Positions 1 through 64,000 of a DNA stretch of 64,000 bases are shown piece by piece. The notes beneath the pieces are model-generated. The model worked only from the letters and a program-made list of their open reading frames with translations. It had not been told where the DNA came from and ran no database searches. The stretch is from Polytrichum commune (taxonomy: Eukaryota; Streptophyta; Polytrichopsida; Polytrichales; Polytrichaceae), in the NCBI GenBank assembly GCA_950295325.1, contig OX485803.1:19654001-19718000 (forward strand), read 5' to 3'. The position numbers were made by a program, and so were the translations under genes. Within the stretch, counting starts at the first letter, position 1. Each line of letters starts with the position of its first letter.

Positions 1-1201
1 ACTTGATGTTGTAAGTGGACTTTCCAGTGTGCCTTGATCACCATCATCAAAGAACATGTATTGACATCATTAGTGGTAACCACTTTGTGTAGACTGTCGT
101 TTACGAAGAAGGCCCGTCAACTTCCTCCAACCACATCCCCCTGCCCCTCATCAAAACCACAAAAATGCATCAGTTTCTCCATCCAACTATATATAAGGCG
201 AGCATGCAATGCGGCCGATAGTTGAATGCATCACAAGCGACAATACGAGGCCCTAGCCGCACCACTGGTTAGGGGTTATTATGTAAGAGTATCCCAAAAT
301 TTGAGGCCGCCCTAAATCGATCTAGAAATAGCATAGGATGACACAACCGGGCTTGTCTACTTCCTAACAATTCATGAGAGGAGACTTTGAACTTAACTAC
401 TTCTAGGTAACTTAATGTGTTCATTACTGGTATGATTATGAAGCCTTGGTTAAGCTAACATATCTCCTTAGCACTCCTATACATTGGTTAAAGTTAACCT
501 CGACTGTGCAACTAATTTTCCCCTCCTTCCCAACTTGAGCCACTTAGAAGTTTGATTCTTGCACACTCTAAAACAACACATCAAAATAACTATTTCAATA
601 ACATTCTTGTAATCTCAAGGTTAGAGACCTTTACATTTTAACTGCTTTCTGTTTAAGTGTGTCTTCAAGGCAGTCACTTGGTCCTTCGAATAGCAACAAC
701 TTCCTCACATTTTCTAAACGCATCATTACAACTGGAGTGGCCACTGAATGTTACCAAAATTAACTATCTTCCAAACATTCATTCATACGATACATAATTC
801 ATGGTGCCTCATATGAACTCTAGTACTATATACATCAAACCTATTTTTATAAGATTCAACGAGTTGTTAAGATTCATCTAGTTGGTCATAACATTACCAT
901 TTTTGTCTTCTTTGTCGGAGGAAGGTTCATCCTCTGCATGAAATTCTCTCTGAAGTTGATGTAGAGCTCCAATGCGATCCTCCAAGCAATTGCCTAAAAT
1001 TTCAAATTAGAGATGATCAATTCTCATACAACTTTCGTAAGCAATCTTATGAAACCTCATGCAGGTAAGTTTTGGATGATCAACTCCTATGCACTTTCGT
1101 AAGTAATGTATGATACCCCTAGTTCAGGTGTTTCTGACATGTGTTGTCATGTGATTGGATGTGACTTGTTTCAAATGCGACGTGGAGATTACCCTACCAC
1201 T
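1..1201. other. AT-rich spacer, no gene recognised
   Basis: This stretch has only short open frames with no family resemblance. It lies downstream of the minus-strand DUF4419 gene, so its right edge probably includes that gene's 3' untranslated region. I see no RNA gene or transposon end with a target duplication. Confidence 0.5.
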
Positions 1202-2275
1202 CTACATACCTGGATCCTGTTCTCCTGCCGGCTTGTCCTGCGCATCGGTGACGAGCCAACCCAGCTGGGGAGCGACGCAATACGTGACCGGATCGACGAC
1301 AACTCCGACGAGGCCACCGCGCAGTAACATGTTGAATTGTTGCGAGAAGTATTCCCACGTGAACGGTGTCTGGCTGAGTCCGCAAGGGATGTCCGAGGGA
1401 TCCAATCGCACACCGGCCTTGCCAAGGGCCCCAGGGTTCAGGACGCCGTCACGGGTGTAAAGGAAGAAGTTACCGATCCAGCCCGAGATCGTGGTAACGC
1501 TACCGGATCCGAAAGCACCGTGCTCCAAGAAGATGTCATTCCAGAACGGCTGCTCGATCTTGTTGTCGAAGGCGCCCTCGAAGTGGATGAGGATGCGGTC
1601 CAGCTGCTCTCGCCACGGGGACAGGTCCAAGTCATCCAAGAGGGCCAGACCCTTGCGGAGCGTCTGCCAGTCTTCTTTGGTGCCTGTGAGCTCAACCGTA
1701 GGGATGCCGCAACATGTCATCACTTTGTACTGGAAGTAGCTCTTGACAACGTCCATGAATACGATGGCATGTGCGACGCTGGCCACTTCGTCCGTCGTTG
1801 TGAACTTTGTGTTCAAGGCCTTGAGTGCCGCCACGCCGCTCAGGTTCTCGGCAATTTGAGCTGTGAATTGGTGTGCTATTTTGCTCCAGTTGTTAGTGCC
1901 ACAGCCTTTGTGGAGCGTGTCGTCACGTACCGACAGTGTTTTCTTGCCCTGGTGGCTGACAAAGGCGTGCCTGTGCTTCTCCGGGTCCTTGGCCACATGC
2001 GTTGAGACTCCGAGCATGAGTGTGTTCCATATCACGTCCGGGCTGAGGGTGAGGGGCAGGTGGTAGCTAAATGCCAAGCACACGGCCGCCAGCAGCGGGT
2101 TTTTGATGCCCAGGGGCTTCCTCAGAATGAAGGACGCATCTACGTGTGAGAAACCGTCCACCTCCTTCTTGCCAGCCAGCGCTTTCGCTTGTTCCGCCCC
2201 GTTGGGTTTAGTTGGCATCCAACACTTCACCGTCTTCAACTCCGGTTGCACATCGTTCACCTTGAACTGCACCAT
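1202..2275 (-). CDS. DUF4419 domain protein
   Basis: A single open exon of 357 codons plus a TAG stop, read from the ATG at 2275. The frame stays open upstream to 2437, but the family-like sequence starts at MVQFKVNDVQ, so I chose this start. The protein is largely one DUF4419 domain: an early YHLPLTLSPDVIW block (about residues 71-83), FVSHQGKK (105-112), a W...F...I segment (130-141), the FTTTDEV and MDVVKSYFQYKVMTCCGIP blocks (159-192), LTGTKEDW (196-203), FWNDI (244-248) and SGWIGNF (264-270). DUF4419 proteins occur in fungi, oomycetes and seed-free plants and have no established biochemical role; no signal peptide or membrane segment is seen at this start. The stop sits next to a sequence that reads like a splice donor (CAG|GTATGT), so a further C-terminal exon is possible. 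The coding part is clearly more GC-rich than its flanks. Family call firm, function unknown. Confidence 0.85.
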   Translation of the reverse strand: MVQFKVNDVQPELKTVKCWMPTKPNGAEQAKALAGKKEVDGFSHVDASFILRKPLGIKNPLLAAVCLAFSYHLPLTLSPDVIWNTLMLGVSTHVAKDPEKHRHAFVSHQGKKTLSVRDDTLHKGCGTNNWSKIAHQFTAQIAENLSGVAALKALNTKFTTTDEVASVAHAIVFMDVVKSYFQYKVMTCCGIPTVELTGTKEDWQTLRKGLALLDDLDLSPWREQLDRILIHFEGAFDNKIEQPFWNDIFLEHGAFGSGSVTTISGWIGNFFLYTRDGVLNPGALGKAGVRLDPSDIPCGLSQTPFTWEYFSQQFNMLLRGGLVGVVVDPVTYCVAPQLGWLVTDAQDKPAGEQDPGM

Positions 2276-5078
2276 GGCCGACGAAACCTGCAACGTCTGG
2301 GAATGCAATTGGCAATGGTAAGGATTGGATGACGAGGACCTATTCTTGGAGATAAGCACAACTACGTAGCCTGGACGCAGAAAAGAACTGAAGCTGAAGC
2401 TGAACAAGCACAAATGCAATAGAAAGTACTCAATCAAAACGAAAGACCAATTGGCAAACTACAGCCATGATTATTCATTGAAGACTCCATGAACCAAAGA
2501 ATCAAAACAGAACACCGAGCTTAATTGATTGCAAACATAAGAGATCCTTCAGTACCAATTCTCAAACATTCTGTACCAATCTCTCTGCAACATTACAACA
2601 AAGAAAAACAATCTGGGAGTCCATCAGGAGCCACACTATCGGTTACCTTAGTTGGGAGTGCTGAGTCGAATTAGTGCTTATACTCTGCCGGAGTAACTTG
2701 CAGTCTACGGCAAATTCGCAAAACAGCAACGCAACTTATGACCTGCAGGAGCGATTAACACACTCCAAATCTCTTCCAGCAGGATGGAAGCTCTACGATT
2801 TACAAAACAAATCTAGTGGCAACCAAGTGCACTAAAATCTCTCGGGATGTGCCTTCCAATATTGCTGTGCAGAACAATGAGTACAATCCTGGATATATGG
2901 AGTTACAATTGGTGGTGAATTGTCGGTAACGATCAGGACGTCGCAATGCCGATGCGAAGACTCGGTCTGTCGGTGAGAGGAGATTTCTTCCTGGTTTTGT
3001 TTCTTAAATCCAGCGTGTAGCTTTAAAATATCCACGTGGAACTGAGCTGGCCCTGGTTTTAGGGTTACATTCGTTACTCATGGGCATCACGCGTTGCATA
3101 TGTTGGCCCCCCTTAGTATTAATATATATAAGAGTAAGTTATCACCTCCTGGGGCCCTGGTTGGCCAATGAACCTAATAAGGAGGGCGAAGCTTTACTAC
3201 TTCCTTCTTAGTAGTTAAGTAAAAACATCAAAAAGCCACGTGTTATGATGAGATTGGAGCATGTGCTCAAGAATATATCAACCGATGTGCTAAGTTCAAC
3301 AATTAACACCATTGAAAGGTCTATGTGATCATCTAAAGAGAAAGATTTACGATTTTCTTCTACTAGAAAAATAGCATGGCCACATCAATTATTTTCTAAT
3401 GAATTAAAGTGGATGATTACTTTATTTTGTGTTACTTTTGTCCTAAAACTAATATTCAATGTGTTGATCAGAAGTCTTCATAAAAACTCAAGGGAAGATC
3501 CAGGGTCTTGAACCCACATTAAATCCACCTTGACTAGAAAATTAGTGTGTCCCATGTTCATCAACTCTAATTAGAACGGGCCCTCAATAAAACTATTGAA
3601 GTTTATTTTATTTATTTTTATTGTAATTCTCACTCATCCACCATGAAATCCTTGAGACAACATGCAACCCAACCATTATTATTTTTAGTTAAAAGTAAAG
3701 CAAAATTAGTTATGAAGACCTTGAATTAGTCTAGTCCAAGTCATTTGAGATGAATCGGCCACATACCTATAGGAGTCAATCTTTTATATTGGATGGATGA
3801 GAAGTACGCTCGTATGCAATAAATCCCTCTCTCCAATGCGGCTACAATACATTGGGACCAACTCGGGTTATGTGGTCCGTAATCGTAGACCTATATTTAA
3901 GAGGTGTTCGACAAGACTTAGAGTTAAGAACAAACACTAAAAACACACGTGTCCCAATGACATCAAGTATTGATGTGTGCTCAAAATCTAGACACCATTC
4001 ATGATTCTATAGTGAACACAATTGGGAGGGCCTATGTGATCACTAAAGAGTAAGAGAATCATCACTTTGGATCTTACAACTTTTGCATCTCTACTATGAT
4101 TTTGCGACTTGAATTGACAATATTAATGGTGCATAATTGATAACTTGATCATACAATTCCTGAGCCAATCCAATGGTCATTAATGTCAACTTGCAAGTTG
4201 ATGGCGCATGTTTACTGCATGGGAGATAATCGATATGGAATTGCAAAGCATGCAAACCAAACTAAATTGATGCTCCCACGGTTTTGAGCACACATCTCAA
4301 CAACACATACAGTAAGCTTGTTTGCATAACACTATTTAGTACCTAGTGTGCATTCATTCATGAGAATGTATGGGCCCTGAGAAAATAATCATGGGCTGCC
4401 CATGTAAGGAGACTCAGATTAAGTCCAAATCTACACTAAATTGGGACATGGGACTGCTTATCAATGTTATATGCTACCAATTTGAACCAAATATATTATT
4501 CGATTGTCCATGAAAAACCTTAGATTAGCAATCTCTAGCTTTCTTATGAGCTGTACTCAGTTTTACTATATGTATTTCAAATGTGGTACAGATTTATTGT
4601 TGATTTTTTTTACATTTTATTTGAAGCCTGCTATTGATACAGATCAAGAATCATAGGCACACCTATGTTCAAGACCTGACTGTATACACTTGTACCAGAG
4701 AAAATTTGCACAGTGCAGAACATTGATGCATACATGAAACCTTCGATAGGTGAAAACCACACAACTCTTCATTTGTCTTGCATTTTTGCAAGGTGCTTAC
4801 CACTTACATTGACCCAAACAAATCCAGGACCCCATGGGCTGAGGTCAAGTCAACAAATACAGATATGGGCTTCGTTGATGCTGTTCCATCTTCTTGCCAA
4901 ACCTTTTCTATGAAGCGAGACATCTTCCTTTGTGTACAGTTCCCAGTGGGTGCATCCCTGCACTTTGCTCTAATCCTGTCTTTCCCTGAAACTAGTCTGT
5001 TAGCAGAAGCTTCTTTGGCCTTCGCCCTTGGTAAGACTGTAACTACAACTTGCTATTAATATTTAGATGAGTGTGGAA
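2276..5078. other. AT-rich intergenic region with MITE relics
   Basis: No gene is recognised between the DUF4419 start and the p24 stop. About 3,765-3,840 resembles the right end of the MITE at 50,518 (TTGGATGGATGAG then a CCTCTCTCC-like end). About 3,900-4,060 contains a dispersed repeat (AGTGAACACAATTGGGAGG) that recurs near 39.5, 59.5 and 61.2 kb. About 4,340-4,440 resembles one arm of the fold-back element at 58,014. The right end probably holds the p24 3' untranslated region. Confidence 0.45.
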
Positions 5079-7511
5079 CTACACTCTATTGTAACCAATA
5101 CGTTTACTAAAGAGATGGCGGATCATGTAGACTTGACCAACACTAGCTGCCACCAAAAGTGCGTACTCACCTATTGTGTACGCTAGCAGCCGTCTTTGAG
5201 TGCTTTCGTTAGCTGGCACAGAACATTCAAAAGGAAGGTTGTCAAAACGAGGCTCAAATAACAATAGACCTCATCAATCGTAACATGAACTGGGTGGTTC
5301 TATGACTAAAAATGTCCACCAAATGCAATATGCTCATTTCAAAGACAGCCCCATCAACATTTTCCTTTTAACATTCGAATCATCCAATTGTTCGAAGTTT
5401 TCTTCAGGGAAAGGTCCACACCACAGATGTCTTAAGCAGTTTCAGTCAATTTTAGCCTCTTTAAATGCCACCTAATGATATCTATGGAGAGATGAAAACA
5501 AAATCTATAGAATATAAAAATGAAGAAATTCAAAATAGATGTTCCAATTAAGCCAGAAGAAATGAAGCTCCATCTACTTGTATAATTGCACAATTGGCAG
5601 AAATTTGTGATTACACTTGAAACCAGAAGTCAGGGCAAATAACTTACTGCGTCTGTGCCGGAAGTCTCTGGTTTGCAAATATCGAATTTCAGCGGACACA
5701 GCCTCCAGAGCTTCGGCTAGTTTAGCGACTTTCACATTTACAGGCTTCAAGTGCTCTGCATAAAGAGTGTTTCACAGGCTGAGATCATGCCAGGCGATTT
5801 GACAAAGATTCACCAGTTGCAGCAAAATATGACAATCAAGGAGTACCAATCTTGTACACAACCCCAACAATTTGTAGGTGCAATATGATGAGGAAATAAC
5901 ACCTATCTGAGTTAATTGCAGTGCTTACCATCTCTTGCAAGATCCTCAATGCCGGGGATGTGACCTACATGAATGTAGAAGGTGACCTGTTCAGGAGCTG
6001 ACAATGGGTTATTGAAGCAGAATTTATAGCGCCCTCTTCGGTGAGCAAAAAATTCAAATTTCTCTCCGTCATTTGTACTGGCAGTGTGCACAGTGCGCCC
6101 ATCAGGTCCTGTCACCTGCATAGTGTCACCAGATGAAGACATCAGGAAGCAACATCTTGACACCATTATAGAAGCCTCGACACTTTGGAAGCCTGAAAAG
6201 AAAACCATGAGCTGCTCAATGTCCAGGGTTTAAGATTCTTAAACCTAGAAAATCACATATTCAGAAGAGCCACATCCTGACCTAATGATCAGAAATCATA
6301 TACGATCCAACCACAGGCAAAAATCACAAGCTATCAAGATTTTACACCAGACTTTATCCATTCCAAACAGTAGATTGACCACCATCCAAAACCTTCCAAC
6401 CAAAAGTCACAAACTGGTGTTCAATGCAAACCACCTTCTTATGGAGCCCCAAACTTCATTCACAAAAAGCTCCAAGCAGAAACCAAGAGCAGCAAAGCAA
6501 CAGATAAACCAGGACACCAAGCCCCGCGCATGCAAGCTTGAGCTTGAGCTGCTCACTGTCCAGGTTTTAAGATTCTAGAACCTAGAGAATCGAATCTTCA
6601 GAAGAGCTACACCTTGACCTAATGATCAAAAATCATATACAATCCAATCACAGGTGAAAATCACGAGCTATCACAATTTCACACCCAATTTATTTTTATT
6701 ACCGACACTAAATCCACCACCGTCCCAAATCGTCCAATCAAAAGTTACAAACTGGTTTTGATGCAGACCACTTTCTTGTGGAGCCCCAAACTTGATTCAC
6801 AAATACAAAGCTCCAAACAGAAACCAGGAGCAGCAAAGCAACAGATAAACTACGACACCGAAGCTCGCACATACAAGCTTGAGCTTGAGCTGCTCACTGT
6901 CCAGGGTTTAAGATTCTAGGACCTAGAGAATAAAAACTTCAGAAGAGCCACATCATCCTAACCTAATGATCCAAAATCATATACAATCCAACCGCAAACG
7001 AAAAACACAAGCTGCCAAAATTTCATGCCGAATTTTATCCATTACCGACACTAAAGCCCCCACTTTCCCAAACCGTCCAAGCAAAAGCTACAAAATGGTT
7101 TTTGATGCAGACCGCCTTCTTGTGGGGCCCCAGGCCTGATTCACAAACAAAACACTCCGAACAGAAACCACGAACAGCAAAGCCACGGATAACCTAGGAC
7201 ACCGAGGCTCCCCGGATGCCAGCCCAAGGCAGAGAAACAGAGAGCGCACCATCAATACACATGGTAAGAAAGATGTACAGAGAGAGAACAGTGAGACTTT
7301 CACCCACCACGAGCTCGATGCCGGGATGATCGGCGCCCCAGAAAATTTCGTGGTCGAGCACCACGAAGTTGCCGGTGATGATGTCGCCGTCGTACTCCAC
7401 ATCCTCCCACACGCACTCCGTGTTCTGGACCGTGAGAACGAGCGCCTGCGAGTTGTGGAGGAGAGCTAGGGCTAGAGCCAGCAGGAGAGGCCAGAATCTT
7501 CGAAGCTCCAT
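5079..7511 (-). CDS. p24-beta family cargo receptor (emp24/GOLD)
   Basis: Four exons join in frame: 7308-7511, 5929-6115, 5648-5755 and 5079-5212, giving about 210 residues, the usual length for plant p24 proteins. The start at 7511 gives a signal peptide (MELRRFWPLLLALALALL). Exon 1 continues with the GOLD domain, including ECVWEDV and FVVLDHEIFWGADHPG. Exon 2 has VTGPDGRTVH, the GEKFEFFA and YKFCFNNP blocks and FYIHVGHIP. Exon 3 is the coiled-coil part (VNVKVAKLAEALEAV). Exon 4 has the NEST motif region, one membrane span (AYTIGEYALLVAASVGQVYM) and a cytosolic tail RHLFSKRIGYNRV, very close to Arabidopsis p24beta2. p24 proteins cycle between ER and Golgi in COPI/COPII vesicles and help sort cargo such as GPI-anchored proteins. 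All splice sites are GT-AG and the gene appears intact. The last intron and intron 1 are ordinary apart from the tandem repeat in intron 1. Confidence 0.93.
6211..7203. repeat. three-unit tandem repeat inside p24 intron 1
   Basis: Three consecutive diverged units of roughly 320-340 bp start at about 6,211, 6,546 and 6,887. Each begins GAGCTGCTCA(A/C)TGTCCAGG and runs through CCTAATGATC, a TTATGGAGCCCCA / TTGTGGAGCCCCA block and an ACACCRAGSC end. The array fills most of intron 1 and stops about 100 bp before the exon 1 donor. Confidence 0.85.
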
Positions 7512-7685
7512 AGCTGCAGGAAACGCTGCAAAACTCGGGAGCAATTTTCGAGCGAGCGCGGGGGGGACAAGAGGTTGCCAAGGGGGAGAGACGGTGAAGG
7601 AGATGGATGAATAATTGTGGATGGATGATATTCGAAGACGATAGTCTAGGCGGCGGGGAAAAAAGTCAATGCGACTTTCGGTGTT

Positions 7686-9008
7686 CACTACACTATTTAT
7701 GGTAAATACTTTGGGCCACCCTATAAAACGTCACCCTATAAAACTTGAAGGTATATGCAATTGATCTTGAAATGATGATTGGCACAAACAAACTATCTTG
7801 TAAAGCTTGTGAGCTTTCTAAAGACACTAAGAATGTTTCCTAATGCTTAGCCATTTGGCCACAATCATCATTTCAAGATCAATTGCATATACTTCAAGAT
7901 GCACCTTCTGATCCATTTTTTTATGTTTTCTCTCCTAGTTTTCGGACTTAGGAGGTGAGTTTATGCTCTTTGGTTTTGCATTCTGAATTGCTTTCGGTTA
8001 ATACCTTACCTAAAATTTAGAAGTGAAAGAATCAAAATATCGTGACCGATTGAAGATTCAAGTCTAACTTGTGTTGCGAATTATTTTCATGTGTGGTCGT
8101 CTATACCATGGGTCACACTACAGGGACACGAAGGGTAAGTTGCATTATGAGTATGCCCACATTCTTTACCATGATCAATGTAATTAAAGTTATTCATAAA
8201 GTTACTCAAAGACGGAAGAAACAAGGAATTTGGTCCCTCATTGAGTCACGTTTTTTTTATTAAGATCTTGTTAGCTCGTCTTATGTTGGAGCTCAATTTT
8301 GAAGTTGGTATGAAACTCCTCGGACTTCCTTAATCAAACCCGAAACTTGCTTTGAGAACTTCAAGGATCTAAAATAGGTCGTGCCATGGGACCTGTCACC
8401 CTAAGCCCTTGATTAGCCTATGCAAGGCTAGCTTGGCCCACCCATTATAGTTAATACACAACCAAAAAGAAAGCGAGGGTTTTATAAATCACATCCATTC
8501 TTTTAGCGTGTTGATTATAGTCTTAGAAAAACTTGAGTGAGTTTACAAATACGCTTTCAAACTCACTGTTTAGTTAACTCACACATAGTTTGATCCTGTG
8601 ATTTTATGGATAGCTACACTATTTGTGGTATTTATTAGTGTCACTTACTATTTGGAATCAAATTTCATCTTGTACGAAAAAAAAAAACACACATAGGGAG
8701 TTGAAACGAATGTTGGACCATTGTATTGGTAAATGTTTTGGTATCAATCACAATCTTAAAGACCTACCTAACTAGTATCGAAATCGTAATACTAGTCATA
8801 TAGTGATATTTGGTGAATATTCAAAGATGATTACATGTTTGTATACCCAATTCATTCCCAGGGGTGTAGACTTCATACCACATACAACTAGCGCGTAAAG
8901 AAAGGAAATTATTAAAGGCATTAGCATACATATTATACATAAGGGGGAGATATTGTATTATTTTATTTTATTTTTGGTATGCTACTAAATACCATAAATG
9001 GTGTAGTG
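7686..9008. mobile_element. non-autonomous CACTA (CMC/EnSpm) transposon
   Basis: The left end reads CACTACACTATTTATGGTA and the right end, on the other strand, CACTACACCATTTATGGTA, so 18 of 19 terminal bases match. Three-base direct repeats GTT flank both ends (7683-7685 and 9009-9011), the target duplication typical of CACTA elements. At 1,323 bp with no long open frame it cannot encode a transposase and would depend on one elsewhere. A related TIR-like stretch (CTACACTATTTGTGGTATTT) lies inside near 8,612. Confidence 0.88.
7744..7898. repeat. long inverted repeat inside the CACTA element
   Basis: Arms at 7744-7781 and 7862-7898 are complementary over 37 bases with a single one-base insertion; the spacer is about 80 bp. 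Transcription in either direction would give a nearly perfect stem, which could be a source of small RNA. Confidence 0.85.
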
Positions 9009-9146
9009 GTTTTTGCTGACTTCGCCAACACATGAAAGTGTGCCCTAACATGAACTTCCTACACACCTCGTGCTCACATTAGGTGTTGAGAGAGACAAAC
9101 CACCAGCCTTTTTTGGGAGGGGGTTTGAAATTTAACAGGCTTCTAA

Positions 9147-9666
9147 TGCCCCATTCCCACCTGACTTTAGCTAAGACTAAAAGTTGGTTCTAACAACGTG
9201 GTCTTCACACCATCGACACTATCTAGTGCTGAGCCTAGTTGGCAAATGATGTGGCATGGCTTAAAAGTGGAGGTTTTAAGCCTCAAGCACCGACCCTCCC
9301 ATCGGTACCTAAACATGAGGCAAGATTATAGGAGCTTTAAAAGTGTCGCCTCCCGCCCTTGTGATTAGTCGCTTTTAATCTTAGCTATGAGGGCACGAGG
9401 AGCTCCATTAACAAAAACCGATGGTAAGATAGGTGAGTAGTAAGGCATTTGGGGATGGGACAAAAACTACTCAACATTCATTGCTTGGTAGATAAAACCA
9501 TGAACATGTGTGAAAGCTACTTAACTATAACCTACTTGAAAATCTCCAGATCAAGTTCTTGTAGGTGCATTGAGATAGCCGGATGCCTTTGCTATAACCA
9601 AGGGAGCTTTACCCGGTTTTTAGGAAATACTTTGGGTCTTGGCTAAAGTCAGGTGGGAAGGGGGGA
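9147..9666. mobile_element. Tourist-like (PIF/Harbinger) MITE, copy 1
   Basis: Terminal inverted repeats begin TGCCCCATTCCCACCTGACT on the left; the right end on the other strand reads TCCCCCCTTCCCACCTGACT. TAA flanks both sides (9144-9146 and 9667-9669), the target duplication used by PIF/Harbinger and Tourist elements. The 520-bp body has no coding capacity. A second copy lies at 37,025. Confidence 0.9.
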
Positions 9667-10082
9667 TAAGTGTTGTGTGAATTTGTGGAAAGAATGGCTA
9701 TACATATAGGCTTGTTTTAGTGTGGAGTTTTTTCACCAAATAACATATATAGTTTTCTGGATATGGCTACAGTGAGCACTTTATAGGATACCAACAATGG
9801 CAAACACAAAGATAAAAATGGCAACTGTGGGGACGAGATGAGGTGCAATTGGCGTCGCGTTAATATCCCCCCATCGAACTTCTATCATTAGGGTTTTTGC
9901 AGCCCGTCGCTGGGTCTCGGGCCGCGGATACTGGACCCGGTCCGTGGAACGGCCCCGGAAGGTACACCCGATATTTGACCACGGCGTCAGACCGGGCCCG
10001 ATTTCAGTCCCGCTAATGAAGAGTTGCATTATCGTCAACGATGGACGGAAAAAAAAGAACTTTCTTAACGGACGGAGTACTC

Positions 10083-10328
10083 TGCACTACGAATTCAAAA
10101 TATGAGCTCCATAGGGATATTGAGAGCGAGTGTAGTGAAGACGGCACCGTAGTGCACTAAGATCCTATATGTGCGGATCTGGATATTTCAAATCTGCACT
10201 ACTCAATCCGCCCGGGAAATCAAACTATGCCGGGTAACACAACCGTTCTCGACTGGTGAGACGTGTCTGGTAGAACGTCCTATGTACTGCCGGAAATATA
10301 TGATATGGTTTGTTGTGTTCTGCACTAC
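10083..10328. promoter_or_regulatory. cluster of TGCACTAC motifs upstream of the transposase
   Basis: Four exact copies of TGCACTAC or its complement occur in 246 bp: 10083-10090 (+), 10149-10156 (-), 10195-10202 (+) and 10321-10328 (+). The cluster lies 190-430 bp before the transposase ATG, in the subterminal part of the element, where transposases or element-encoded regulators usually bind. Function is inferred from position and repetition. Confidence 0.5.
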
Positions 10329-10514
10329 ATCGTCGCCCTGCAAACGGTTAAATTGATGCCTAATCCAATGCATTCTTATCTCGCTGCATTGCATGTGTGC
10401 TTGAATCTTGAGATCGATGTGAAGCTTAGAATCACTTTCAGTTTGACTTAGGCGTAGTCCTTCGAAGAGTTTCACCAGATGTGAAAGTTGTCATGGTATT
10501 GCTCGAACGGCAGT

Positions 10515-13500
10515 ATGGCGTTAGACAGGTCTGCCACTTTCGATCTGGATAGTAGCAGTTTAGTTAGGAACGATGCACACTGCGACTACTCGAAGGAGGA
10601 TCTCGGGGATTGCAGGGTCCAATCTGTATTGCAGCACACGCATCCATCCCATATTGATTTAACAGTCTCTAATGATTGTCTACCGAAGACTGGCACAGGT
10701 GGTCATCTTAAATCTGTACCAACATGTGCTCTTAATTACATCGACCTTGGGGACGCTAGCGATTGTCCTCTTCTAGACCGTGCAGAACAGACTGTCAGTA
10801 AAAATCCAACTTACGTAGATGTCACTGCGTATGTCGACCTTACCTCTGACGACTGGACATCAAATTCTTCTTCAGTCACGGATCAAACATCAGACAACGC
10901 AACATGTAATCAGTCTGCCTCCTCTTCCTTCTCTGATGCAGTTAATGGATCCCAAGGGCAGAGCTCTGGAGAGGGAACTTCCTCTATTTCGCAAAACAGT
11001 GATTCCAATCGTGATTCCAGTCGTGAGAGTGATGTTTCATCAGTTCAGAGCAAGTCCAAGCCTGAGGTTAAGGGGACCAGGGCCGGAAGATGTGCACCAG
11101 ACTCGAAGCCAGCGGAATCGAAGAAGGCATGTAAGGAGAGAAAACCTAACCGCCACATTCTCTCCGAGGACTGGGAGGAGGAGGACACTCCTTACGAGGG
11201 ACCTGAGCGTGAAGAGGAGCTGGTAAGGGGCCTAAGGGACATGAAGCAAACTCCTCCACCGGGTCCTTTCTCCAGAGAAGATTTAACGTGGCTCCCGATT
11301 CGTACACAAGGCGGAGGACGTCACTATATTCACGACGTCGCAGTAATCCCCTGGAGGAGACTTCAAGATTTTAGAGAGGGGGAGGGTCAGGACAAATCGT
11401 ACCCCTGTCGCTTCAACAAGGAGACGGTGAAAAAGAATAAACCTGGAAGTCTGGTATTCCCGAGAGCAAATAGTGCCGCAAAGGTTATCAAGTAAGTTAA
11501 GAACTGTAATTTCCATATTCATTTGATTGTTTATAGCTGTAGTGCATCCTGAAAGACTCACTTTACAGTTTATTTGTTATGTTTTCATTACGTAGTACAC
11601 TTCATGTACGACGTAGCGAGCTGAATAGTTTCCGGTAAGTATTGCACTACATTCAAATTTAACGTGCTTTCTCCATCTCCACTCTCTTAGGTTCACCTGT
11701 AACTTTGGACCTGAGGACAACTCGCATATTTACATCAAAGACCTGAAGGGGCTTCTCCAAGCAGAACAGCAAAGGAGGCGAAAGAGAGTAAAGACAACGT
11801 TAGAGAAGAAACGCAAAGGTAAAAAGGTTACACCGGATTTCAATGCCATGTCTACAGACAGGATCACAGGACAGAAGAAGCCGAGGATTGGGCAGAAGGC
11901 AGCAGGCATGTCGATGAAACGAGGATGTCAGCGGCATTTCCTGGCTAAGCAGAATTATATGGACACTACATTGTGCCACTTGGTGTACAAGGTTACGGAG
12001 CACGTTAATTGTCATGGCGAACAATGCCACGGACTCATGGTGGTTGGGTTCAAACATTCCATGGGAAGTTCGTTGTCCGAGAACATGAAGAAGAAGTTGG
12101 GAAGTATGTTGGACATGGGACTAACCTCCACTCAGGTGATGATCCAACACAAGGCTTTTGTGATGGAGATGGCTTTATCGAATGCCCCGGTGAGCAGGGA
12201 CATGTTCGTGATGGCTCATGACGTTCGAAACATAGCAAACAAGCGTGCGGAGGAGACCTGGATGAAGCACAAGAAGGAGACATTAAGCATCCGACTCTGG
12301 AAAGACGAAAACATTAAGCAAGTGTTTTTTTACCAAGAGCATGGTTTGTTGGACATGAACAAGGTAGAATAAGACGACGCCCCGTTCACTCTTGGATTCC
12401 ACACAGATTGGCAGATGACAATGCTCTTGAAGTTTGGTCACCGTAGTGCAATCTCAATTGATGCCACGTTCGGCACAAGTCACTCGAGGGTAAGTTCACT
12501 ACCAAATCCTCATGATTGTATCACTGGATTTCTTAGAGCACGACGTTGATTATATTGGTATAGGTAACCCAACATCCGACTCTTTGTCAACTCTTTGTGG
12601 CAGTACCCTCTTTACACCGTAATGGTGTTTGACGAATGGCGGAACGGTATACCTGTTGCCTATTTCATCATTTCCAGCTCCACAGAGAACGCCTTAAAAC
12701 CTGTGCTGCAGGCGCTGAAGGACAAGGCCGTCTCTATGAATGTAGACTGGAAACCTTCTTCCATCATAGTGGACAACGCGCAGGCGGAATTGAACATTCT
12801 ACAGTAAGTTCATATACATTATACGAGTTCCAGAAAAAATTTCTTGACAGTATTGCATAGGGCATTATATTGATTTGAGGATCGGTTGTGACCACTTTGC
12901 ACTACAGGGAACTCTGGCCGACATCGAAGATATTTCTTTGTTTCTGGCATGTTAAGAAGGCATGGGCTGAGAACGCGGCAATAAAGATAAGTCGGATCGA
13001 GGATAGAGCAAACTTATTGAAGGAGGTAGGAGATGCACTCTATGGCAAGAGGTATGTCGTTGGGACAGACCCGGTAGCATGGGCTAACAAAGAGCTCGAC
13101 AAGATTCGCGATCGGAGGCCTTCAGCTGCCAAATTCATGAAATATATTGATAAGCATTGGCGGAAGAAGATTGGAATGTGGTGTGCAGCAAATCGAAACG
13201 TGCCTCACGCAGGACAAAACACAAATGTTGGGATCGAGTCGTTTCATGCTAATTTGAAGAGGATCCTCTTGCTTAAGAAGCAGCGGTTTGCAGGACGTCG
13301 GTTGGATTGGTTGGCTGACGATCTAAAGAACAAGGTTACCGGTCATTACTGGTATGCTCGGGCTTTGAAAGAGTTCGGATTTGTCCGAAATATCAAGCAG
13401 GAGTTTCTCATTGCAAGTGCTATTCTCCTAACCCACGAAATTCCGGACTCCTACGTCTACCTGAACCCAGAGGGGGACGACATTGCACTGGTGGTTTCAG

Positions 13501-14222
13501 TTAACAACTACCCCAAGATTTGGACAGTGTATGGGACTGACACAGAGTGGGCGCAGTGTGATTGTTTTGTTGGACAGCAGAACACAATGTGCAAGCATGT
13601 TATGAAGGTTTTTATGATGAAGCATCCGGCTATTGACGAGGGCTTAATTATACGCGAGGCTGGCACTCGGTGTGGGATGGAGCGAACGATCCCAATGGCG
13701 GATGCTTTTGGGTCCACCGAGCAGGACAACGAAGACGAAGTGAAGTTCATGTCAGCTTTCTATCCTCCAGGCGGGAGCAAAGCGTCGACCTCATGTAGTG
13801 CAGAGTCCAACAAGAAGTCGAGCCTTGGAATGAACTCGAATCCGATTGTCTTAAGTGACAACACAGAGCCAGTTAAAAGCCAGTCTGAGGAGCGTCAGTT
13901 TAAAACGTGCGGAACTGAAGGGAATCCGATAATTATCGAGTCTACACTACCCTCGCAGAACAGATCGAAACAAGACGACCCTGCTGAGTTGATTCGGGAT
14001 ATCTTGAGCACTGCAGGGAAACATAGCGAATTGCAGAATCACTTGGTGGCAAACTTGAAGAGTATTCGCGGGAGATACAGAAAGATGATTGCTCGTGGCA
14101 TTGCATGCAAGGAGGTCAAGGAGACGACCCCCACATTCCCTCTTAGGGAAGGGGACTGGTCGCTTAAAAGAAAGCTAGGTCGATTGGAAGTTCCTAGGGC
14201 AAGTAAGCGCTGTAGAGCATAG
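10515..14222 (+). CDS. MULE transposase with SWIM zinc finger (one in-frame stop)
   Basis: Four exons join in frame: 10515-11491, 11691-12489, 12604-12803 and 12908-14222, about 1,096 residues. The N-terminal third is acidic and Ser/Thr-rich; then comes a basic stretch (EQQRRRKRVKTTLEKKRKGKK). The DDE core has D583 in SIDATFGTS, D649 in SIIVDNAQAE and E769 in VGIESFHANLK, with FLCFWHVKKAW between the last two, as in MULE transposases. The SWIM finger is CDC-x8-CKH (C876, C878, C887, H889). The C-terminal tail is basic. One TAA (12370-12372, codon about 553) interrupts the frame just before the first catalytic Asp; family-like sequence continues in frame after it, so it looks like a recent nonsense change rather than the true end. 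The enzyme would cut and rejoin element ends. It faces the Ulp1 gene tail to tail. The ATG at 10515 is the first in frame. Confidence 0.85.
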
Positions 14223-14422
14223 ACGAATCGAACTGTTAAGTGCACTACCTTAATACTTTCTAGATCTAACACTGTTCACAGTCGGAATGTAGTGCGTAGA
14301 AGACATGAGTAACAATGTGTACTACATATATTTTATTCATCAAATGAATATCAATTTCTATTCGAGAATATTTCTTATGAAAGTCCCACTACGATTTCAT
14401 GTCCAATGCTAACCATGTTGCC

Positions 14423-14864
14423 TAGAGGGAACTATCAGGGACATTGTGATGACAGGAAACATCGGTACTACTAGCAGACGTTGTTGAAGGTGTATCACGG
14501 TTGACCTTTTGACCACGAATCGGACCCTTCACAAGCGAACGATACGAACTGCTTCCGTGAACCTCCTCAGGCCAACCAGACAGCGGGAACCGAATTATCT
14601 TCCTTGACTCCCCCCCCCTCCGTGAAGACGGCGTACCGAATGTACGCCTTGACTTAGAGGACCTTCAGATTCCCTGAGTTCCACCCGGGCCTCTGGACAC
14701 ACTACCGGATCTGACTCGGAAGACTTGCGCTTCGGTTTAGGTAGCACGTACGAAGTTCGAGTGCTCACGTGTGCCATCGGTAATGACACCGCTGAATCTT
14801 GTGCGAGTGAGGCTAGGATGGTGACGACTTCGTCCTCCAACACTTGAATTGAAGGGGAATCCAT
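14423..14864 (-). CDS. small unrecognised minus-strand reading frame in the MULE
   Basis: An ATG at 14864 opens MDSPSIQVLEDEVVTILASL and continues for 89 codons. A second open frame then runs to a TAG near 14,423 (ending HHNVPDSSL). The switch of frame falls close to a run of nine G on this strand at about 14,611-14,619, so either an intron or a slippage indel separates the two. I recognise no domain. It lies between the two convergent main genes and may be an extra C-terminal exon of the minus-strand gene or an independent small gene. Confidence 0.3.
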
Positions 14865-14984
14865 AGTGTTGTCCTAGACCATCATGGATGGGAAAAATGA
14901 GACGTTATCGTATGGACAGGGTCTTTATATAAATATTTATTGTCTGTAAATCCAAAGAGTGACACATTGCCGGCTTGGTGTAGG

Positions 14985-15022
14985 GCTTAGGGTTTAGAGG
15001 TTTAGGGTTTTGGGTTTTGGGT
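14985..15022. repeat. short plant telomere-like tract
   Basis: GGGCTTAGGGTTTAGAGG is followed by TTTAGGGTTTTGGGTTTTGGG, degenerate TTTAGGG units. It sits between the convergent genes of the MULE. Similar AAACCCTA boxes recur near 20.19 kb and 26.08-26.38 kb. Confidence 0.6.
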
Positions 15023-15434
15023 TTCCAGAATAAATATAATCCTCTGATGCATTCTATGGTTCATGTAGTGCAGAGCGATACTATTCTAATTGGTAGTGCG
15101 CGTTGGAGAAGTACAAAGAATGCAGGGTTGACATTGAATGATTATCAGTACCCACACTGTAGGAGATTTACATTCACTCATCTATGAGAACAATACCCTG
15201 TGGACCGTCATCTACCTCCACGTTGCAATGGTTTCCTTCGCTGCATCGAACGTCACTGTTGTCTTTCACTACACATCCATCGTCCTTATCCTGATACGAT
15301 CCTCTGTCAAACCCAACCGACGATTGGCACAACGTCCTATCTACCGACCATGTGAGCATTGCGGAGACAACAACTCGTTTCATATTTTGTTTCATGTCCA
15401 TCACCTCTCCCATGTCAAAAACGTCCGACATCTG

Positions 15435-17074
15435 CTACATAGTCAGACACCGGTAAAAAATCAATGTTAGTTCCAACGAGCATGTGGCGGTAGAGTGACC
15501 TAGAGGCCGACTACAACGGTAGAACACTGTGGGAAAGGTACAAACCTCGCATGTCCAGTCCATGACGTCGTCTCCCATTTGGAACGCCAGGTACATGGTA
15601 ACGAAGCACATAACGTAGTATCCACACGACCATCCATCCTCCTGTTTTGGGCATCGAACATGTATCCAGGTCCTAATATCACTACTCTTCTCCCACATTA
15701 CTGTTCCTTCCGACTGCCCTATGGCCATGCACCATACTTGTCCGAGGCATTCATGCAATTTTGCAGAACCGTGGAAACTTACTGACGCAGACGGTCTGGA
15801 GTCGAACTTTAAGAAGGCGTGGTCGGAGAGCACAGCTAAACTCCAGTGATTGCAGTCAACGACGGGAACCATGACGGTCCTCCCTTTCATGCGCTTAAAC
15901 CCTGATTTCTTAGTATAAAACTTGTGTAGTGCAGAGGTTGAAAAGGGTTTCTCGACTAGGGCACGAAGACTACATCCAACTAGGGAATTGCATAGCAGGA
16001 CATCATCTGGGATTATAGTCTGGAACCATATCGTAAAGAAATCCATGAGCGGTGTAGTGAGTAATCCGTCCTTCGAATCGAGGACTTCTATGTCTGGAGT
16101 CAGACGAAGAATTGTACTGCCCGAGTCAAATATGAATTGCATGTGGCCCCTTGCAAGATCACCACACTCCGACTTAATGCGGTCTCTCATGAGGTTGTAG
16201 GCACTGCAAGACAACACGGCGTCAAACTCTAGGCAGCACAACGACTGGTTGCAGGACAGTGGAGGTAACACAAGCACGGCGGTAACTGCAACGGCAACAC
16301 ATACGTCTTTCAGTATTACACCTACTTGAGATCCATCAGCAAGGCGTTTTTTCAATAGAGCATCAATTACGCACCTCAAAATGTACACAGGGAAGGCTTT
16401 TCCCCATTCTACCTACAACTTATGATTGCAGAATCCAGGGGGGAGACCGACATCGCCACCGCATTGTCTTCGGGGGGTTTCCTGTCCCCCAAGGTTAGTC
16501 TTAGATGGTCTTCTACGACTTTGTTCGCGGCGGCAAGGTCCATTGCGCGAACCGGGGAATCCAGAAGTTGTGAACTCCCAGACTGTAACCTGAACGCTAC
16601 CCGACTCGGAGTCCGCCTGAACCACCCGGATCCAGCCCGCATAATTGGAGGCGAGGGGTTCATCATATGTTGAAAGAGAAGTTGCCTCTCGTTCTCCCTG
16701 TCGTCGACCATGGGGGGTAACCTACTGTCTAAGCATATATGGGATTCGGCCGTTACTGCTAAAATCATTTGCAATGCCGCCTCATTCTCTGCGCCGTCCA
16801 TGGTTGCCTTGTTCTGTTTGGTGGGATCTAACACCCCCAACGGCACTACGTTGGGCGGCACTACGGGTGCCGAGTCGGATGCGCATCCCTGTGGTGCGAA
16901 CCCGAGTTCAGCAAAGGTCCGCTGTAGCTTTTACTCGCGTAGCTCCAGCAATAATTGTACTACGCATCCAACGGCCTCCTTCAATTCATCGGGAACAGGT
17001 ACTTCGTTGTCCAGTCCCAGCATTGACCATCCAATGTCCACGTTTTCACGAATACATAACATCTTCGACAAAAC
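15435..17074 (-). CDS. Ulp1-like (C48) cysteine protease part of MULE gene
   Basis: This is the C-terminal part of the minus-strand MULE gene. In the 317-codon frame from 16388 the protease core shows the full catalytic set: His181 in VVDCNHWSLAV, Asp196 in LKFDSRPS, Gln249 in CPKQEDG and Cys255 in GWSCGYYVMCF, preceded by a helix-rich entry region (PLMDFFTIWFQ). Ulp1/SENP proteases process SUMO or related modifiers; MULEs of the KI/Kaonashi type and other plant MULEs are known to carry such domains, with unknown role. Upstream, an exon starting at an acceptor near 17074 (VLSKMLCIRENVDIGW) runs in frame to about 16,409 with one TAA at 16931-16933. A splice junction around 16,409-16,430 joins it to the protease exon. 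A donor after WTCE near 15,543 suggests the last exon may be short. The protease core itself is intact. Confidence 0.75.
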
Positions 17075-17185
17075 CTAAAAAACAACAAATGAACGACAAT
17101 GTAAGGATGTCTGCCCGACCTAGGTATATCCAAATCGTCACTGACCGCACATAGGAGAAGACACCCCCTCATTCATTACACTTAC

Positions 17186-18049
17186 CTCATTACAGTGGGC
17201 GCGTAGTGCAGCGGGATCATCTGAACCAGTCCTCCACCACATTGCCGCTAGTTCTGCCGAGTATTTCCCGTTCCGATGCAAGTCTACTATGGCGCGGCGG
17301 GCAACGCGGTTCAAAAAAGTTTCAATGGTCTCCAGGACGTCGTCTTGGTTCCAGCCCTCGAACCCCATCAGCCCAAGCATGTCTCCCCAACATCGACGGA
17401 TGGGAGCACAAATTCCGCCAAAAATGCAGGGGAAAAGAGCCCATCCAATATCTACGACGTCCTGTGCACACGCCGACAGTCGTTTGGATTCTACATCGTC
17501 TTTTGCTATTGCCAACATGTTCCGCCTTGTCATCCCCGTGATAGGATGTGAAATTGGCGAACATCGTCCGAAGGAAATGCGTCCGTATAGCTTCAGAGCG
17601 CGGATGATGTGAGGGCAGTCCAGCTCTAAGGACATGGGTTCCCCCTTCACGTCTGCCTACAACGCGGATAAAATGTCGTGGACTTCCTCCTGCGTATGCT
17701 TCCACGGTCGTGTCGGTACCCCTGGAGCTATTTCCTTGCTAAGAATCCTGAAAAGGGGAGACCAACCCCAGTCCATATCCTCCACTCGCATTGCCCTCTC
17801 ACGATCAAAAAGCTGGAGTTGCCCTACAATATGAGACCTTCGTCGATCCTGCAGAGCCACTTCGGCGTTGAGGTGTTTGGACACGTACTGCGTTTTCTCC
17901 CGGATATAAATTAAGTACTGTTCCAATTTGGCCAATTCGGCATTTCTCCCCTCGTTGTTTGTCAACTCGATGTACGGATTCCAGGGCTTCACTGATATCA
18001 TGACGAAGTTCAATTCGTCCGTGTGTTTGGCATCGATCACGCCCCCCGC
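17186..18049 (-). CDS. middle segment of the MULE finger/Ulp1 gene
   Basis: An in-frame block from a likely acceptor at 18049 (AGGVIDAKHTDELNFVMI) to a strong donor (GAG|GTAAGT) at 17186. It encodes charged, helix-rich sequence, including a coiled-coil-like part (ELAKLEQYLIYIREKTQYV) and a conserved-looking GWALFPCIFGGICAPIRRCW stretch. I recognise no catalytic domain. One TAG (17657-17659) interrupts it without change of frame. It probably links the N-terminal zinc-finger part to the C-terminal protease in one protein of over 1,000 residues; separate genes cannot be excluded. Confidence 0.5.
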
Positions 18050-18071
18050 CTACGAGACATGCAACATGGTT

Positions 18072-19971
18072 TTAGCCTGGGTCTGCCCGCACTACCCGTT
18101 CCCTGACTTGGAGCCAAAGCAACAAAACATGCACTACAACAAAGGACATGTCTGAGAATACATGTGCTTCTTTCCACGCCACCCAGGGTCCAATTGCTGC
18201 AAGAATCCTTGCACCAAGTTGGTCACGCTTCTCCAGGCTACGAAGCTCAGCCATGCATTGTTCAGCATTGTGTAGCAATTGTCGGTCGATTATGACGCAT
18301 TGCGGCGACTCTTGAATCAGGTGATACAAGCCCGCGATGCCTTGTTCTGGAGGAGGAGGGCCAATGTTCGGGTATGTGTTTTCCACTGTTAACGACGATG
18401 CATAACGCCGAGCTTCATCTAGAACCTGTTCTCTAGTGGAATCCGGCGTGAAACTATACACTGATGTATTCGCCTCTACCTGCACTATGCCAGCCATACT
18501 GCTTCCCTTCCCGGCGTCGACATGTATCAAGGTGAAGAATCCCTCCACATTGCCGAAATCCTCGGAGATCTGATGGCTGCAATCGCGGTCCTCTCTCACC
18601 AGCGATAGCACTTCGTCGTCTCCAACTCTGTCCTTCTTCTTCTTCATTGCTTCCGCGAGCGAGGTAGTCTTCTTCTTGTTGCCGCCTTCGCGATCCTGTT
18701 TATTGCGCCCGGAACTTGGACTGTACCATTCGCGTCCCCGCTTCGACGACACGCCTTGTATTGAAGGCTCATTTTTCGTTGATGGTTTACGAACGACCGG
18801 CACAACACCAGTAGGATTGTCGCTACCCTTTTCCTGCACTACAGTAGCACTACCTCTCTGGATTGCGTTCTGTACCGACCCTTCTATCCTTTCGGTCGTG
18901 GTGTGAAGCTCGGAAGAGGTAGGTGGAGCCGGAGCCTGTTTTAGCGTCTTCTTTTTGACCCTAACATCCTCTATACCTACACCGACCGATGTTTCTTTAG
19001 AGGTAGTCTTTGTGGTCCTGCTCTTCCTAGTCTTCGGTTGCACTACAGGGTCTGTATGGGCTACGTGGGCTACGTGAGCTACAATCTCTCTCGGGTTCCA
19101 CGGGCGCCGTCCCTCCTTCTCAGGAAACAACAAACCCACTCCCAAAAGGATGTCCTTCAAGAGGTGTTGCTTGCTCTGTGAAAATGTTGGGTACATTTTC
19201 AAAATTCCTATTCCAACCTCCCTCCACTTTTTGCATTGGTCCTTGTAGCGATGATAAGATAGAGCATTCTTATCCGAGAAGTCCATGTGACAGTATTTGC
19301 ACCAGTAATGGTATCGCTTCTCTGACCCAGGGTCCTCCCATAAGTGATATCGGCACGTGTAGTGCGTTTCTATCACAAGAGCCTTGTACTCTTCCTCGGT
19401 GTATAGACACGCACAGGGAACTCTACCCTACTTCAACTCGGCCCTGTACACCCTCTCCCCTCCGACCGTGAATCCTTGCAACATGGACGGAATAACAGAG
19501 TTTAAATGGGCGACAACGCTCCAAGAACCCTAAACCGACGTTCCATATTGACGACTCAGACGACTCAGACCTATGTCCGAACCTTACCTCCTGCACACCC
19601 GATCGCCCCTTTGACACTAGTCTTGTCCATGTCTCCAGCCCCAACCCCTCAATAAGTCGTTTGTCTTCGTTTACGATAAGTTTGTCGTCATCAGGAAACT
19701 GAATTCGTGGGCCTGTTACTCCAATGCCGAGAAAAGAAATAGAACCCGAAGCTATAGCAGGCGCCAACGTTGTCTTGCTTTCCCCTCGGGAGGCACTGCG
19801 GTTTCCAGATCGGTTCGACAGAGATATTGGAGGGACGCCGAATTCAATATCAGTGTCAGTTTCGGCATCACTCTCCTCAATTACTCCCCTCTGCAGACCC
19901 AGTAGAGGTTCGATGGCAGCGTCGATACTAACGTCCTCCTCCAATAGTTTGTTAGACCTTGCTCTGGTCAC
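18072..19971 (-). CDS. N-terminal C2HC zinc-finger part of the MULE gene
   Basis: Opens at an ATG at 19971 (MTRARSNKLLEEDVSIDAAI), acidic at first, with VNEDKRLIEGLGLETW further on. It continues through CLYTEEEYKALVIETHYTCRYH to a finger of spacing C-x2-C-x12-H-x5-C (WCKYCHMDFSDKNALSYH then RYKDQC), then KMYPTF and a Ser/Lys-rich linker with several nuclear-localisation-like basic runs (KKKTTSLAEAMKKKKDR). Comparison with the second copy at 25.1-26.0 kb suggests an insertion or intron near 19,490-19,590, where this copy shifts frame, and a TAG at 19438-19440 where the other copy has CAG (Gln). The finger suggests DNA binding, which makes it a candidate reader of the TGCACTAC motif; this is inference. 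I know no named family for it. Confidence 0.6.
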
Positions 19972-21007
19972 TCTCCGCCGCGGATCTACAAGACCATAAG
20001 GGAATCAAAAAACGATGTGGAAATATGGGTTCAGAATTTAATACGATGCCTAATTCCTACATAATTTCCCTCGTGCCTAGAACCCAAGTATAACGTTTAT
20101 TCATTACACCTACACCGTGAGCTCTCTAAACACAATCTTGACATGCTTGGCACCAACGCCCATACCTCCACCGAATCCACCGTAACCCTAAACCCTCAAA
20201 CGCAGCGTAATCCAGGAGCATGCGAAGACCTGAACTAATTTGCTAAAAAGAAAACCCAACATGTGAAAGGGAAATTAGTTCACGCTCCTCCAAGCCCCAC
20301 ACGAGAACACGCGGAAACACTGCAAGCACGACCGGCGAAATGAAGATTTCCACTCTCTAAACGCCCCCCGGAGGAAGGTTTAGCCGCCCCTCACCTGGTT
20401 CCATTGCGCATTGCCGCGGCTGTCCTCGCCAGGCAACGCAATAGGGCCTGCACCAGAAACCTAACCGGAGGATTGCGAGGACGTTTTCACGATCACCACC
20501 ACCCTGAAATTCAAGGCTCGAAGAGCAGGGCCACACAAACGAGACACTGAGTAGCAGTACGATTTTCCCCCCATAAACGACCCGCCCTCCTGCAGAACAA
20601 CGACGGTGCAGCACAAGCCTGGCTCGCGAGGACACTTCGCTATATATACAGAATTTGAGCCAGGCCAGACGGTTTATTGTGCTGGTTGATTTCATTTACA
20701 CTCTTCATGTCCCCCTCCGACAAGTACGCTCTGTCTTGCCATCCTCGTAGGTTGTTTATCGTAATGTATTTGTTTACCTGCAATTTCTTTCCTTATCCCT
20801 TCTGTTTTCATCATATTTGTAATTCTATTTTATCATAACCCTTTACATTTTCTATGAGGCTCTCATATTCTACCTCCAATTCTTCATTTGAAGATCTACA
20901 AAAAATGTCATCTAACACTAAATGCGCTTTTGTAAATATTCAAAGTTACTAATTGGTACAAATAGTGTTAGAGTTGACATTTAGTGTTCTAACACTATGA
21001 AGACAAT

Positions 21008-21680
21008 TGAGAGTTCTGTAAGATTTTATAATGTTGTGCCTAATGTGACTAATACCTCGGCATGGTATTAGTCACATTAGTCACATCATTATACAATCGT
21101 CCCTAATCTTAATGTATTGTATATGAATTTGCATATGAAACATTCCTATCATTACCATGACCAAAACCAACACACTCCAACACGTAGTGCACCATTTTAA
21201 CGATTTCTCGATTTAAAATTGAATTTAAAGCGAATAAAAATAAAAATAAAAATAAAATAAAACAAAATATCAAATGACCGTAGAAACTTGCAAAATTCAA
21301 ACTTCCTTGATATACTAACTATGGAAAAAAATATCAAAAACTTAGGCCTCAAGGTGTGAGAGTTCTGTAAGATTTTATAATGTTGTGCCTAATGTGACTA
21401 ATACCTCGACATGGTATTAGTCACATTACTCACATCATTATACAATCGTCCCTAATCTTAATGTATTGTATATGAATTTGCATATGAAACATTCCTATCA
21501 TTACCATGACCAAAACCAACACACTCCAACATGTAGTGGACCATTTTAACGATTTCTCGATTTCAAATTGAATTTAAAACGAATAAAAAATAAAAAATTC
21601 ATAAAAATATGTCACAATACCAAATGACCGTAAAAATATGTCACAATATCAAATGACCGTAAAAATTTGCACAATTGAGG
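21008..21680. repeat. direct duplication of a ~300-bp segment
   Basis: The segment starting GAGAGTTCTGTAAGATTTTA at about 21,009 recurs at about 21,358 with near identity for over 230 bp, including the ACCAAAACCAACACACTCCAA block. Both copies end in A-rich tracts followed by CAAATGACCGTA. The two copies are 349 bp apart. Confidence 0.88.
21040..21080. repeat. perfect 17-bp hairpin
   Basis: CTAATGTGACTAATACC at 21040-21056 is followed, after seven bases, by its exact complement at 21064-21080. The duplicate copy at 21389-21429 keeps 16 of 17 pairs. Confidence 0.9.
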
Positions 21681-24090
21681 GTTATTTAAAAACTACCATG
21701 ATAGCGTTCATTTAATTAGTAATTGAAATCATTTAAAAAACTATTCTCCTCAAATTTGGCCTCAAATCACTATTTCTAAGAGAGATAATTTAGGACTCAA
21801 TTTTTGAGCATCCAACCATACGGATATGATATTGGCCTTTATATGAGCTATAAATAAATAAATAAATAAATAAATATATATATATATCAACTGCCCATGT
21901 GGCAATGTGAATGAGAAACTAGTACGTATGTGAAGGTATAATGGGCGGGATAGATGATTGAGAACAAACTTTGACCCTACATATATCATCAAATGGATGA
22001 TAGGATGCGACCCAATTGGCATGAAACTTTTTGCATAAGATTTCTAACTAAAATTTGAACCTTCGAGGCTTGAAACTTATATGTTTGCATCATATATGAT
22101 TTTTCGAGAGCCCTTGCAATGTGTAGCACTATGTTTTTACATCCAATCTTACAAAATGTTTTCTAACTAACTTCAAAAATTCCAATTACCAATCCCAACC
22201 GTAGATTACTCAAACATAAAATGAACTATATTTTCACAAATTTTCATATCTGACACATTTCCTAATGTATCATGAGGTTCAGTCAAACACCAATGGAATT
22301 TGGGACATTGAATGACTTTGAAAATTTCCACAAAGTTGAAATTTAGTCCAAATCCAATGAAATTGAAACGCTGGATGAAAAATAAAATTCATTCATTTTA
22401 TATCAAAAAATCACCTCCATCTAAAAACGGAAAAGGTCTATTTAAAACAAAACCATCAAAATTAGGTCATTTTGAGTCTCTCAAGGACTTAGGGGTTAAG
22501 CAATGGAGCCTCTAAGATATAAGGCACTAAGTCAATTGGATGAATTAAAGGAAGCTCATGCTCACGCTTTAAAGTCAAGCGTAATTTATTGCATTGTATG
22601 TCAAGCGAACTACACTTTGGTCAGTGTCACACACACAAATGAACTTTTGAACAAACCATATTTATGTAGTATGTGATTATTCTTATTTTTATTCGCATGT
22701 GTAAATAAATGAAATCCATCGAGCCTTCACACACTTCAACATTTCAACTACCGTAGTTTTGAGGGACTCAAGTGTTGTTGCCCTCCAAGTTGGCCTTCAG
22801 AACCTGGTTTACTTGCTTCATGAGATAGTGAAGTTTATTTCCCCTTATAAGGTAGACAACCTTATTCGGTTAGATTTTCTTAGTAGGACACCTATATTTG
22901 AGTGGTGTTTGTTTAGTGAGGATATCAAAGAGATTGGACTACATGCTCAAAATGTGATAAGGTAGAGACACCTATTCATGACAATATAAGGGAATTGGTA
23001 ACTGGGGAATGCAAAGAGCATGGAATGAAATCATGAATGTGTTAGCAAATCCAAAAGGAAGTGTTGGGCGTTGGAATCTGAATTTTTGCATGCTCGAGCA
23101 ATTTTACACACATTTCTGAAGCAAGGGTGTTGTAGACACTTATTCTTAAGCCATAGACTTATCCAAAACAAACAAATGAACAACTGTGAAGCAACATAAA
23201 TGATGGCGAGAAAAGTTAATGTATGTTATCAAAAATTGGGAGTTCCATCTAGTGACACCTCCCAAATGTCAAAAATTGCCATCCTCCATCCCTAAAACCA
23301 CCCATGTGAAGTTCCGGGCAACTTCACATTCACTGTCAACCACTTTGTGGTGATGTTATAGGGGTCAGAATTAGGTCGTTGTCATGATAAGGTGTCTCTA
23401 CCTTAACCATTCCAAGTTACTAGATAATCATCATAATTGAAGCGATCTATACGATTATTTTATGAATGTGAGACTCTTCACTTTGATATTGTATAAAATA
23501 TATATTTTTATTGGACCTCAAAATTTGAGCCCTTTAATAGATCCTAAACCGTTTTTTTACATCCTTTCGTCAAGAAATATATTCATTTATCTTTATTGCA
23601 TTTGTGAGCCCAAAAATACACTCACATTGGTGCATTGCGTTAAAATGGTTCAATTATTGGCTAATAAGTGTGCACGGAGTTAAACTAGGTTGAGGGATGA
23701 GGAGGAATCAAATGAAATGCATGATAATGTGTCTTGACCCAAAAGACAAGAGAGAAGAGACAAAAGGGAATAACCCCTAAACCTAAATAAGATTGGAATT
23801 TCTTCCGGGCTGCTCGAGAGGCAACAAGGCAGCGGAAAACTCTATGGGGGGAAGCACATCAATTTTTCTATATTGTCCCAACTCTGCAGCTTTTATGTTG
23901 CGACCAGATCCCATGCTGCAGTAGAGTGTCCCAAATGGTGGTGAAAGAGATTTGCTGGTGGGCTGTTGTGAGTTGTTTCGCAGTTTTTGTGGTTCATACA
24001 TTACACCTTCCATTTGTTGTTAAATGGTATTGCAGATGGTGTTAGTTGATGCTACAGTCTAAGATGCTTTAATGGTGGTGTGTCCTTCAG

Positions 24091-24764
24091 AGAAATCTTG
24101 GAGTCGACAAGGTGCTGATAGTAGACTGGGATGTGCATTATGGAAACGACACACAAAAGATTTTCTGGTAGGATTCCCATGTGCTCTACATCTCTCTTCA
24201 CAGGTGTGCCATCGAAGCTTGATATTTATATTATTGATCCCTTCAGGTAAAAGGCATGTGTGTACTATGCATCGATATACTGGAGAGTTGGAACCTTATT
24301 CTGACGCTAGAGTTTGGAAATTCATTAGTGGAGACAAGAGCCTTCGTCTTATGGAGAGCTATTAAAGATAATGTGCTCTCCTAAGTGTACATGCCTGTTC
24401 CTTTTGGCCTAACACATAAGTTCAGGATCCATGTGATTTTTTCCTGATTATGTCTGCCTCAGTGTCTATCTTTTGAGCTTAAGTGAGGCACGGAAATTTT
24501 CTCTCGAGCATCTGTTGATGTTTAAAGTGGGTTGTGTTTGGTTTGCGCACAGATATGACGATGGAGAGTTTTTCCCAAAAGGAAATGAGGGTAATTTTGA
24601 CCAAGTTGGGAGTGGCAAGGGGTTAGGTTATAACATAAACATCCCGTTGCCACATGGGGGATTTGGAGATACTGACTTTTTAGCATTTTTGGAGCACATA
24701 GTGATGCCAGTCGCTCGTGTATTCAATCATGGCATGATCTTCATATCTGCCGGATTCGATTCAG
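24091..24764 (+). pseudogene. class II histone deacetylase gene fragment
   Basis: Two exon-like pieces are recognisable. 24091-24167 reads [20 protein letters not shown] then KIFW, the deacetylase block with the zinc-binding DxH; the second His of the usual VHHGN is Tyr here. 24553-24764 reads YDDGEFFPKGNEGNF through GLGYNINIPL to FISAGFDSG, including the other zinc-binding Asp. The closest fit from memory is plant class II enzymes (HDA5/HDA15 type). The upstream RPPGHHA block, the exon with SVHR and all downstream exons are missing, so this cannot be an active enzyme. It lies between the MULE finger gene and the second finger copy, so it is either a captured fragment inside the large element or a host gene cut by insertion. 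Confidence 0.75.
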
Positions 24765-24769
24765 GTGAA

Positions 24770-25103
24770 TCTCAAATACCAAGACCCTTGCATTTGCGAA
24801 TAATGGACGTATCATGATGTGTCTATTAAGACATTTTTTAGTATGTATAATATGTTGTGTACTTACAAAGTGCACTCTTGGAGGATACTTGTCACGGACT
24901 GCTCCAACTCTTTGTTCCGTTTCATTAAAATTATTGTTGTGTTTTTTCTTATGTATAAGTTGACAGGGCATGTAGATTGTCCACTCCTAGGAGTCACTGG
25001 ATCTTAACACTGTTATCACTATATTCGTTAATTTGAAACTTTCTCTTGTCTCAAATTAAGTTATGGACCACAACAACACAATCTAATGTTATAGTCGTCC
25101 TAC
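24770..25103. other. AT-rich spacer between HDAC fragment and second finger copy
   Basis: No gene, repeat or clear transposon end is visible. The GC-rich second copy starts just to the right. Confidence 0.4.
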
Positions 25104-26067
25104 CTAAGCCATCTTGATATGAGTTTTTAATTGGGTTCGCCTTCGACTAGAGCTTGGACTCATTCCCGCTGCTACGTGTGGTACCTGCTCAGCATACCTG
25201 ACCCGAAGTGCCCTGGTACTACCTCCTTCCTGTCTTGCTGATCCACTCGACTTCGTCTGCATTGGAGTGCATTTAGGTCTGTTCATAGCAATTGGCGGAG
25301 GTCGCTCTTCTACCGAATTCAACGCCGCCTCTACCCGAGGAGCTCAGGGCCGTTGTCCTTCCTCACGTGGAAATGTGAGACCACACTGGGCTAATACTTC
25401 TACCACAGCCTTTGTGTCGGATGGCTTAAAGGTGGGATACATTTTCAAAACCCCACCTTGCCCGTTGGTTAACCGCTTCCACACATCGCACTGGTCCTTG
25501 TGTCGGTGATAAGACAGTGCGTTCTTGTCCAAAAAATCCATATGACAGTACCAGCGCCGTTTATCCTTCCCTTGCACGTGATAGAAATGGTAGCGACATC
25601 AGTAGTGTGCTTCTACGATCAAATCCTTGTATTCATCTTCAGTGTACAGGCAGACCAGTGGGACACGTCCTTGGGTCAATGTAAATCGGTAGACATTCTG
25701 ACCTTTCGCTGTAGTGCCTTCGATCAACCCCACTGGCCCGTTTTGTACGAGATTCCACCACACATCGAATCCGAGCTCCTCTATAAGTCGATGGTCCTCG
25801 TTCACATTGACGATACCTGCAGAACTGTCCCTATCGAAAATCCCCCCCGTGATCCCGAGCCCGTAGCCAACCACCCCCGAATTGCAATTCTGATGCCGTA
25901 TCTCGGTGCAGCCATTTTCCCTTGAATCCAATCCTTGCTTCTGCACTACCCTCGGCATCCCGGCTGCACCTTTGCGGGAGTGCGACGTCCTGAACCTGTA
26001 ATGTGGCTTCGGGAGGTCTGGTTGATTGCTTGGGAGGGGTGACGTACTCCTCGAACGTGTTGTACAC
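25104..26067 (-). pseudogene. second, truncated copy of the MULE C2HC-finger gene
   Basis: The frame from 25958 carries VNEDHRLIEELGFDVW, then GRVPLVCLYTEDEYKDLIVE, and after a TGA continues in frame with CRYH, CHMDFLDKNALSYHRHKDQC and KMYPTFKP. These match in order the copy at 18.1-19.9 kb but at clearly lower than complete identity, so it is a related paralogue rather than a recent duplicate. The first Cys of the finger is replaced by Arg. Upstream, a different frame (25831-26067) opens the gene. The linker, middle and protease parts are absent. Two motif copies lie here (25711-25717, 7 of 8; 25942-25949, exact). Confidence 0.7.
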
Positions 26068-26429
26068 TGGTCTAAACCCTAGTACACCCTAACTATTCAA
26101 AACAGTCCAACGCTCTATTTGGATTACCATAAGATGACCCCTGAACTTGGGAAACATGGTGCCAACTCCACCCTAAACCCTTCACAGCCTATGTTACGGA
26201 GTTCTATAGAACTACCTAAACCTTCACGATAGAACGTAGACAGTTTTGCGACATTAAAAATAACAACCCTAAACCTCACCCTTGTGTATCTGGTACTACA
26301 CGTATAATGTTCGTGTCCGACTTTACGCTCCGATGTTAGTCTTACATCCCACAGCCTTCTCTCCTGACCCTAAACCCTAAACCTCGACCTACTTACATGC
26401 TCCATCTATGTTGTACAGTTCACCCCAAA

Positions 26430-26559
26430 CGCTTGCCCACAACACTAAACCACGGCTCATCTTCCCATTCAACGATACACTACACACACCCGAACGCTTG
26501 CCCACAACACTAAACCACGGCTCATCTCCCCATTCAACGATACACTACACACAGCCGAA
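26430..26559. repeat. 65-bp tandem duplication
   Basis: Two adjacent 65-bp units starting CGCTTGCCCACAACACTAAA differ at only a few positions. They sit in the presumed upstream region of the truncated finger gene. Confidence 0.88.
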
Positions 26560-26689
26560 CTCTAACCACAAACTAGGGCAACACAACGCAACACACGAAG
26601 AAAGGTGCACTTCGGACCGGGGCACAACTCTAACTGCAAGACAAGAAAAGACGACAGGGTGAAAAGATGACACTACTAAGCTCACGGAC

Positions 26690-26940
26690 TACTGCACTGG
26701 GCCGGTTGACCCGGACCGGGTGGACCGGGCCGGGTCCGGAGGCCTTATCGCGGGCAGGGACGTGGCAATGGGACGGGTGGGCCGCCGCGCGGGGGTCGGG
26801 GGGTTTTTGGGACCCGTTCCGCCCTCCAAACCCATCCTTTCGCGGGCAGAGGAAGATTACCCGCGGGCGCTCTATTTCGGGGTTGGAGGGGGGGTCTGTA
26901 ATGAAACGCGTGCAATTGTGGTAATCTTTGCCATGTTCAC
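26690..26940. repeat. GC-rich probable right end of the MULE region
   Basis: A GC-rich tract with nested CCGGACCGGG / GGGCCGGGTCCGG palindromic words is followed by GGAGGGGGGG, AACGCGTGCAATTG and ATCTTTGCCATGTT. The complement of the last part resembles the left edge at 9,772-9,890, suggesting degraded terminal inverted repeats. The GC-rich block mirrors one near 9,900-10,000 (GGACCCGGTCCGTGG). Confidence 0.4.
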
Positions 26941-27829
26941 GTAGGTTTTACAATTCTTTCATAACAAAAATCAGAGTACATCGGCAATATACATACACTT
27001 TTGAAATGTAAGTTGGCAATATAAAGAGGTCACTAAATCTTCTGCAAAGCTAACTTTTCTCATGCAAGGCTTCAGCTGTTGTGGTCATGGAAGAATCACC
27101 TCCAAGCTAATTTACTCTAATACAAGGTCTCCATTATAGCAAACATGGAATAAACATCTCCACGTGATACTTGACTCTGAAAGGGCAAACTTCGAATCTC
27201 CAAACACCCAGGCAGCAAACGAATTCAGAAACTCTGTATAAACTAAGTAGATTTCTACAACCGTGCACATGCAAGAAAGCTATCCATCTGATGGGAACAT
27301 CTCAAAACAGCACCATGAGCAGCCAAATTCCAATCTTCAAACAAGGGGCAGACTCAAAGCCAGCCAGATTGAAATAAATAAATCAATCAATCAAAGCCTT
27401 GAGCTAGCCAACAAAATATACCTCAAAACTAGCTAGCAAAGTTGATATGATCGTGGACTCTGGAGGTGCTAGTCTATGTAGATTTAGCATTTGTGGAGAA
27501 TGAATAGGACCAGGATACACAACAAACAAGAAAAAGCTACACGCAAAGAAGGAACTGCCTAGCAGTTTGACTGCCTCCTCTTATCCGCATGTCGCTCATC
27601 ATAGACCTTGTCAACTGGGAAATTCTCAAGCTGATAGAAAGTTTGGCTATAGATGACCACTTCTTAGTTCCTGTTGATTCAAGACAAACTACAATAGATG
27701 GCCACAAAACTGATTTTCCAGTGAGTTGAGATTCAGCTGAATCAATGATGTGAGCTTGCTCCATATACATTACTTTTATGTAGGATACTGATGCAGCCCT
27801 TTCAAATAAGTGATTCTTGCAATATGCAG
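26941..27829. other. intergenic spacer
   Basis: AT-rich, no gene recognised. The short open frames here lack family features. Part may belong to the distal 3' region of the STK11IP-like gene. Confidence 0.4.
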
Positions 27830-28211
27830 AACTACACTAAACATGATATTTAGTGTTACCAATTCTAATTGTCTTGCTCAATACTAATTGTAAACTGCGG
27901 TATAGTGTCACCAACACTAAATGTTAACCCAACAGTATTTGCCATTCCTTGTAAATTTTTTTGGGATCATAGACTTATAGTGATGCAAGTACTGTCACTC
28001 ACCAAGCGCTTTTTCATCCAAATTTCAATCATCCATGACAATATTTCACCACTAAGATGCTGACAAGAGAAGGTAGGGTTTTGGCCAATGCATGAACTCC
28101 TCCATCATCCATGATAGTATTTGTTCACTTATTCAAAAGAAGTGTTATCCGAAAAGTTACCATAGTGACATTAAATACCATATGACACTAAATAACATAT
28201 TTAGTGTAGCT
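27830..28211. mobile_element. small CACTA-type MITE
   Basis: The left end (CTACACTAAACATGATATTT then AGTGT) and the complement of the right end (CTACACTAAATATGTTATTT then AGTGT) match over about 25 bases. Internal subterminal copies of ACACTAAAT occur. The outermost CA bases have decayed and no clear target duplication is left. It lies 145 bp beyond the STK11IP-like stop codon, probably in or near its 3' untranslated region. A relative is at 51,676. Confidence 0.7.
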
Positions 28212-28354
28212 AGGCAGGTTCACTCTAACAACCAATTTATGACGACAGGCAAGCCCAATGCACATGAAATATTCTGAAGATGACTTCATTCATCAAATGA
28301 TCTTCACACTATACACATTTTCAATTCTGATCTACAATTACACTACCCTAGAAA

Positions 28355-31300
28355 TTAGACCGAGGTCCTTTGTGAGCTCTTTACTTGACCAAGGTCATTA
28401 GCCATTTTTACAGTCTTGGCAAGTGAGGAAGAGGCACGTCTCACCATCCTGGCAAGGGAGGATGCAGATCGTTTAACAGGAGAGGATGGCTCATTGCTCC
28501 TCCGTGGTGATGAAAGGGTCCTTGCAAGGGACAGTGGAGGTGCCGCTAGCTGAGGTGCAATCTCTGTCTGGTAACTGCCACTGTGCAACAAAGGGCTTCT
28601 GAGCCCACTTGCATCATCTGCATTCTTTTCTGGGCCCAGAATCACAATACGACGCAATGGTTTATGCTTTCGCTTAGAGCCACCACCGCCAGCATTAGCC
28701 ACAACATCATCATTATTCTGAGGAGAATGGGTAGCTGCAGGAGATTTTTCAGGCATACTAACCTTCTCCCCATCCAGCTTTGTCTGGTTCTTAGCTTCAT
28801 TGCTCTCTGGATCTGGCTGGATTCCATCGGAGTGCATCGTTGAACTTGGTCCAGCCTCTCCAACATCAAGCTCAGCAATCCGGTGGTCTAATGAAACATC
28901 ACTATCATCACCAGTCTCAATAGAATCATTTCGAGGATCAATCCTCTTATCCACTACCAATGAGGAGCTATCAGAGCTGCTCCCAGTGTCATCAGACCCT
29001 GGAACATTACTAGGGTCACTCACAGAGTCACTCTCACTGTCGCTTGATGTGGCTGACAAATCCAGTGGAAGTCGTAGCATTTCATTTACTAAACTTTGGC
29101 GTCTGTGAAGGAGAGCACTATCGTAGTGTGGAGGTGAGGCTGGCAGACCGTCTAATCCATCCTCTCTTCCCTGCCATGAGCTCACGCTACCCTCCTCATT
29201 GTCAAGTTGATCATTCTCAATATCAGCCCTCGTCACAGACTCCAGCACATGAACAGCCTCTTGTAGGTTTGGAGGAACAGCTACATCCTCTAACCTCCTT
29301 CTAGCCTCCTCCTTGCCCCGTTTCCTCCTTTTCATCCAGCTCAACTGTCTGCTATTTTGCTTAGAAGGTGAACTTTCATTGCCATTATTCACAGCTGACA
29401 CCCTACCGTTGGGGCTGGTGCCATCACTCTCCCAGAATCCAACAAGGTCATTCAGCCAGGTGCTCGAACCTTCTCTCTTCATGTCTTCGATTTGTTGTAT
29501 GAGCTGAGCTACCTCTGGATCTACCTGCTCTTTGACTTCAGAAACACCAGTAAGTGCTGATTCGCTATCCCCAACTGGAGCTTGCAAATCCTGCTGCACA
29601 CCATCAGCTGCTCCTGCTAATATATCACCACCTGTGTCATCGATTGACGCTAATCGAGTGTTCTTTTTCTGCAAATCACAGATTCTGCAATCAATCACAA
29701 AGCCTACTGTCTAGTGTGACGACACAGACTCACATGACTATCTAGCAAATAAGTAAGAGACAGACCTCAGTGAAAAAAAGATATGGGTAACTATAAATGT
29801 AAAGATGTGCATATCTCTAAAGCTGGCTTGGACACCACATCCTTGAATTGTTCACTTACCCTAGGTCCTATTCGCTGTTGAATCGGTAGCGCCTCTGATG
29901 GCTGTCCAGGATCATATGGGGGTGTGTCTAAGCTTTTGGCAGGCACATAGACACCATAACTAGCCCGCCGCTTGACACGCCCAGAAATTATTCTACCCAT
30001 TACCCATCTTTCCAGCTTTGTCATTGATTTTCCATCCAGCTCCAGCTGCCAAAATTGAAAAGCTAAATATTAGGGTACTGTTAGAAAATCCTCTCTGCAG
30101 GGCGGATAACCTGTCCACACTGGGAAGAACATGACTTGTAAGAAAGCATGCTTCGCTACATTTTGATATATATTCCAACTTAAATGCATCCAATTTCTCC
30201 AAAGACAAGTATATATATAATGTGAACATGACCATCTTTCTTCAACTCCCACCGCAGCCAATCTAAACCTTGAATTATCTAGTGATATACCACGACCTCC
30301 TTTAATGCAGTGCAAGAGTAGAGATGATCTGAACAAATGCCTACCTTGGTTGGATCATGGAAAAAGCTGAGGACCTCTTCTCTGTAATACGAGCTGACAG
30401 TAATTGGATTTCCATTCAACCAAAGAAACTGGAGTGCAGGCAAACAACCAAGTGCTTCGACCTCATGGAAGTTGGAAATAATATTGTGAGAAAGGTCAAG
30501 TGCCTCCAGAAAGTACAGCTTTTCTATGCCTCTTGTTGAGACTAATGCATTGTTTCTCAGGACCAGTTTTGTGATATTTCCAAGTACCTAGCATTTCCAA
30601 CATAAAACAAGCTTCAGAAAGTAGTGAACTGCAATGATGATGAAGTTCCAGACAATCATAACACCATATATGAGCTTGTGATGAGCTTGTGCTACCCATT
30701 GCTATCATACGCAGATACTTCAAGAGAATTATCCGAGATAGAAGGCCTGCTTAAAGGTGGTAGATGCATGACATGGCAGAGGGCAATCAATCCTTCCCAC
30801 CAAATCCCACAATGGAGCAACTGGAATTACAAGGAACATGGATCCCACCGCACCTGGTTTAATGAAGCAACAGATGTGATGTGGTTGAAGCCGAGGTCCA
30901 GAAACTTGAGGCGGGTGCACTTTTGCAGATTGGCTACTTTTGCTAAATTGTTTCTACTAAGGTCCAAAGCGTCCACAAAAGGGAGAAGCTGCAACGACTC
31001 ATCCATAAGAACTAATCCATTGCAAGGACATGCTACAGCTGCCAGCTTACTCCACACCTGTGCATCCTGTATCTCCACAGTTTGTTCTGCAAATATATGC
31101 CTCAACGCATTCTGCATCCGACAACGCCTTTAGCATTCAGTCCTTCCTCCGAAACTAGAGTAGGTGTTCAGAATCTTGATAGCCATGCTGACTGTGATCA
31201 CAATAATCCAAAACAGAAAGCTAAAATACTCAAAATCTGTCTGGTTGCCTCAAAATCTGCAAAAGTTTTGAAACCTACTTGTAGTGAGACTGACTATTTT

Positions 31301-33041
31301 GCACATTCCAGAACCATCCAAGAAAGGAGTAATATCTTGAGCAGCACTTTTTCCTCCTTTCAAGAGAATGTTCTGACATCGCAAGTGAATATGATGTCTT
31401 CTTGGTCTGGACATATTCTGAGGCCCAGGTCCTCCTCTCTTTCTATCCCCACGCATTTATCCTATTCAAACTGAGATATACAGTTGCACAACGCTCCCTT
31501 TATACAAGTCGGGCGACAATCTATGAGTCTCATCCTCTACTCAGGATTTGGATCGCGAGAGCCTGCACTTCTCCAGAGGTTGGTAAGGCGATTCGATTTT
31601 CAGAGAATTGTGGCAAGCCGCTTGCCAATTCGAAATGAACACATCATAAATGCTGCCCCAAATTGCAGTCTAAGCTCAACATGAAACCCCGATCGTCAGT
31701 CATGCCAAGTAACAAGAGGACACACGAAATTCCATTGAACCGCGTTTAATTCAGGACCGACTGCTTAGGAATTCATCAGCAGCTTCCATCAACATCAGAG
31801 GCCGTAATTGATAAAAAATAAAAAATAAAAAACCTTAAAAAACCTTAAAAAAAAGTCAATAGCACGAAACCAAACCCTGCGCTTCTCAACCGAGAAGTTT
31901 GAATAATTTTTTTACAGTGGAATTATGTCAAATGAGCTTTTCCAACACAAGCCGCAACTCCAGGAGGCCTCTGAGGGCAAAGGTGGTGAGGTCACATGCA
32001 CGAAACTCAAGCGACTAGCCAATTCGAAACGAACACATAATAATGCTGCCCTAGATTGGGGTCTAAGCTCAATATGAAACCCCCACTGATAAGAGGACAT
32101 ACGAAATTCTGCGAAATTGGCCTCGAATTCACCATCATCAGCTTAACGCATGTATTAACATCAGAGGGCCATAAATAAACCTCAAAAAAATCCAAGTGCA
32201 CAAAACCGAACCCTTCCGTTCCCAGCCGAGTTTGAATCGTTTTCTTTCAACGAAAGTATGGCAGATAAGTTTCTCTGACACAGGCCAGAACTTCAGGAGG
32301 CCCCTGGGGACCGAGGCGGAGTGGTCACATCCACGAAGCTCGAGCGACTTACCAATTCGAAATGAACACATAGTAATGCTGCCCTAGATCGCAGTCTAAG
32401 CACATACGAAATTCTATGGAATCACGCTCAATTCAGCACCGATTGCTCACCGATTGCTTGAGAATTCACCTCGAATTCATCACCAGCAGCTATAACGCGT
32501 GCATCAACATCAGAGGCCATCAATAAACCTTCAAACAAAAGCCAAGAGCACGACACCAAACCCTTCCCTTCGTAACCGAGAAGTTTAGAGATTTTCTTAC
32601 AACTGAATTATGGCAAATGAGTTTTTCCAACACAGGCCGCAACTCCAGGAGGCCTCGGGGGGCGGAGGTGGAGAGGTCACATCCACGAAGCTCAAGCGAC
32701 TTGAGGCGCATGAAGGGAAGCAAAGTGATCGGGGTAGGGTCTCTAGCGGGAGGCGGCAGCACGGCCACCACCTGCAGAGACCCTAACAAGCGCAGCACAC
32801 GTCGCAGCTTCTCCAGGGCTCGGTGGTCTCCCAAATCCGCCACATAAGCGCGCAAGTAATCCACCGGAGCACCGCTCCGCAGCTGCTCCAACTCCTGGAG
32901 CGCCTCTAGCCGCGCCTGCACATAGTGCAGACCCACGGGGTTGAGCTTCAGCACCAATCCCCCGTCCAGCAGTGACCCTGCCTGCTGCTCTATGAATCGT
33001 GCCAGCAGCTCCAGGTAGCGGTCTCCCGTCACTATTGCCAT
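28355..33041 (-). CDS. STK11IP-like leucine-rich-repeat protein
   Basis: Five exons join in phase 0: 32601-33041, 30854-31111, 30345-30587, 29860-30045 and 28355-29668, giving about 813 residues. The start MAIVTGDRYLELLARFIEQQ and the following LVLKLNPVGLHYVQARLEAL and LRAYVADLGDHRALEKLRRV match plant homologues of STK11IP (LIP1), annotated in plants as outer-arm dynein light chain 1-like. Exons 2-3 carry leucine-rich repeats (LPFVDALDLSRNNLAKVANL, LKFLDLGFNHI, ITKLVLRNNAL, LEALDLSHNII, LQFLWLNGNPI) and the LRR-capping YYREEVLSFFHD. The long last exon encodes an acidic, Ser-rich, probably disordered region and ends in a basic Ser-rich tail (SLARMVRRASSSLAKTVKMA). In animals STK11IP binds the kinase LKB1 and acts at lysosomes; the plant role is not established. 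The gene looks intact. Intron 1 holds tandem copies of the end of exon 1. Confidence 0.93.
31614..32700. repeat. tandem duplication of exon 1 end plus intron in the STK11IP-like gene
   Basis: Units begin at about 31,614, 32,011 and 32,343 with GCGACTTACCAATTCGAA-like sequence, are 330-400 bp long, and run into the real exon 1 end at about 32,695. Each carries a diverged copy of the last ~35 codons of exon 1 (for example KSLELRGCDHSASVPRGLL against KSLELRGCDLSTSAPRGLL) plus the start of the intron. The copy of the 5' splice site is GTAAGA in the real exon, has lost its GT in the middle unit and reads GTAAAA in the far unit. Confidence 0.88.
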
Positions 33042-33076
33042 TCATGCTGCCTCGCTCGCTCTCCAAGGTTTCACTA

Positions 33077-33118
33077 CCAATCAGGGTTTCATCGCCAATC
33101 AGGGTTCCGACACCAATC
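33077..33118. promoter_or_regulatory. three CCAAT boxes spaced 18 bp apart
   Basis: CCAATC occurs at 33077, 33095 and 33113, exactly 18 bp apart, within an 18-bp minisatellite (CCAATCAGGGTTTC-like units) just upstream of the STK11IP-like start codon. CCAATCA is the consensus for NF-Y; binding here is inferred. They are inverted relative to the gene. Confidence 0.5.
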
Positions 33119-33129
33119 AGGATTTCGTC

Positions 33130-36100
33130 ACCAAACCCTCGCCCCTGTCCGCCATAGCCGAGAAAACGCTGCAACGGAGGAGCAGTCACTCGGAACCACA
33201 AGCCTCTCGAAGGGAGCTTAAATTAGAATCCTTTTAGTTCAGGGTGGGGTTTACACTAGGGCCCAAGACCAAAGAAACTCTAAAATCGAGCCATCGTATT
33301 GGTTAAGAGCAACATTTTGGATACATAGTTTACACTAGGGTAACGGTCCAAAGTATGAAAAATTTAAGCAGCCTTAATGTGGTATAAGTATTATCTCGTC
33401 AAATCTCAGTAGTCCCCATTGAAGAAAAGAAAACACTTCTCCTAGTTTGAGAAACCAAAGCTTGGGGTTGGACTTGAGAAGCAATGTAAGGTATGTTTTG
33501 AGGGTGTTTTGGACCTCAAGTTTCTTGGACCTGGACCTTTTACAATGTAAACACTCATTAAGTTGAGTTCGATGTGCTTGATGATTGATCATGTTGGTGT
33601 TTCTAAGTTTGGTGATTGCTTGTTTTCGTCACTTAGTAAACTTAAATGTTTAGCTAAAGGACTTGTATATAGGTAGAGCATTTTCTTGGCTAATTTCTTG
33701 AAGAATTTTTATTTGTGTGTACAATGGATTCATGTTTTTATTGATTTTTACTTTACCCATGGCATCACACACATCACAATACTAAGCCTCATGATCTTGC
33801 ACTCGTGATTCTACATATACAAGACATAGGTCCATGCGCCATGGAGACCTTGTCGCATCTTCTTGATCTCGACCGTCTTTTTTCGAGAATCACAAACATG
33901 TTCATTCTTAGCCATGGTTGTATTATTCTCTTGCTTTATTGTAAGTGACATGCATGACTTCGCAATGTTATGCAACTTGACCCAAAGTAGATTTTTGGAG
34001 TTGGTGAGATTACCTCTAACCATATTTTTCACTAGTTTACGAGAGACCAAACCCTTGGTCACGTTTGTCATAACATCCTTCTTGAATGATTTCGAATTAA
34101 AATTATTAGTTGAAATTTATTTTTTGAAAAAAAAGAAATTTTATTTCTAATGAAAAAAATTATGTATACATGTATATTCTAGAAAATGAGAATTTTAAGA
34201 AAAACATAACTTCCATCAAATCATCATGGTTACTACGATAGTCGTAGGCACAATGCAGCAAAGAAGCAGTTGGAACTTGAAGACCTTTTTGGTCTTAGTA
34301 ATAATTGTATGATTGTTTTAGATTCTTATGGTTTTTGATGCATCGTATTGTTACTTTTCATAAGTTTATAGAACATCCAATATCCATCAACAATGGAGCA
34401 CAACGTTCCAAAAACACTTAATGATTGATTTGATCAGTATAACTTGCGTTCTCATTTGACACTTCATATCATGGGGTGTTGTCGTTACATCTCAAGGAAT
34501 TAATGAGTGCAAGAATTTTCACTTTGATAATGAACAAGATATTCATATGAGCTCCAGACTTTATGACAAAAGTGGTTATAACCTCACTTTGAATATGGGC
34601 AACCATCTTGTGCTAAATGCATGTTTCGTATCCTAGGAGAAGTGGGCTAGTTAGAAAAAGTAACCATGTAAGACATGTCCACCTTATACGAATGCTTTAT
34701 AAATGCTTTGAAATGCATTATGATGTTCTAAAATGGTTGAGGAACTACCACGTATTAGTAAAATTCATACAAAAATGGTTTTCATCTATTATTTTCAATT
34801 TTAGAAACATTGTAGTAAGTTATTTTGAAATAATAAGATTATATATAGCCCATTCAATCTCATGTGAACTAATCACTCCATCTACATTGATGTGTGCAAT
34901 TAGGTTGCCTCTTTACCCATGCAAATGACCTTAAGTCAAATTCTGATTACAAACTTATGACTTTCTTTACTCATATGTTTAGCATCTCAGTCAATGAAAA
35001 AAACAAATAAAATCTTGTGTTTTGATTATGTGGCAGTAAATGTTCAAAATAATGTGGAGTGTTGATAAATTAGTGTGGGGCAACCTCATTGCACATATCA
35101 TTGTAGCATTAACTCATGACTCCCCTCATTGCCGGCGGTATGGGCTTTGGGAAGATAATATTATGGGTTGAGTGGAAATCCCAAGGTTGGTTTTGTCAAG
35201 AAGATGAAGATTGATATTGAATTGCCTAGATGTCATCAACAACGATTCTTATCCCTTGGGAGGTTCTAAGTATCCCAAAAGTTCTCAAAGGATAACATAG
35301 TGGACGAAGTCCATGATGGAGATGGCACATTCCAAGGCCTAAATATCAAGAAGGGCGTGAGAGTTTGTTTTTTGTTTTTTGTTTTTTTGCACATTAGGAG
35401 AACAAAATCTTGGATCTCTAACTTAAGAAATGCAAGTTTGAATCATTGCTTGATTGTTTAACTTTTTAAAAGGACACATAATAACTATTAAATACAAACA
35501 AATGTTGAGAAACTGAAGTATAATATATATTCATACTTTATCATATATAATCCTTGCAAATTATTTTATGTTCTCCATATCATTGATTAGCTGTGAGAGC
35601 GTGGATTGTGGGCCCAAGAATCCATTAGGAACATTACATGTGGGATTCTTCAGGGATACTTTCTCACATAGATTCCACTTGAATACAAGTATTGTTCCAA
35701 AGTGAAGGGAATGGCAATTGTGATATACTACACGAGCAGTCACCATGCCCATTGCTTTCACCCACCTCTTTACAAACTTAAAGTGGCATGCAAGTTATCA
35801 TATATATTGGCTTGCTCCAACTGGTTGGGTAAGTAGCACTTGGATAACTTTTTGTGGCCTTGGCATCTGGGTGGACATGGTTAAATATACCGACCTTGGT
35901 ACCTTGGTGCTCCCACATAGTTCATTAATTGGCATGATATGGAAATGGGTATGATGTTTCTTAGTTGATTAGTTGATCAAATATTATGTCAAAGGTACAT
36001 ATACCATCCATTTTTAGGGGATGTTCATACATACTATGTATTATGTACAAGTACATCTTGAACTCCAAATTATTTAGTATAAAATATAAACATTATTTGA

Positions 36101-37024
36101 ATTATATACATATATAATATAGCATTAATATCATATTGCTATTTTATACATAATCTTCTTTTCATAATTGTAATGAATAATATATTATTATGAAATAGGT
36201 AAGGTTTTAAATTTTGAATAGAGTCCAATAATAGTAGTATTGTTGTATTGAAACATGTACTAAAACATGTTTTATATGCATTGAATACAAAAGAATACAT
36301 GTATCAAATATTTGGTGACTTAGGATTTGTCAAGGTCTCTCCACAAACAAGAAGATTATAGGTCTCACCCAATTCTCAAGAGCCCTTTGTCTTTGGGTGA
36401 TGCTTACTGCCTTACCACAACAATGACAATAAAGAGTTCAACCTACATTAACTATAAAGCTTTTCCTAAGATCATAAGTTAGGTCACCTTAAGATGATAA
36501 ATAAGGCGACTAATTCAATAATAAACATGCAGGCCTTCAAAGGGGGTTGCGTAATTGAAAGCTCAAAATTCGTTAAATCTGAAACCCTACCTAAGGCAAG
36601 CGTTATCTTAAACAACCACCTATATTTGCGTGGTGGGTGGTTGGGTGTGGATTGGACTACATGGTCAAGATGTATTAACCATTCTAAACACAATAGTCAA
36701 CATCATCATCATTATTATTTTATTTTATTTTGGGGGGGTGGGGTGGGGACCTATGTGACTTTCTTATGGCTCTTCTTATAGCTCTATACAAAATCGGCTA
36801 ATTGGGCCCATAACACACTACTTATTTGTTAGTGGACTCTGATAATTCAAAACAACTCAAGACTAGCTCCAAAACGTTATGAGATTGAACTTGGATTCTT
36901 CATATACATTTGCAGACGCTCATGCATTTCAACCTCGTGAATTTGAGTAGTATAAGCTAGCAAAGAACAAAACGTAAGCAAATAATCTACCCGAGTGTCT
37001 CCAAAGCCTCCACTTGCTAGCTTA
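33130..37024. other. AT-rich intergenic region
   Basis: No gene recognised. 33,240-33,340 contains two TTTACACTAGGG words and resembles, in reverse, 60,960-61,025. 36,630-36,690 carries a fragment of the repeat family seen at 59.4 and 61.1 kb (GATTGGACTACATGGTCAAG). The rest is low-complexity AT-rich sequence. Confidence 0.45.
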
Positions 37025-37550
37025 TGCCCTCTCCCCACCTGACTTTAGCTAAGCCTAAAAGATGGTTCTAAAAAACACGGCCTTCACGCCATCAACGTTA
37101 TCTAGTGCCGAGCCTAGTTGGCAAATGATGTGGCATGGTTTAAAAGTGGAGGTTTTAAAAGCCTCAAGCACCGACCCTCCCATCGGTACCTAGACATGAG
37201 GCAAGAATATTGGACTTTTAAAAGTGTCGCCTCCCGTCCTTGTGATTGGTTGCTTTTTAGTCTTAGCTATGAGGGCACGAGGAGCTCCATTAACAAAAAC
37301 CAATGGTAAGATAGGTGAGTAGCAAGGGATTTGGAGATGGGACAAAAACTATCCAACAACATTCATTGCTTGGTAGAGAAAACCATGAACATGTGTGAAA
37401 GTTACTGAACTAAACCCTACTCAAAAACCTCCGGAGCAAGTTCTTGTAGGTGCATTGGGATAGCCGGATGCCTCCCTTATCACCGAGGGAGCTTTACCCG
37501 GTTTTAAGAAAAACTTTGGTTATTTGGTAAAGTCAGGTGGGGAGGGGGCA
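37025..37550. mobile_element. Tourist-like (PIF/Harbinger) MITE, copy 2
   Basis: Same family and same orientation as the element at 9,147. It starts TGCCCTCTCCCCACCTGACT and ends, on the other strand, TGCCCCCTCCCCACCTGACT, flanked by TTA at 37022-37024 and 37551-37553. The two copies align over their full length with scattered substitutions and small indels, implying an old burst. Confidence 0.92.
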
Positions 37551-37553
37551 TTA

Positions 37554-38553
37554 GTATCAACTAGTACTATTCCCTGCTATTCTTGGTATGTGAAATTTGA
37601 CATTAGTAACAAATATGTTCAACACTCTTTTCTCCTCCACAATAATGGTGTGCAAACATGATTATTATCTAATCGAGCATTTTAGCAAGCCGGGCATTAT
37701 TTCATAGAAAATCCAAGTTTTGAGTTACCCGTAGAGTGCATCCTGCTTCCGCTTTCTTACATGTTTGCCACATGGCACTCTTGCATTGGTTGGGACCCAC
37801 TCAAGTCCCCTGTGGAACTTCAGAACAGATAAACCAGGAAGCACCTTAGAGTACTGCCGACAACACTTTGAAAGAAAGGAATGAACCAGAACAGACAAGA
37901 ATTTGGGAGTATTTAGTGATTTTCTACAACCCCACACTGACATTGCATGTTAGATTTACACTCCAGTTTCACCAAATACTGCACAATTTCACCATCAGCT
38001 GCACGTGCACACCACGATTTCATACATCGGCGATTCGACACTGGAGAGTATTCAGTTCCTCCACCTATCAGCAACAGTTTTCCTCTCCTAATAAGGCTAC
38101 CAAATTATATCCACACTCTCTTGGCAGCAATGAGATGAAATCGGTTTTCAATTTCATGAAGCCATTATGGCTACATGGACTTTGAAGCTTATGGCTACCA
38201 CTAGAAGTACAATCAAGGCGGCGGAGTCCAAAAAAATCTAATTCCCTGGGGTGACGAAGGGCGATGGCTTTTGTGACTAGTATCCATAAGGTAATCAAGT
38301 TGGTAGAAAGATCTGAGATTACCTCGCTCTACATTCTGCAATAGAGATGCAAATCTCAATCTGATGGAGCATTGAAAGGGCATTTGAACGCAAAATGAGC
38401 CTCGTTTTCAACCACGTTGTGAGAACAAATGTGGCTATGGTTTCTCTAGGGATTCAGGTAGTCGGCTTCCATCAACGCTTCTTCCATCCCGCTGAGTATC
38501 ATTGAGATGCAGCCACCGTATCTTCGGGTTTGCATGATTTTTTTTTTTTTCAA
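37554..38553. other. spacer, no gene recognised
   Basis: Open frames of about 60-105 codons on both strands lack family features. The right half probably contains the 3' untranslated region of the minus-strand gene ending at 38,554. Confidence 0.4.
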
Positions 38554-40442
38554 TCAAGGTTGGCGGGTGGCAGGGCCTGCAAGGATTCGGGAGGGCTCCG
38601 GGGCAACACCCGAGTAGCCCGCTTGCTGGCCATGGGCGAAGTAGCCGAACGGCCACCAACCAAGGATGTGGCCGGACTCCGCGAGCGAGCTCGTGCCTCT
38701 ACAGCAAGCATAAATTGCGGACACGAGATACAGCACTGCCCCGATCGCTAGAATGCCCCCGACTACATACAACACCCACTTGGTCACTTTCCACCACGTG
38801 CTGGAGCTCGAATCATCTGCAGAAAGTCCAACAAAGTATTGGAAAAACCGAGTGGATGGCAAGCGTCCGAGATGACAAGATTGGCAATGAAATGCACTTG
38901 TTCAGATTTGTTTTATGAAAACAGTCATGTTATGTGGAGAATGCAGACTTCATAAATTGCCTATTGTAAGGCGGGTTAATGTTCACAGCACCTACCGAGG
39001 GGGAGGGTGACAACTTTGATTACTACTGTAGAGTCCATGTGTGCTACTTTTTTTTAGTAGAATAACTCCTCGGTCGGGGTGTTTTGACCCCGAATTAGTT
39101 TAGTAAGCTTAAATTGGGATGAATCAACAAGTAACCTTATTAGGGGTCAGTTTTTTCTACTACCCCCTTGGTAGGAGAAAGAAAACCGAACCGGTGTAAG
39201 GCAGAAAAAGGCTTGCAAGTGAACGAAAATGTTTATTAAGGTTAGTGGACCATACATGGTCACTCTTGTTATTCATATACCTATATTCAATAAGTGGTAT
39301 ACGGCAATGCTTGTAGTTAGATATGGCCTCCAAAAGATGGGCCCACACTACAGGAATTACGGGGTCATACCATTGGTTTGCTTCTACTACAGATTGTTAA
39401 GCCTATGAATATGGATTGGAAATAGATCATGGAACATGCAATCTCCGTAGTGCAATGTGCTCATAATATAGAAATTATCATTCTAGGTTTAAAATGCACA
39501 CCATTGGGAGGTCCCCGTGTGATTACTTTGAGAAAGAAATTGAGAAATCTTCACTTTGACATCTTTCTAACTTTTGCACATGGACTCGACTGAAGTGACA
39601 ATCTTCGTGATTCGCAATTGCTAACCAAATGAGACAACATTGTTCTTTGCGTCTTTCGTTCTTAAAGTTCTAATCTTGAAGTTTCTTTCTATGTTGTGTT
39701 ACAAGACAACCCTTCGTGAGAAATTGTAGTTCTAGTTAACTTCCCGTAAATTAGGGACTTTGCAATTTACAAACCTTCAACTATCACTTCACATTGGTTG
39801 AAAAAACATTCTCCTCCACCCTACTCTCAAGCATGTTACGACTCCTCTCACTAGGTCTCTTCTTCATCTGCTACTATAACCTTGTTTATGTATCAATACA
39901 CTAAACAAGCAACATTTCGTACTGGAAGAGGAAACTCACCTTGAAACTTGAAAACCAAGAAATTTGGAGATTGTTCTTCGCCCCTGTTCCATTTAATTCC
40001 ATCATCCTGCCACGTTCAGTCCACCAGTATTCCTTATCAGTACGAACTTTAACAATTCCAGTTGACCAAATTTGGAGGTTGACAAGATTCAATCACAACG
40101 GGTATAGCGGGAGCATCATCATCTCCGAAAGTCCGCTGTTTCGCAGGCAATTGTGCAGCCCCTGTTTGTAACTTGCAGTAAGGAATTTCAAGTTGAGATT
40201 AATCCAGATAAGAAGAGCAGATAAGATTCAGTGATTACCTTGATTGTGGGATTCAAGGCTTTCTCTGCTACGGCCGAGTGCAAAGAAGTAGAATCTCCAT
40301 CCCTCAAAGGTTGAGCAATCCCTAATTCCTGAGCCTGTGCACTAAGATTGGTTGAAGGTGCGGTCCTTGCATGTGTGGGAGGCGCAAGGGATAGGAAAAG
40401 TATGGCGAAGAAGCACAGAGCAGTAGTCCCCCACAACCTCAT
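38554..40442 (-). CDS. putative secreted/type I membrane protein (incomplete model)
   Basis: Pieces of one minus-strand gene are visible but I cannot join them fully. Exon 1 (40239-40442) starts with a signal peptide (MRLWGTTALCFFAILFLSLA) and ends at an AAG|GTAATC donor. A second open block lies at about 39,943-40,161, after a CAAACAG acceptor and before an AAG|GTGAGT donor; it reads NLQIWSTGIVKVRTDKEYWW in one frame, with an apparent one-base shift or stop near 40,095. The last exon (38554-38816, after a TTTCTGCAG acceptor) has a single membrane span (VLYVVGGILAIGAVLYLVSA) followed by a short Cys- and Gly-rich tail. Signal peptide plus one late span suggests a type I membrane protein. I do not recognise the family. 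The phase of the last exon does not fit the second block, so at least one exon is missing from this model or the gene is damaged. Confidence 0.4.
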
Positions 40443-41148
40443 GGCTGGCAGCCTTTGTTTCCAATTCCTGTCACAGACCAGACCAAAAATGGGATTTGAA
40501 GCAACAAGAATCAAAAATATGCTTGAGACCTGCCTCCCAGCTACCTGAACCTTGACAGACTTGCTGCAGTACCACAAAGCTCAGCAGAGCATTATCAACT
40601 TCCTTCTCGGTGATGTTGATACCATTGTATACAGAAAGCTTGCACCTTCAAGTGCTCATCAAAGCCATTAGCTCAAATTTCTAAGCTACCATGACCCAAG
40701 TTCCTCAATTCATTCATCCGCTTGCACACCTGATGATGCCAGAAAAGGTACAATCTGTGTGTTGCACTTCCCGAAGTTTGAATTTTTGTGCAATTGTACC
40801 AGCAACAAGGAGCAGGGCGATGGAGGTGGCTTAACTTAGTCTTACATCCTTGGTCATATTGAGGACTCCTGCATCAAAGCTGCACAATTTAGATAGGGTT
40901 TCGGGAACACCACTTACTACCAGAGCTTCGTCACATGTGTGCCAGATGGCGTCAGGATTATTTGGCCAAGTGGCAGGACACCTGGCAGTACATGTCATCC
41001 TTTCCGAGTATCTTTCTCTGAAAATGACCTTTAGCACCAGTGTGTGTTGCATGAAAGTGGGGGAATACCCTAATTGATTTACCCTAAAGTTGGCAACAAT
41101 ACCATGATGGCTGATCTACGAAGCGGATCCAAGGCTTGCTTATGCTCA
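40443..41148. other. upstream spacer of the membrane-protein gene
   Basis: Probably promoter and leader of the minus-strand gene. An open frame of 73 codons at 40,831-41,052 has no recognisable features. Confidence 0.35.
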
Positions 41149-41572
41149 GGGCCGCTTTACACTACGTTGGAGAAGTCCGCCGCACATGAATTTTAGGGGA
41201 ATTCTAAAATTTGATTGGCCGAGAGTGACATTCTTGTCTGGTGGTGGTTTACACTACGGTCAAGAGTCTTTTGGTGGAGAACATTTGTACATTGATGAAA
41301 AAAATGACATGGTTGCCAATGTGGCGACACTTTTTTAAAGGGGAGTTCTCCGGAAGTCAAGTTTCTTGGGCAACCTTAAACCCTCGGACAAGAAACTTGG
41401 CCTCCGGAGAACTCCAACTTGAATAAAATATTATTTCCTTGAAGAAATCTGAACTGTTAGATTTCAAGCATGCCATGTTCAAAACCAATTGAAGTGGATG
41501 GTTCTTCCTCTTTCACTTTGACGCTCTCTTGCTTGGTTGTAGAGGCAAGTTGGAGGTTCGTATGTAAGAAAT

Positions 41573-42083
41573 TTGTGTGTAGAATTTTTTTGCAAGATGG
41601 CTAGTTACTTGCATCTTCCGTTTATTTATAGCCAAGATGAACACCACGCAGGTAGTGGGAATTTTTTTCAACATCCAAGTCAATTTCCAACTAGTGCCTT
41701 GAGATCTTACAATCCGAATTCTTCTTCAACTAGTAGAAACTTGATTCGAGAGTTTGAACCATGTGAAGATAACATAGATGTTGGAGGAAAAGATGTAAAT
41801 GAAGGGAGTGACGTGCAAATTGTAGAACCTTCAACCAAACCCATAAACAATCTTGAAGAGAGATGCAGTAGGAGAGAAGGAAGTCTTAGCAAAGAAGAGA
41901 GCTAGATTGGTGAAGGTGGAAGGAGAAGAAAAAGACAAAAATAAGAAAAATTGGTTGAACAACGAAGTTGAGCACCTGATCGCGATTCAAGAGGAGATAC
42001 AGCCGGAGTTTGAGAAGAATGTAAAAAAATATGATATGTCACCAATCTTTTCAAGAAATTTTCAATTTCTATTTGTTATGTAG
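41573..42083 (+). pseudogene. Harbinger ORF1, Myb/SANT-like DNA-binding protein
   Basis: Two overlapping frames cover this gene. The first (41573-41905) is a Ser/Asn-rich N-terminal region with LPFIYSQDEHHAGSGNFFQ. The second (41853-42083) has a Lys-rich KRARLVKVEGEEKDKNKKNW followed by LNNEVEHLIAIQEEIQPEFE, the kind of trihelix/SANT helix found in the DNA-binding partner of Harbinger nucleases. The frame change shows a small indel or missed intron. Confidence 0.6.
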
Positions 42084-43200
42084 TAGATGTTTTTAACAAA
42101 AGGTACATGTATTTTGATGTCTTTGTCTTCGCTCACAACTGAGAAAGACCAAATTAAGCCCGATATGTGTCTTCCCATTTGATTTTCAAATTAAATGGAA
42201 TTTTCATCAAAAAAATGCCACCGAGCATCGAACCATGGTTCGATTCAAATCTAATCCCTACACTTCACCCACCAACATTTTTTCATTTTCCTTGATGTTG
42301 ATTTTCATCTTCATTTACATTATTAAAATATATTCATTCTACACTACCCAAATATGTACTGCATTAAATATTTCAAGGCAATTTTTGAAGGTTCAAGGCT
42401 TGTTTTGAAGCATTTAACATGTTCTACCGCATCATATTGCATGATATTCTAATGTTATAATTCATTTTGAGCAGGAGTTGATACATATATCAACTTCAAA
42501 CACAAATGTAGGCTCTAATCCTTGAATTTTTTCGTATTATTGAAACATGTCGGAAGAAGTTTGAGATTGTTTTTAAGTCGTACAAAGAGGACAAGTTTAC
42601 CAATTTGATTTCAGAGAATGATAGACATAAATGTAAATTTTATGATTATTTGGATCAGTGGTGACACCAAGCTGGCTCCATAATGAAGTATGTGAATGCA
42701 ACTAGAATGGATTATACACATAGTGATACACAAAATAATTTTAATAATGTAAATGAAGATATATATTTTATGATATATAAGTAGACAACAATTCTCAATC
42801 CGAACTGCTATCAGCTTCAAAGAATAATAAATTTCAAAACCAATCTTTATTTTACTTTGGGAAGATGGTAGACAATAGAACTGCAATGTTGGACCACTTT
42901 ACCAAAACTAATGAAATGCTTCAGAAGGTAGATCATCAAATGAATTGGCTCATTAACATACTCTAGTCTTCTTTTATATCAATACTAGTATCCGTTGGAA
43001 ATATTAGTTTTTTTTTCCCAAGTGCTCCATGTGATAGTCTTTGCCAATATCAAATGAACTCATATAGCTTCTTTTAATATATTTTTTGATTTTTTTTCTT
43101 TGTGGTCTGTTCTTGTTTCAACAACATTTTCTTTTGATTGTACAATATCCAAGTTGATTGTATCAATTTCTATATGGTTATTGAATTCTACTTACACCTA

Positions 43201-44160
43201 TTAATTTTGTATATTTTTCATCTCAGTTATGTTTGTTTCTAGAATATGAAATGTATTTATACCTTTGAGATTACCAAATATTTCTAATGATATTATTTTT
43301 ATATTTTCTTCTATACTCTTTGTCCAATTCAAGTCGAATTCATCACCGTGTATGATACACAAGTCGTGGAGGCATAAACAAGATGTAACAATATCTAGGA
43401 TAGTTTGTAATGACATATCATTTATCTTCAACAACATTCTCCAACTTTCTTTAAAGATGTCAAATGCACATTCAAGTACCATTTAAGTGCTTGATTGGAT
43501 AAATTTCTAGTATTGTTTTCTCTTAAGATATATGTTTTTTCTTCTTTAAAAGGTGAATAAAATCATGAACGCATTGGATATGTAGCATCCCCGATTAGTT
43601 GGTATGCTAAGAACATTCCATTTATAATTTATTTTTAAAATTTGAATTTTTGGAATAAAAACTAGTTGTGTATACTTCCCGGCCAACCGAAATCATAATT
43701 CCAAAATTTGCAATGACAATCCACTATACATTGTAGTAAAATTAAATAATTTCTTTTACAATAATATGAAGCAAGATCTATACTTAAGAGTAATAGGGTT
43801 ATGGCTACTATTTATTGACCCTAGGATGTATGGAATTTTACACAAACTTTTGAATTCTGCAACTATTTGTTTCATCTTTATTAGTATTGGTATTTGAAAA
43901 ATCAAAGACCCCAAAAACTTTTTAATTCTCTCACAAGTATTTCTAACAATGATCAAAACATTTGGCCTTAATAAACCGTACAAAGTTGCAAGTGTGTGCA
44001 AAATATCACCGGAATCCAATTGATGCAATGTAATTAAAAATTTAATATTTATTGAGATATAAGGTCTAAACTTTATATATTTCTTTCTCAAAATAGGTCC
44101 ATGCAAATGATATGAATATGTGAATGTAGGCCTATATACACGTAGACGGTCTTGAAACAT
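43201..44160 (-). pseudogene. Harbinger ORF2, DDE nuclease (DDE_4)
   Basis: The N-terminal half (43756-44160) has LDSGDILHTLATLYGLLRPN, then FLGSLIFQIPILIKMKQIVA and IPYILGSINSSHNPITL, matching the LP-x-GAIDCTHIPI block of Harbinger nucleases; the first catalytic Asp is Asn here (SIN). The C-terminal part (43201-43482) has VLECAFDIFKESWRMLLKIN and LCLHDLCIIHGDEFDLN, matching the VERAFGRLKGRWRIL and CCVLHNLCEIHGD blocks. The 43,483-43,755 piece between them is broken across frames. The catalytic change and frame breaks mean no active nuclease. Confidence 0.78.
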
Positions 44161-45057
44161 TCTTAAATTATATGATCCAAAAAATTATTGTGACACATAT
44201 TCACTTGGCCAATCAAATTTTCATACCACCCTCTTTTTGCTCCCAAATTAAAGAAATGTCATCATTATAATTGCAACATTATGTTGATAGATGATGGTTT
44301 TCTGAACCGCCATAACTGAAATAATAATGTGCTTCATAACCATAAAGATCTCAAGAAAAACTAGAATGATCTTTCTTCAATTGTTCATGATTGAAAATCA
44401 ATATAGAAGAAAGAGAAATCAAATATGATGATGAAGAGTAATGTGTGTATTATATAATGGAGAATATTAGTGTTTCCTACAATGTATATGGGATTTCTCC
44501 TCTTCACTCCTAAAAGACCATAACTATATTATCCAATAACCCCTTAAAATTTTCCGTACAAGTACAAAGAGCAAAACCAAGGGAAAAAATACATGCCATT
44601 AAATTTCCAACTGTAAGATCTTGTTTTGGATTTTTGAAACATCTATGGGTTTTTTTTAGAATTTTTTTACTGCATAGACTAGAAGATTATAACAATTAAA
44701 GTTAATATAATCACATTTTTGGATCATTTTTTACAAGGTAATGAAAGAAATTCTAAAAAATTGTCATATACAATTTTTTAAAATTTCAATACAATGGTCT
44801 TTTAAGGGGTAAGGTTTCTACTATGGCCGGCTATGACCATTTTGTGAAGTTGTTCAGTGGAGTACTTCTCTTGGTGAAGTTGTCCAATACACTTCTTCTC
44901 TAGGTGGTTACACTACGGCTGGTCAAGACTTCTTAAAAGATTGTTTTATTGCCCTTTCCTCTTCTCTGGCATACCATCCCTAGCCTTAAATAACCATGTC
45001 TTGGGCTAAAATTCTTGACCGACCGGGGCACTTCTCCACCGTAGTGTAAAGTGGCCC

Positions 45058-46213
45058 TTAATATGTGATTCTGTGCTCTCTTCGTGAGCTTGATCGGTGA
45101 GTTACTGCATACTATAATCATGTTGGGTTAACTTGATTTGTTAAAGTCTGCAGTCATTGAAGGATTACTACTAAAGATTTGGTACATGATTTCAATTGTC
45201 ATCTGTTGTGTTAGGTTTTGCTTGCAATGTTAGCACACTGGGGTTTGCTCTTTGTTTCCAGCTTACTGCCAACGTCACGTCCATTTGTTGAGTACTTTGG
45301 AGGGAATTTATGCTTCCGGTCTCGACTGGCATATTATCAGTGTATTTCGTAGAGTTTTGGGGTCTGAGGAAGGGAAAATTGAGGTTATTTCGTAGCAAGA
45401 TGGCTAGGAAGGGTTTTGTCAAGAATCTTGATGGTGGTTTCAGACATGTCTGCAGCTCTACTACATCGTCCTCTCCTCCTAAAATTCTGTGTTGTTGTGG
45501 TCCCATGAGGTCTTCGGGAGCAACCTACAAGCATCTCGATGCATGGCCTTTCTTATGTCGATTGTTGTGATAGTGCCAGACCGTAGTTTTTGTGTGAGAA
45601 GTGGCCCCTTTTAGAAATGTCCATGGATGCATCTCAAAATGCAAGTGGCCTTTCAGGGTTTTATGTCTCTAAAAGTGCTAAGTGAACATTTCGCTATTGA
45701 TTCAACGTACATTATATCCTTTTAGATCTTGGAAGTATGATATATAGAAACGAAATATTAACTTTGCAACCCTCAGTTTGAGAGGCCTTGATTTAGTATG
45801 ATGTGATTTTTGAATCAATGTGAAATCAGTGTTGATACGTGGATCTAGAGATTTGTGATGTGTCTCTCGCGCATTTCACTGAACCTTCGACCTCTTCAGT
45901 TGGTAGTGAACTGCAGGAAGATTTTTTGAGCTCGTCTTTCATGGGGGGGCAAACAAGTATGAATAGCCTTTGGGGTTTCAAGCATGAATTTGCTTCACTC
46001 TTCACAGGTGCTCACTACATCAGCTATGGGAAAAGTAACTAAAGAACAATGGAATTGTTGTAGGAAGATGTACTCTTTCTTGGAAGTTTGAATGAGTGAA
46101 GACTTTTAGTGGAAGAGCCATATGATCAAATTCTAACCTATCAGTAGATGCTTTGCATTTTGAATGCAGGGAAGAGCCAGGTTTGATCTTGAAAGCCTTT
46201 AATTGCGACAAAA
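45058..46213. other. spacer and possible leader of the acetyltransferase gene
   Basis: Contains unrecognised open frames at 45,310-45,570 and 45,839-46,042. A TTTTGAATGCAG sequence ending at about 46,169 could be a 3' splice site for a leader intron ahead of the ATG at 46,214. Confidence 0.4.
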
Positions 46214-46885
46214 ATGGGGACAAGCAGTGGCCACATTCCAGACGGCCCTTTGAAACAGTTCACACCACTCCCTGAACCATTTTACTGGGCCCAAGACGAA
46301 ACCCTAACGCAACACCGACAAAATGCTCGAGTAATTTTGCGGAACTACAATCTGACTGCCACAGTGGCATTGCCAGGTGAGAGCATGCCTGACATCGAGA
46401 AGCGGCGCGCCGAAATGCTTGGCAAACTGTTTGGGAAAATCGACATAGAAAACCCTCCTTTCATCGAACCGCCGTTCCAATGTGATTACGGATACAACAT
46501 TGAGTGCGGTTCGAAAACGTACATGAACTTTGGATGTGTGATCCTTGATTGCGCCAAGGTGACGATTGGCGACAAATGTTTGTTTGGACCCAACGTTCAA
46601 ATTTATTGTCCCGGCCATCCCCTCGACCCCGTATTGCGGAATGGGTTTGACGGGCCAGAGTTTGCAGAGCCAATTTCAATAGGAAATGACGTGTGGGTTG
46701 GAGGAAATGCCATTATCCTTTCGGGTGTTACTATCGGTGATGGGGCCGTTGTGGGAGCCGGAAGTGTGGTGACGAAAAATGTTGAGTCGATGACTGTGGT
46801 GGCTGGTAACCCGGCAAAGTTGATCCGGAAGATCGAGAAGGGCGACATGGGCCACCGTAAATGGAATTGGGCAGCAATGGAGTGA
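46214..46885 (+). CDS. maltose/galactoside O-acetyltransferase-like protein
   Basis: A single intronless frame of 223 residues, starting at the first ATG after a likely leader intron. The N-terminal region resembles the Mac domain (about residues 28-80, with an RAEMLGKLFGKI helix). The rest is a left-handed beta helix of hexapeptide repeats: IECGSKTYMNFGCVILDCAK, VTIGDKCLFGPNVQIY, SIGNDVWVGGNAIILSGVTI and GDGAVVGAGSVVTKNV, ending VAGNPAKLIRKIE. His135 in CPGHPLDP corresponds to the catalytic His of this family. The enzymes transfer acetyl from acetyl-CoA to sugar hydroxyls, acting in the cytosol as trimers. No targeting peptide is evident. The family is mainly bacterial and fungal, the gene lacks introns, and it is GC-richer than its AT-rich surroundings, so ancient horizontal transfer is plausible but unproven. 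The frame looks intact. Confidence 0.92.
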   Translation: MGTSSGHIPDGPLKQFTPLPEPFYWAQDETLTQHRQNARVILRNYNLTATVALPGESMPDIEKRRAEMLGKLFGKIDIENPPFIEPPFQCDYGYNIECGSKTYMNFGCVILDCAKVTIGDKCLFGPNVQIYCPGHPLDPVLRNGFDGPEFAEPISIGNDVWVGGNAIILSGVTIGDGAVVGAGSVVTKNVESMTVVAGNPAKLIRKIEKGDMGHRKWNWAAME

Positions 46886-49800
46886 GCTGGAATTAATATG
46901 TACAGTATAAAGGTAAGCAGGCCTTAATTGGACACTACAAGCTCTGCACCACTTCTACTAGGATGTGAAACAAGCAATTAGTGTACAATTAGTGTGCAAT
47001 GACAGAACTTCCAAGCCGCTCCAATGGTGAGAAATGCCTGCGGAGTTGGAAGTGCCTACAATAGGCCACATACCTTATAGCAACACCATCTTATGTAGGT
47101 GATAGCCACAAGCACTTCACTGTGGCAGCTGATGGCTCCAACTCCCAGTTATTTGCATAGCTAGCAACTGAAGTGGAGCCAATTGAAGGTCATTGCTTTC
47201 CCTCTACTTCCTTTGTGATTTGCACCTTCAATAATTTTCCCTGTAGACATCCTGTTTCACCTTTTAGGTGTAGGAAGTGCATGAATGTTTTGGAAAGGCC
47301 ATTTCAATAATTTGGCAGAATACATTGCATTTTCAAAATGTTGTGATTTGTTTAAATGAGGGGACACATTCTTAACAAAAATGTACAGACACAAGCATCT
47401 AGAAACGAATCCTGTATGTAATTGCAGTGTTATAATGCTAATAACAATGCCAGACCTCTTCAGTCAAAAAGTTGTGTGATTTGTCTTCTTCGTTGTTGGC
47501 TCTACTTTTCTGGGAAGGCTCTTGGTTTCACTAGACTTTTGGGGCACAAGTTTATCCATTTGATGAGATGGATGGTTGTGTGACGGATGTAATGATTAAA
47601 ATGGAGAATGAACTTGGAAATGTCAGACTGAAAAAAAGATGGTAGGTGCATAGGTGTTGTGAATTTCTAGTGACTGGTGTTGATACTCAATCATTTCAAT
47701 TTTCAATGTTTAACTTCGTCTCAAATCCTATAGCGGTGAAATTCCTTATAGAGAGGTAGGAACCATGAGTTCTCACTTTTGTGACAGGCAGGTGAATGTG
47801 TACCAAGAGCAGTGAGCCCTTGCATTGTCTCAATGTGAACAAGATACATCACATCCTGCATGTCATCTTCTTTGTGGTAATGTAGTCATTGCTCTTCTTG
47901 TGTTGGGAGTTGCTACTCACAACCTTCTGGTGCTCTTGTCATCTATATTCTGGAGAACACTTTGAAAATCTGGATCTTAGAGCAATCTTATTCCTATATT
48001 GGTTGTGGCTGTATCATTGATGGAGTTGACGTACACTGTTGCTTACTTTCTGACTTGCAAGAAATTATGTCTTTTAAATGACTTCTAGCCATGGATGCCT
48101 GCTCCTCAACCTCCATTGACTTTTGCTTTTGGAAGTGACCAAACTGATATCGCATTATTAGAATTTGAGCTGGATGGAACTATTAGTGTTTGCGACAGGC
48201 TTTTACAGAAAACTGCAGCCTATTTTTTAAAATAAGAACATAAGAAATGTGCGATGAGAAACGTTTGGTGACCACACTGTCATGAGAGGATTATCAATCT
48301 GGAGGGTGCAGTATATGCTTGAAGAGGTGAGCATGTTAGAACCAAGTTATGGTGAAGTCTGGTTTTGTTGATGGGTAGAATGCAGATGCATTTTAGCGTA
48401 TGGGTTTATAAGCTATAGTACAATATTCAGGCAGTGACATGCTACAGTAATCTGTATGAAAGGATGAAAGTTATTTGAAACCTCGGTAGTTTGGTTGAAT
48501 ACATAGGTTGTCAAAATAAAGGGTTAGGAACTTCACACTGGACCCAAAGTTGTTGACACAAAACGTGAGCACATTGTATTCCCAAGGACGTCAAAGTGAG
48601 TTCGAATTAAAACGTTTCAGTTGTAACATTGTTTTGAGAATTGGCTGTTCCATGACACCAGAAACTTCATTAGCAATCATTCCTTGTTGTTGCTGTGGAG
48701 CTCAAGCACAAAATCTTTCTTTTGGGTAGGTACTAGGTATAGTGTTGAAGGAACACAGATAAAAACAATGTGACCAAACTTGTTCATAACAACAATCACG
48801 TTCTTTATTATCTACTGTACCCAATTTTTCAAGGCTGGTCCTCCAATAAGTAGCATTTGGCAGCCTAGTAGGTAGATGATGGACATTGGCCACCTTGTGA
48901 TAATGCCCGTTCGAGGTTGGCCACACCCAATTTATCTGTGTCTCATTTGATTTTGTTATGGGTAAATTCTTTTGTTGCGTGCAAGTCCTGTGTTGAGTCA
49001 CTGATGTGGTATTCTATCTAACCTGGTAAATTGCATTGCATTGTACTCTTGGAATGTATCACTGCTCATCAGTGGGTATAAAGATGTGTTGATTTTATCA
49101 CTGTGCAAGTCATGTAGCAGTGCCATGCAAAGCGCTGAAAGTAGTAGACAGTTCTCCTTTTAGGATGATTTGTCCTGTTAGAATTACATATTTCTTAGTC
49201 TTGCAGAAAACCTTGGCACCACATGACACCAGAGCTTTCGAAAGGTGGACTTGAGGCACTTGTACTTGGGTTTGCAACATAAGTTACAGATGCTCAATCT
49301 CTGAGAGGTGATTAAGCTACGTGGCTCTATTGTGGGCACTTCCAACTCCAGGAAAAAAATTGGTTGTGGATTTGGATCAGGAAGTGTCGCATCAAAGTTA
49401 GCACCTGTGAGTTACGGAGATGGTTCTTGTTCTAGTTTTTGAGACTACAAGTTGCGGATGTGGTCGTTTCTTTACCCATCGCAAGTGCAAATGATGCCCC
49501 GCCTTTGTTGGTGAAGCTTCTTCAGGAAGGGACCTCCATCAACTATGACCTGTCCAAGAGAAGAAGCACTACAAGGATATGGGTCCTCAGCAATTGAGCA
49601 ACGTCATTGAAAACTTGTCCTATGGAACTGAAATTTTTGCAAATTTAGTACAATGGTAGATTGCATTGTTCTTTCACCGACGCAGGACGATTGCGTAGGA
49701 TTCGTATGCTAGTAGTGAAGAGGAGAGGTGACTTCAATGTTGCCACTGGCATGAAGTATGGTGTGTTGCTTCACCTTGGAGTTGGTCTAACTCTCTATAT

Positions 49801-50508
49801 AATTTTGAAATAGGCATCACAAGAATAAAGGGGATATTAAATCCTATTGTCTTTGTTCAAAGATGAGTGCCTTGAAGGGGCATAGATAGGGTGGCGGCTC
49901 GCACCTACTGTATCTCCCCAAGAGCAAGCCCTTGGTCTCCCACATGGTTGGTTGAAAAAAATATTTGGTTCATACATAACACAATGGTATTATGCACTAG
50001 AAATCAAGTGCTAGGAAGGTCACCCCATCCAAGCAACCATTTTGGCCTTAGATGGCTTAACTTTCCCATGATTTTGGGTTAAGACCTTGGGATTAAGCCA
50101 CTCCCACCTACCCATAGTTTGAGACATGGCCACATGTATTTTGTTACCCTTGTAATTTGCAACACGTCTTGGGCAATGTAGTGAAGCAAACATTGTACAC
50201 CAAACAAAGTGAGGGAGATATGGATGCATGAGCTACAATGAAGTGAAGTATGGCATTAGTGTGCATGAGCATGTCAAGCATGTTAATAGCGTGTGTAAAT
50301 AGTGTGTGTTTAAAATGAAAAGTTCTAGAGAATGAAGATGTGTTTTCAAGGAGTGCATCGTAATTGCACATCCACCTATAAGTTCAACAACATGAAGAGT
50401 CCTGGTAGTTGTCCCCACATTTGTTTATATGACATAGGATTGAAATTTTGTGTTGAAGAGATTACAATGAAAATGTGCACAAGTGATGTGTAATCGTAAA
50501 AGAAGTGT
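46886..50508. other. long spacer without recognised gene
   Basis: The first few hundred bases are probably the acetyltransferase 3' untranslated region. A short open stretch near 49,450-49,580 (VSLPIASANDAPPLLVKLLQ) looks like coding sequence but I cannot place it. Frames at 48,702-49,001 (minus) and 49,891-50,082 (plus) show no family features. Confidence 0.4.
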
Positions 50509-50517
50509 CCAATTCAT

Positions 50518-50758
50518 GGAGAGAGGGAATTATTGTATACAAGCATATCTCTCCTCCATCCAACATAAAACTTGACCCCTATAGGTTTATTGTTGATTCA
50601 TTTGAAAGGACATTGACTAGAATATTTTGGAGTCTTTGAAAATAATTATGATATCAAATAAACTTTTTTTTTGAAGAACCTCAAGATTGCATACTATGTT
50701 AGGGATTTTATGTTGGATGAATGAGAGGTACGCAGGTATACAATAATCCCCTCTCTCC
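50518..50758. mobile_element. Mutator-type MITE with 9-bp target duplication
   Basis: Terminal inverted repeats of about 55 bp: the left starts GGAGAGAGGGAATTATTGTA, the complement of the right GGAGAGAGGGGATTATTGTA, and both continue to CATCCAACATAAAA. CCAATTCAT flanks the element exactly on both sides (50509-50517 and 50759-50767). A 9-bp duplication is the mark of Mutator-like elements. At 241 bp it is non-autonomous. Related, more decayed copies lie at about 3,765-3,840, 51,131-51,375 and 61,654-61,866. Confidence 0.92.
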
Positions 50759-50767
50759 CCAATTCAT

Positions 50768-51675
50768 TCCGTGATCAACATGCCTATATTTGCAATATAT
50801 CCAAAGTTTTATTATTTGTGCAATACGAATGTCCTCTCTAAACCTTCCAAGTCCTAGTCATTGTCCCTAATTTTCTCTCACGAGTCCCAACCCACACATA
50901 ATGTCCCTTATAGAAGATTTTGTTTTTTCTTGTAGAAACATCATAGATACAAGCCCTTGTTAAAGTTTGCTTGTCCTATGGGCATGTCTCTTGTAAGTGC
51001 TTGTGAGTCCCAAACATCGTCCCCTCTACTACTTAGTTTGATAGCACCCTCTATTGTCCCCAACGAAAGCTCCTTTGTCCCCGTGACACATCTTCACAAA
51101 CAAATAAAGGGTCCCATCCGATTGTCCTATGAGAAGTAACTTATTGCATACAATTGTACCTCACCCTCATTCAAGAAAAACATTGGAAAATTTCAAAGTC
51201 CATTTGTTTCTTTAAAAACCACTTGGATTAGCTTCAAAATATTTGAAATTAGTCTATTAGGAGACAAATGAACCATAGCTTTCATGGGCGAAGTTTTTTT
51301 TAATTTGGATGAATGAAAAAGTATATGCTATTATGCTTGCATGCAAAGAATCCCCTTCATGCCCCCTCCGCCCAAGCTACTTGCATCAACGGAGATAATA
51401 CTTCATCCCTAATACTTTCATTGCTTGACACATTCGAGCTCTATCTAAGGCCATGATGAACACTTAAATTCATCTCGTGTCTAGTACTGTAACTTATGGG
51501 TACGGCTTGCAAAAGATGTTACATAAACATACAAAACGTATGCAAGTACTATATATGGTAGGTCTTGAGCATTTTGGTACATGGAAGAAGTGTGCATCAT
51601 TTATAACACTTGCGTACCTTAGATTTATTAATATGTACCAATAGACATCAGGCATTAGGTATGAATGTATGCCTT
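50768..51675. other. AT-rich spacer with a decayed MITE copy
   Basis: About 51,131-51,375 is bounded by ACTTATTGCATACAATTGTA and a TTTGGATGAATGA...CAAAGAATCCCC end, a diverged relative of the 50,518 MITE. Nothing else is recognised. Confidence 0.45.
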
Positions 51676-52117
51676 CACTACACTATATCTTGTATTTAGT
51701 GTCACTGATTCTATTTTGTCTTGCTCGATACCAATTGTAAACCGCCCATGTAGGTAGTGTCACCAACACTAAATGTAAACCTAACATTATCTGTCAATCC
51801 TTGTAAAAAGAAAAAAAGAAAAAAAGAAAAAACCAATTGGGCATCATAGATTTACATTGTTGCAATTACTTTCACTTTCTAAGTGTTTTTTCATCCAAAC
51901 TTCCATCTTTCATGACAATGTTTCATTACATGAATGTTAGGATGCATAAAATACGAAAATATCATATCCATGTGTTCAATAAATGGGATGGGTTTCATCA
52001 AAATTTTAATCATTCGTGGCAAATATTAGTAAACGTATTCATAAGAAGTATCATTAGAAAAGTTACCACATCGACATAAAATATCATATGACACTAAAGA
52101 CAATATTTCGTGTAGTA
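51676..52117. mobile_element. small CACTA-type MITE
   Basis: The left end CACTACACTATATCTTGTAT then TTAGTGTCA pairs with the complement of the right end, TACTACACGAAATATTGTC then TTTAGTGTCA. Internal sequence (TGTCTTGCTC, ACCAACACTAAATGT) is shared with the 27,830 element, so both belong to one family. The target duplication is not clean. Confidence 0.75.
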
Positions 52118-52980
52118 ACTATCATGTTGTATCATTTGTTGGCTAAGATGGTGTCCATGAATTGAAGTTGTGTGTGTGTGGAATTTGTCCTTGATCTTAA
52201 TACACCACCCGTCTTGTGCTTAAAGTGAGGCAATTATTATTATAAAGAAATAGATTGCAAAACTTGCTCATTTCAAGCTATTCAAGAAATCATGAACAAC
52301 ATCCAAGAAACAGCATAGCATCCATGTCAAAATTGAGTAAGCACACATCTTGCATTCCATTTTACACTTTGGGTGGGTAGAATAAACCGTCAATAATACT
52401 TTGTATATGTACCGGACTGACACCCAACTCTTGGATATTGACATAGTAATCTTCACCGGCATATACTCATTGCCCGATGTAAGATGTCAAATTCACATTA
52501 TTAGTTTGCTACTATTATAAGCCCTAGGGAGTGTGAGGCCAAACCGCCCACCCTTAAGCGTCCTAGTCCGGGTGAGGGAATGGATATCACATTCGTGTTT
52601 CCATACTCCATTTTACCAAATTCGTGAGACTCCATTACAATTCCCATCAATCATTGCACACCAATCCATTCCACGATAATATTACAAGCGTTAACAAACG
52701 CTCTTCTCTATTATCCCAATCATAATACCCCCTATTGCTATCACAATCTCATCCACACCCCAATGCAACCGCTAATCCTACCCTCCAATACTTCTTATTT
52801 TCCTAGCTTACTCACGAACTAATGATTTAAACTAACATCAAGTGACCACCTAGTTCACTATCTATTACCACGTCAAGTGTGGCACCACGGGCTTTACCCC
52901 CTTTATATCCCTTGGTCCCCTCAAGCCCTCTAACTAAAATCCTTCAAAGCCTAGCCTTAAATCTTCGGCAACTGCAAAAC
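52118..52980. other. spacer, no gene recognised
   Basis: Ordinary low-complexity AT-rich sequence apart from a less AT-rich stretch approaching the minisatellite. Confidence 0.4.
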
Positions 52981-53393
52981 CAACACCCTTTGGAGCTGCA
53001 GAAATACTAGCACCCTTGAACTGCAGAAAATACCCGCACCCTTGGAGCTGCGGAAATGCCAACACCCTTGAGCTGCAGAAAATACTAGCACCCTTGGAGC
53101 TGCAGAAATGCCAGCACCCTTGCGCTGCAGAAAATACCAACACCCTTGAGTTGCAGGAAATGCCAGCACCCTTGAACTGCCGAAAATACCAACACCCTTG
53201 GACTGCAGAAAATACCAACACCCTTGGACTACAGAAAATACCAGCACCCTTGACTGCAGAAAATACCAGCACCCTTGGAGCTGCGGAAATGCCAGCACCC
53301 TTGACTGCAGAAAATACCAGCACCCTTGGAGCTGCGGAAATGCCAGCACCCTTGCGCTGCAGAAAATACCAGCACCCTTGGAGCTGCAGAAAA
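52981..53393. repeat. 16-unit minisatellite of ~26 bp
   Basis: Sixteen units share the core CACCCTTGGAGCTGCAGAAA and alternate between a longer type with GAAAATACCAG and a shorter type with GGAAATGCCAG. Unit lengths of 24-27 bp keep long frames open on both strands (up to 158 codons on minus), which reflects repetition rather than a gene. Confidence 0.93.
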
Positions 53394-54495
53394 CCTCGTG
53401 TAGTCTAATCCACAATTTACTAGTTAATCCCACTAAGCCCTAACTAATTCCGCTAATTAACTTCCCTAATTCCCTAAAACATCCTTACCTAATTCACACA
53501 TTTTTCCTAGCTCTAAGAGCTCAAGAACTTCTAGAGGAGGAGAGAGAGAGAGAGAGAGCTGGGCATTTCTTGAGTGAAGCTATGCTTACTTTCAAGCATA
53601 TTTCTTTCTACAACATCCTCTTTGTCAAGAGGCCATTCCATTCTTTCATATATCTATGTATCCATCAAAACTTGGGAGGGTGGGTGGGATCTTCCCTCCT
53701 TGTTAGTACATTGCACATTTTAACCTTTACACTTTGGAGCATTTTGAAAATATTTTTACTATGTATAACCTTGGAGTACTCACACCACTATGGTTTGTAA
53801 GTGTGTATCCTTTCCAAACCAATATGTAACTTAAGCCCAACATATACAAAATCAAGTTGAATGTGACTAACTAAGAGTCTTTCAAAGTCATTAACAAGGT
53901 ATCATTGTAAAACATGCCTTCTAACTTGTGGAATGTTTACTTCCTCTATACACACTATTTCATAATAAGATGGTATACAAAACCTAATAAGGCCGTCAAA
54001 CTTGTGAAGGGTCTGCCTCACCTGTGCCCATGCAACCAACCAACAAAACATTGAGGATTAGTTACGTACACGAGGTGAATAACAGCAGAACCCAATTGTT
54101 ATCTATGTCACACAAATACATGAGGCATAATCATACATTTTGTATCCCGAAATACTCACTAACCTCAATGAGTATTCTACCTGTTCTTTGGCCATTTGAG
54201 AACCCACAGCTTGTAGTAAATCACTTTCACTTTCAACAAGCTCCCACCTTGTTTACCCTAATCACCAAAATTACCTAAGGTAAACAGCTTCCACGGTTTA
54301 CTCTTGGAAAGGAAGTACTCAAGTGGGCTTCCTCTTAATATACGATTAGGTAATCGTTTAGGACCGTAGATTCGCACCATCAGATCTATGGTCGTTCATC
54401 CTTAGTTGGCCATTGCCTAGTACCAAGGTACAAACTTTTTAGGGTAAAAATTAATTGTGTGGTGTCAGTTGGTTCAAATCAGACCTAGAGCTAGG

Positions 54496-54497
<2 letters not shown>

Positions 54498-54532
<35 letters not shown>
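54498..54532. repeat. (GA)n microsatellite
   Basis: About 17 uninterrupted GA units. Confidence 0.95.
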
Positions 54533-54535
<3 letters not shown>

Positions 54536-55182
54536 GGAGGACGAGGAGAGGGCATCCAAGACCACAAACCCCTTAACCTTCTCCTACTTAGTAGGACCTT
54601 ATCCTATCCACTAAACCCTCACCCTCTAAACCAACAAGAGCGTGTTCTAATTCAAACATTTAAATCCAAAGCCCTTCCTCTTGCTTCATCAAACACTACT
54701 CACGTAACCAAAACACTCCTAATGTCACTAAGCTTCTAATTAACCACACAAAATAGGCTTAAGGCTTAAAACATAAATCCACACCAAGCCTCACTCTTTT
54801 TATACTTTTGATTGTTTCAATAACACTCCAATTGCAATTCTAAATAAATTCTAAACATAAAACCAATATGAGCACTCATTTTGGGCTCATAGGGAGCGAG
54901 GCCTAACCAACTAGTTTCCAATTGCACATGCTTAGGCTAGGACATTTGCCTTGTTTTCCTATCCATGAGGATTTTAAAAACTCTTACGTATTTAGTGTCA
55001 TGAGCGTCTTCAAGGAATTATACGGGCATAAAGGAATATGTTTTCTTAGACCCACTAGTGTATCCAATATCGACTGAATAATGTTATGGGGGCACAACCA
55101 TCAATTCTCGATATAGCCATGCTCCATAAACCCATTTCGGGTTCACATAGGAGCTTGTGGCTATGTTAAAGGATAAAGCGCA

Positions 55183-55217
<35 letters not shown>
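55183..55217. repeat. compound (CT)n(CA)n microsatellite
   Basis: About eight CT units directly followed by about nine CA units. Confidence 0.95.
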
Positions 55218-55739
55218 ATATCTTCATTTTTTATGCTAAGAATAATATATAGGACGTATGTACGTGCATTGGGGGGGGCACAACATGGATAAATAATGGA
55301 ATTGGTTGGCAAGGGAGGGTATAACCTTTATGGAGTTTGCTAGGGTGGATGCACGGGGGGGGGGGGGGGGCAGGTGGCCTGGGATGGCACATGGAAAGGT
55401 AAGCTATCTAGAGCTAGGGCGGTGTGGTGACAACATGCCCTTGGCAAAACATGGGACATTAAGTTATGTGGAGTTGGGAAGGTGACTTATCTACAATTGG
55501 GAATGTAAATATGCATGGTGACAATCTATGTTTGCGGTGAGCATGCAGTTGCGGTTTTGTTCAATTTTGCGTTTCGTATTTACGATCTAAGTTGTATGAC
55601 CAAGAAAGTTATATTTGTGTTGTGATGTCTATAAACTCACATTGATTATGTGTTGAGCAAAAAATTTATGATGCTTAAGAAAATGTGTGCTCTTGCTCAT
55701 TCTCATTCTCAAAAACAAACTTGCGCTTGTTTAAAATAA

Positions 55740-56646
55740 ATTTAGGCTTCAGTGACCATTGCCATGGGAGGAATGGATGTGGACATTGCGCTCTTTGTGA
55801 AATTGAAGAGGTTTATAGAGGAGCAATGTATTGTTAGGTTGTGTTATGTGGAGAGGGATGGGGCGTCGACCCACAAACATTTCCGAATGATGTTGAAGGG
55901 GAACTTTGCTAATCTTCTAGTGTTGAACATGAAATCAAGGTTTGTTTGTGGTGGGATGAGTGACCGCCAACATGTTGTGTTGTCTCGAACAAGAAATTGA
56001 GGAATGAGGGTCTGCATACCTTCAAGGGCATGACTGGACATTGTATAACGACAATGGGGAGGAGCCTTTTGAGTTTGTTCATCATAATGTATTGGTGGAG
56101 GACATGAATGATGGAAAATGGAGTACATGAAGTTCGGCAAGGCTAGTTTGAACAATTGTGTGAGTCTATCTCATAGCAACATTTTACAAAAGGCACATCA
56201 ATGGGCGCAATTTCGTATGAAGAAGCACTTAGGTGTTGCTATTCCTAGCACATTGTACCACATGTGCAAGAGTGGGCAATTCTACCCGAATCCAACATGG
56301 GTGATCCCATTGAGGTCTACAAGGAGTGGATGTGAGGCGGGCGGCATTCATTTGGAAAATCGTGATGAACCCACATGACATCCAAATGGAAGACATATCC
56401 AGTGTTTTTTTTGACACCATCACGGGTGTGTCAAACATGAGGTACTTTAATGCACAACAAATTGCAATTGGCCATCGTGAGGAGGAGAGGGAAGATCAGT
56501 TGTGCCTTACGCAAGGATATTGTTGTGAAGGTGATGGCATAGACCCAATATTGGAGGATTTAGAACGCACATGGATGGTGGAAGACGCTAGAGTTGGGAT
56601 TGATGGAGCTACATGGATGTTGGTTCCGGAGTTGCAATGCCTATAG
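55740..56646 (+). pseudogene. broken coding region of unknown, possibly HUH-transposon origin
   Basis: Three plus-strand frames follow one another: 55752-56000 (FVKLKRFIEEQCIVRLCYVE, then GASTHKHFRMMLKGNFANLL), 56118-56378 (HSNILQKAHQWAQFRMKKHL, YHMCKSGQFYPNPTWVIPL) and 56326-56646 (DVRRAAFIWKIVMNPHDIQM, RYFNAQQIAIG). The composition and the smooth order suggest one former protein broken by several frame changes. HKHF with HTFKGMTGHC soon after recalls the HxH and a later motif of HUH endonucleases such as those of Replitrons, but I cannot confirm it. It is locally GC-richer than its surroundings. Confidence 0.4.
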
Positions 56647-58013
56647 GCATCTCTTGTCATCATAATGCTAGTCCTGTAGAGTTGATGGGAGCCGCAAGAG
56701 GATGGTTTCAATGGCAACGTCTAGCAGTCAATGGTTTAGTGGCAACAACACATGGATTCCCTCAAACGTGCATGTGTGTGATTTGAGGGAACTAGATGAA
56801 GCCTTCTAATACTCTATAAGTTCTCATTTTATTCAATAAAGTTGTCAGTTGGTTATTGCATGTTGACATGTCTTTTGTTGGTGCCGTTTTTTTGCGCAAT
56901 TATCCCCAACCCATACTATATTAATTGATCTCCCAAGAAGGACATGGAAACCATGGTGCAAGTTAATAAGCAAATACATAAGGCACAAAAAACCACAAAA
57001 ACCCTGGGGATTTCTGTATGTGATGAATAAACCATGGGTTTGTTGGGTTGTCATTACAATAATTGATCCTTATCTGACTTGAATGTGTATTGAGGAGGCT
57101 ACAACACATTGTAGCTCAATATTCACGTCATTGAACTGAACCCACAACTTTAAAGGTAGCGGTAATACCGCTTGTGATGTTCACTTAGTGCCTAAACATG
57201 AATTGCTTTGCATGGTCATTGTTAATCATCCATGTCATTCAACTCAACATGAGGAACTTTTATTGGTTCCATTTGATACACCTCGTATTCCAAGTTTGGT
57301 AAATATGTACATATGCTTAGGAAACTATGTTAGCTTATGCCGTTCATTTGTAGATGGTCTCAATATAATACTACATCCTGGCATAATCTTATATGTATAT
57401 GAAATGCATTCTCCAAGTACCCCTTCACTTGTAGTTAGCTCCTAAAGGCAAGAGCGACCCAAGTAAGTTCTTATATCTTATACACTAGGGCTAGCATAAT
57501 GCATAAATCTGAATCCATTGTGTACAATAATGAAAATATCTCCACACATCTATGTGGAGCCCAAAAATGCATTTTGCTATATGTAAGTTCTCAAACTTAC
57601 ATTTGTAGATTAATAGATTAATGTGAGTTTGAAAGGCACAAACCAAGGATTAAGTTTGAAGTTTAGAATGTCTTTAGAGCCATGCCACATACACTATTTA
57701 TTCATTCTCTTATGTTATTATCCAATGCAATTATTATTTAAAAATCATAATAAAATGGTTCTTACTTTTCTTTTACTTTTCTTCCTCCTTTTCCAATGTG
57801 CGTAGTTTCGTCCAAGTGGACAAAAGTTCCGAATGTACCACAACAACATGCCCAAAAGCACCTCCAAATTCAAGGAACACTTAGTGTACTATGTGTGCAC
57901 CGAGAAGGTAAAAAAGTATAGGCCAAGGTTGCTGCTCCTCTTGCTTCATCTTGTTGGCACAACCATTGTCATCCAAGTCATCCAATGTTATGCTTTATGC
58001 CTGCGTTATTGGA
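56647..58013. other. AT-rich spacer
   Basis: An 85-codon frame at 57,188-57,445 (EELLLVPFDTPRIPSLVNMY) looks coding-like but matches nothing I know. No RNA gene or complete transposon is seen. Confidence 0.4.
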
Positions 58014-58181
58014 CATAATATTATTAAGCAGTGTGTCATTCTTTTTGTGGGTCCAGAGAATATAATCATGGGATGTTAGGACTTCAGTTGAATTTGAGTC
58101 TCCTTGCATAAGGTTTGAGCATCCCATGGTTAAATTCTCAGGGGCCCACAGAATGAACGTACATTGCTTAATGATGTTATG
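58014..58181. mobile_element. fold-back MITE
   Basis: Two arms of about 65 bp are inverted copies: the left starts CATAATATTATTAAGCAGTG, the complement of the right CATAACATCATTAAGCAATG, and both continue through TGTGGG and a CATGGGATG block. Only about 40 bp separate them. The sequence near 4,340-4,440 is a relative of one arm. Confidence 0.8.
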
Positions 58182-59361
58182 GATCGACACAAGCTAGGAC
58201 TCTTCATGGTCTTTCCCTCTTAGCATTGCTCAATTTTCGTCCCATGAGGTATGTGACATGGTTGTGGCATTATGTAATGACCGTTCTACGTGGTTCTTAT
58301 ACACCACTTTTTGTTTTGGTGAATGTTCACTGACAAGAGGTGGACCGGTAGTCCAATAGATTTGTAATAACTAACTGCCCAACACATTTTATCCTAACAG
58401 CTCCTTCCATGTGAGGGACATTTAGATAAGACGTGGATTTATAAATTACTTTGGGTGGTTTGTTTGTTTGATTGATTTAAACAAAATTGTTTGCACAACA
58501 TGTTAACACGTCATAGATGGGTTGGCATGTCTGATAATATTTGAAAGCCCTCAATGAAGGCGAGTATATCGAGTTGCTCGTAAAATACAAACACCAATAA
58601 CCCAATGAAGCCCACCGTCTAAAAAGATGGAAGTATCCATACTGTGACGCTTGGCAGAACATGATCATAGTAAGGAAGAATGGTCTCCCATTCACGTCGT
58701 TGCACAAGAACATCGACATTAGATGTATTTAAACTGACGAGCCTAGCAAGAGTAAGGACTGGATCTTCCACTTATGAAATAGAGACTCTCCCAAGTAGAG
58801 TAGCCATCGTACGTGACATGTGGCATGTCTCAAGGTACACCAAGTAACCAAATTTTGATATAAGAAAGGTCAATTAATAACTATGATATTTTGCACAGTG
58901 ACCACAATAATATGTGCTCAGTGACCCAATGATATGTATGATCAAATAGAGGCATGGCCTAGGATGTTCTACGAACAAACACTTTATTCACTCCGGCCTC
59001 CTCCAGAGACCGGAGTTCTTCTTCTTCTTCTACGATCAAATAAAATCTCATCGGATTATATATATATTTTAAGAGGCGAAGTGGCTATCTTCAAAATACC
59101 AGGAAAATGGGAATGACTGAGGAAAGGACACAACGTGCTCAATGACACGCGGCATGCTAGTTTGACATGAAAAACGGTTTTGACCGATACTAGCTTGCTT
59201 CACATGGAAGAAAACCCTAATTCCTAAAGAGGTCATAAGAATACTAGGAGTGATGCCATTTTCTAGCACCCAATGTGAACGTGAGCTTATTGGCATTTGA
59301 AGGTTCCTCATGGGATTTGGCGTAATAAGGCATTTGGGTGTTATTCGGTTACTTTTCTTGA
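58182..59361. other. AT-rich spacer
   Basis: No gene, RNA or transposon end recognised. Confidence 0.4.
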
Positions 59362-61640
59362 TTGGACACCTATAGTAGATTGGCGTGTGGTTGAGTGATA
59401 ATCAAAGAACAAACACCATAAAGACACATGTTTAAGAGAGATTGGACTACATCTTTCAATTCTAATAACCACTTCATGTTCAATAGTGAACACAATTGGG
59501 AGAAGGTAAATATTCAATTTAAGAATGAAGAAACATGCACTTCCAATAACTATAATTGAATCATGGGAAGTTTGATTTTCAACACGATTTTTGTTGATGC
59601 TTCATTGTAGAATTGCTAATGCAACTCAAATTTTGTTGTGTGAACCTAGGCAATAGAAGTTGGAGAACATAAAAATCGGACCACATAACACCCACATACC
59701 TTATAACATTATGTTTTATTATGTGTCTTTCAATGGGTGTCGCTTCAACTTAGGTCACTTATCAAACATCGGTCTCGAGCAACAAGCTTGTCTTGTGTTT
59801 TGGATAGCTTGTCTTATGTACGACTAGTACTAGCACATGAGACAAGTTTGATAGGTCGACTTCATTAGCTGTTGCGATCTTGATTATGTGCATGTAGTAC
59901 AGGTCTGAGATGGCCCTAAACTACCGGGTGATAGTGGAGAGGTACCCATTTCCAAATGGAGTGGTTGGCAATTCGATTCTCGCTATGAAATTTTTCTCTT
60001 TACTTGATGAAAAAAAAAAAAAAAAAACTAACTAGATAAGTAGAAGGCCAAGAGCCCACCCACCGCAAAGTAGGCAGTAAACCCCACCTTGCACCAAGAG
60101 AATTCTTGAGCAGGATAAGACCAACAGGCTCAAATTCATAATGGATTGCCCGACATTGGTTATTTAATTTTTTATTTGTGTGTACTACGCCAAAGCTACT
60201 TGCTCTTTGAGCTGCCCCCCACCAATCATATATAAGGTGAAAACATGGTCTACTATCTTATAAGACATAAGTTATTTTATAAAGCACATATGACATTGTA
60301 TCAGAGGTTTTAAACGAGACCACTGGGACTTAATAGGAATTAATTAACCACAAAGCTACCCGGAGTAAGTTTTATTGAGACCCTCTATTACTTTGGTAAG
60401 CTCGATGAGAGAATAGTTCAAAGAGCAAGAGATATGTCATTTTATCACCACCTTGGCAACCTTGCCCAATTGCATACCTAAACATAAACATAAGGTGGGT
60501 TTTACATTTAAGTTTGCATCCAAGGAACTTGGAGTCCAAAACTCGATCTTAAATTTGGACTCAAAATTGGTTTTAGAAACTACATTGATTACCCCAATTA
60601 GTGTGTGTTATTGTTTAAAGTTACGCAATTCAATAACGTTATATTCAAGAGTTCAATTTTTACTAACGAAAGTTCAATAGGTCATTCGGACATTACAAAA
60701 TATATTTGACTTTGCTTGATAAAATATTACATTCTCTTTTAATAGTCAAAGCATTGCTTAGCTCCGAATAGGAATACCCACTAACGGAAATAATCAATGT
60801 AGAAGGAGTGTTTTCTTGGATGGGGATTGTTGAGAGTATATGGGAAAGTAGTGCCATATTAGTGCCACATCAATGCCACTTCATTTTGTCATAGCTTGGA
60901 CATGGACCCAACTGTGGCCTTTTTGGGTCCAATTTTTTTCTTTTGACCAATAGGATTGCTTGATTTGGAGTTTCTTTCTTTACTCTAGTGTAAACTTGGA
61001 CCCTAGTGTAAACTCACCCACACACTGGTAGGTACTTACAAAGTGGTTGTTGGATAGCAATCTCCAACAATTATGTCATAGGTTTAAGGTGTGTGATGTT
61101 ATTCCCTTAATTTTCTTTATCAAACATCTATATTTGATTGATGTGTGGTTTAGTGAGGATCAAAGACCAAATGCCATAAAAGAGTCATGCATTAAAAGAG
61201 ATTGAACAATATCTTCGTATTTTGTTAACTATTCCATCACCCAATAGTGAAAAGAATTGAGAGGATCCATGTATTCAATCAAGGAATCAACAAACGTACA
61301 CTTCCAATAACCATAACTAAATAAGGGGAGGTCCAATTTTCATTGTGATTTCTAATTGTGCTTCATCATAGATTTGCTAATGCAACACAAAATTAATTGT
61401 ATGAAATTAATAAGTAGAAGTTGGAGAACATGAAAAACAAACCAAAAAACACCCACATACCTTAGGAAGTGTGTTTTTTTTATTGAGGATTGTTAAGATT
61501 CGATGAGTGTTGTTACATTAGTGCCACTCCATTTTTTCATAGCTTGGATCCAAATCTTAATGTAAACTCCTTGGGTCCAATTTTTTGCTCTCAACTAATT
61601 TGATTGCTCAGTTTTGGAGTTTCTATGATCTTGGACCAAA
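59362..61640. repeat. duplicated AT-rich repeat modules (A and B)
   Basis: Module A at about 59,362-59,720 recurs at about 61,120-61,490 (shared words include AGAGATTGGACTACATC-like, AGAAGTTGGAGAACAT and ACACCCACATACCTTA). Module B at about 60,820-61,020 recurs at about 61,480-61,640 (TTTGTCATAGCTTGGA-like, TTGGGTCCAATTTTTT). The order is A, gap, B, A, B in direct orientation. Fragments of A occur at 22.9, 36.6, 3.9 and 39.5 kb, so this is a dispersed family. Confidence 0.75.
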
Positions 61641-61653
61641 CTGGGTAGATTAC

Positions 61654-61866
61654 GGAGAGAGGGAGTTATTGCATATATGCATACCTCTCATCCATCCAAC
61701 GTAAAAATGTTGACCCATATGAGTTTGTGTTTGATTCATCTCAAATAACTTATACAAAATTGATTTGGTGATTTTAATATCAAGTCAAAATAGTAACAAC
61801 CATGTTGTATGTTATTTTAAGGGTCTTATTTGGGTGCATGATAAGCACGCTCATATGTATTAAGGC
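61654..61866. mobile_element. decayed copy of the Mutator-type MITE
   Basis: Starts GGAGAGAGGGAGTTATTGCA and continues CCTCTCATCCATCCAACGTA, close to the left end of the 50,518 element. The right end is degraded (TTTGGGTGCATGATAAGCAC). Confidence 0.65.
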
Positions 61867-64000
61867 CTCAGCCTTGAGAGTTTAACAAGGGTGAGAGCTA
61901 CATTTATTTCCAGAATCTCTAAATCGTGATTCTTTCTTTCTTTATACCATTTGCCTTTACGTCAAAAAGAATCCAACATTTTTGGTTATGTTGCAAGGAT
62001 CCGAATCAACAACTTCTTAAGAGCCAATACATAGGAAGGTATTTTTAGTAGTCAATAATGAAAAGGGCATAAATTTTAAGTAAAAAATGAGAATGAGTTC
62101 AAATTTTGGGAAGTGGTTTATGGTTAAATTTTCCAATCGCCATCAAATTTTGAAATGTTTTGGAGTAAGTGAGAAGGAGTTATGATATTCTAAAATTTAC
62201 ATTATATTTACACAATGAAAATAACATAACTTTTAGGAAAAAAATGAGAATGAGTTGAAAAATTGGGAGATGGTTTATAATTTGTTTCTCTAATCACCGT
62301 CAAATTTGAAGACATTTGGAGTAAATAAAAAATACTTATGATATTTTGAAGACTGCCTTATATTTACACAAAGTTGTATTTTATGGATGTTTTTTGGGGG
62401 CCTCAAACAAATATTCATGCAATATATATTCAAGAGGGTATAATTTGGAGAACAATAGATGTTAGAGGCTCGGGGGATGAGCTGCTTGCCGAAGATAATG
62501 TAATGAATGCGATACTTATAGCTATCCGTCTTCTTGAGTTTTTGAGAGGCAATGGGGCATTTTAATTGAATTTTAGTATATGTAAAAATTTCAAATTTGA
62601 GTTATAGGAGTAGGAATTACAATAGCTAGCAATTCCAATGTTTAAAGGTTTAAGAATGAAGATCCATAAACGTTTCTAATAATTTACAAATGCACACACT
62701 TAAAATTATTGGGGCAAATGATACATGACAATTGGGAAGGGGCACATCGGCAAAAAATTATGTTTATACCACTAGAAGAAGCAACATCATCAGACGAATT
62801 CGATTCTGGTTCGCTAGAGACTGACAATTCGGAATTAGAATAAATTTACATAGAAGATTCTTCAAAGGTGATGTCGAACTTTAAGCAATTAAAGCAGTTC
62901 CGAAAGGAGAATTTATTCTTTATAAATAAATTTGGTTTTGTCGGCATATTTCAATGTTGATGGCAACATACGCATGCAATTTGTAAAATATTGACTATTT
63001 CCTATTGTTTATAGTAGTGAAAGATAATATATATAATTATTTGTCATATTCAACCAAATAAAACATAGCACAAGAAAAAATTTGTGGGTGCAAAATTCAA
63101 AAATATCATCTCATTCTTGTACTTGGCGAGCAATCATGGTAAAATATATAGGAAAATGCTCTGAATTAACACCAAATTGATGAATTTTTTTCACTTTAAA
63201 TATTTTTGAACCCATTAAAAATACAAGTGCATAATTTTAATCATAATTTTTGTTCTACCACAAATTAACACAAGCGCCACACATATTTGAATTTCTCATA
63301 ACATATATCACAACATTCATACCTTGATTACGTAATTTGAATAAGATTTCAATGCAAAATGTCAATTAAAAGCTTGTTGGTTAAGTAAAATCTTGAACCA
63401 TGTGTTTTAGCGCGTAAGTAGAATCTGAAAAATCATTAGTAAATGGTTTGCACTTCATTGCATGCATATTTTAAAATACTAAAATTAAACACATTAATTC
63501 TCTAATTTAGTCTAGATTGGCTCAAATAATTTCACTTTGAAGTTAAAATCAACTAACAATCAATTCCTTCATATTTTAAAATTTATGATATATTAGAAAA
63601 GTAATTTAAAATTTGTTAATCACAAGGATCGAAAATGAGGAGGAAACTCATTTCAAAATCCTTAAGTTTTAAAAGCAAAATATTTAAATATGTATTTTCA
63701 ATTACTTTTAAATTAGCGATAATTTCTAACCCCCCATTTTTGGAAAAAACTAAATGCACCACTAGATTTACAATACCTAAAAATAGGTGGGTAGATTATT
63801 TCAGAAGTCCAATTTTATCCAAAATTTAAAAAATCAAATGTTAACCAAAAAAATCAAAATGCCTATATCTTTCAAATGGTGATACATTATGAAAACATTT
63901 AGACATATTCAAGATCACAAGGGTCAAAATGCAGGGGGGTAGTTCATATTAAAAATTTCAAATAATCATATACTTCTTGCGAAAATACCTATGAAACCCT
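61867..64000. other. AT-rich spacer to the end of the window
   Basis: No gene recognised. 62,085-62,300 contains two diverged copies of an ~120-bp segment (AAAATGAGAATGAGTT, then GTGGTTTATGGTT / TGGTTTATAATTT). The remaining sequence is strongly AT-rich. Confidence 0.4.

Follow-up and report, generated by a model that had tools for sequence, protein, structure and literature searches.

The element and its genes

The window, by which we mean the whole stretch of 64,000 nucleotides analysed, contains a complete MULE insertion along which the 8-bp word TGCACTAC is repeated (Table 1). The limits of the element were set by comparison with copies elsewhere in the genome and by an identical target duplication on its two sides, the length of which (9 bp) lies within the 8–11 bp range of MULE duplications. 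The sequence begins with GCGTCGCG and ends with AAACGC. There is no long terminal inverted repeat, the two ends matching only in GCGT and scattered bases. The left end is common to the copies c2–c5, and c2 has a 9-bp duplication of its own, TTTTTGTAG, at the same two ends. No target duplication was found for c3, c4 and c5, the right ends of which were not located. The earlier note had placed the limits of the element wrongly.

The protein joined from exons 2–4 of gene 1, with X at the stop, matched the MULE domain PF10551 of Pfam with E = 3.7e-18 (66 bits, against a cut-off of 27.6); a SWIM finger in exon 4 scored only below the Pfam cut-off. The C2HC finger of gene 2 has the spacing C-x2-C-x12-H-x5-C. 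In exon e of this gene the catalytic residues H, D, Q and C are recognisable by eye. PF02902 was matched by gene 2 (E = 0.012) and by gene 3 (E = 0.0031), in both cases under the Pfam cut-off, and the homolog P0028 carries PF02902. The indications of an Ulp1/C48 domain inside the element are thus weak but consistent. The gene models of this copy contain four in-frame stops, and the counterpart of gene 3 in copy c5 is longer than the remnant found here.

Table 1. Features of the element and positions of the repeated word in the window
Feature	Position	Strand	Remarks
Left target-site duplication GTGCAATTG	9843..9851		identical to 26910-26918
Whole MULE insertion	9852..26909		17,058 bp; copies elsewhere in genome, target duplication
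Right target-site duplication GTGCAATTG	26910..26918		9 bp
Gene 1 (MULE transposase) exon 1	10515..11491	+	modelled
Gene 1 exon 2	11691..12489	+	modelled; one in-frame stop at 12370
Gene 1 exon 3	12604..12803	+	modelled
Gene 1 exon 4, transposase C-terminal part	12908..14222	+
Gene 2 exon e, Ulp1-like (peptidase C48) region	15435..16412	-
Gene 2 exon d, middle region	16412..17078	-	modelled; one in-frame stop
Gene 2 exon c, middle region	17187..18049	-	modelled; one in-frame stop
Gene 2 exon b, C2HC finger and low-complexity linker	18177..19478	-	one in-frame stop
Gene 2 exon a, N-terminal part	19588..19998	-	modelled
Gene 3 remnant, 5′ part of paralogous finger-Ulp1 gene	25140..26071	-
TGCACTAC	10083..10090	+	5′ region
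TGCACTAC	10149..10156	-	5′ region
TGCACTAC	10195..10202	+	5′ region
TGCACTAC	10321..10328	+	5′ region
TGCACTAC	11539..11546	-	gene 1 intron 1
TGCACTAC	11643..11650	+	gene 1 intron 1
TGCACTAC	12443..12450	-	gene 1 exon 2, coding
TGCACTAC	12898..12905	+	end of gene 1 intron 3, at modelled splice acceptor
TGCACTAC	13795..13802	-	gene 1 exon 4, coding
TGCACTAC	14241..14248	+	between genes 1 and 2
TGCACTAC	15065..15072	-	between genes 1 and 2
TGCACTAC	15926..15933	-	gene 2 exon e, coding
TGCACTAC	17203..17210	-	gene 2 exon c, coding
TGCACTAC	18130..18137	+	gene 2 intron
TGCACTAC	18835..18842	+	gene 2 exon b, coding
TGCACTAC	19039..19046	+	gene 2 exon b, coding
TGCACTAC	21184..21191	-	A+T-rich repeat region within element
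TGCACTAC	25942..25949	+	gene 3 remnant

A short word is repeated through the element

The 16 exact copies of TGCACTAC that the earlier note had read by eye between 10083 and 19046 are all present, with one coordinate corrected (17213 to 17203). The seven 7-of-8 matches it gave are also real, four of them being displaced by one base, and so are the three further copies at 21184, 25942 and 39447. Taking the limits given by the 9-bp duplication, 18 of the 19 copies in the window fall inside the element, including those at 21184 and 25942, and only that at 39447 falls outside.

The 19 copies compare with 1.5 expected for the window, and none of 100 shuffles reached this number. In an unbiased count of all 8-mers in the 9.5–20.3 kb region TGCACTAC ranked first, with 16 copies against 0.25 expected. 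Sites with at most one mismatch numbered 95 against 42 expected, and the core GCACTAC occurs 23 times in 9.5–20.3 kb and six times across the remaining window, with variable flanks. The whole-genome count, proposed beforehand together with the shuffles as a check, shows the word to be rare: 13,363 copies in 408 Mb correspond to 0.033/kb, in agreement with the estimate of about 0.3 per 9 kb by chance, and compare with 1.06/kb inside the element.

The word is found on both strands in the focus family (that of the present element), and forms no tandem arrays in this copy. By the gene models there are 10 exact copies in 3.0 kb of non-coding and 6 in 7.5 kb of coding sequence, a roughly fourfold higher density of the exact word in the former. 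The core was nevertheless observed 10 times in coding sequence, compared with a mean of 1.4 and a maximum of 7 in 2000 permutations of synonymous codons, none of which reached the observed number. The enrichment is therefore without explanation from codon use, as had been argued earlier, and the shuffles, the ranking of 8-mers and the permutations together lead us to reject both chance and codon use as its source.

TGCACTAC was present in all five other close copies examined, supporting the conclusion that it is a property of the focus MULE family. Of the 16 sites, 13 are kept in c2 (P = 0.77), 16 in c3 (P = 0.05), 15 in c4 (P = 0.23) and 13 in c5 (P = 0.08), i.e., retention is at most mildly above neutral.

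Related clades carry different words

We also examined 152 kb of relatives from the same genome, with transposases 41–57% identical. TGCACTAC is absent from all of this sequence, where 5.0 copies would be expected at the genome rate, and the idea of a single ancestral word kept everywhere was rejected on this basis. The relatives carry words of their own. The top 8-mer reached log10P ≤ −7 in 21 of 24 relative loci, and nine of ten control windows gave −3.9 to −6.0. The word of clade A is TGTTCT(G/A)C, and that of A2, which overlaps it, is TGT(A/C/T)CT(G/A)C; clades B1 and B2 have TGTCCTTC in common, B3 has GTCATTC, and the word of clade D is degenerate. In several clades the spellings are related, at about TGNNNTNCA, while differing from one clade to another. 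Five clades in this one genome are clearly marked (the focus clade, A, A2, B1 and B2). Among their words at least three are clearly distinct, and transposase exon 4 is open in some members of these clades. No relatives were found in viral, prokaryote-genome or plasmid collections.

Clades A and B1 carry their differing words at homologous sites, and at one of these, a Val-Leu-Gln triplet, they spell them through synonymous codons. In synonymous permutations of exon 4, based on one or two loci per clade, the observed number was reached in 0 of 2000 runs for A and for B1, 2 for A2 and 77 for B2; part of the B2 words sit in tandem arrays of 21 bp and ~220 bp. The words of clades A, B1 and B2 reappear 5–9 kb away, beside the finger genes. 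Near the finger gene of A2, TGTACTGC occurs four times in 5.8 kb and the other spellings do not occur.

The earlier note held that related copies keeping both genes and lacking enrichment would speak against a self-marking motif. Clades E and G go part of the way towards this. Clade E has no clearly enriched word, although its locus C3:7.08 Mb keeps transposase, Ulp1 and finger. No word was found in clade G either, where the Ulp1 and finger frames look degenerate.

A finger–Ulp1 gene is the regular partner of the transposase

Finger ORFs of the relatives were located by tblastn. Opposing Ulp1 and C2HC-finger matches were found at 53 of the 62 best-scoring transposase loci (53 of the 94 scored); at these 53 loci transposase, Ulp1 and finger have a fixed order, and the wrong orientation was never seen. 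These results support the finger gene as the regular partner of the transposase.

A two-residue finger code, predicted before the DNA of the relatives was seen, was rejected. Locus C1:51M was weakly consistent with it (TGTCCTTC and TGTTCTTC, three of each in 2.8 kb) and C4:52.9M gave a mixed result (TGTYCTKC), but at C5:10M and C7:6.4M the code failed, the core there being GTCATTC. The two clade E loci offered no clear word to match.

Comparison with known systems

The subterminal repeats of En/Spm, bound by TNPA, and of Ac are short words in both orientations that are bound by a protein of the element, and TNPA has been connected with the removal of methylation from promoters. Such repeats are confined to the regions near the ends, whereas the words here run through the whole element, exons included.

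A closer likeness is to the VANDAL MULEs of Arabidopsis, in which VANC provides the precedent for sequence-specific anti-silencing by an element protein. The word of VANC21 is YAGTATTAY and those of VANC6 are AGTTGTCC and AGTTGTAC, and at some copies VANC21 is reported to bring about changes in methylation without transcription (PMC5735166). In both systems the MULE transposase is accompanied by a further protein encoded in the element, and long terminal repeats are missing. Both also have a short word that abounds in a single family, is scarce outside it and is replaced by other words in related families, and in both there are some tandem arrays (here in clade B2). The likeness of one word per family is limited, since B1 and B2 share theirs and E and G have none. 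The words themselves differ, and the VANDAL words are mainly non-coding, in the same orientation and in tandem arrays, whereas those of the focus element lie on both strands with 6 of 16 in exons. As candidate reader we have here a protein that combines a C2HC finger with an Ulp1-like region, while VANC is a DUF1985/DUF287 protein. At E ≤ 1, exon e of gene 2, the ORFs of gene 3 and seven finger homologs gave no Pfam match to DUF1985/DUF287; the scan of gene 2 exons b–d was at E 0.001 only. A genome search with PF09331 gave no match, and the control was equally silent. The family-specific density of the VANDAL analogy drawn in the earlier note holds up, but both orientations, the many coding sites and the absence of a DUF1985 match in the scanned ORFs depart from it. 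The present system also differs in having five clearly marked clades within one genome.

Kaonashi (KIU) elements are MULEs with an Ulp1-like (C48) gene (PMC6117577, PMC13317346). In the 2026 review, Ulp1-bearing VANC genes are said also to act on words in related elements, and the capture of Ulp1 is placed near the monocot–eudicot split (PMC6117577/PMC13317346). By comparison with KIU, the Ulp1 part here lies downstream of a C2HC finger, apparently in one gene, and the host is, from the neighbouring genes, probably not an angiosperm.

Discussion

The focus family writes the word TGCACTAC(A) over its coding and non-coding DNA, and we propose that this word is the binding address of a protein that the family itself encodes and that recognises DNA by sequence. 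The elements of this group are convergent, with the transposase and the C2HC-finger, Ulp1-like gene on opposite strands, and the reader would most likely be the finger–Ulp1 protein. Bound at many sites, this protein could keep or make the element's own chromatin active, leaving families with other words untouched. We give such a family-specific self-recognition code, resembling Arabidopsis VANC and with the finger–Ulp1 protein as probable reader, a probability of about 0.5. That some protein reads the word is very likely, and the finger protein is probably that reader; an anti-silencing effect is slightly favoured. Different words in several related clades are what a self-recognition code predicts. 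Counting against it are clade E with no clearly enriched word, the failure of the finger code, the word of the relative L090 (see below) and the near-neutral retention of sites, together with the sparse A2 word beside its finger gene, the word shared by B1 and B2, the overlap of A and A2, and the four stops.

The words could instead be binding sites of the transposase. An element without long terminal repeats would then be located and synapsed by its transposase through numerous internal sites. The word groups track the transposase tree closely, eight of nine being single clades (B3 splits B2), and the first 480 bp from the left end contain a cluster of four copies. L090, a transposase relative lacking the finger–Ulp1 gene, shows a word particular to it that is of borderline strength (CATGTTAC, log10P −6.2); this would favour the transposase as the reading protein. 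Yet the sites are spread over 17 kb and through exons, the right end has no cluster, and VANDAL, likewise without long repeats, bears such words for another protein; we consider this explanation unlikely. If the finger protein simply activated transcription of the element that encodes it, with no action on silencing as such, the words would be enhancer sites. Their positions upstream of gene 1, in introns and between genes would suit this, as would the higher non-coding density, but the excess of cores in exons, which A and B1 likewise show in their exon 4, makes it quite unlikely.

A neutral or mutational origin of the words, for instance by the spread of tandem repeats or by copying from the promoter, is very improbable. 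The B2 arrays and the near-neutral retention fit such an origin; the varied flanks and both strands of the focus family, the different words of A and B1 at homologous codons, and the synonymous permutations in the focus element and in exon 4 of other clades speak against it. A host factor, for example a repressor or a splicing factor, would account for the site that overlaps a modelled splice acceptor. Such a factor would hardly yield different words in related clades, and sites occur on either strand and beyond the introns, so that we regard a host reader as most improbable.

A more far-reaching scheme is conceivable but doubtful: a self/non-self DNA code of the whole superfamily, in which clade variants of a nine-base frame of about TGNNNTNCA would be written in and between genes via synonymous codons, and a finger-guided Ulp1-type protease would be recruited to them, freeing silencing complexes of SUMO or a comparable mark. 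Such anti-silencing would be addressed by sequence, would act through a protease and would have its origin outside the VANC lineage.

The VANDAL elements of Arabidopsis are already known to counter silencing in a sequence-specific way. What is new is that relatives elsewhere in this genome lack TGCACTAC and that many of them repeat words spelled differently but alike in shape. If the self-recognition code is true, the protein of each family should prefer its own word. The marked clades, with the same kind of partner gene, form a natural panel for the joint change of a protein and its scattered sites, one that bears on why the sites extend into exons, and on whether plants invented escape from silencing more than once.

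The Word in the Window and the Limits of the Element

We have counted the 8-bp word TGCACTAC throughout the window. The 19 exact copies listed in the earlier note were recovered by exact counting, against 1.5 expected, and none of 100 shuffled sequences reached this number. An unbiased count makes it the most over-represented 8-mer across 9.5-20.3 kb. The core GCACTAC occurs 23 times in this region vs 6 in the remaining window; T precedes it in 16 of the 23 and A follows in 12, the other flanking bases being variable. Genome-wide there are 13,363 copies of the word, more than the 8,448 of the reversed control. The clade A word TGTTCTGC is in slight excess in the MULE of the window (6 in 17 kb), possibly as relics of an older word or as conserved coding sites.

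The window's own genome (408 Mb in 64 contigs, seven making up nearly the whole length) contains at least five more close copies of this focus element. The four fetched at length, c2-c5, share its left end at window 9850-9852. Copy c2 can be aligned up to window 26909, interrupted by insertions, and perfect 9-bp duplications flank both the window copy and c2; these observations together set the limits of the element. All that its two ends have in common is GCGT and scattered bases. Of the copies that the earlier note had placed outside the element, that at 39447 is indeed outside; the others lie within, so that the element holds 18 of the 19 words. We counted 27 copies in a 20.4-kb stretch of c3 and 19 in 20.6 kb of c5, both stretches including insertions, with the right end not located; these counts arise partly because both carry a 3-kb region absent from the window copy.

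Coordinates of the element and of other features
Feature	Position	Remarks
Focus element (MULE)	window 9852-26909	17,058 bp
350-bp direct repeat inside MULE	window 21008-21676	hairpin with 35-nt arms in each unit; extra inverted copies in c3
~530-bp repeat, two copies (88%)	window 9143-9671, 37021-37555	inverted ends ~60 nt; one copy directly left of MULE
Tandem repeat, ~50 bp (self-alignment offsets)	window 52934-53440	open in several frames; lies behind the -16.5 control
366-aa ORF	c3 22923-24020	right of the shared part; resembles BED-finger hAT transposase (inspection only)
Run of 10 TGCACTAC	C1:2252669-2256505	single strand, array-like, spacings mostly 127-179 bp; perhaps a satellite
L030, L034 (clade G)	C6:5.14, 5.19 Mb	
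L090	C1:26.86 Mb	

Gene 1 lies on the plus strand and is modelled with four exons; its product is a MULE transposase (PF10551, E 3.7e-18), and in c3 and c5 exon 4 is open and stop-free. Gene 2, on the minus strand and modelled as a single gene, comprises a C2HC finger, a middle part and an Ulp1-like part. The C48 match is weak by score (E 0.012; SUMO protease 6dg4, E 0.025); visual inspection nevertheless finds H, D, Q and C at the expected positions, and PF02902 is present in a homolog. Gene 3, paralogous to gene 2 and colinear with it, matches its three parts at 33%, 43% and 39% identity; the window contains the 5′ part of gene 3 only and c5 a longer version. Four in-frame stops fall across the gene models, and the window copy is therefore probably non-autonomous now. 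The neighbouring genes are of DUF4419 and maltose acetyltransferase type, a hint of a bryophyte host.

Different Words in Related Clades

A transposase search of the genome, in which 94 of 472 candidates were scored, gave 105 matches at 94 loci. We ranked 8-mers at the best 30 loci, 6 of the focus family and 24 others. TGCACTAC ranked top at five of the six; insertion-bearing L024 has four copies, not top-ranked. It was found at none of the 24 non-focus loci among the best 30, nor anywhere in the 65 stretches (152 kb) taken from relatives outside the focus family, where 5.0 copies are expected at the genome rate. At 21 of the 24 another 8-mer scored log10P -7.7 to -14.8, the exceptions being L030, L034 and L047. 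Nine of ten equal-size control windows from the 64-kb window gave best scores of -3.9 to -6.0, the tenth reaching -16.5 because of a tandem repeat; four flanks of other copies gave -3.8 to -5.2. These 21 loci form four groups and are thus not independent.

Words of the related clades. Words were defined at the transposase, then counted beside finger genes 5-9 kb away, the latter counts being inflated by near-identical copies, clade A most. Exon 4 values (one or two loci) are words observed vs expected, with synonymous permutations
Clade	Loci	Word	Beside finger genes	Exon 4
A	5	TGTTCT(G/A)C	11 in 4.1 kb	4 vs 0.45; 0/2000
A′			0 in 0.9 kb counted	
A2	9	TGT(A/C/T)CT(G/A)C	weak: TGTACTGC 4 in 5.8 kb; other spellings 0	4 vs 0.63; 2/2000
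B1	3 among best 30	TGTCCTTC	7 in 3.6 kb; additionally TGTCCTGC 4, TGTTCTGC 2	5 vs 0.46; 0/2000
B2	4	TGTCCTTC; some copies in 21-bp and ~220-bp tandem arrays	3 in 5.8 kb	2 vs 0.35; 77/2000, not significant
B3	2	core GTCATTC, 20 in 11.6 kb vs 2.2 expected	TGTCATTC 2, TGTCCTTC 2 in 1.5 kb	
D	L047, L083	TGT(C/T)CT(T/G)C, picked after viewing both loci: 14 vs 0.7 and 8 vs 0.5 expected	TGTTCTGC 5 in 1.3 kb	
E	2	none clear; degenerate D word 10 vs 1.5 expected	0 in 0.9 kb counted	

In the transposase tree all groups are single clades except B2, which is split by B3; support for B1 is just 90/81. Six loci were fetched later: L081 (B1), L083 (D), and two each of B3 and E. L081 joins B1, with three copies each of TGTCCTTC and TGTTCTTC, and 3-kb B3 stretches fetched afterwards contain 6 and 5 copies of GTCATTC vs 0.5 expected in each. 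Clade G, sister to the focus family (L030 and L034, near-identical transposase relatives with 277-aa frames), has no enriched word in the 8-mer ranking. Beside L030 the aligned finger is without one cysteine of its first pair, and the Ulp1 frame has two stops. The clade words have a frame in common, approximately TGNNNTNCA, and CG is absent from every one listed. Locus L043 carries GTCCTTCA 10 times and GTCATTCA 7 times in 4.3 kb, as though midway from one word to another. The conclusion that emerges is that related MULE clades in one genome bear different words, an observation that is real and exceeds what the earlier note had claimed.

Codon Use, Site Retention and Homologous Sites

That codon use does not explain the coding copies, as had been proposed, was borne out by permuting synonymous codons of the modelled exons (7.5 kb): the core occurs 10 times in them, whereas 2000 permutations averaged 1.4 copies and never exceeded 7. 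The non-coding parts (3.0 kb) have 13, a density about 3-fold that of the coding parts (4-fold for the exact word). Retention of the 16 window sites by close copies provides weak evidence for the word. Copies c2, c3, c4 and c5 keep 13, 16, 15 and 13, where 84.5%, 83%, 83% and 61% of all 8-mers are intact (P = 0.77, 0.05, 0.23 and 0.08); in the reverse count, 13 of 13 c5 sites are intact in the window (P = 0.0016).

Clade A spells one homologous Val-Leu-Gln triplet TGTTCTGCA, A′ spells it TGTTCTACA, and TGTCCTTCA stands at three of the four B1 loci, all of these being synonymous. The spelling is TGTTCTTCA in L081 (B1), in E and in one of the two A2 loci compared; B2, B3 and D are without their own word there. 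A second site has GCAGAACA in A vs GAAGGACA in B1 vs GAAGAACA in D, with amino acids changed, and no word in A2.

The Partner Gene

The partner was sought within 15 kb downstream of each transposase, on the opposite strand. At the 62 best-scoring loci (at least 295 bits, a cut of our choosing) an Ulp1 match was found at 61 and a finger match at 53, with the order transposase, Ulp1, finger in all 53 having both. The 94 loci together have 62 Ulp1 matches, 55 fingers and 53 with both, the 32 lower-scoring loci contributing two fingers and one Ulp1; these absences are soft, since scoring was confined to the best candidates of each search. None of the 94 has a finger in the wrong orientation. At L090, the one locus of these 32 that was read and one where a partner match was not found nearby, the best 8-mer in the 3 kb read is CATGTTAC, borderline at -6.2; TGTTACA, 8 copies vs 0.6 expected, is possibly its own word. 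A code relating finger residues to words, fixed before the six later loci were fetched, proved weakly right for one, mixed for one and wrong for two; the remaining two had no clear word.

Interpretation

In the literature searched, with subscription papers mostly outside its scope, we found no report of family-specific words through MULE exons or of the finger-Ulp1 gene of these MULEs. PMC5735166 describes the targets of the Arabidopsis VANDAL proteins VANC21 and VANC6 as short words concentrated in tandem arrays in the non-coding DNA of the family concerned, and states the same orientation for VANC21 words. According to a review (PMC13317346), some VANC genes that carry Ulp1 act likewise; the comparison also drew on PMC10398659, PMC6446971 and PMC6117577. 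The best reading of TGCACTAC and the clade words is self-recognition and, by analogy with VANC, the words may have an anti-silencing role.
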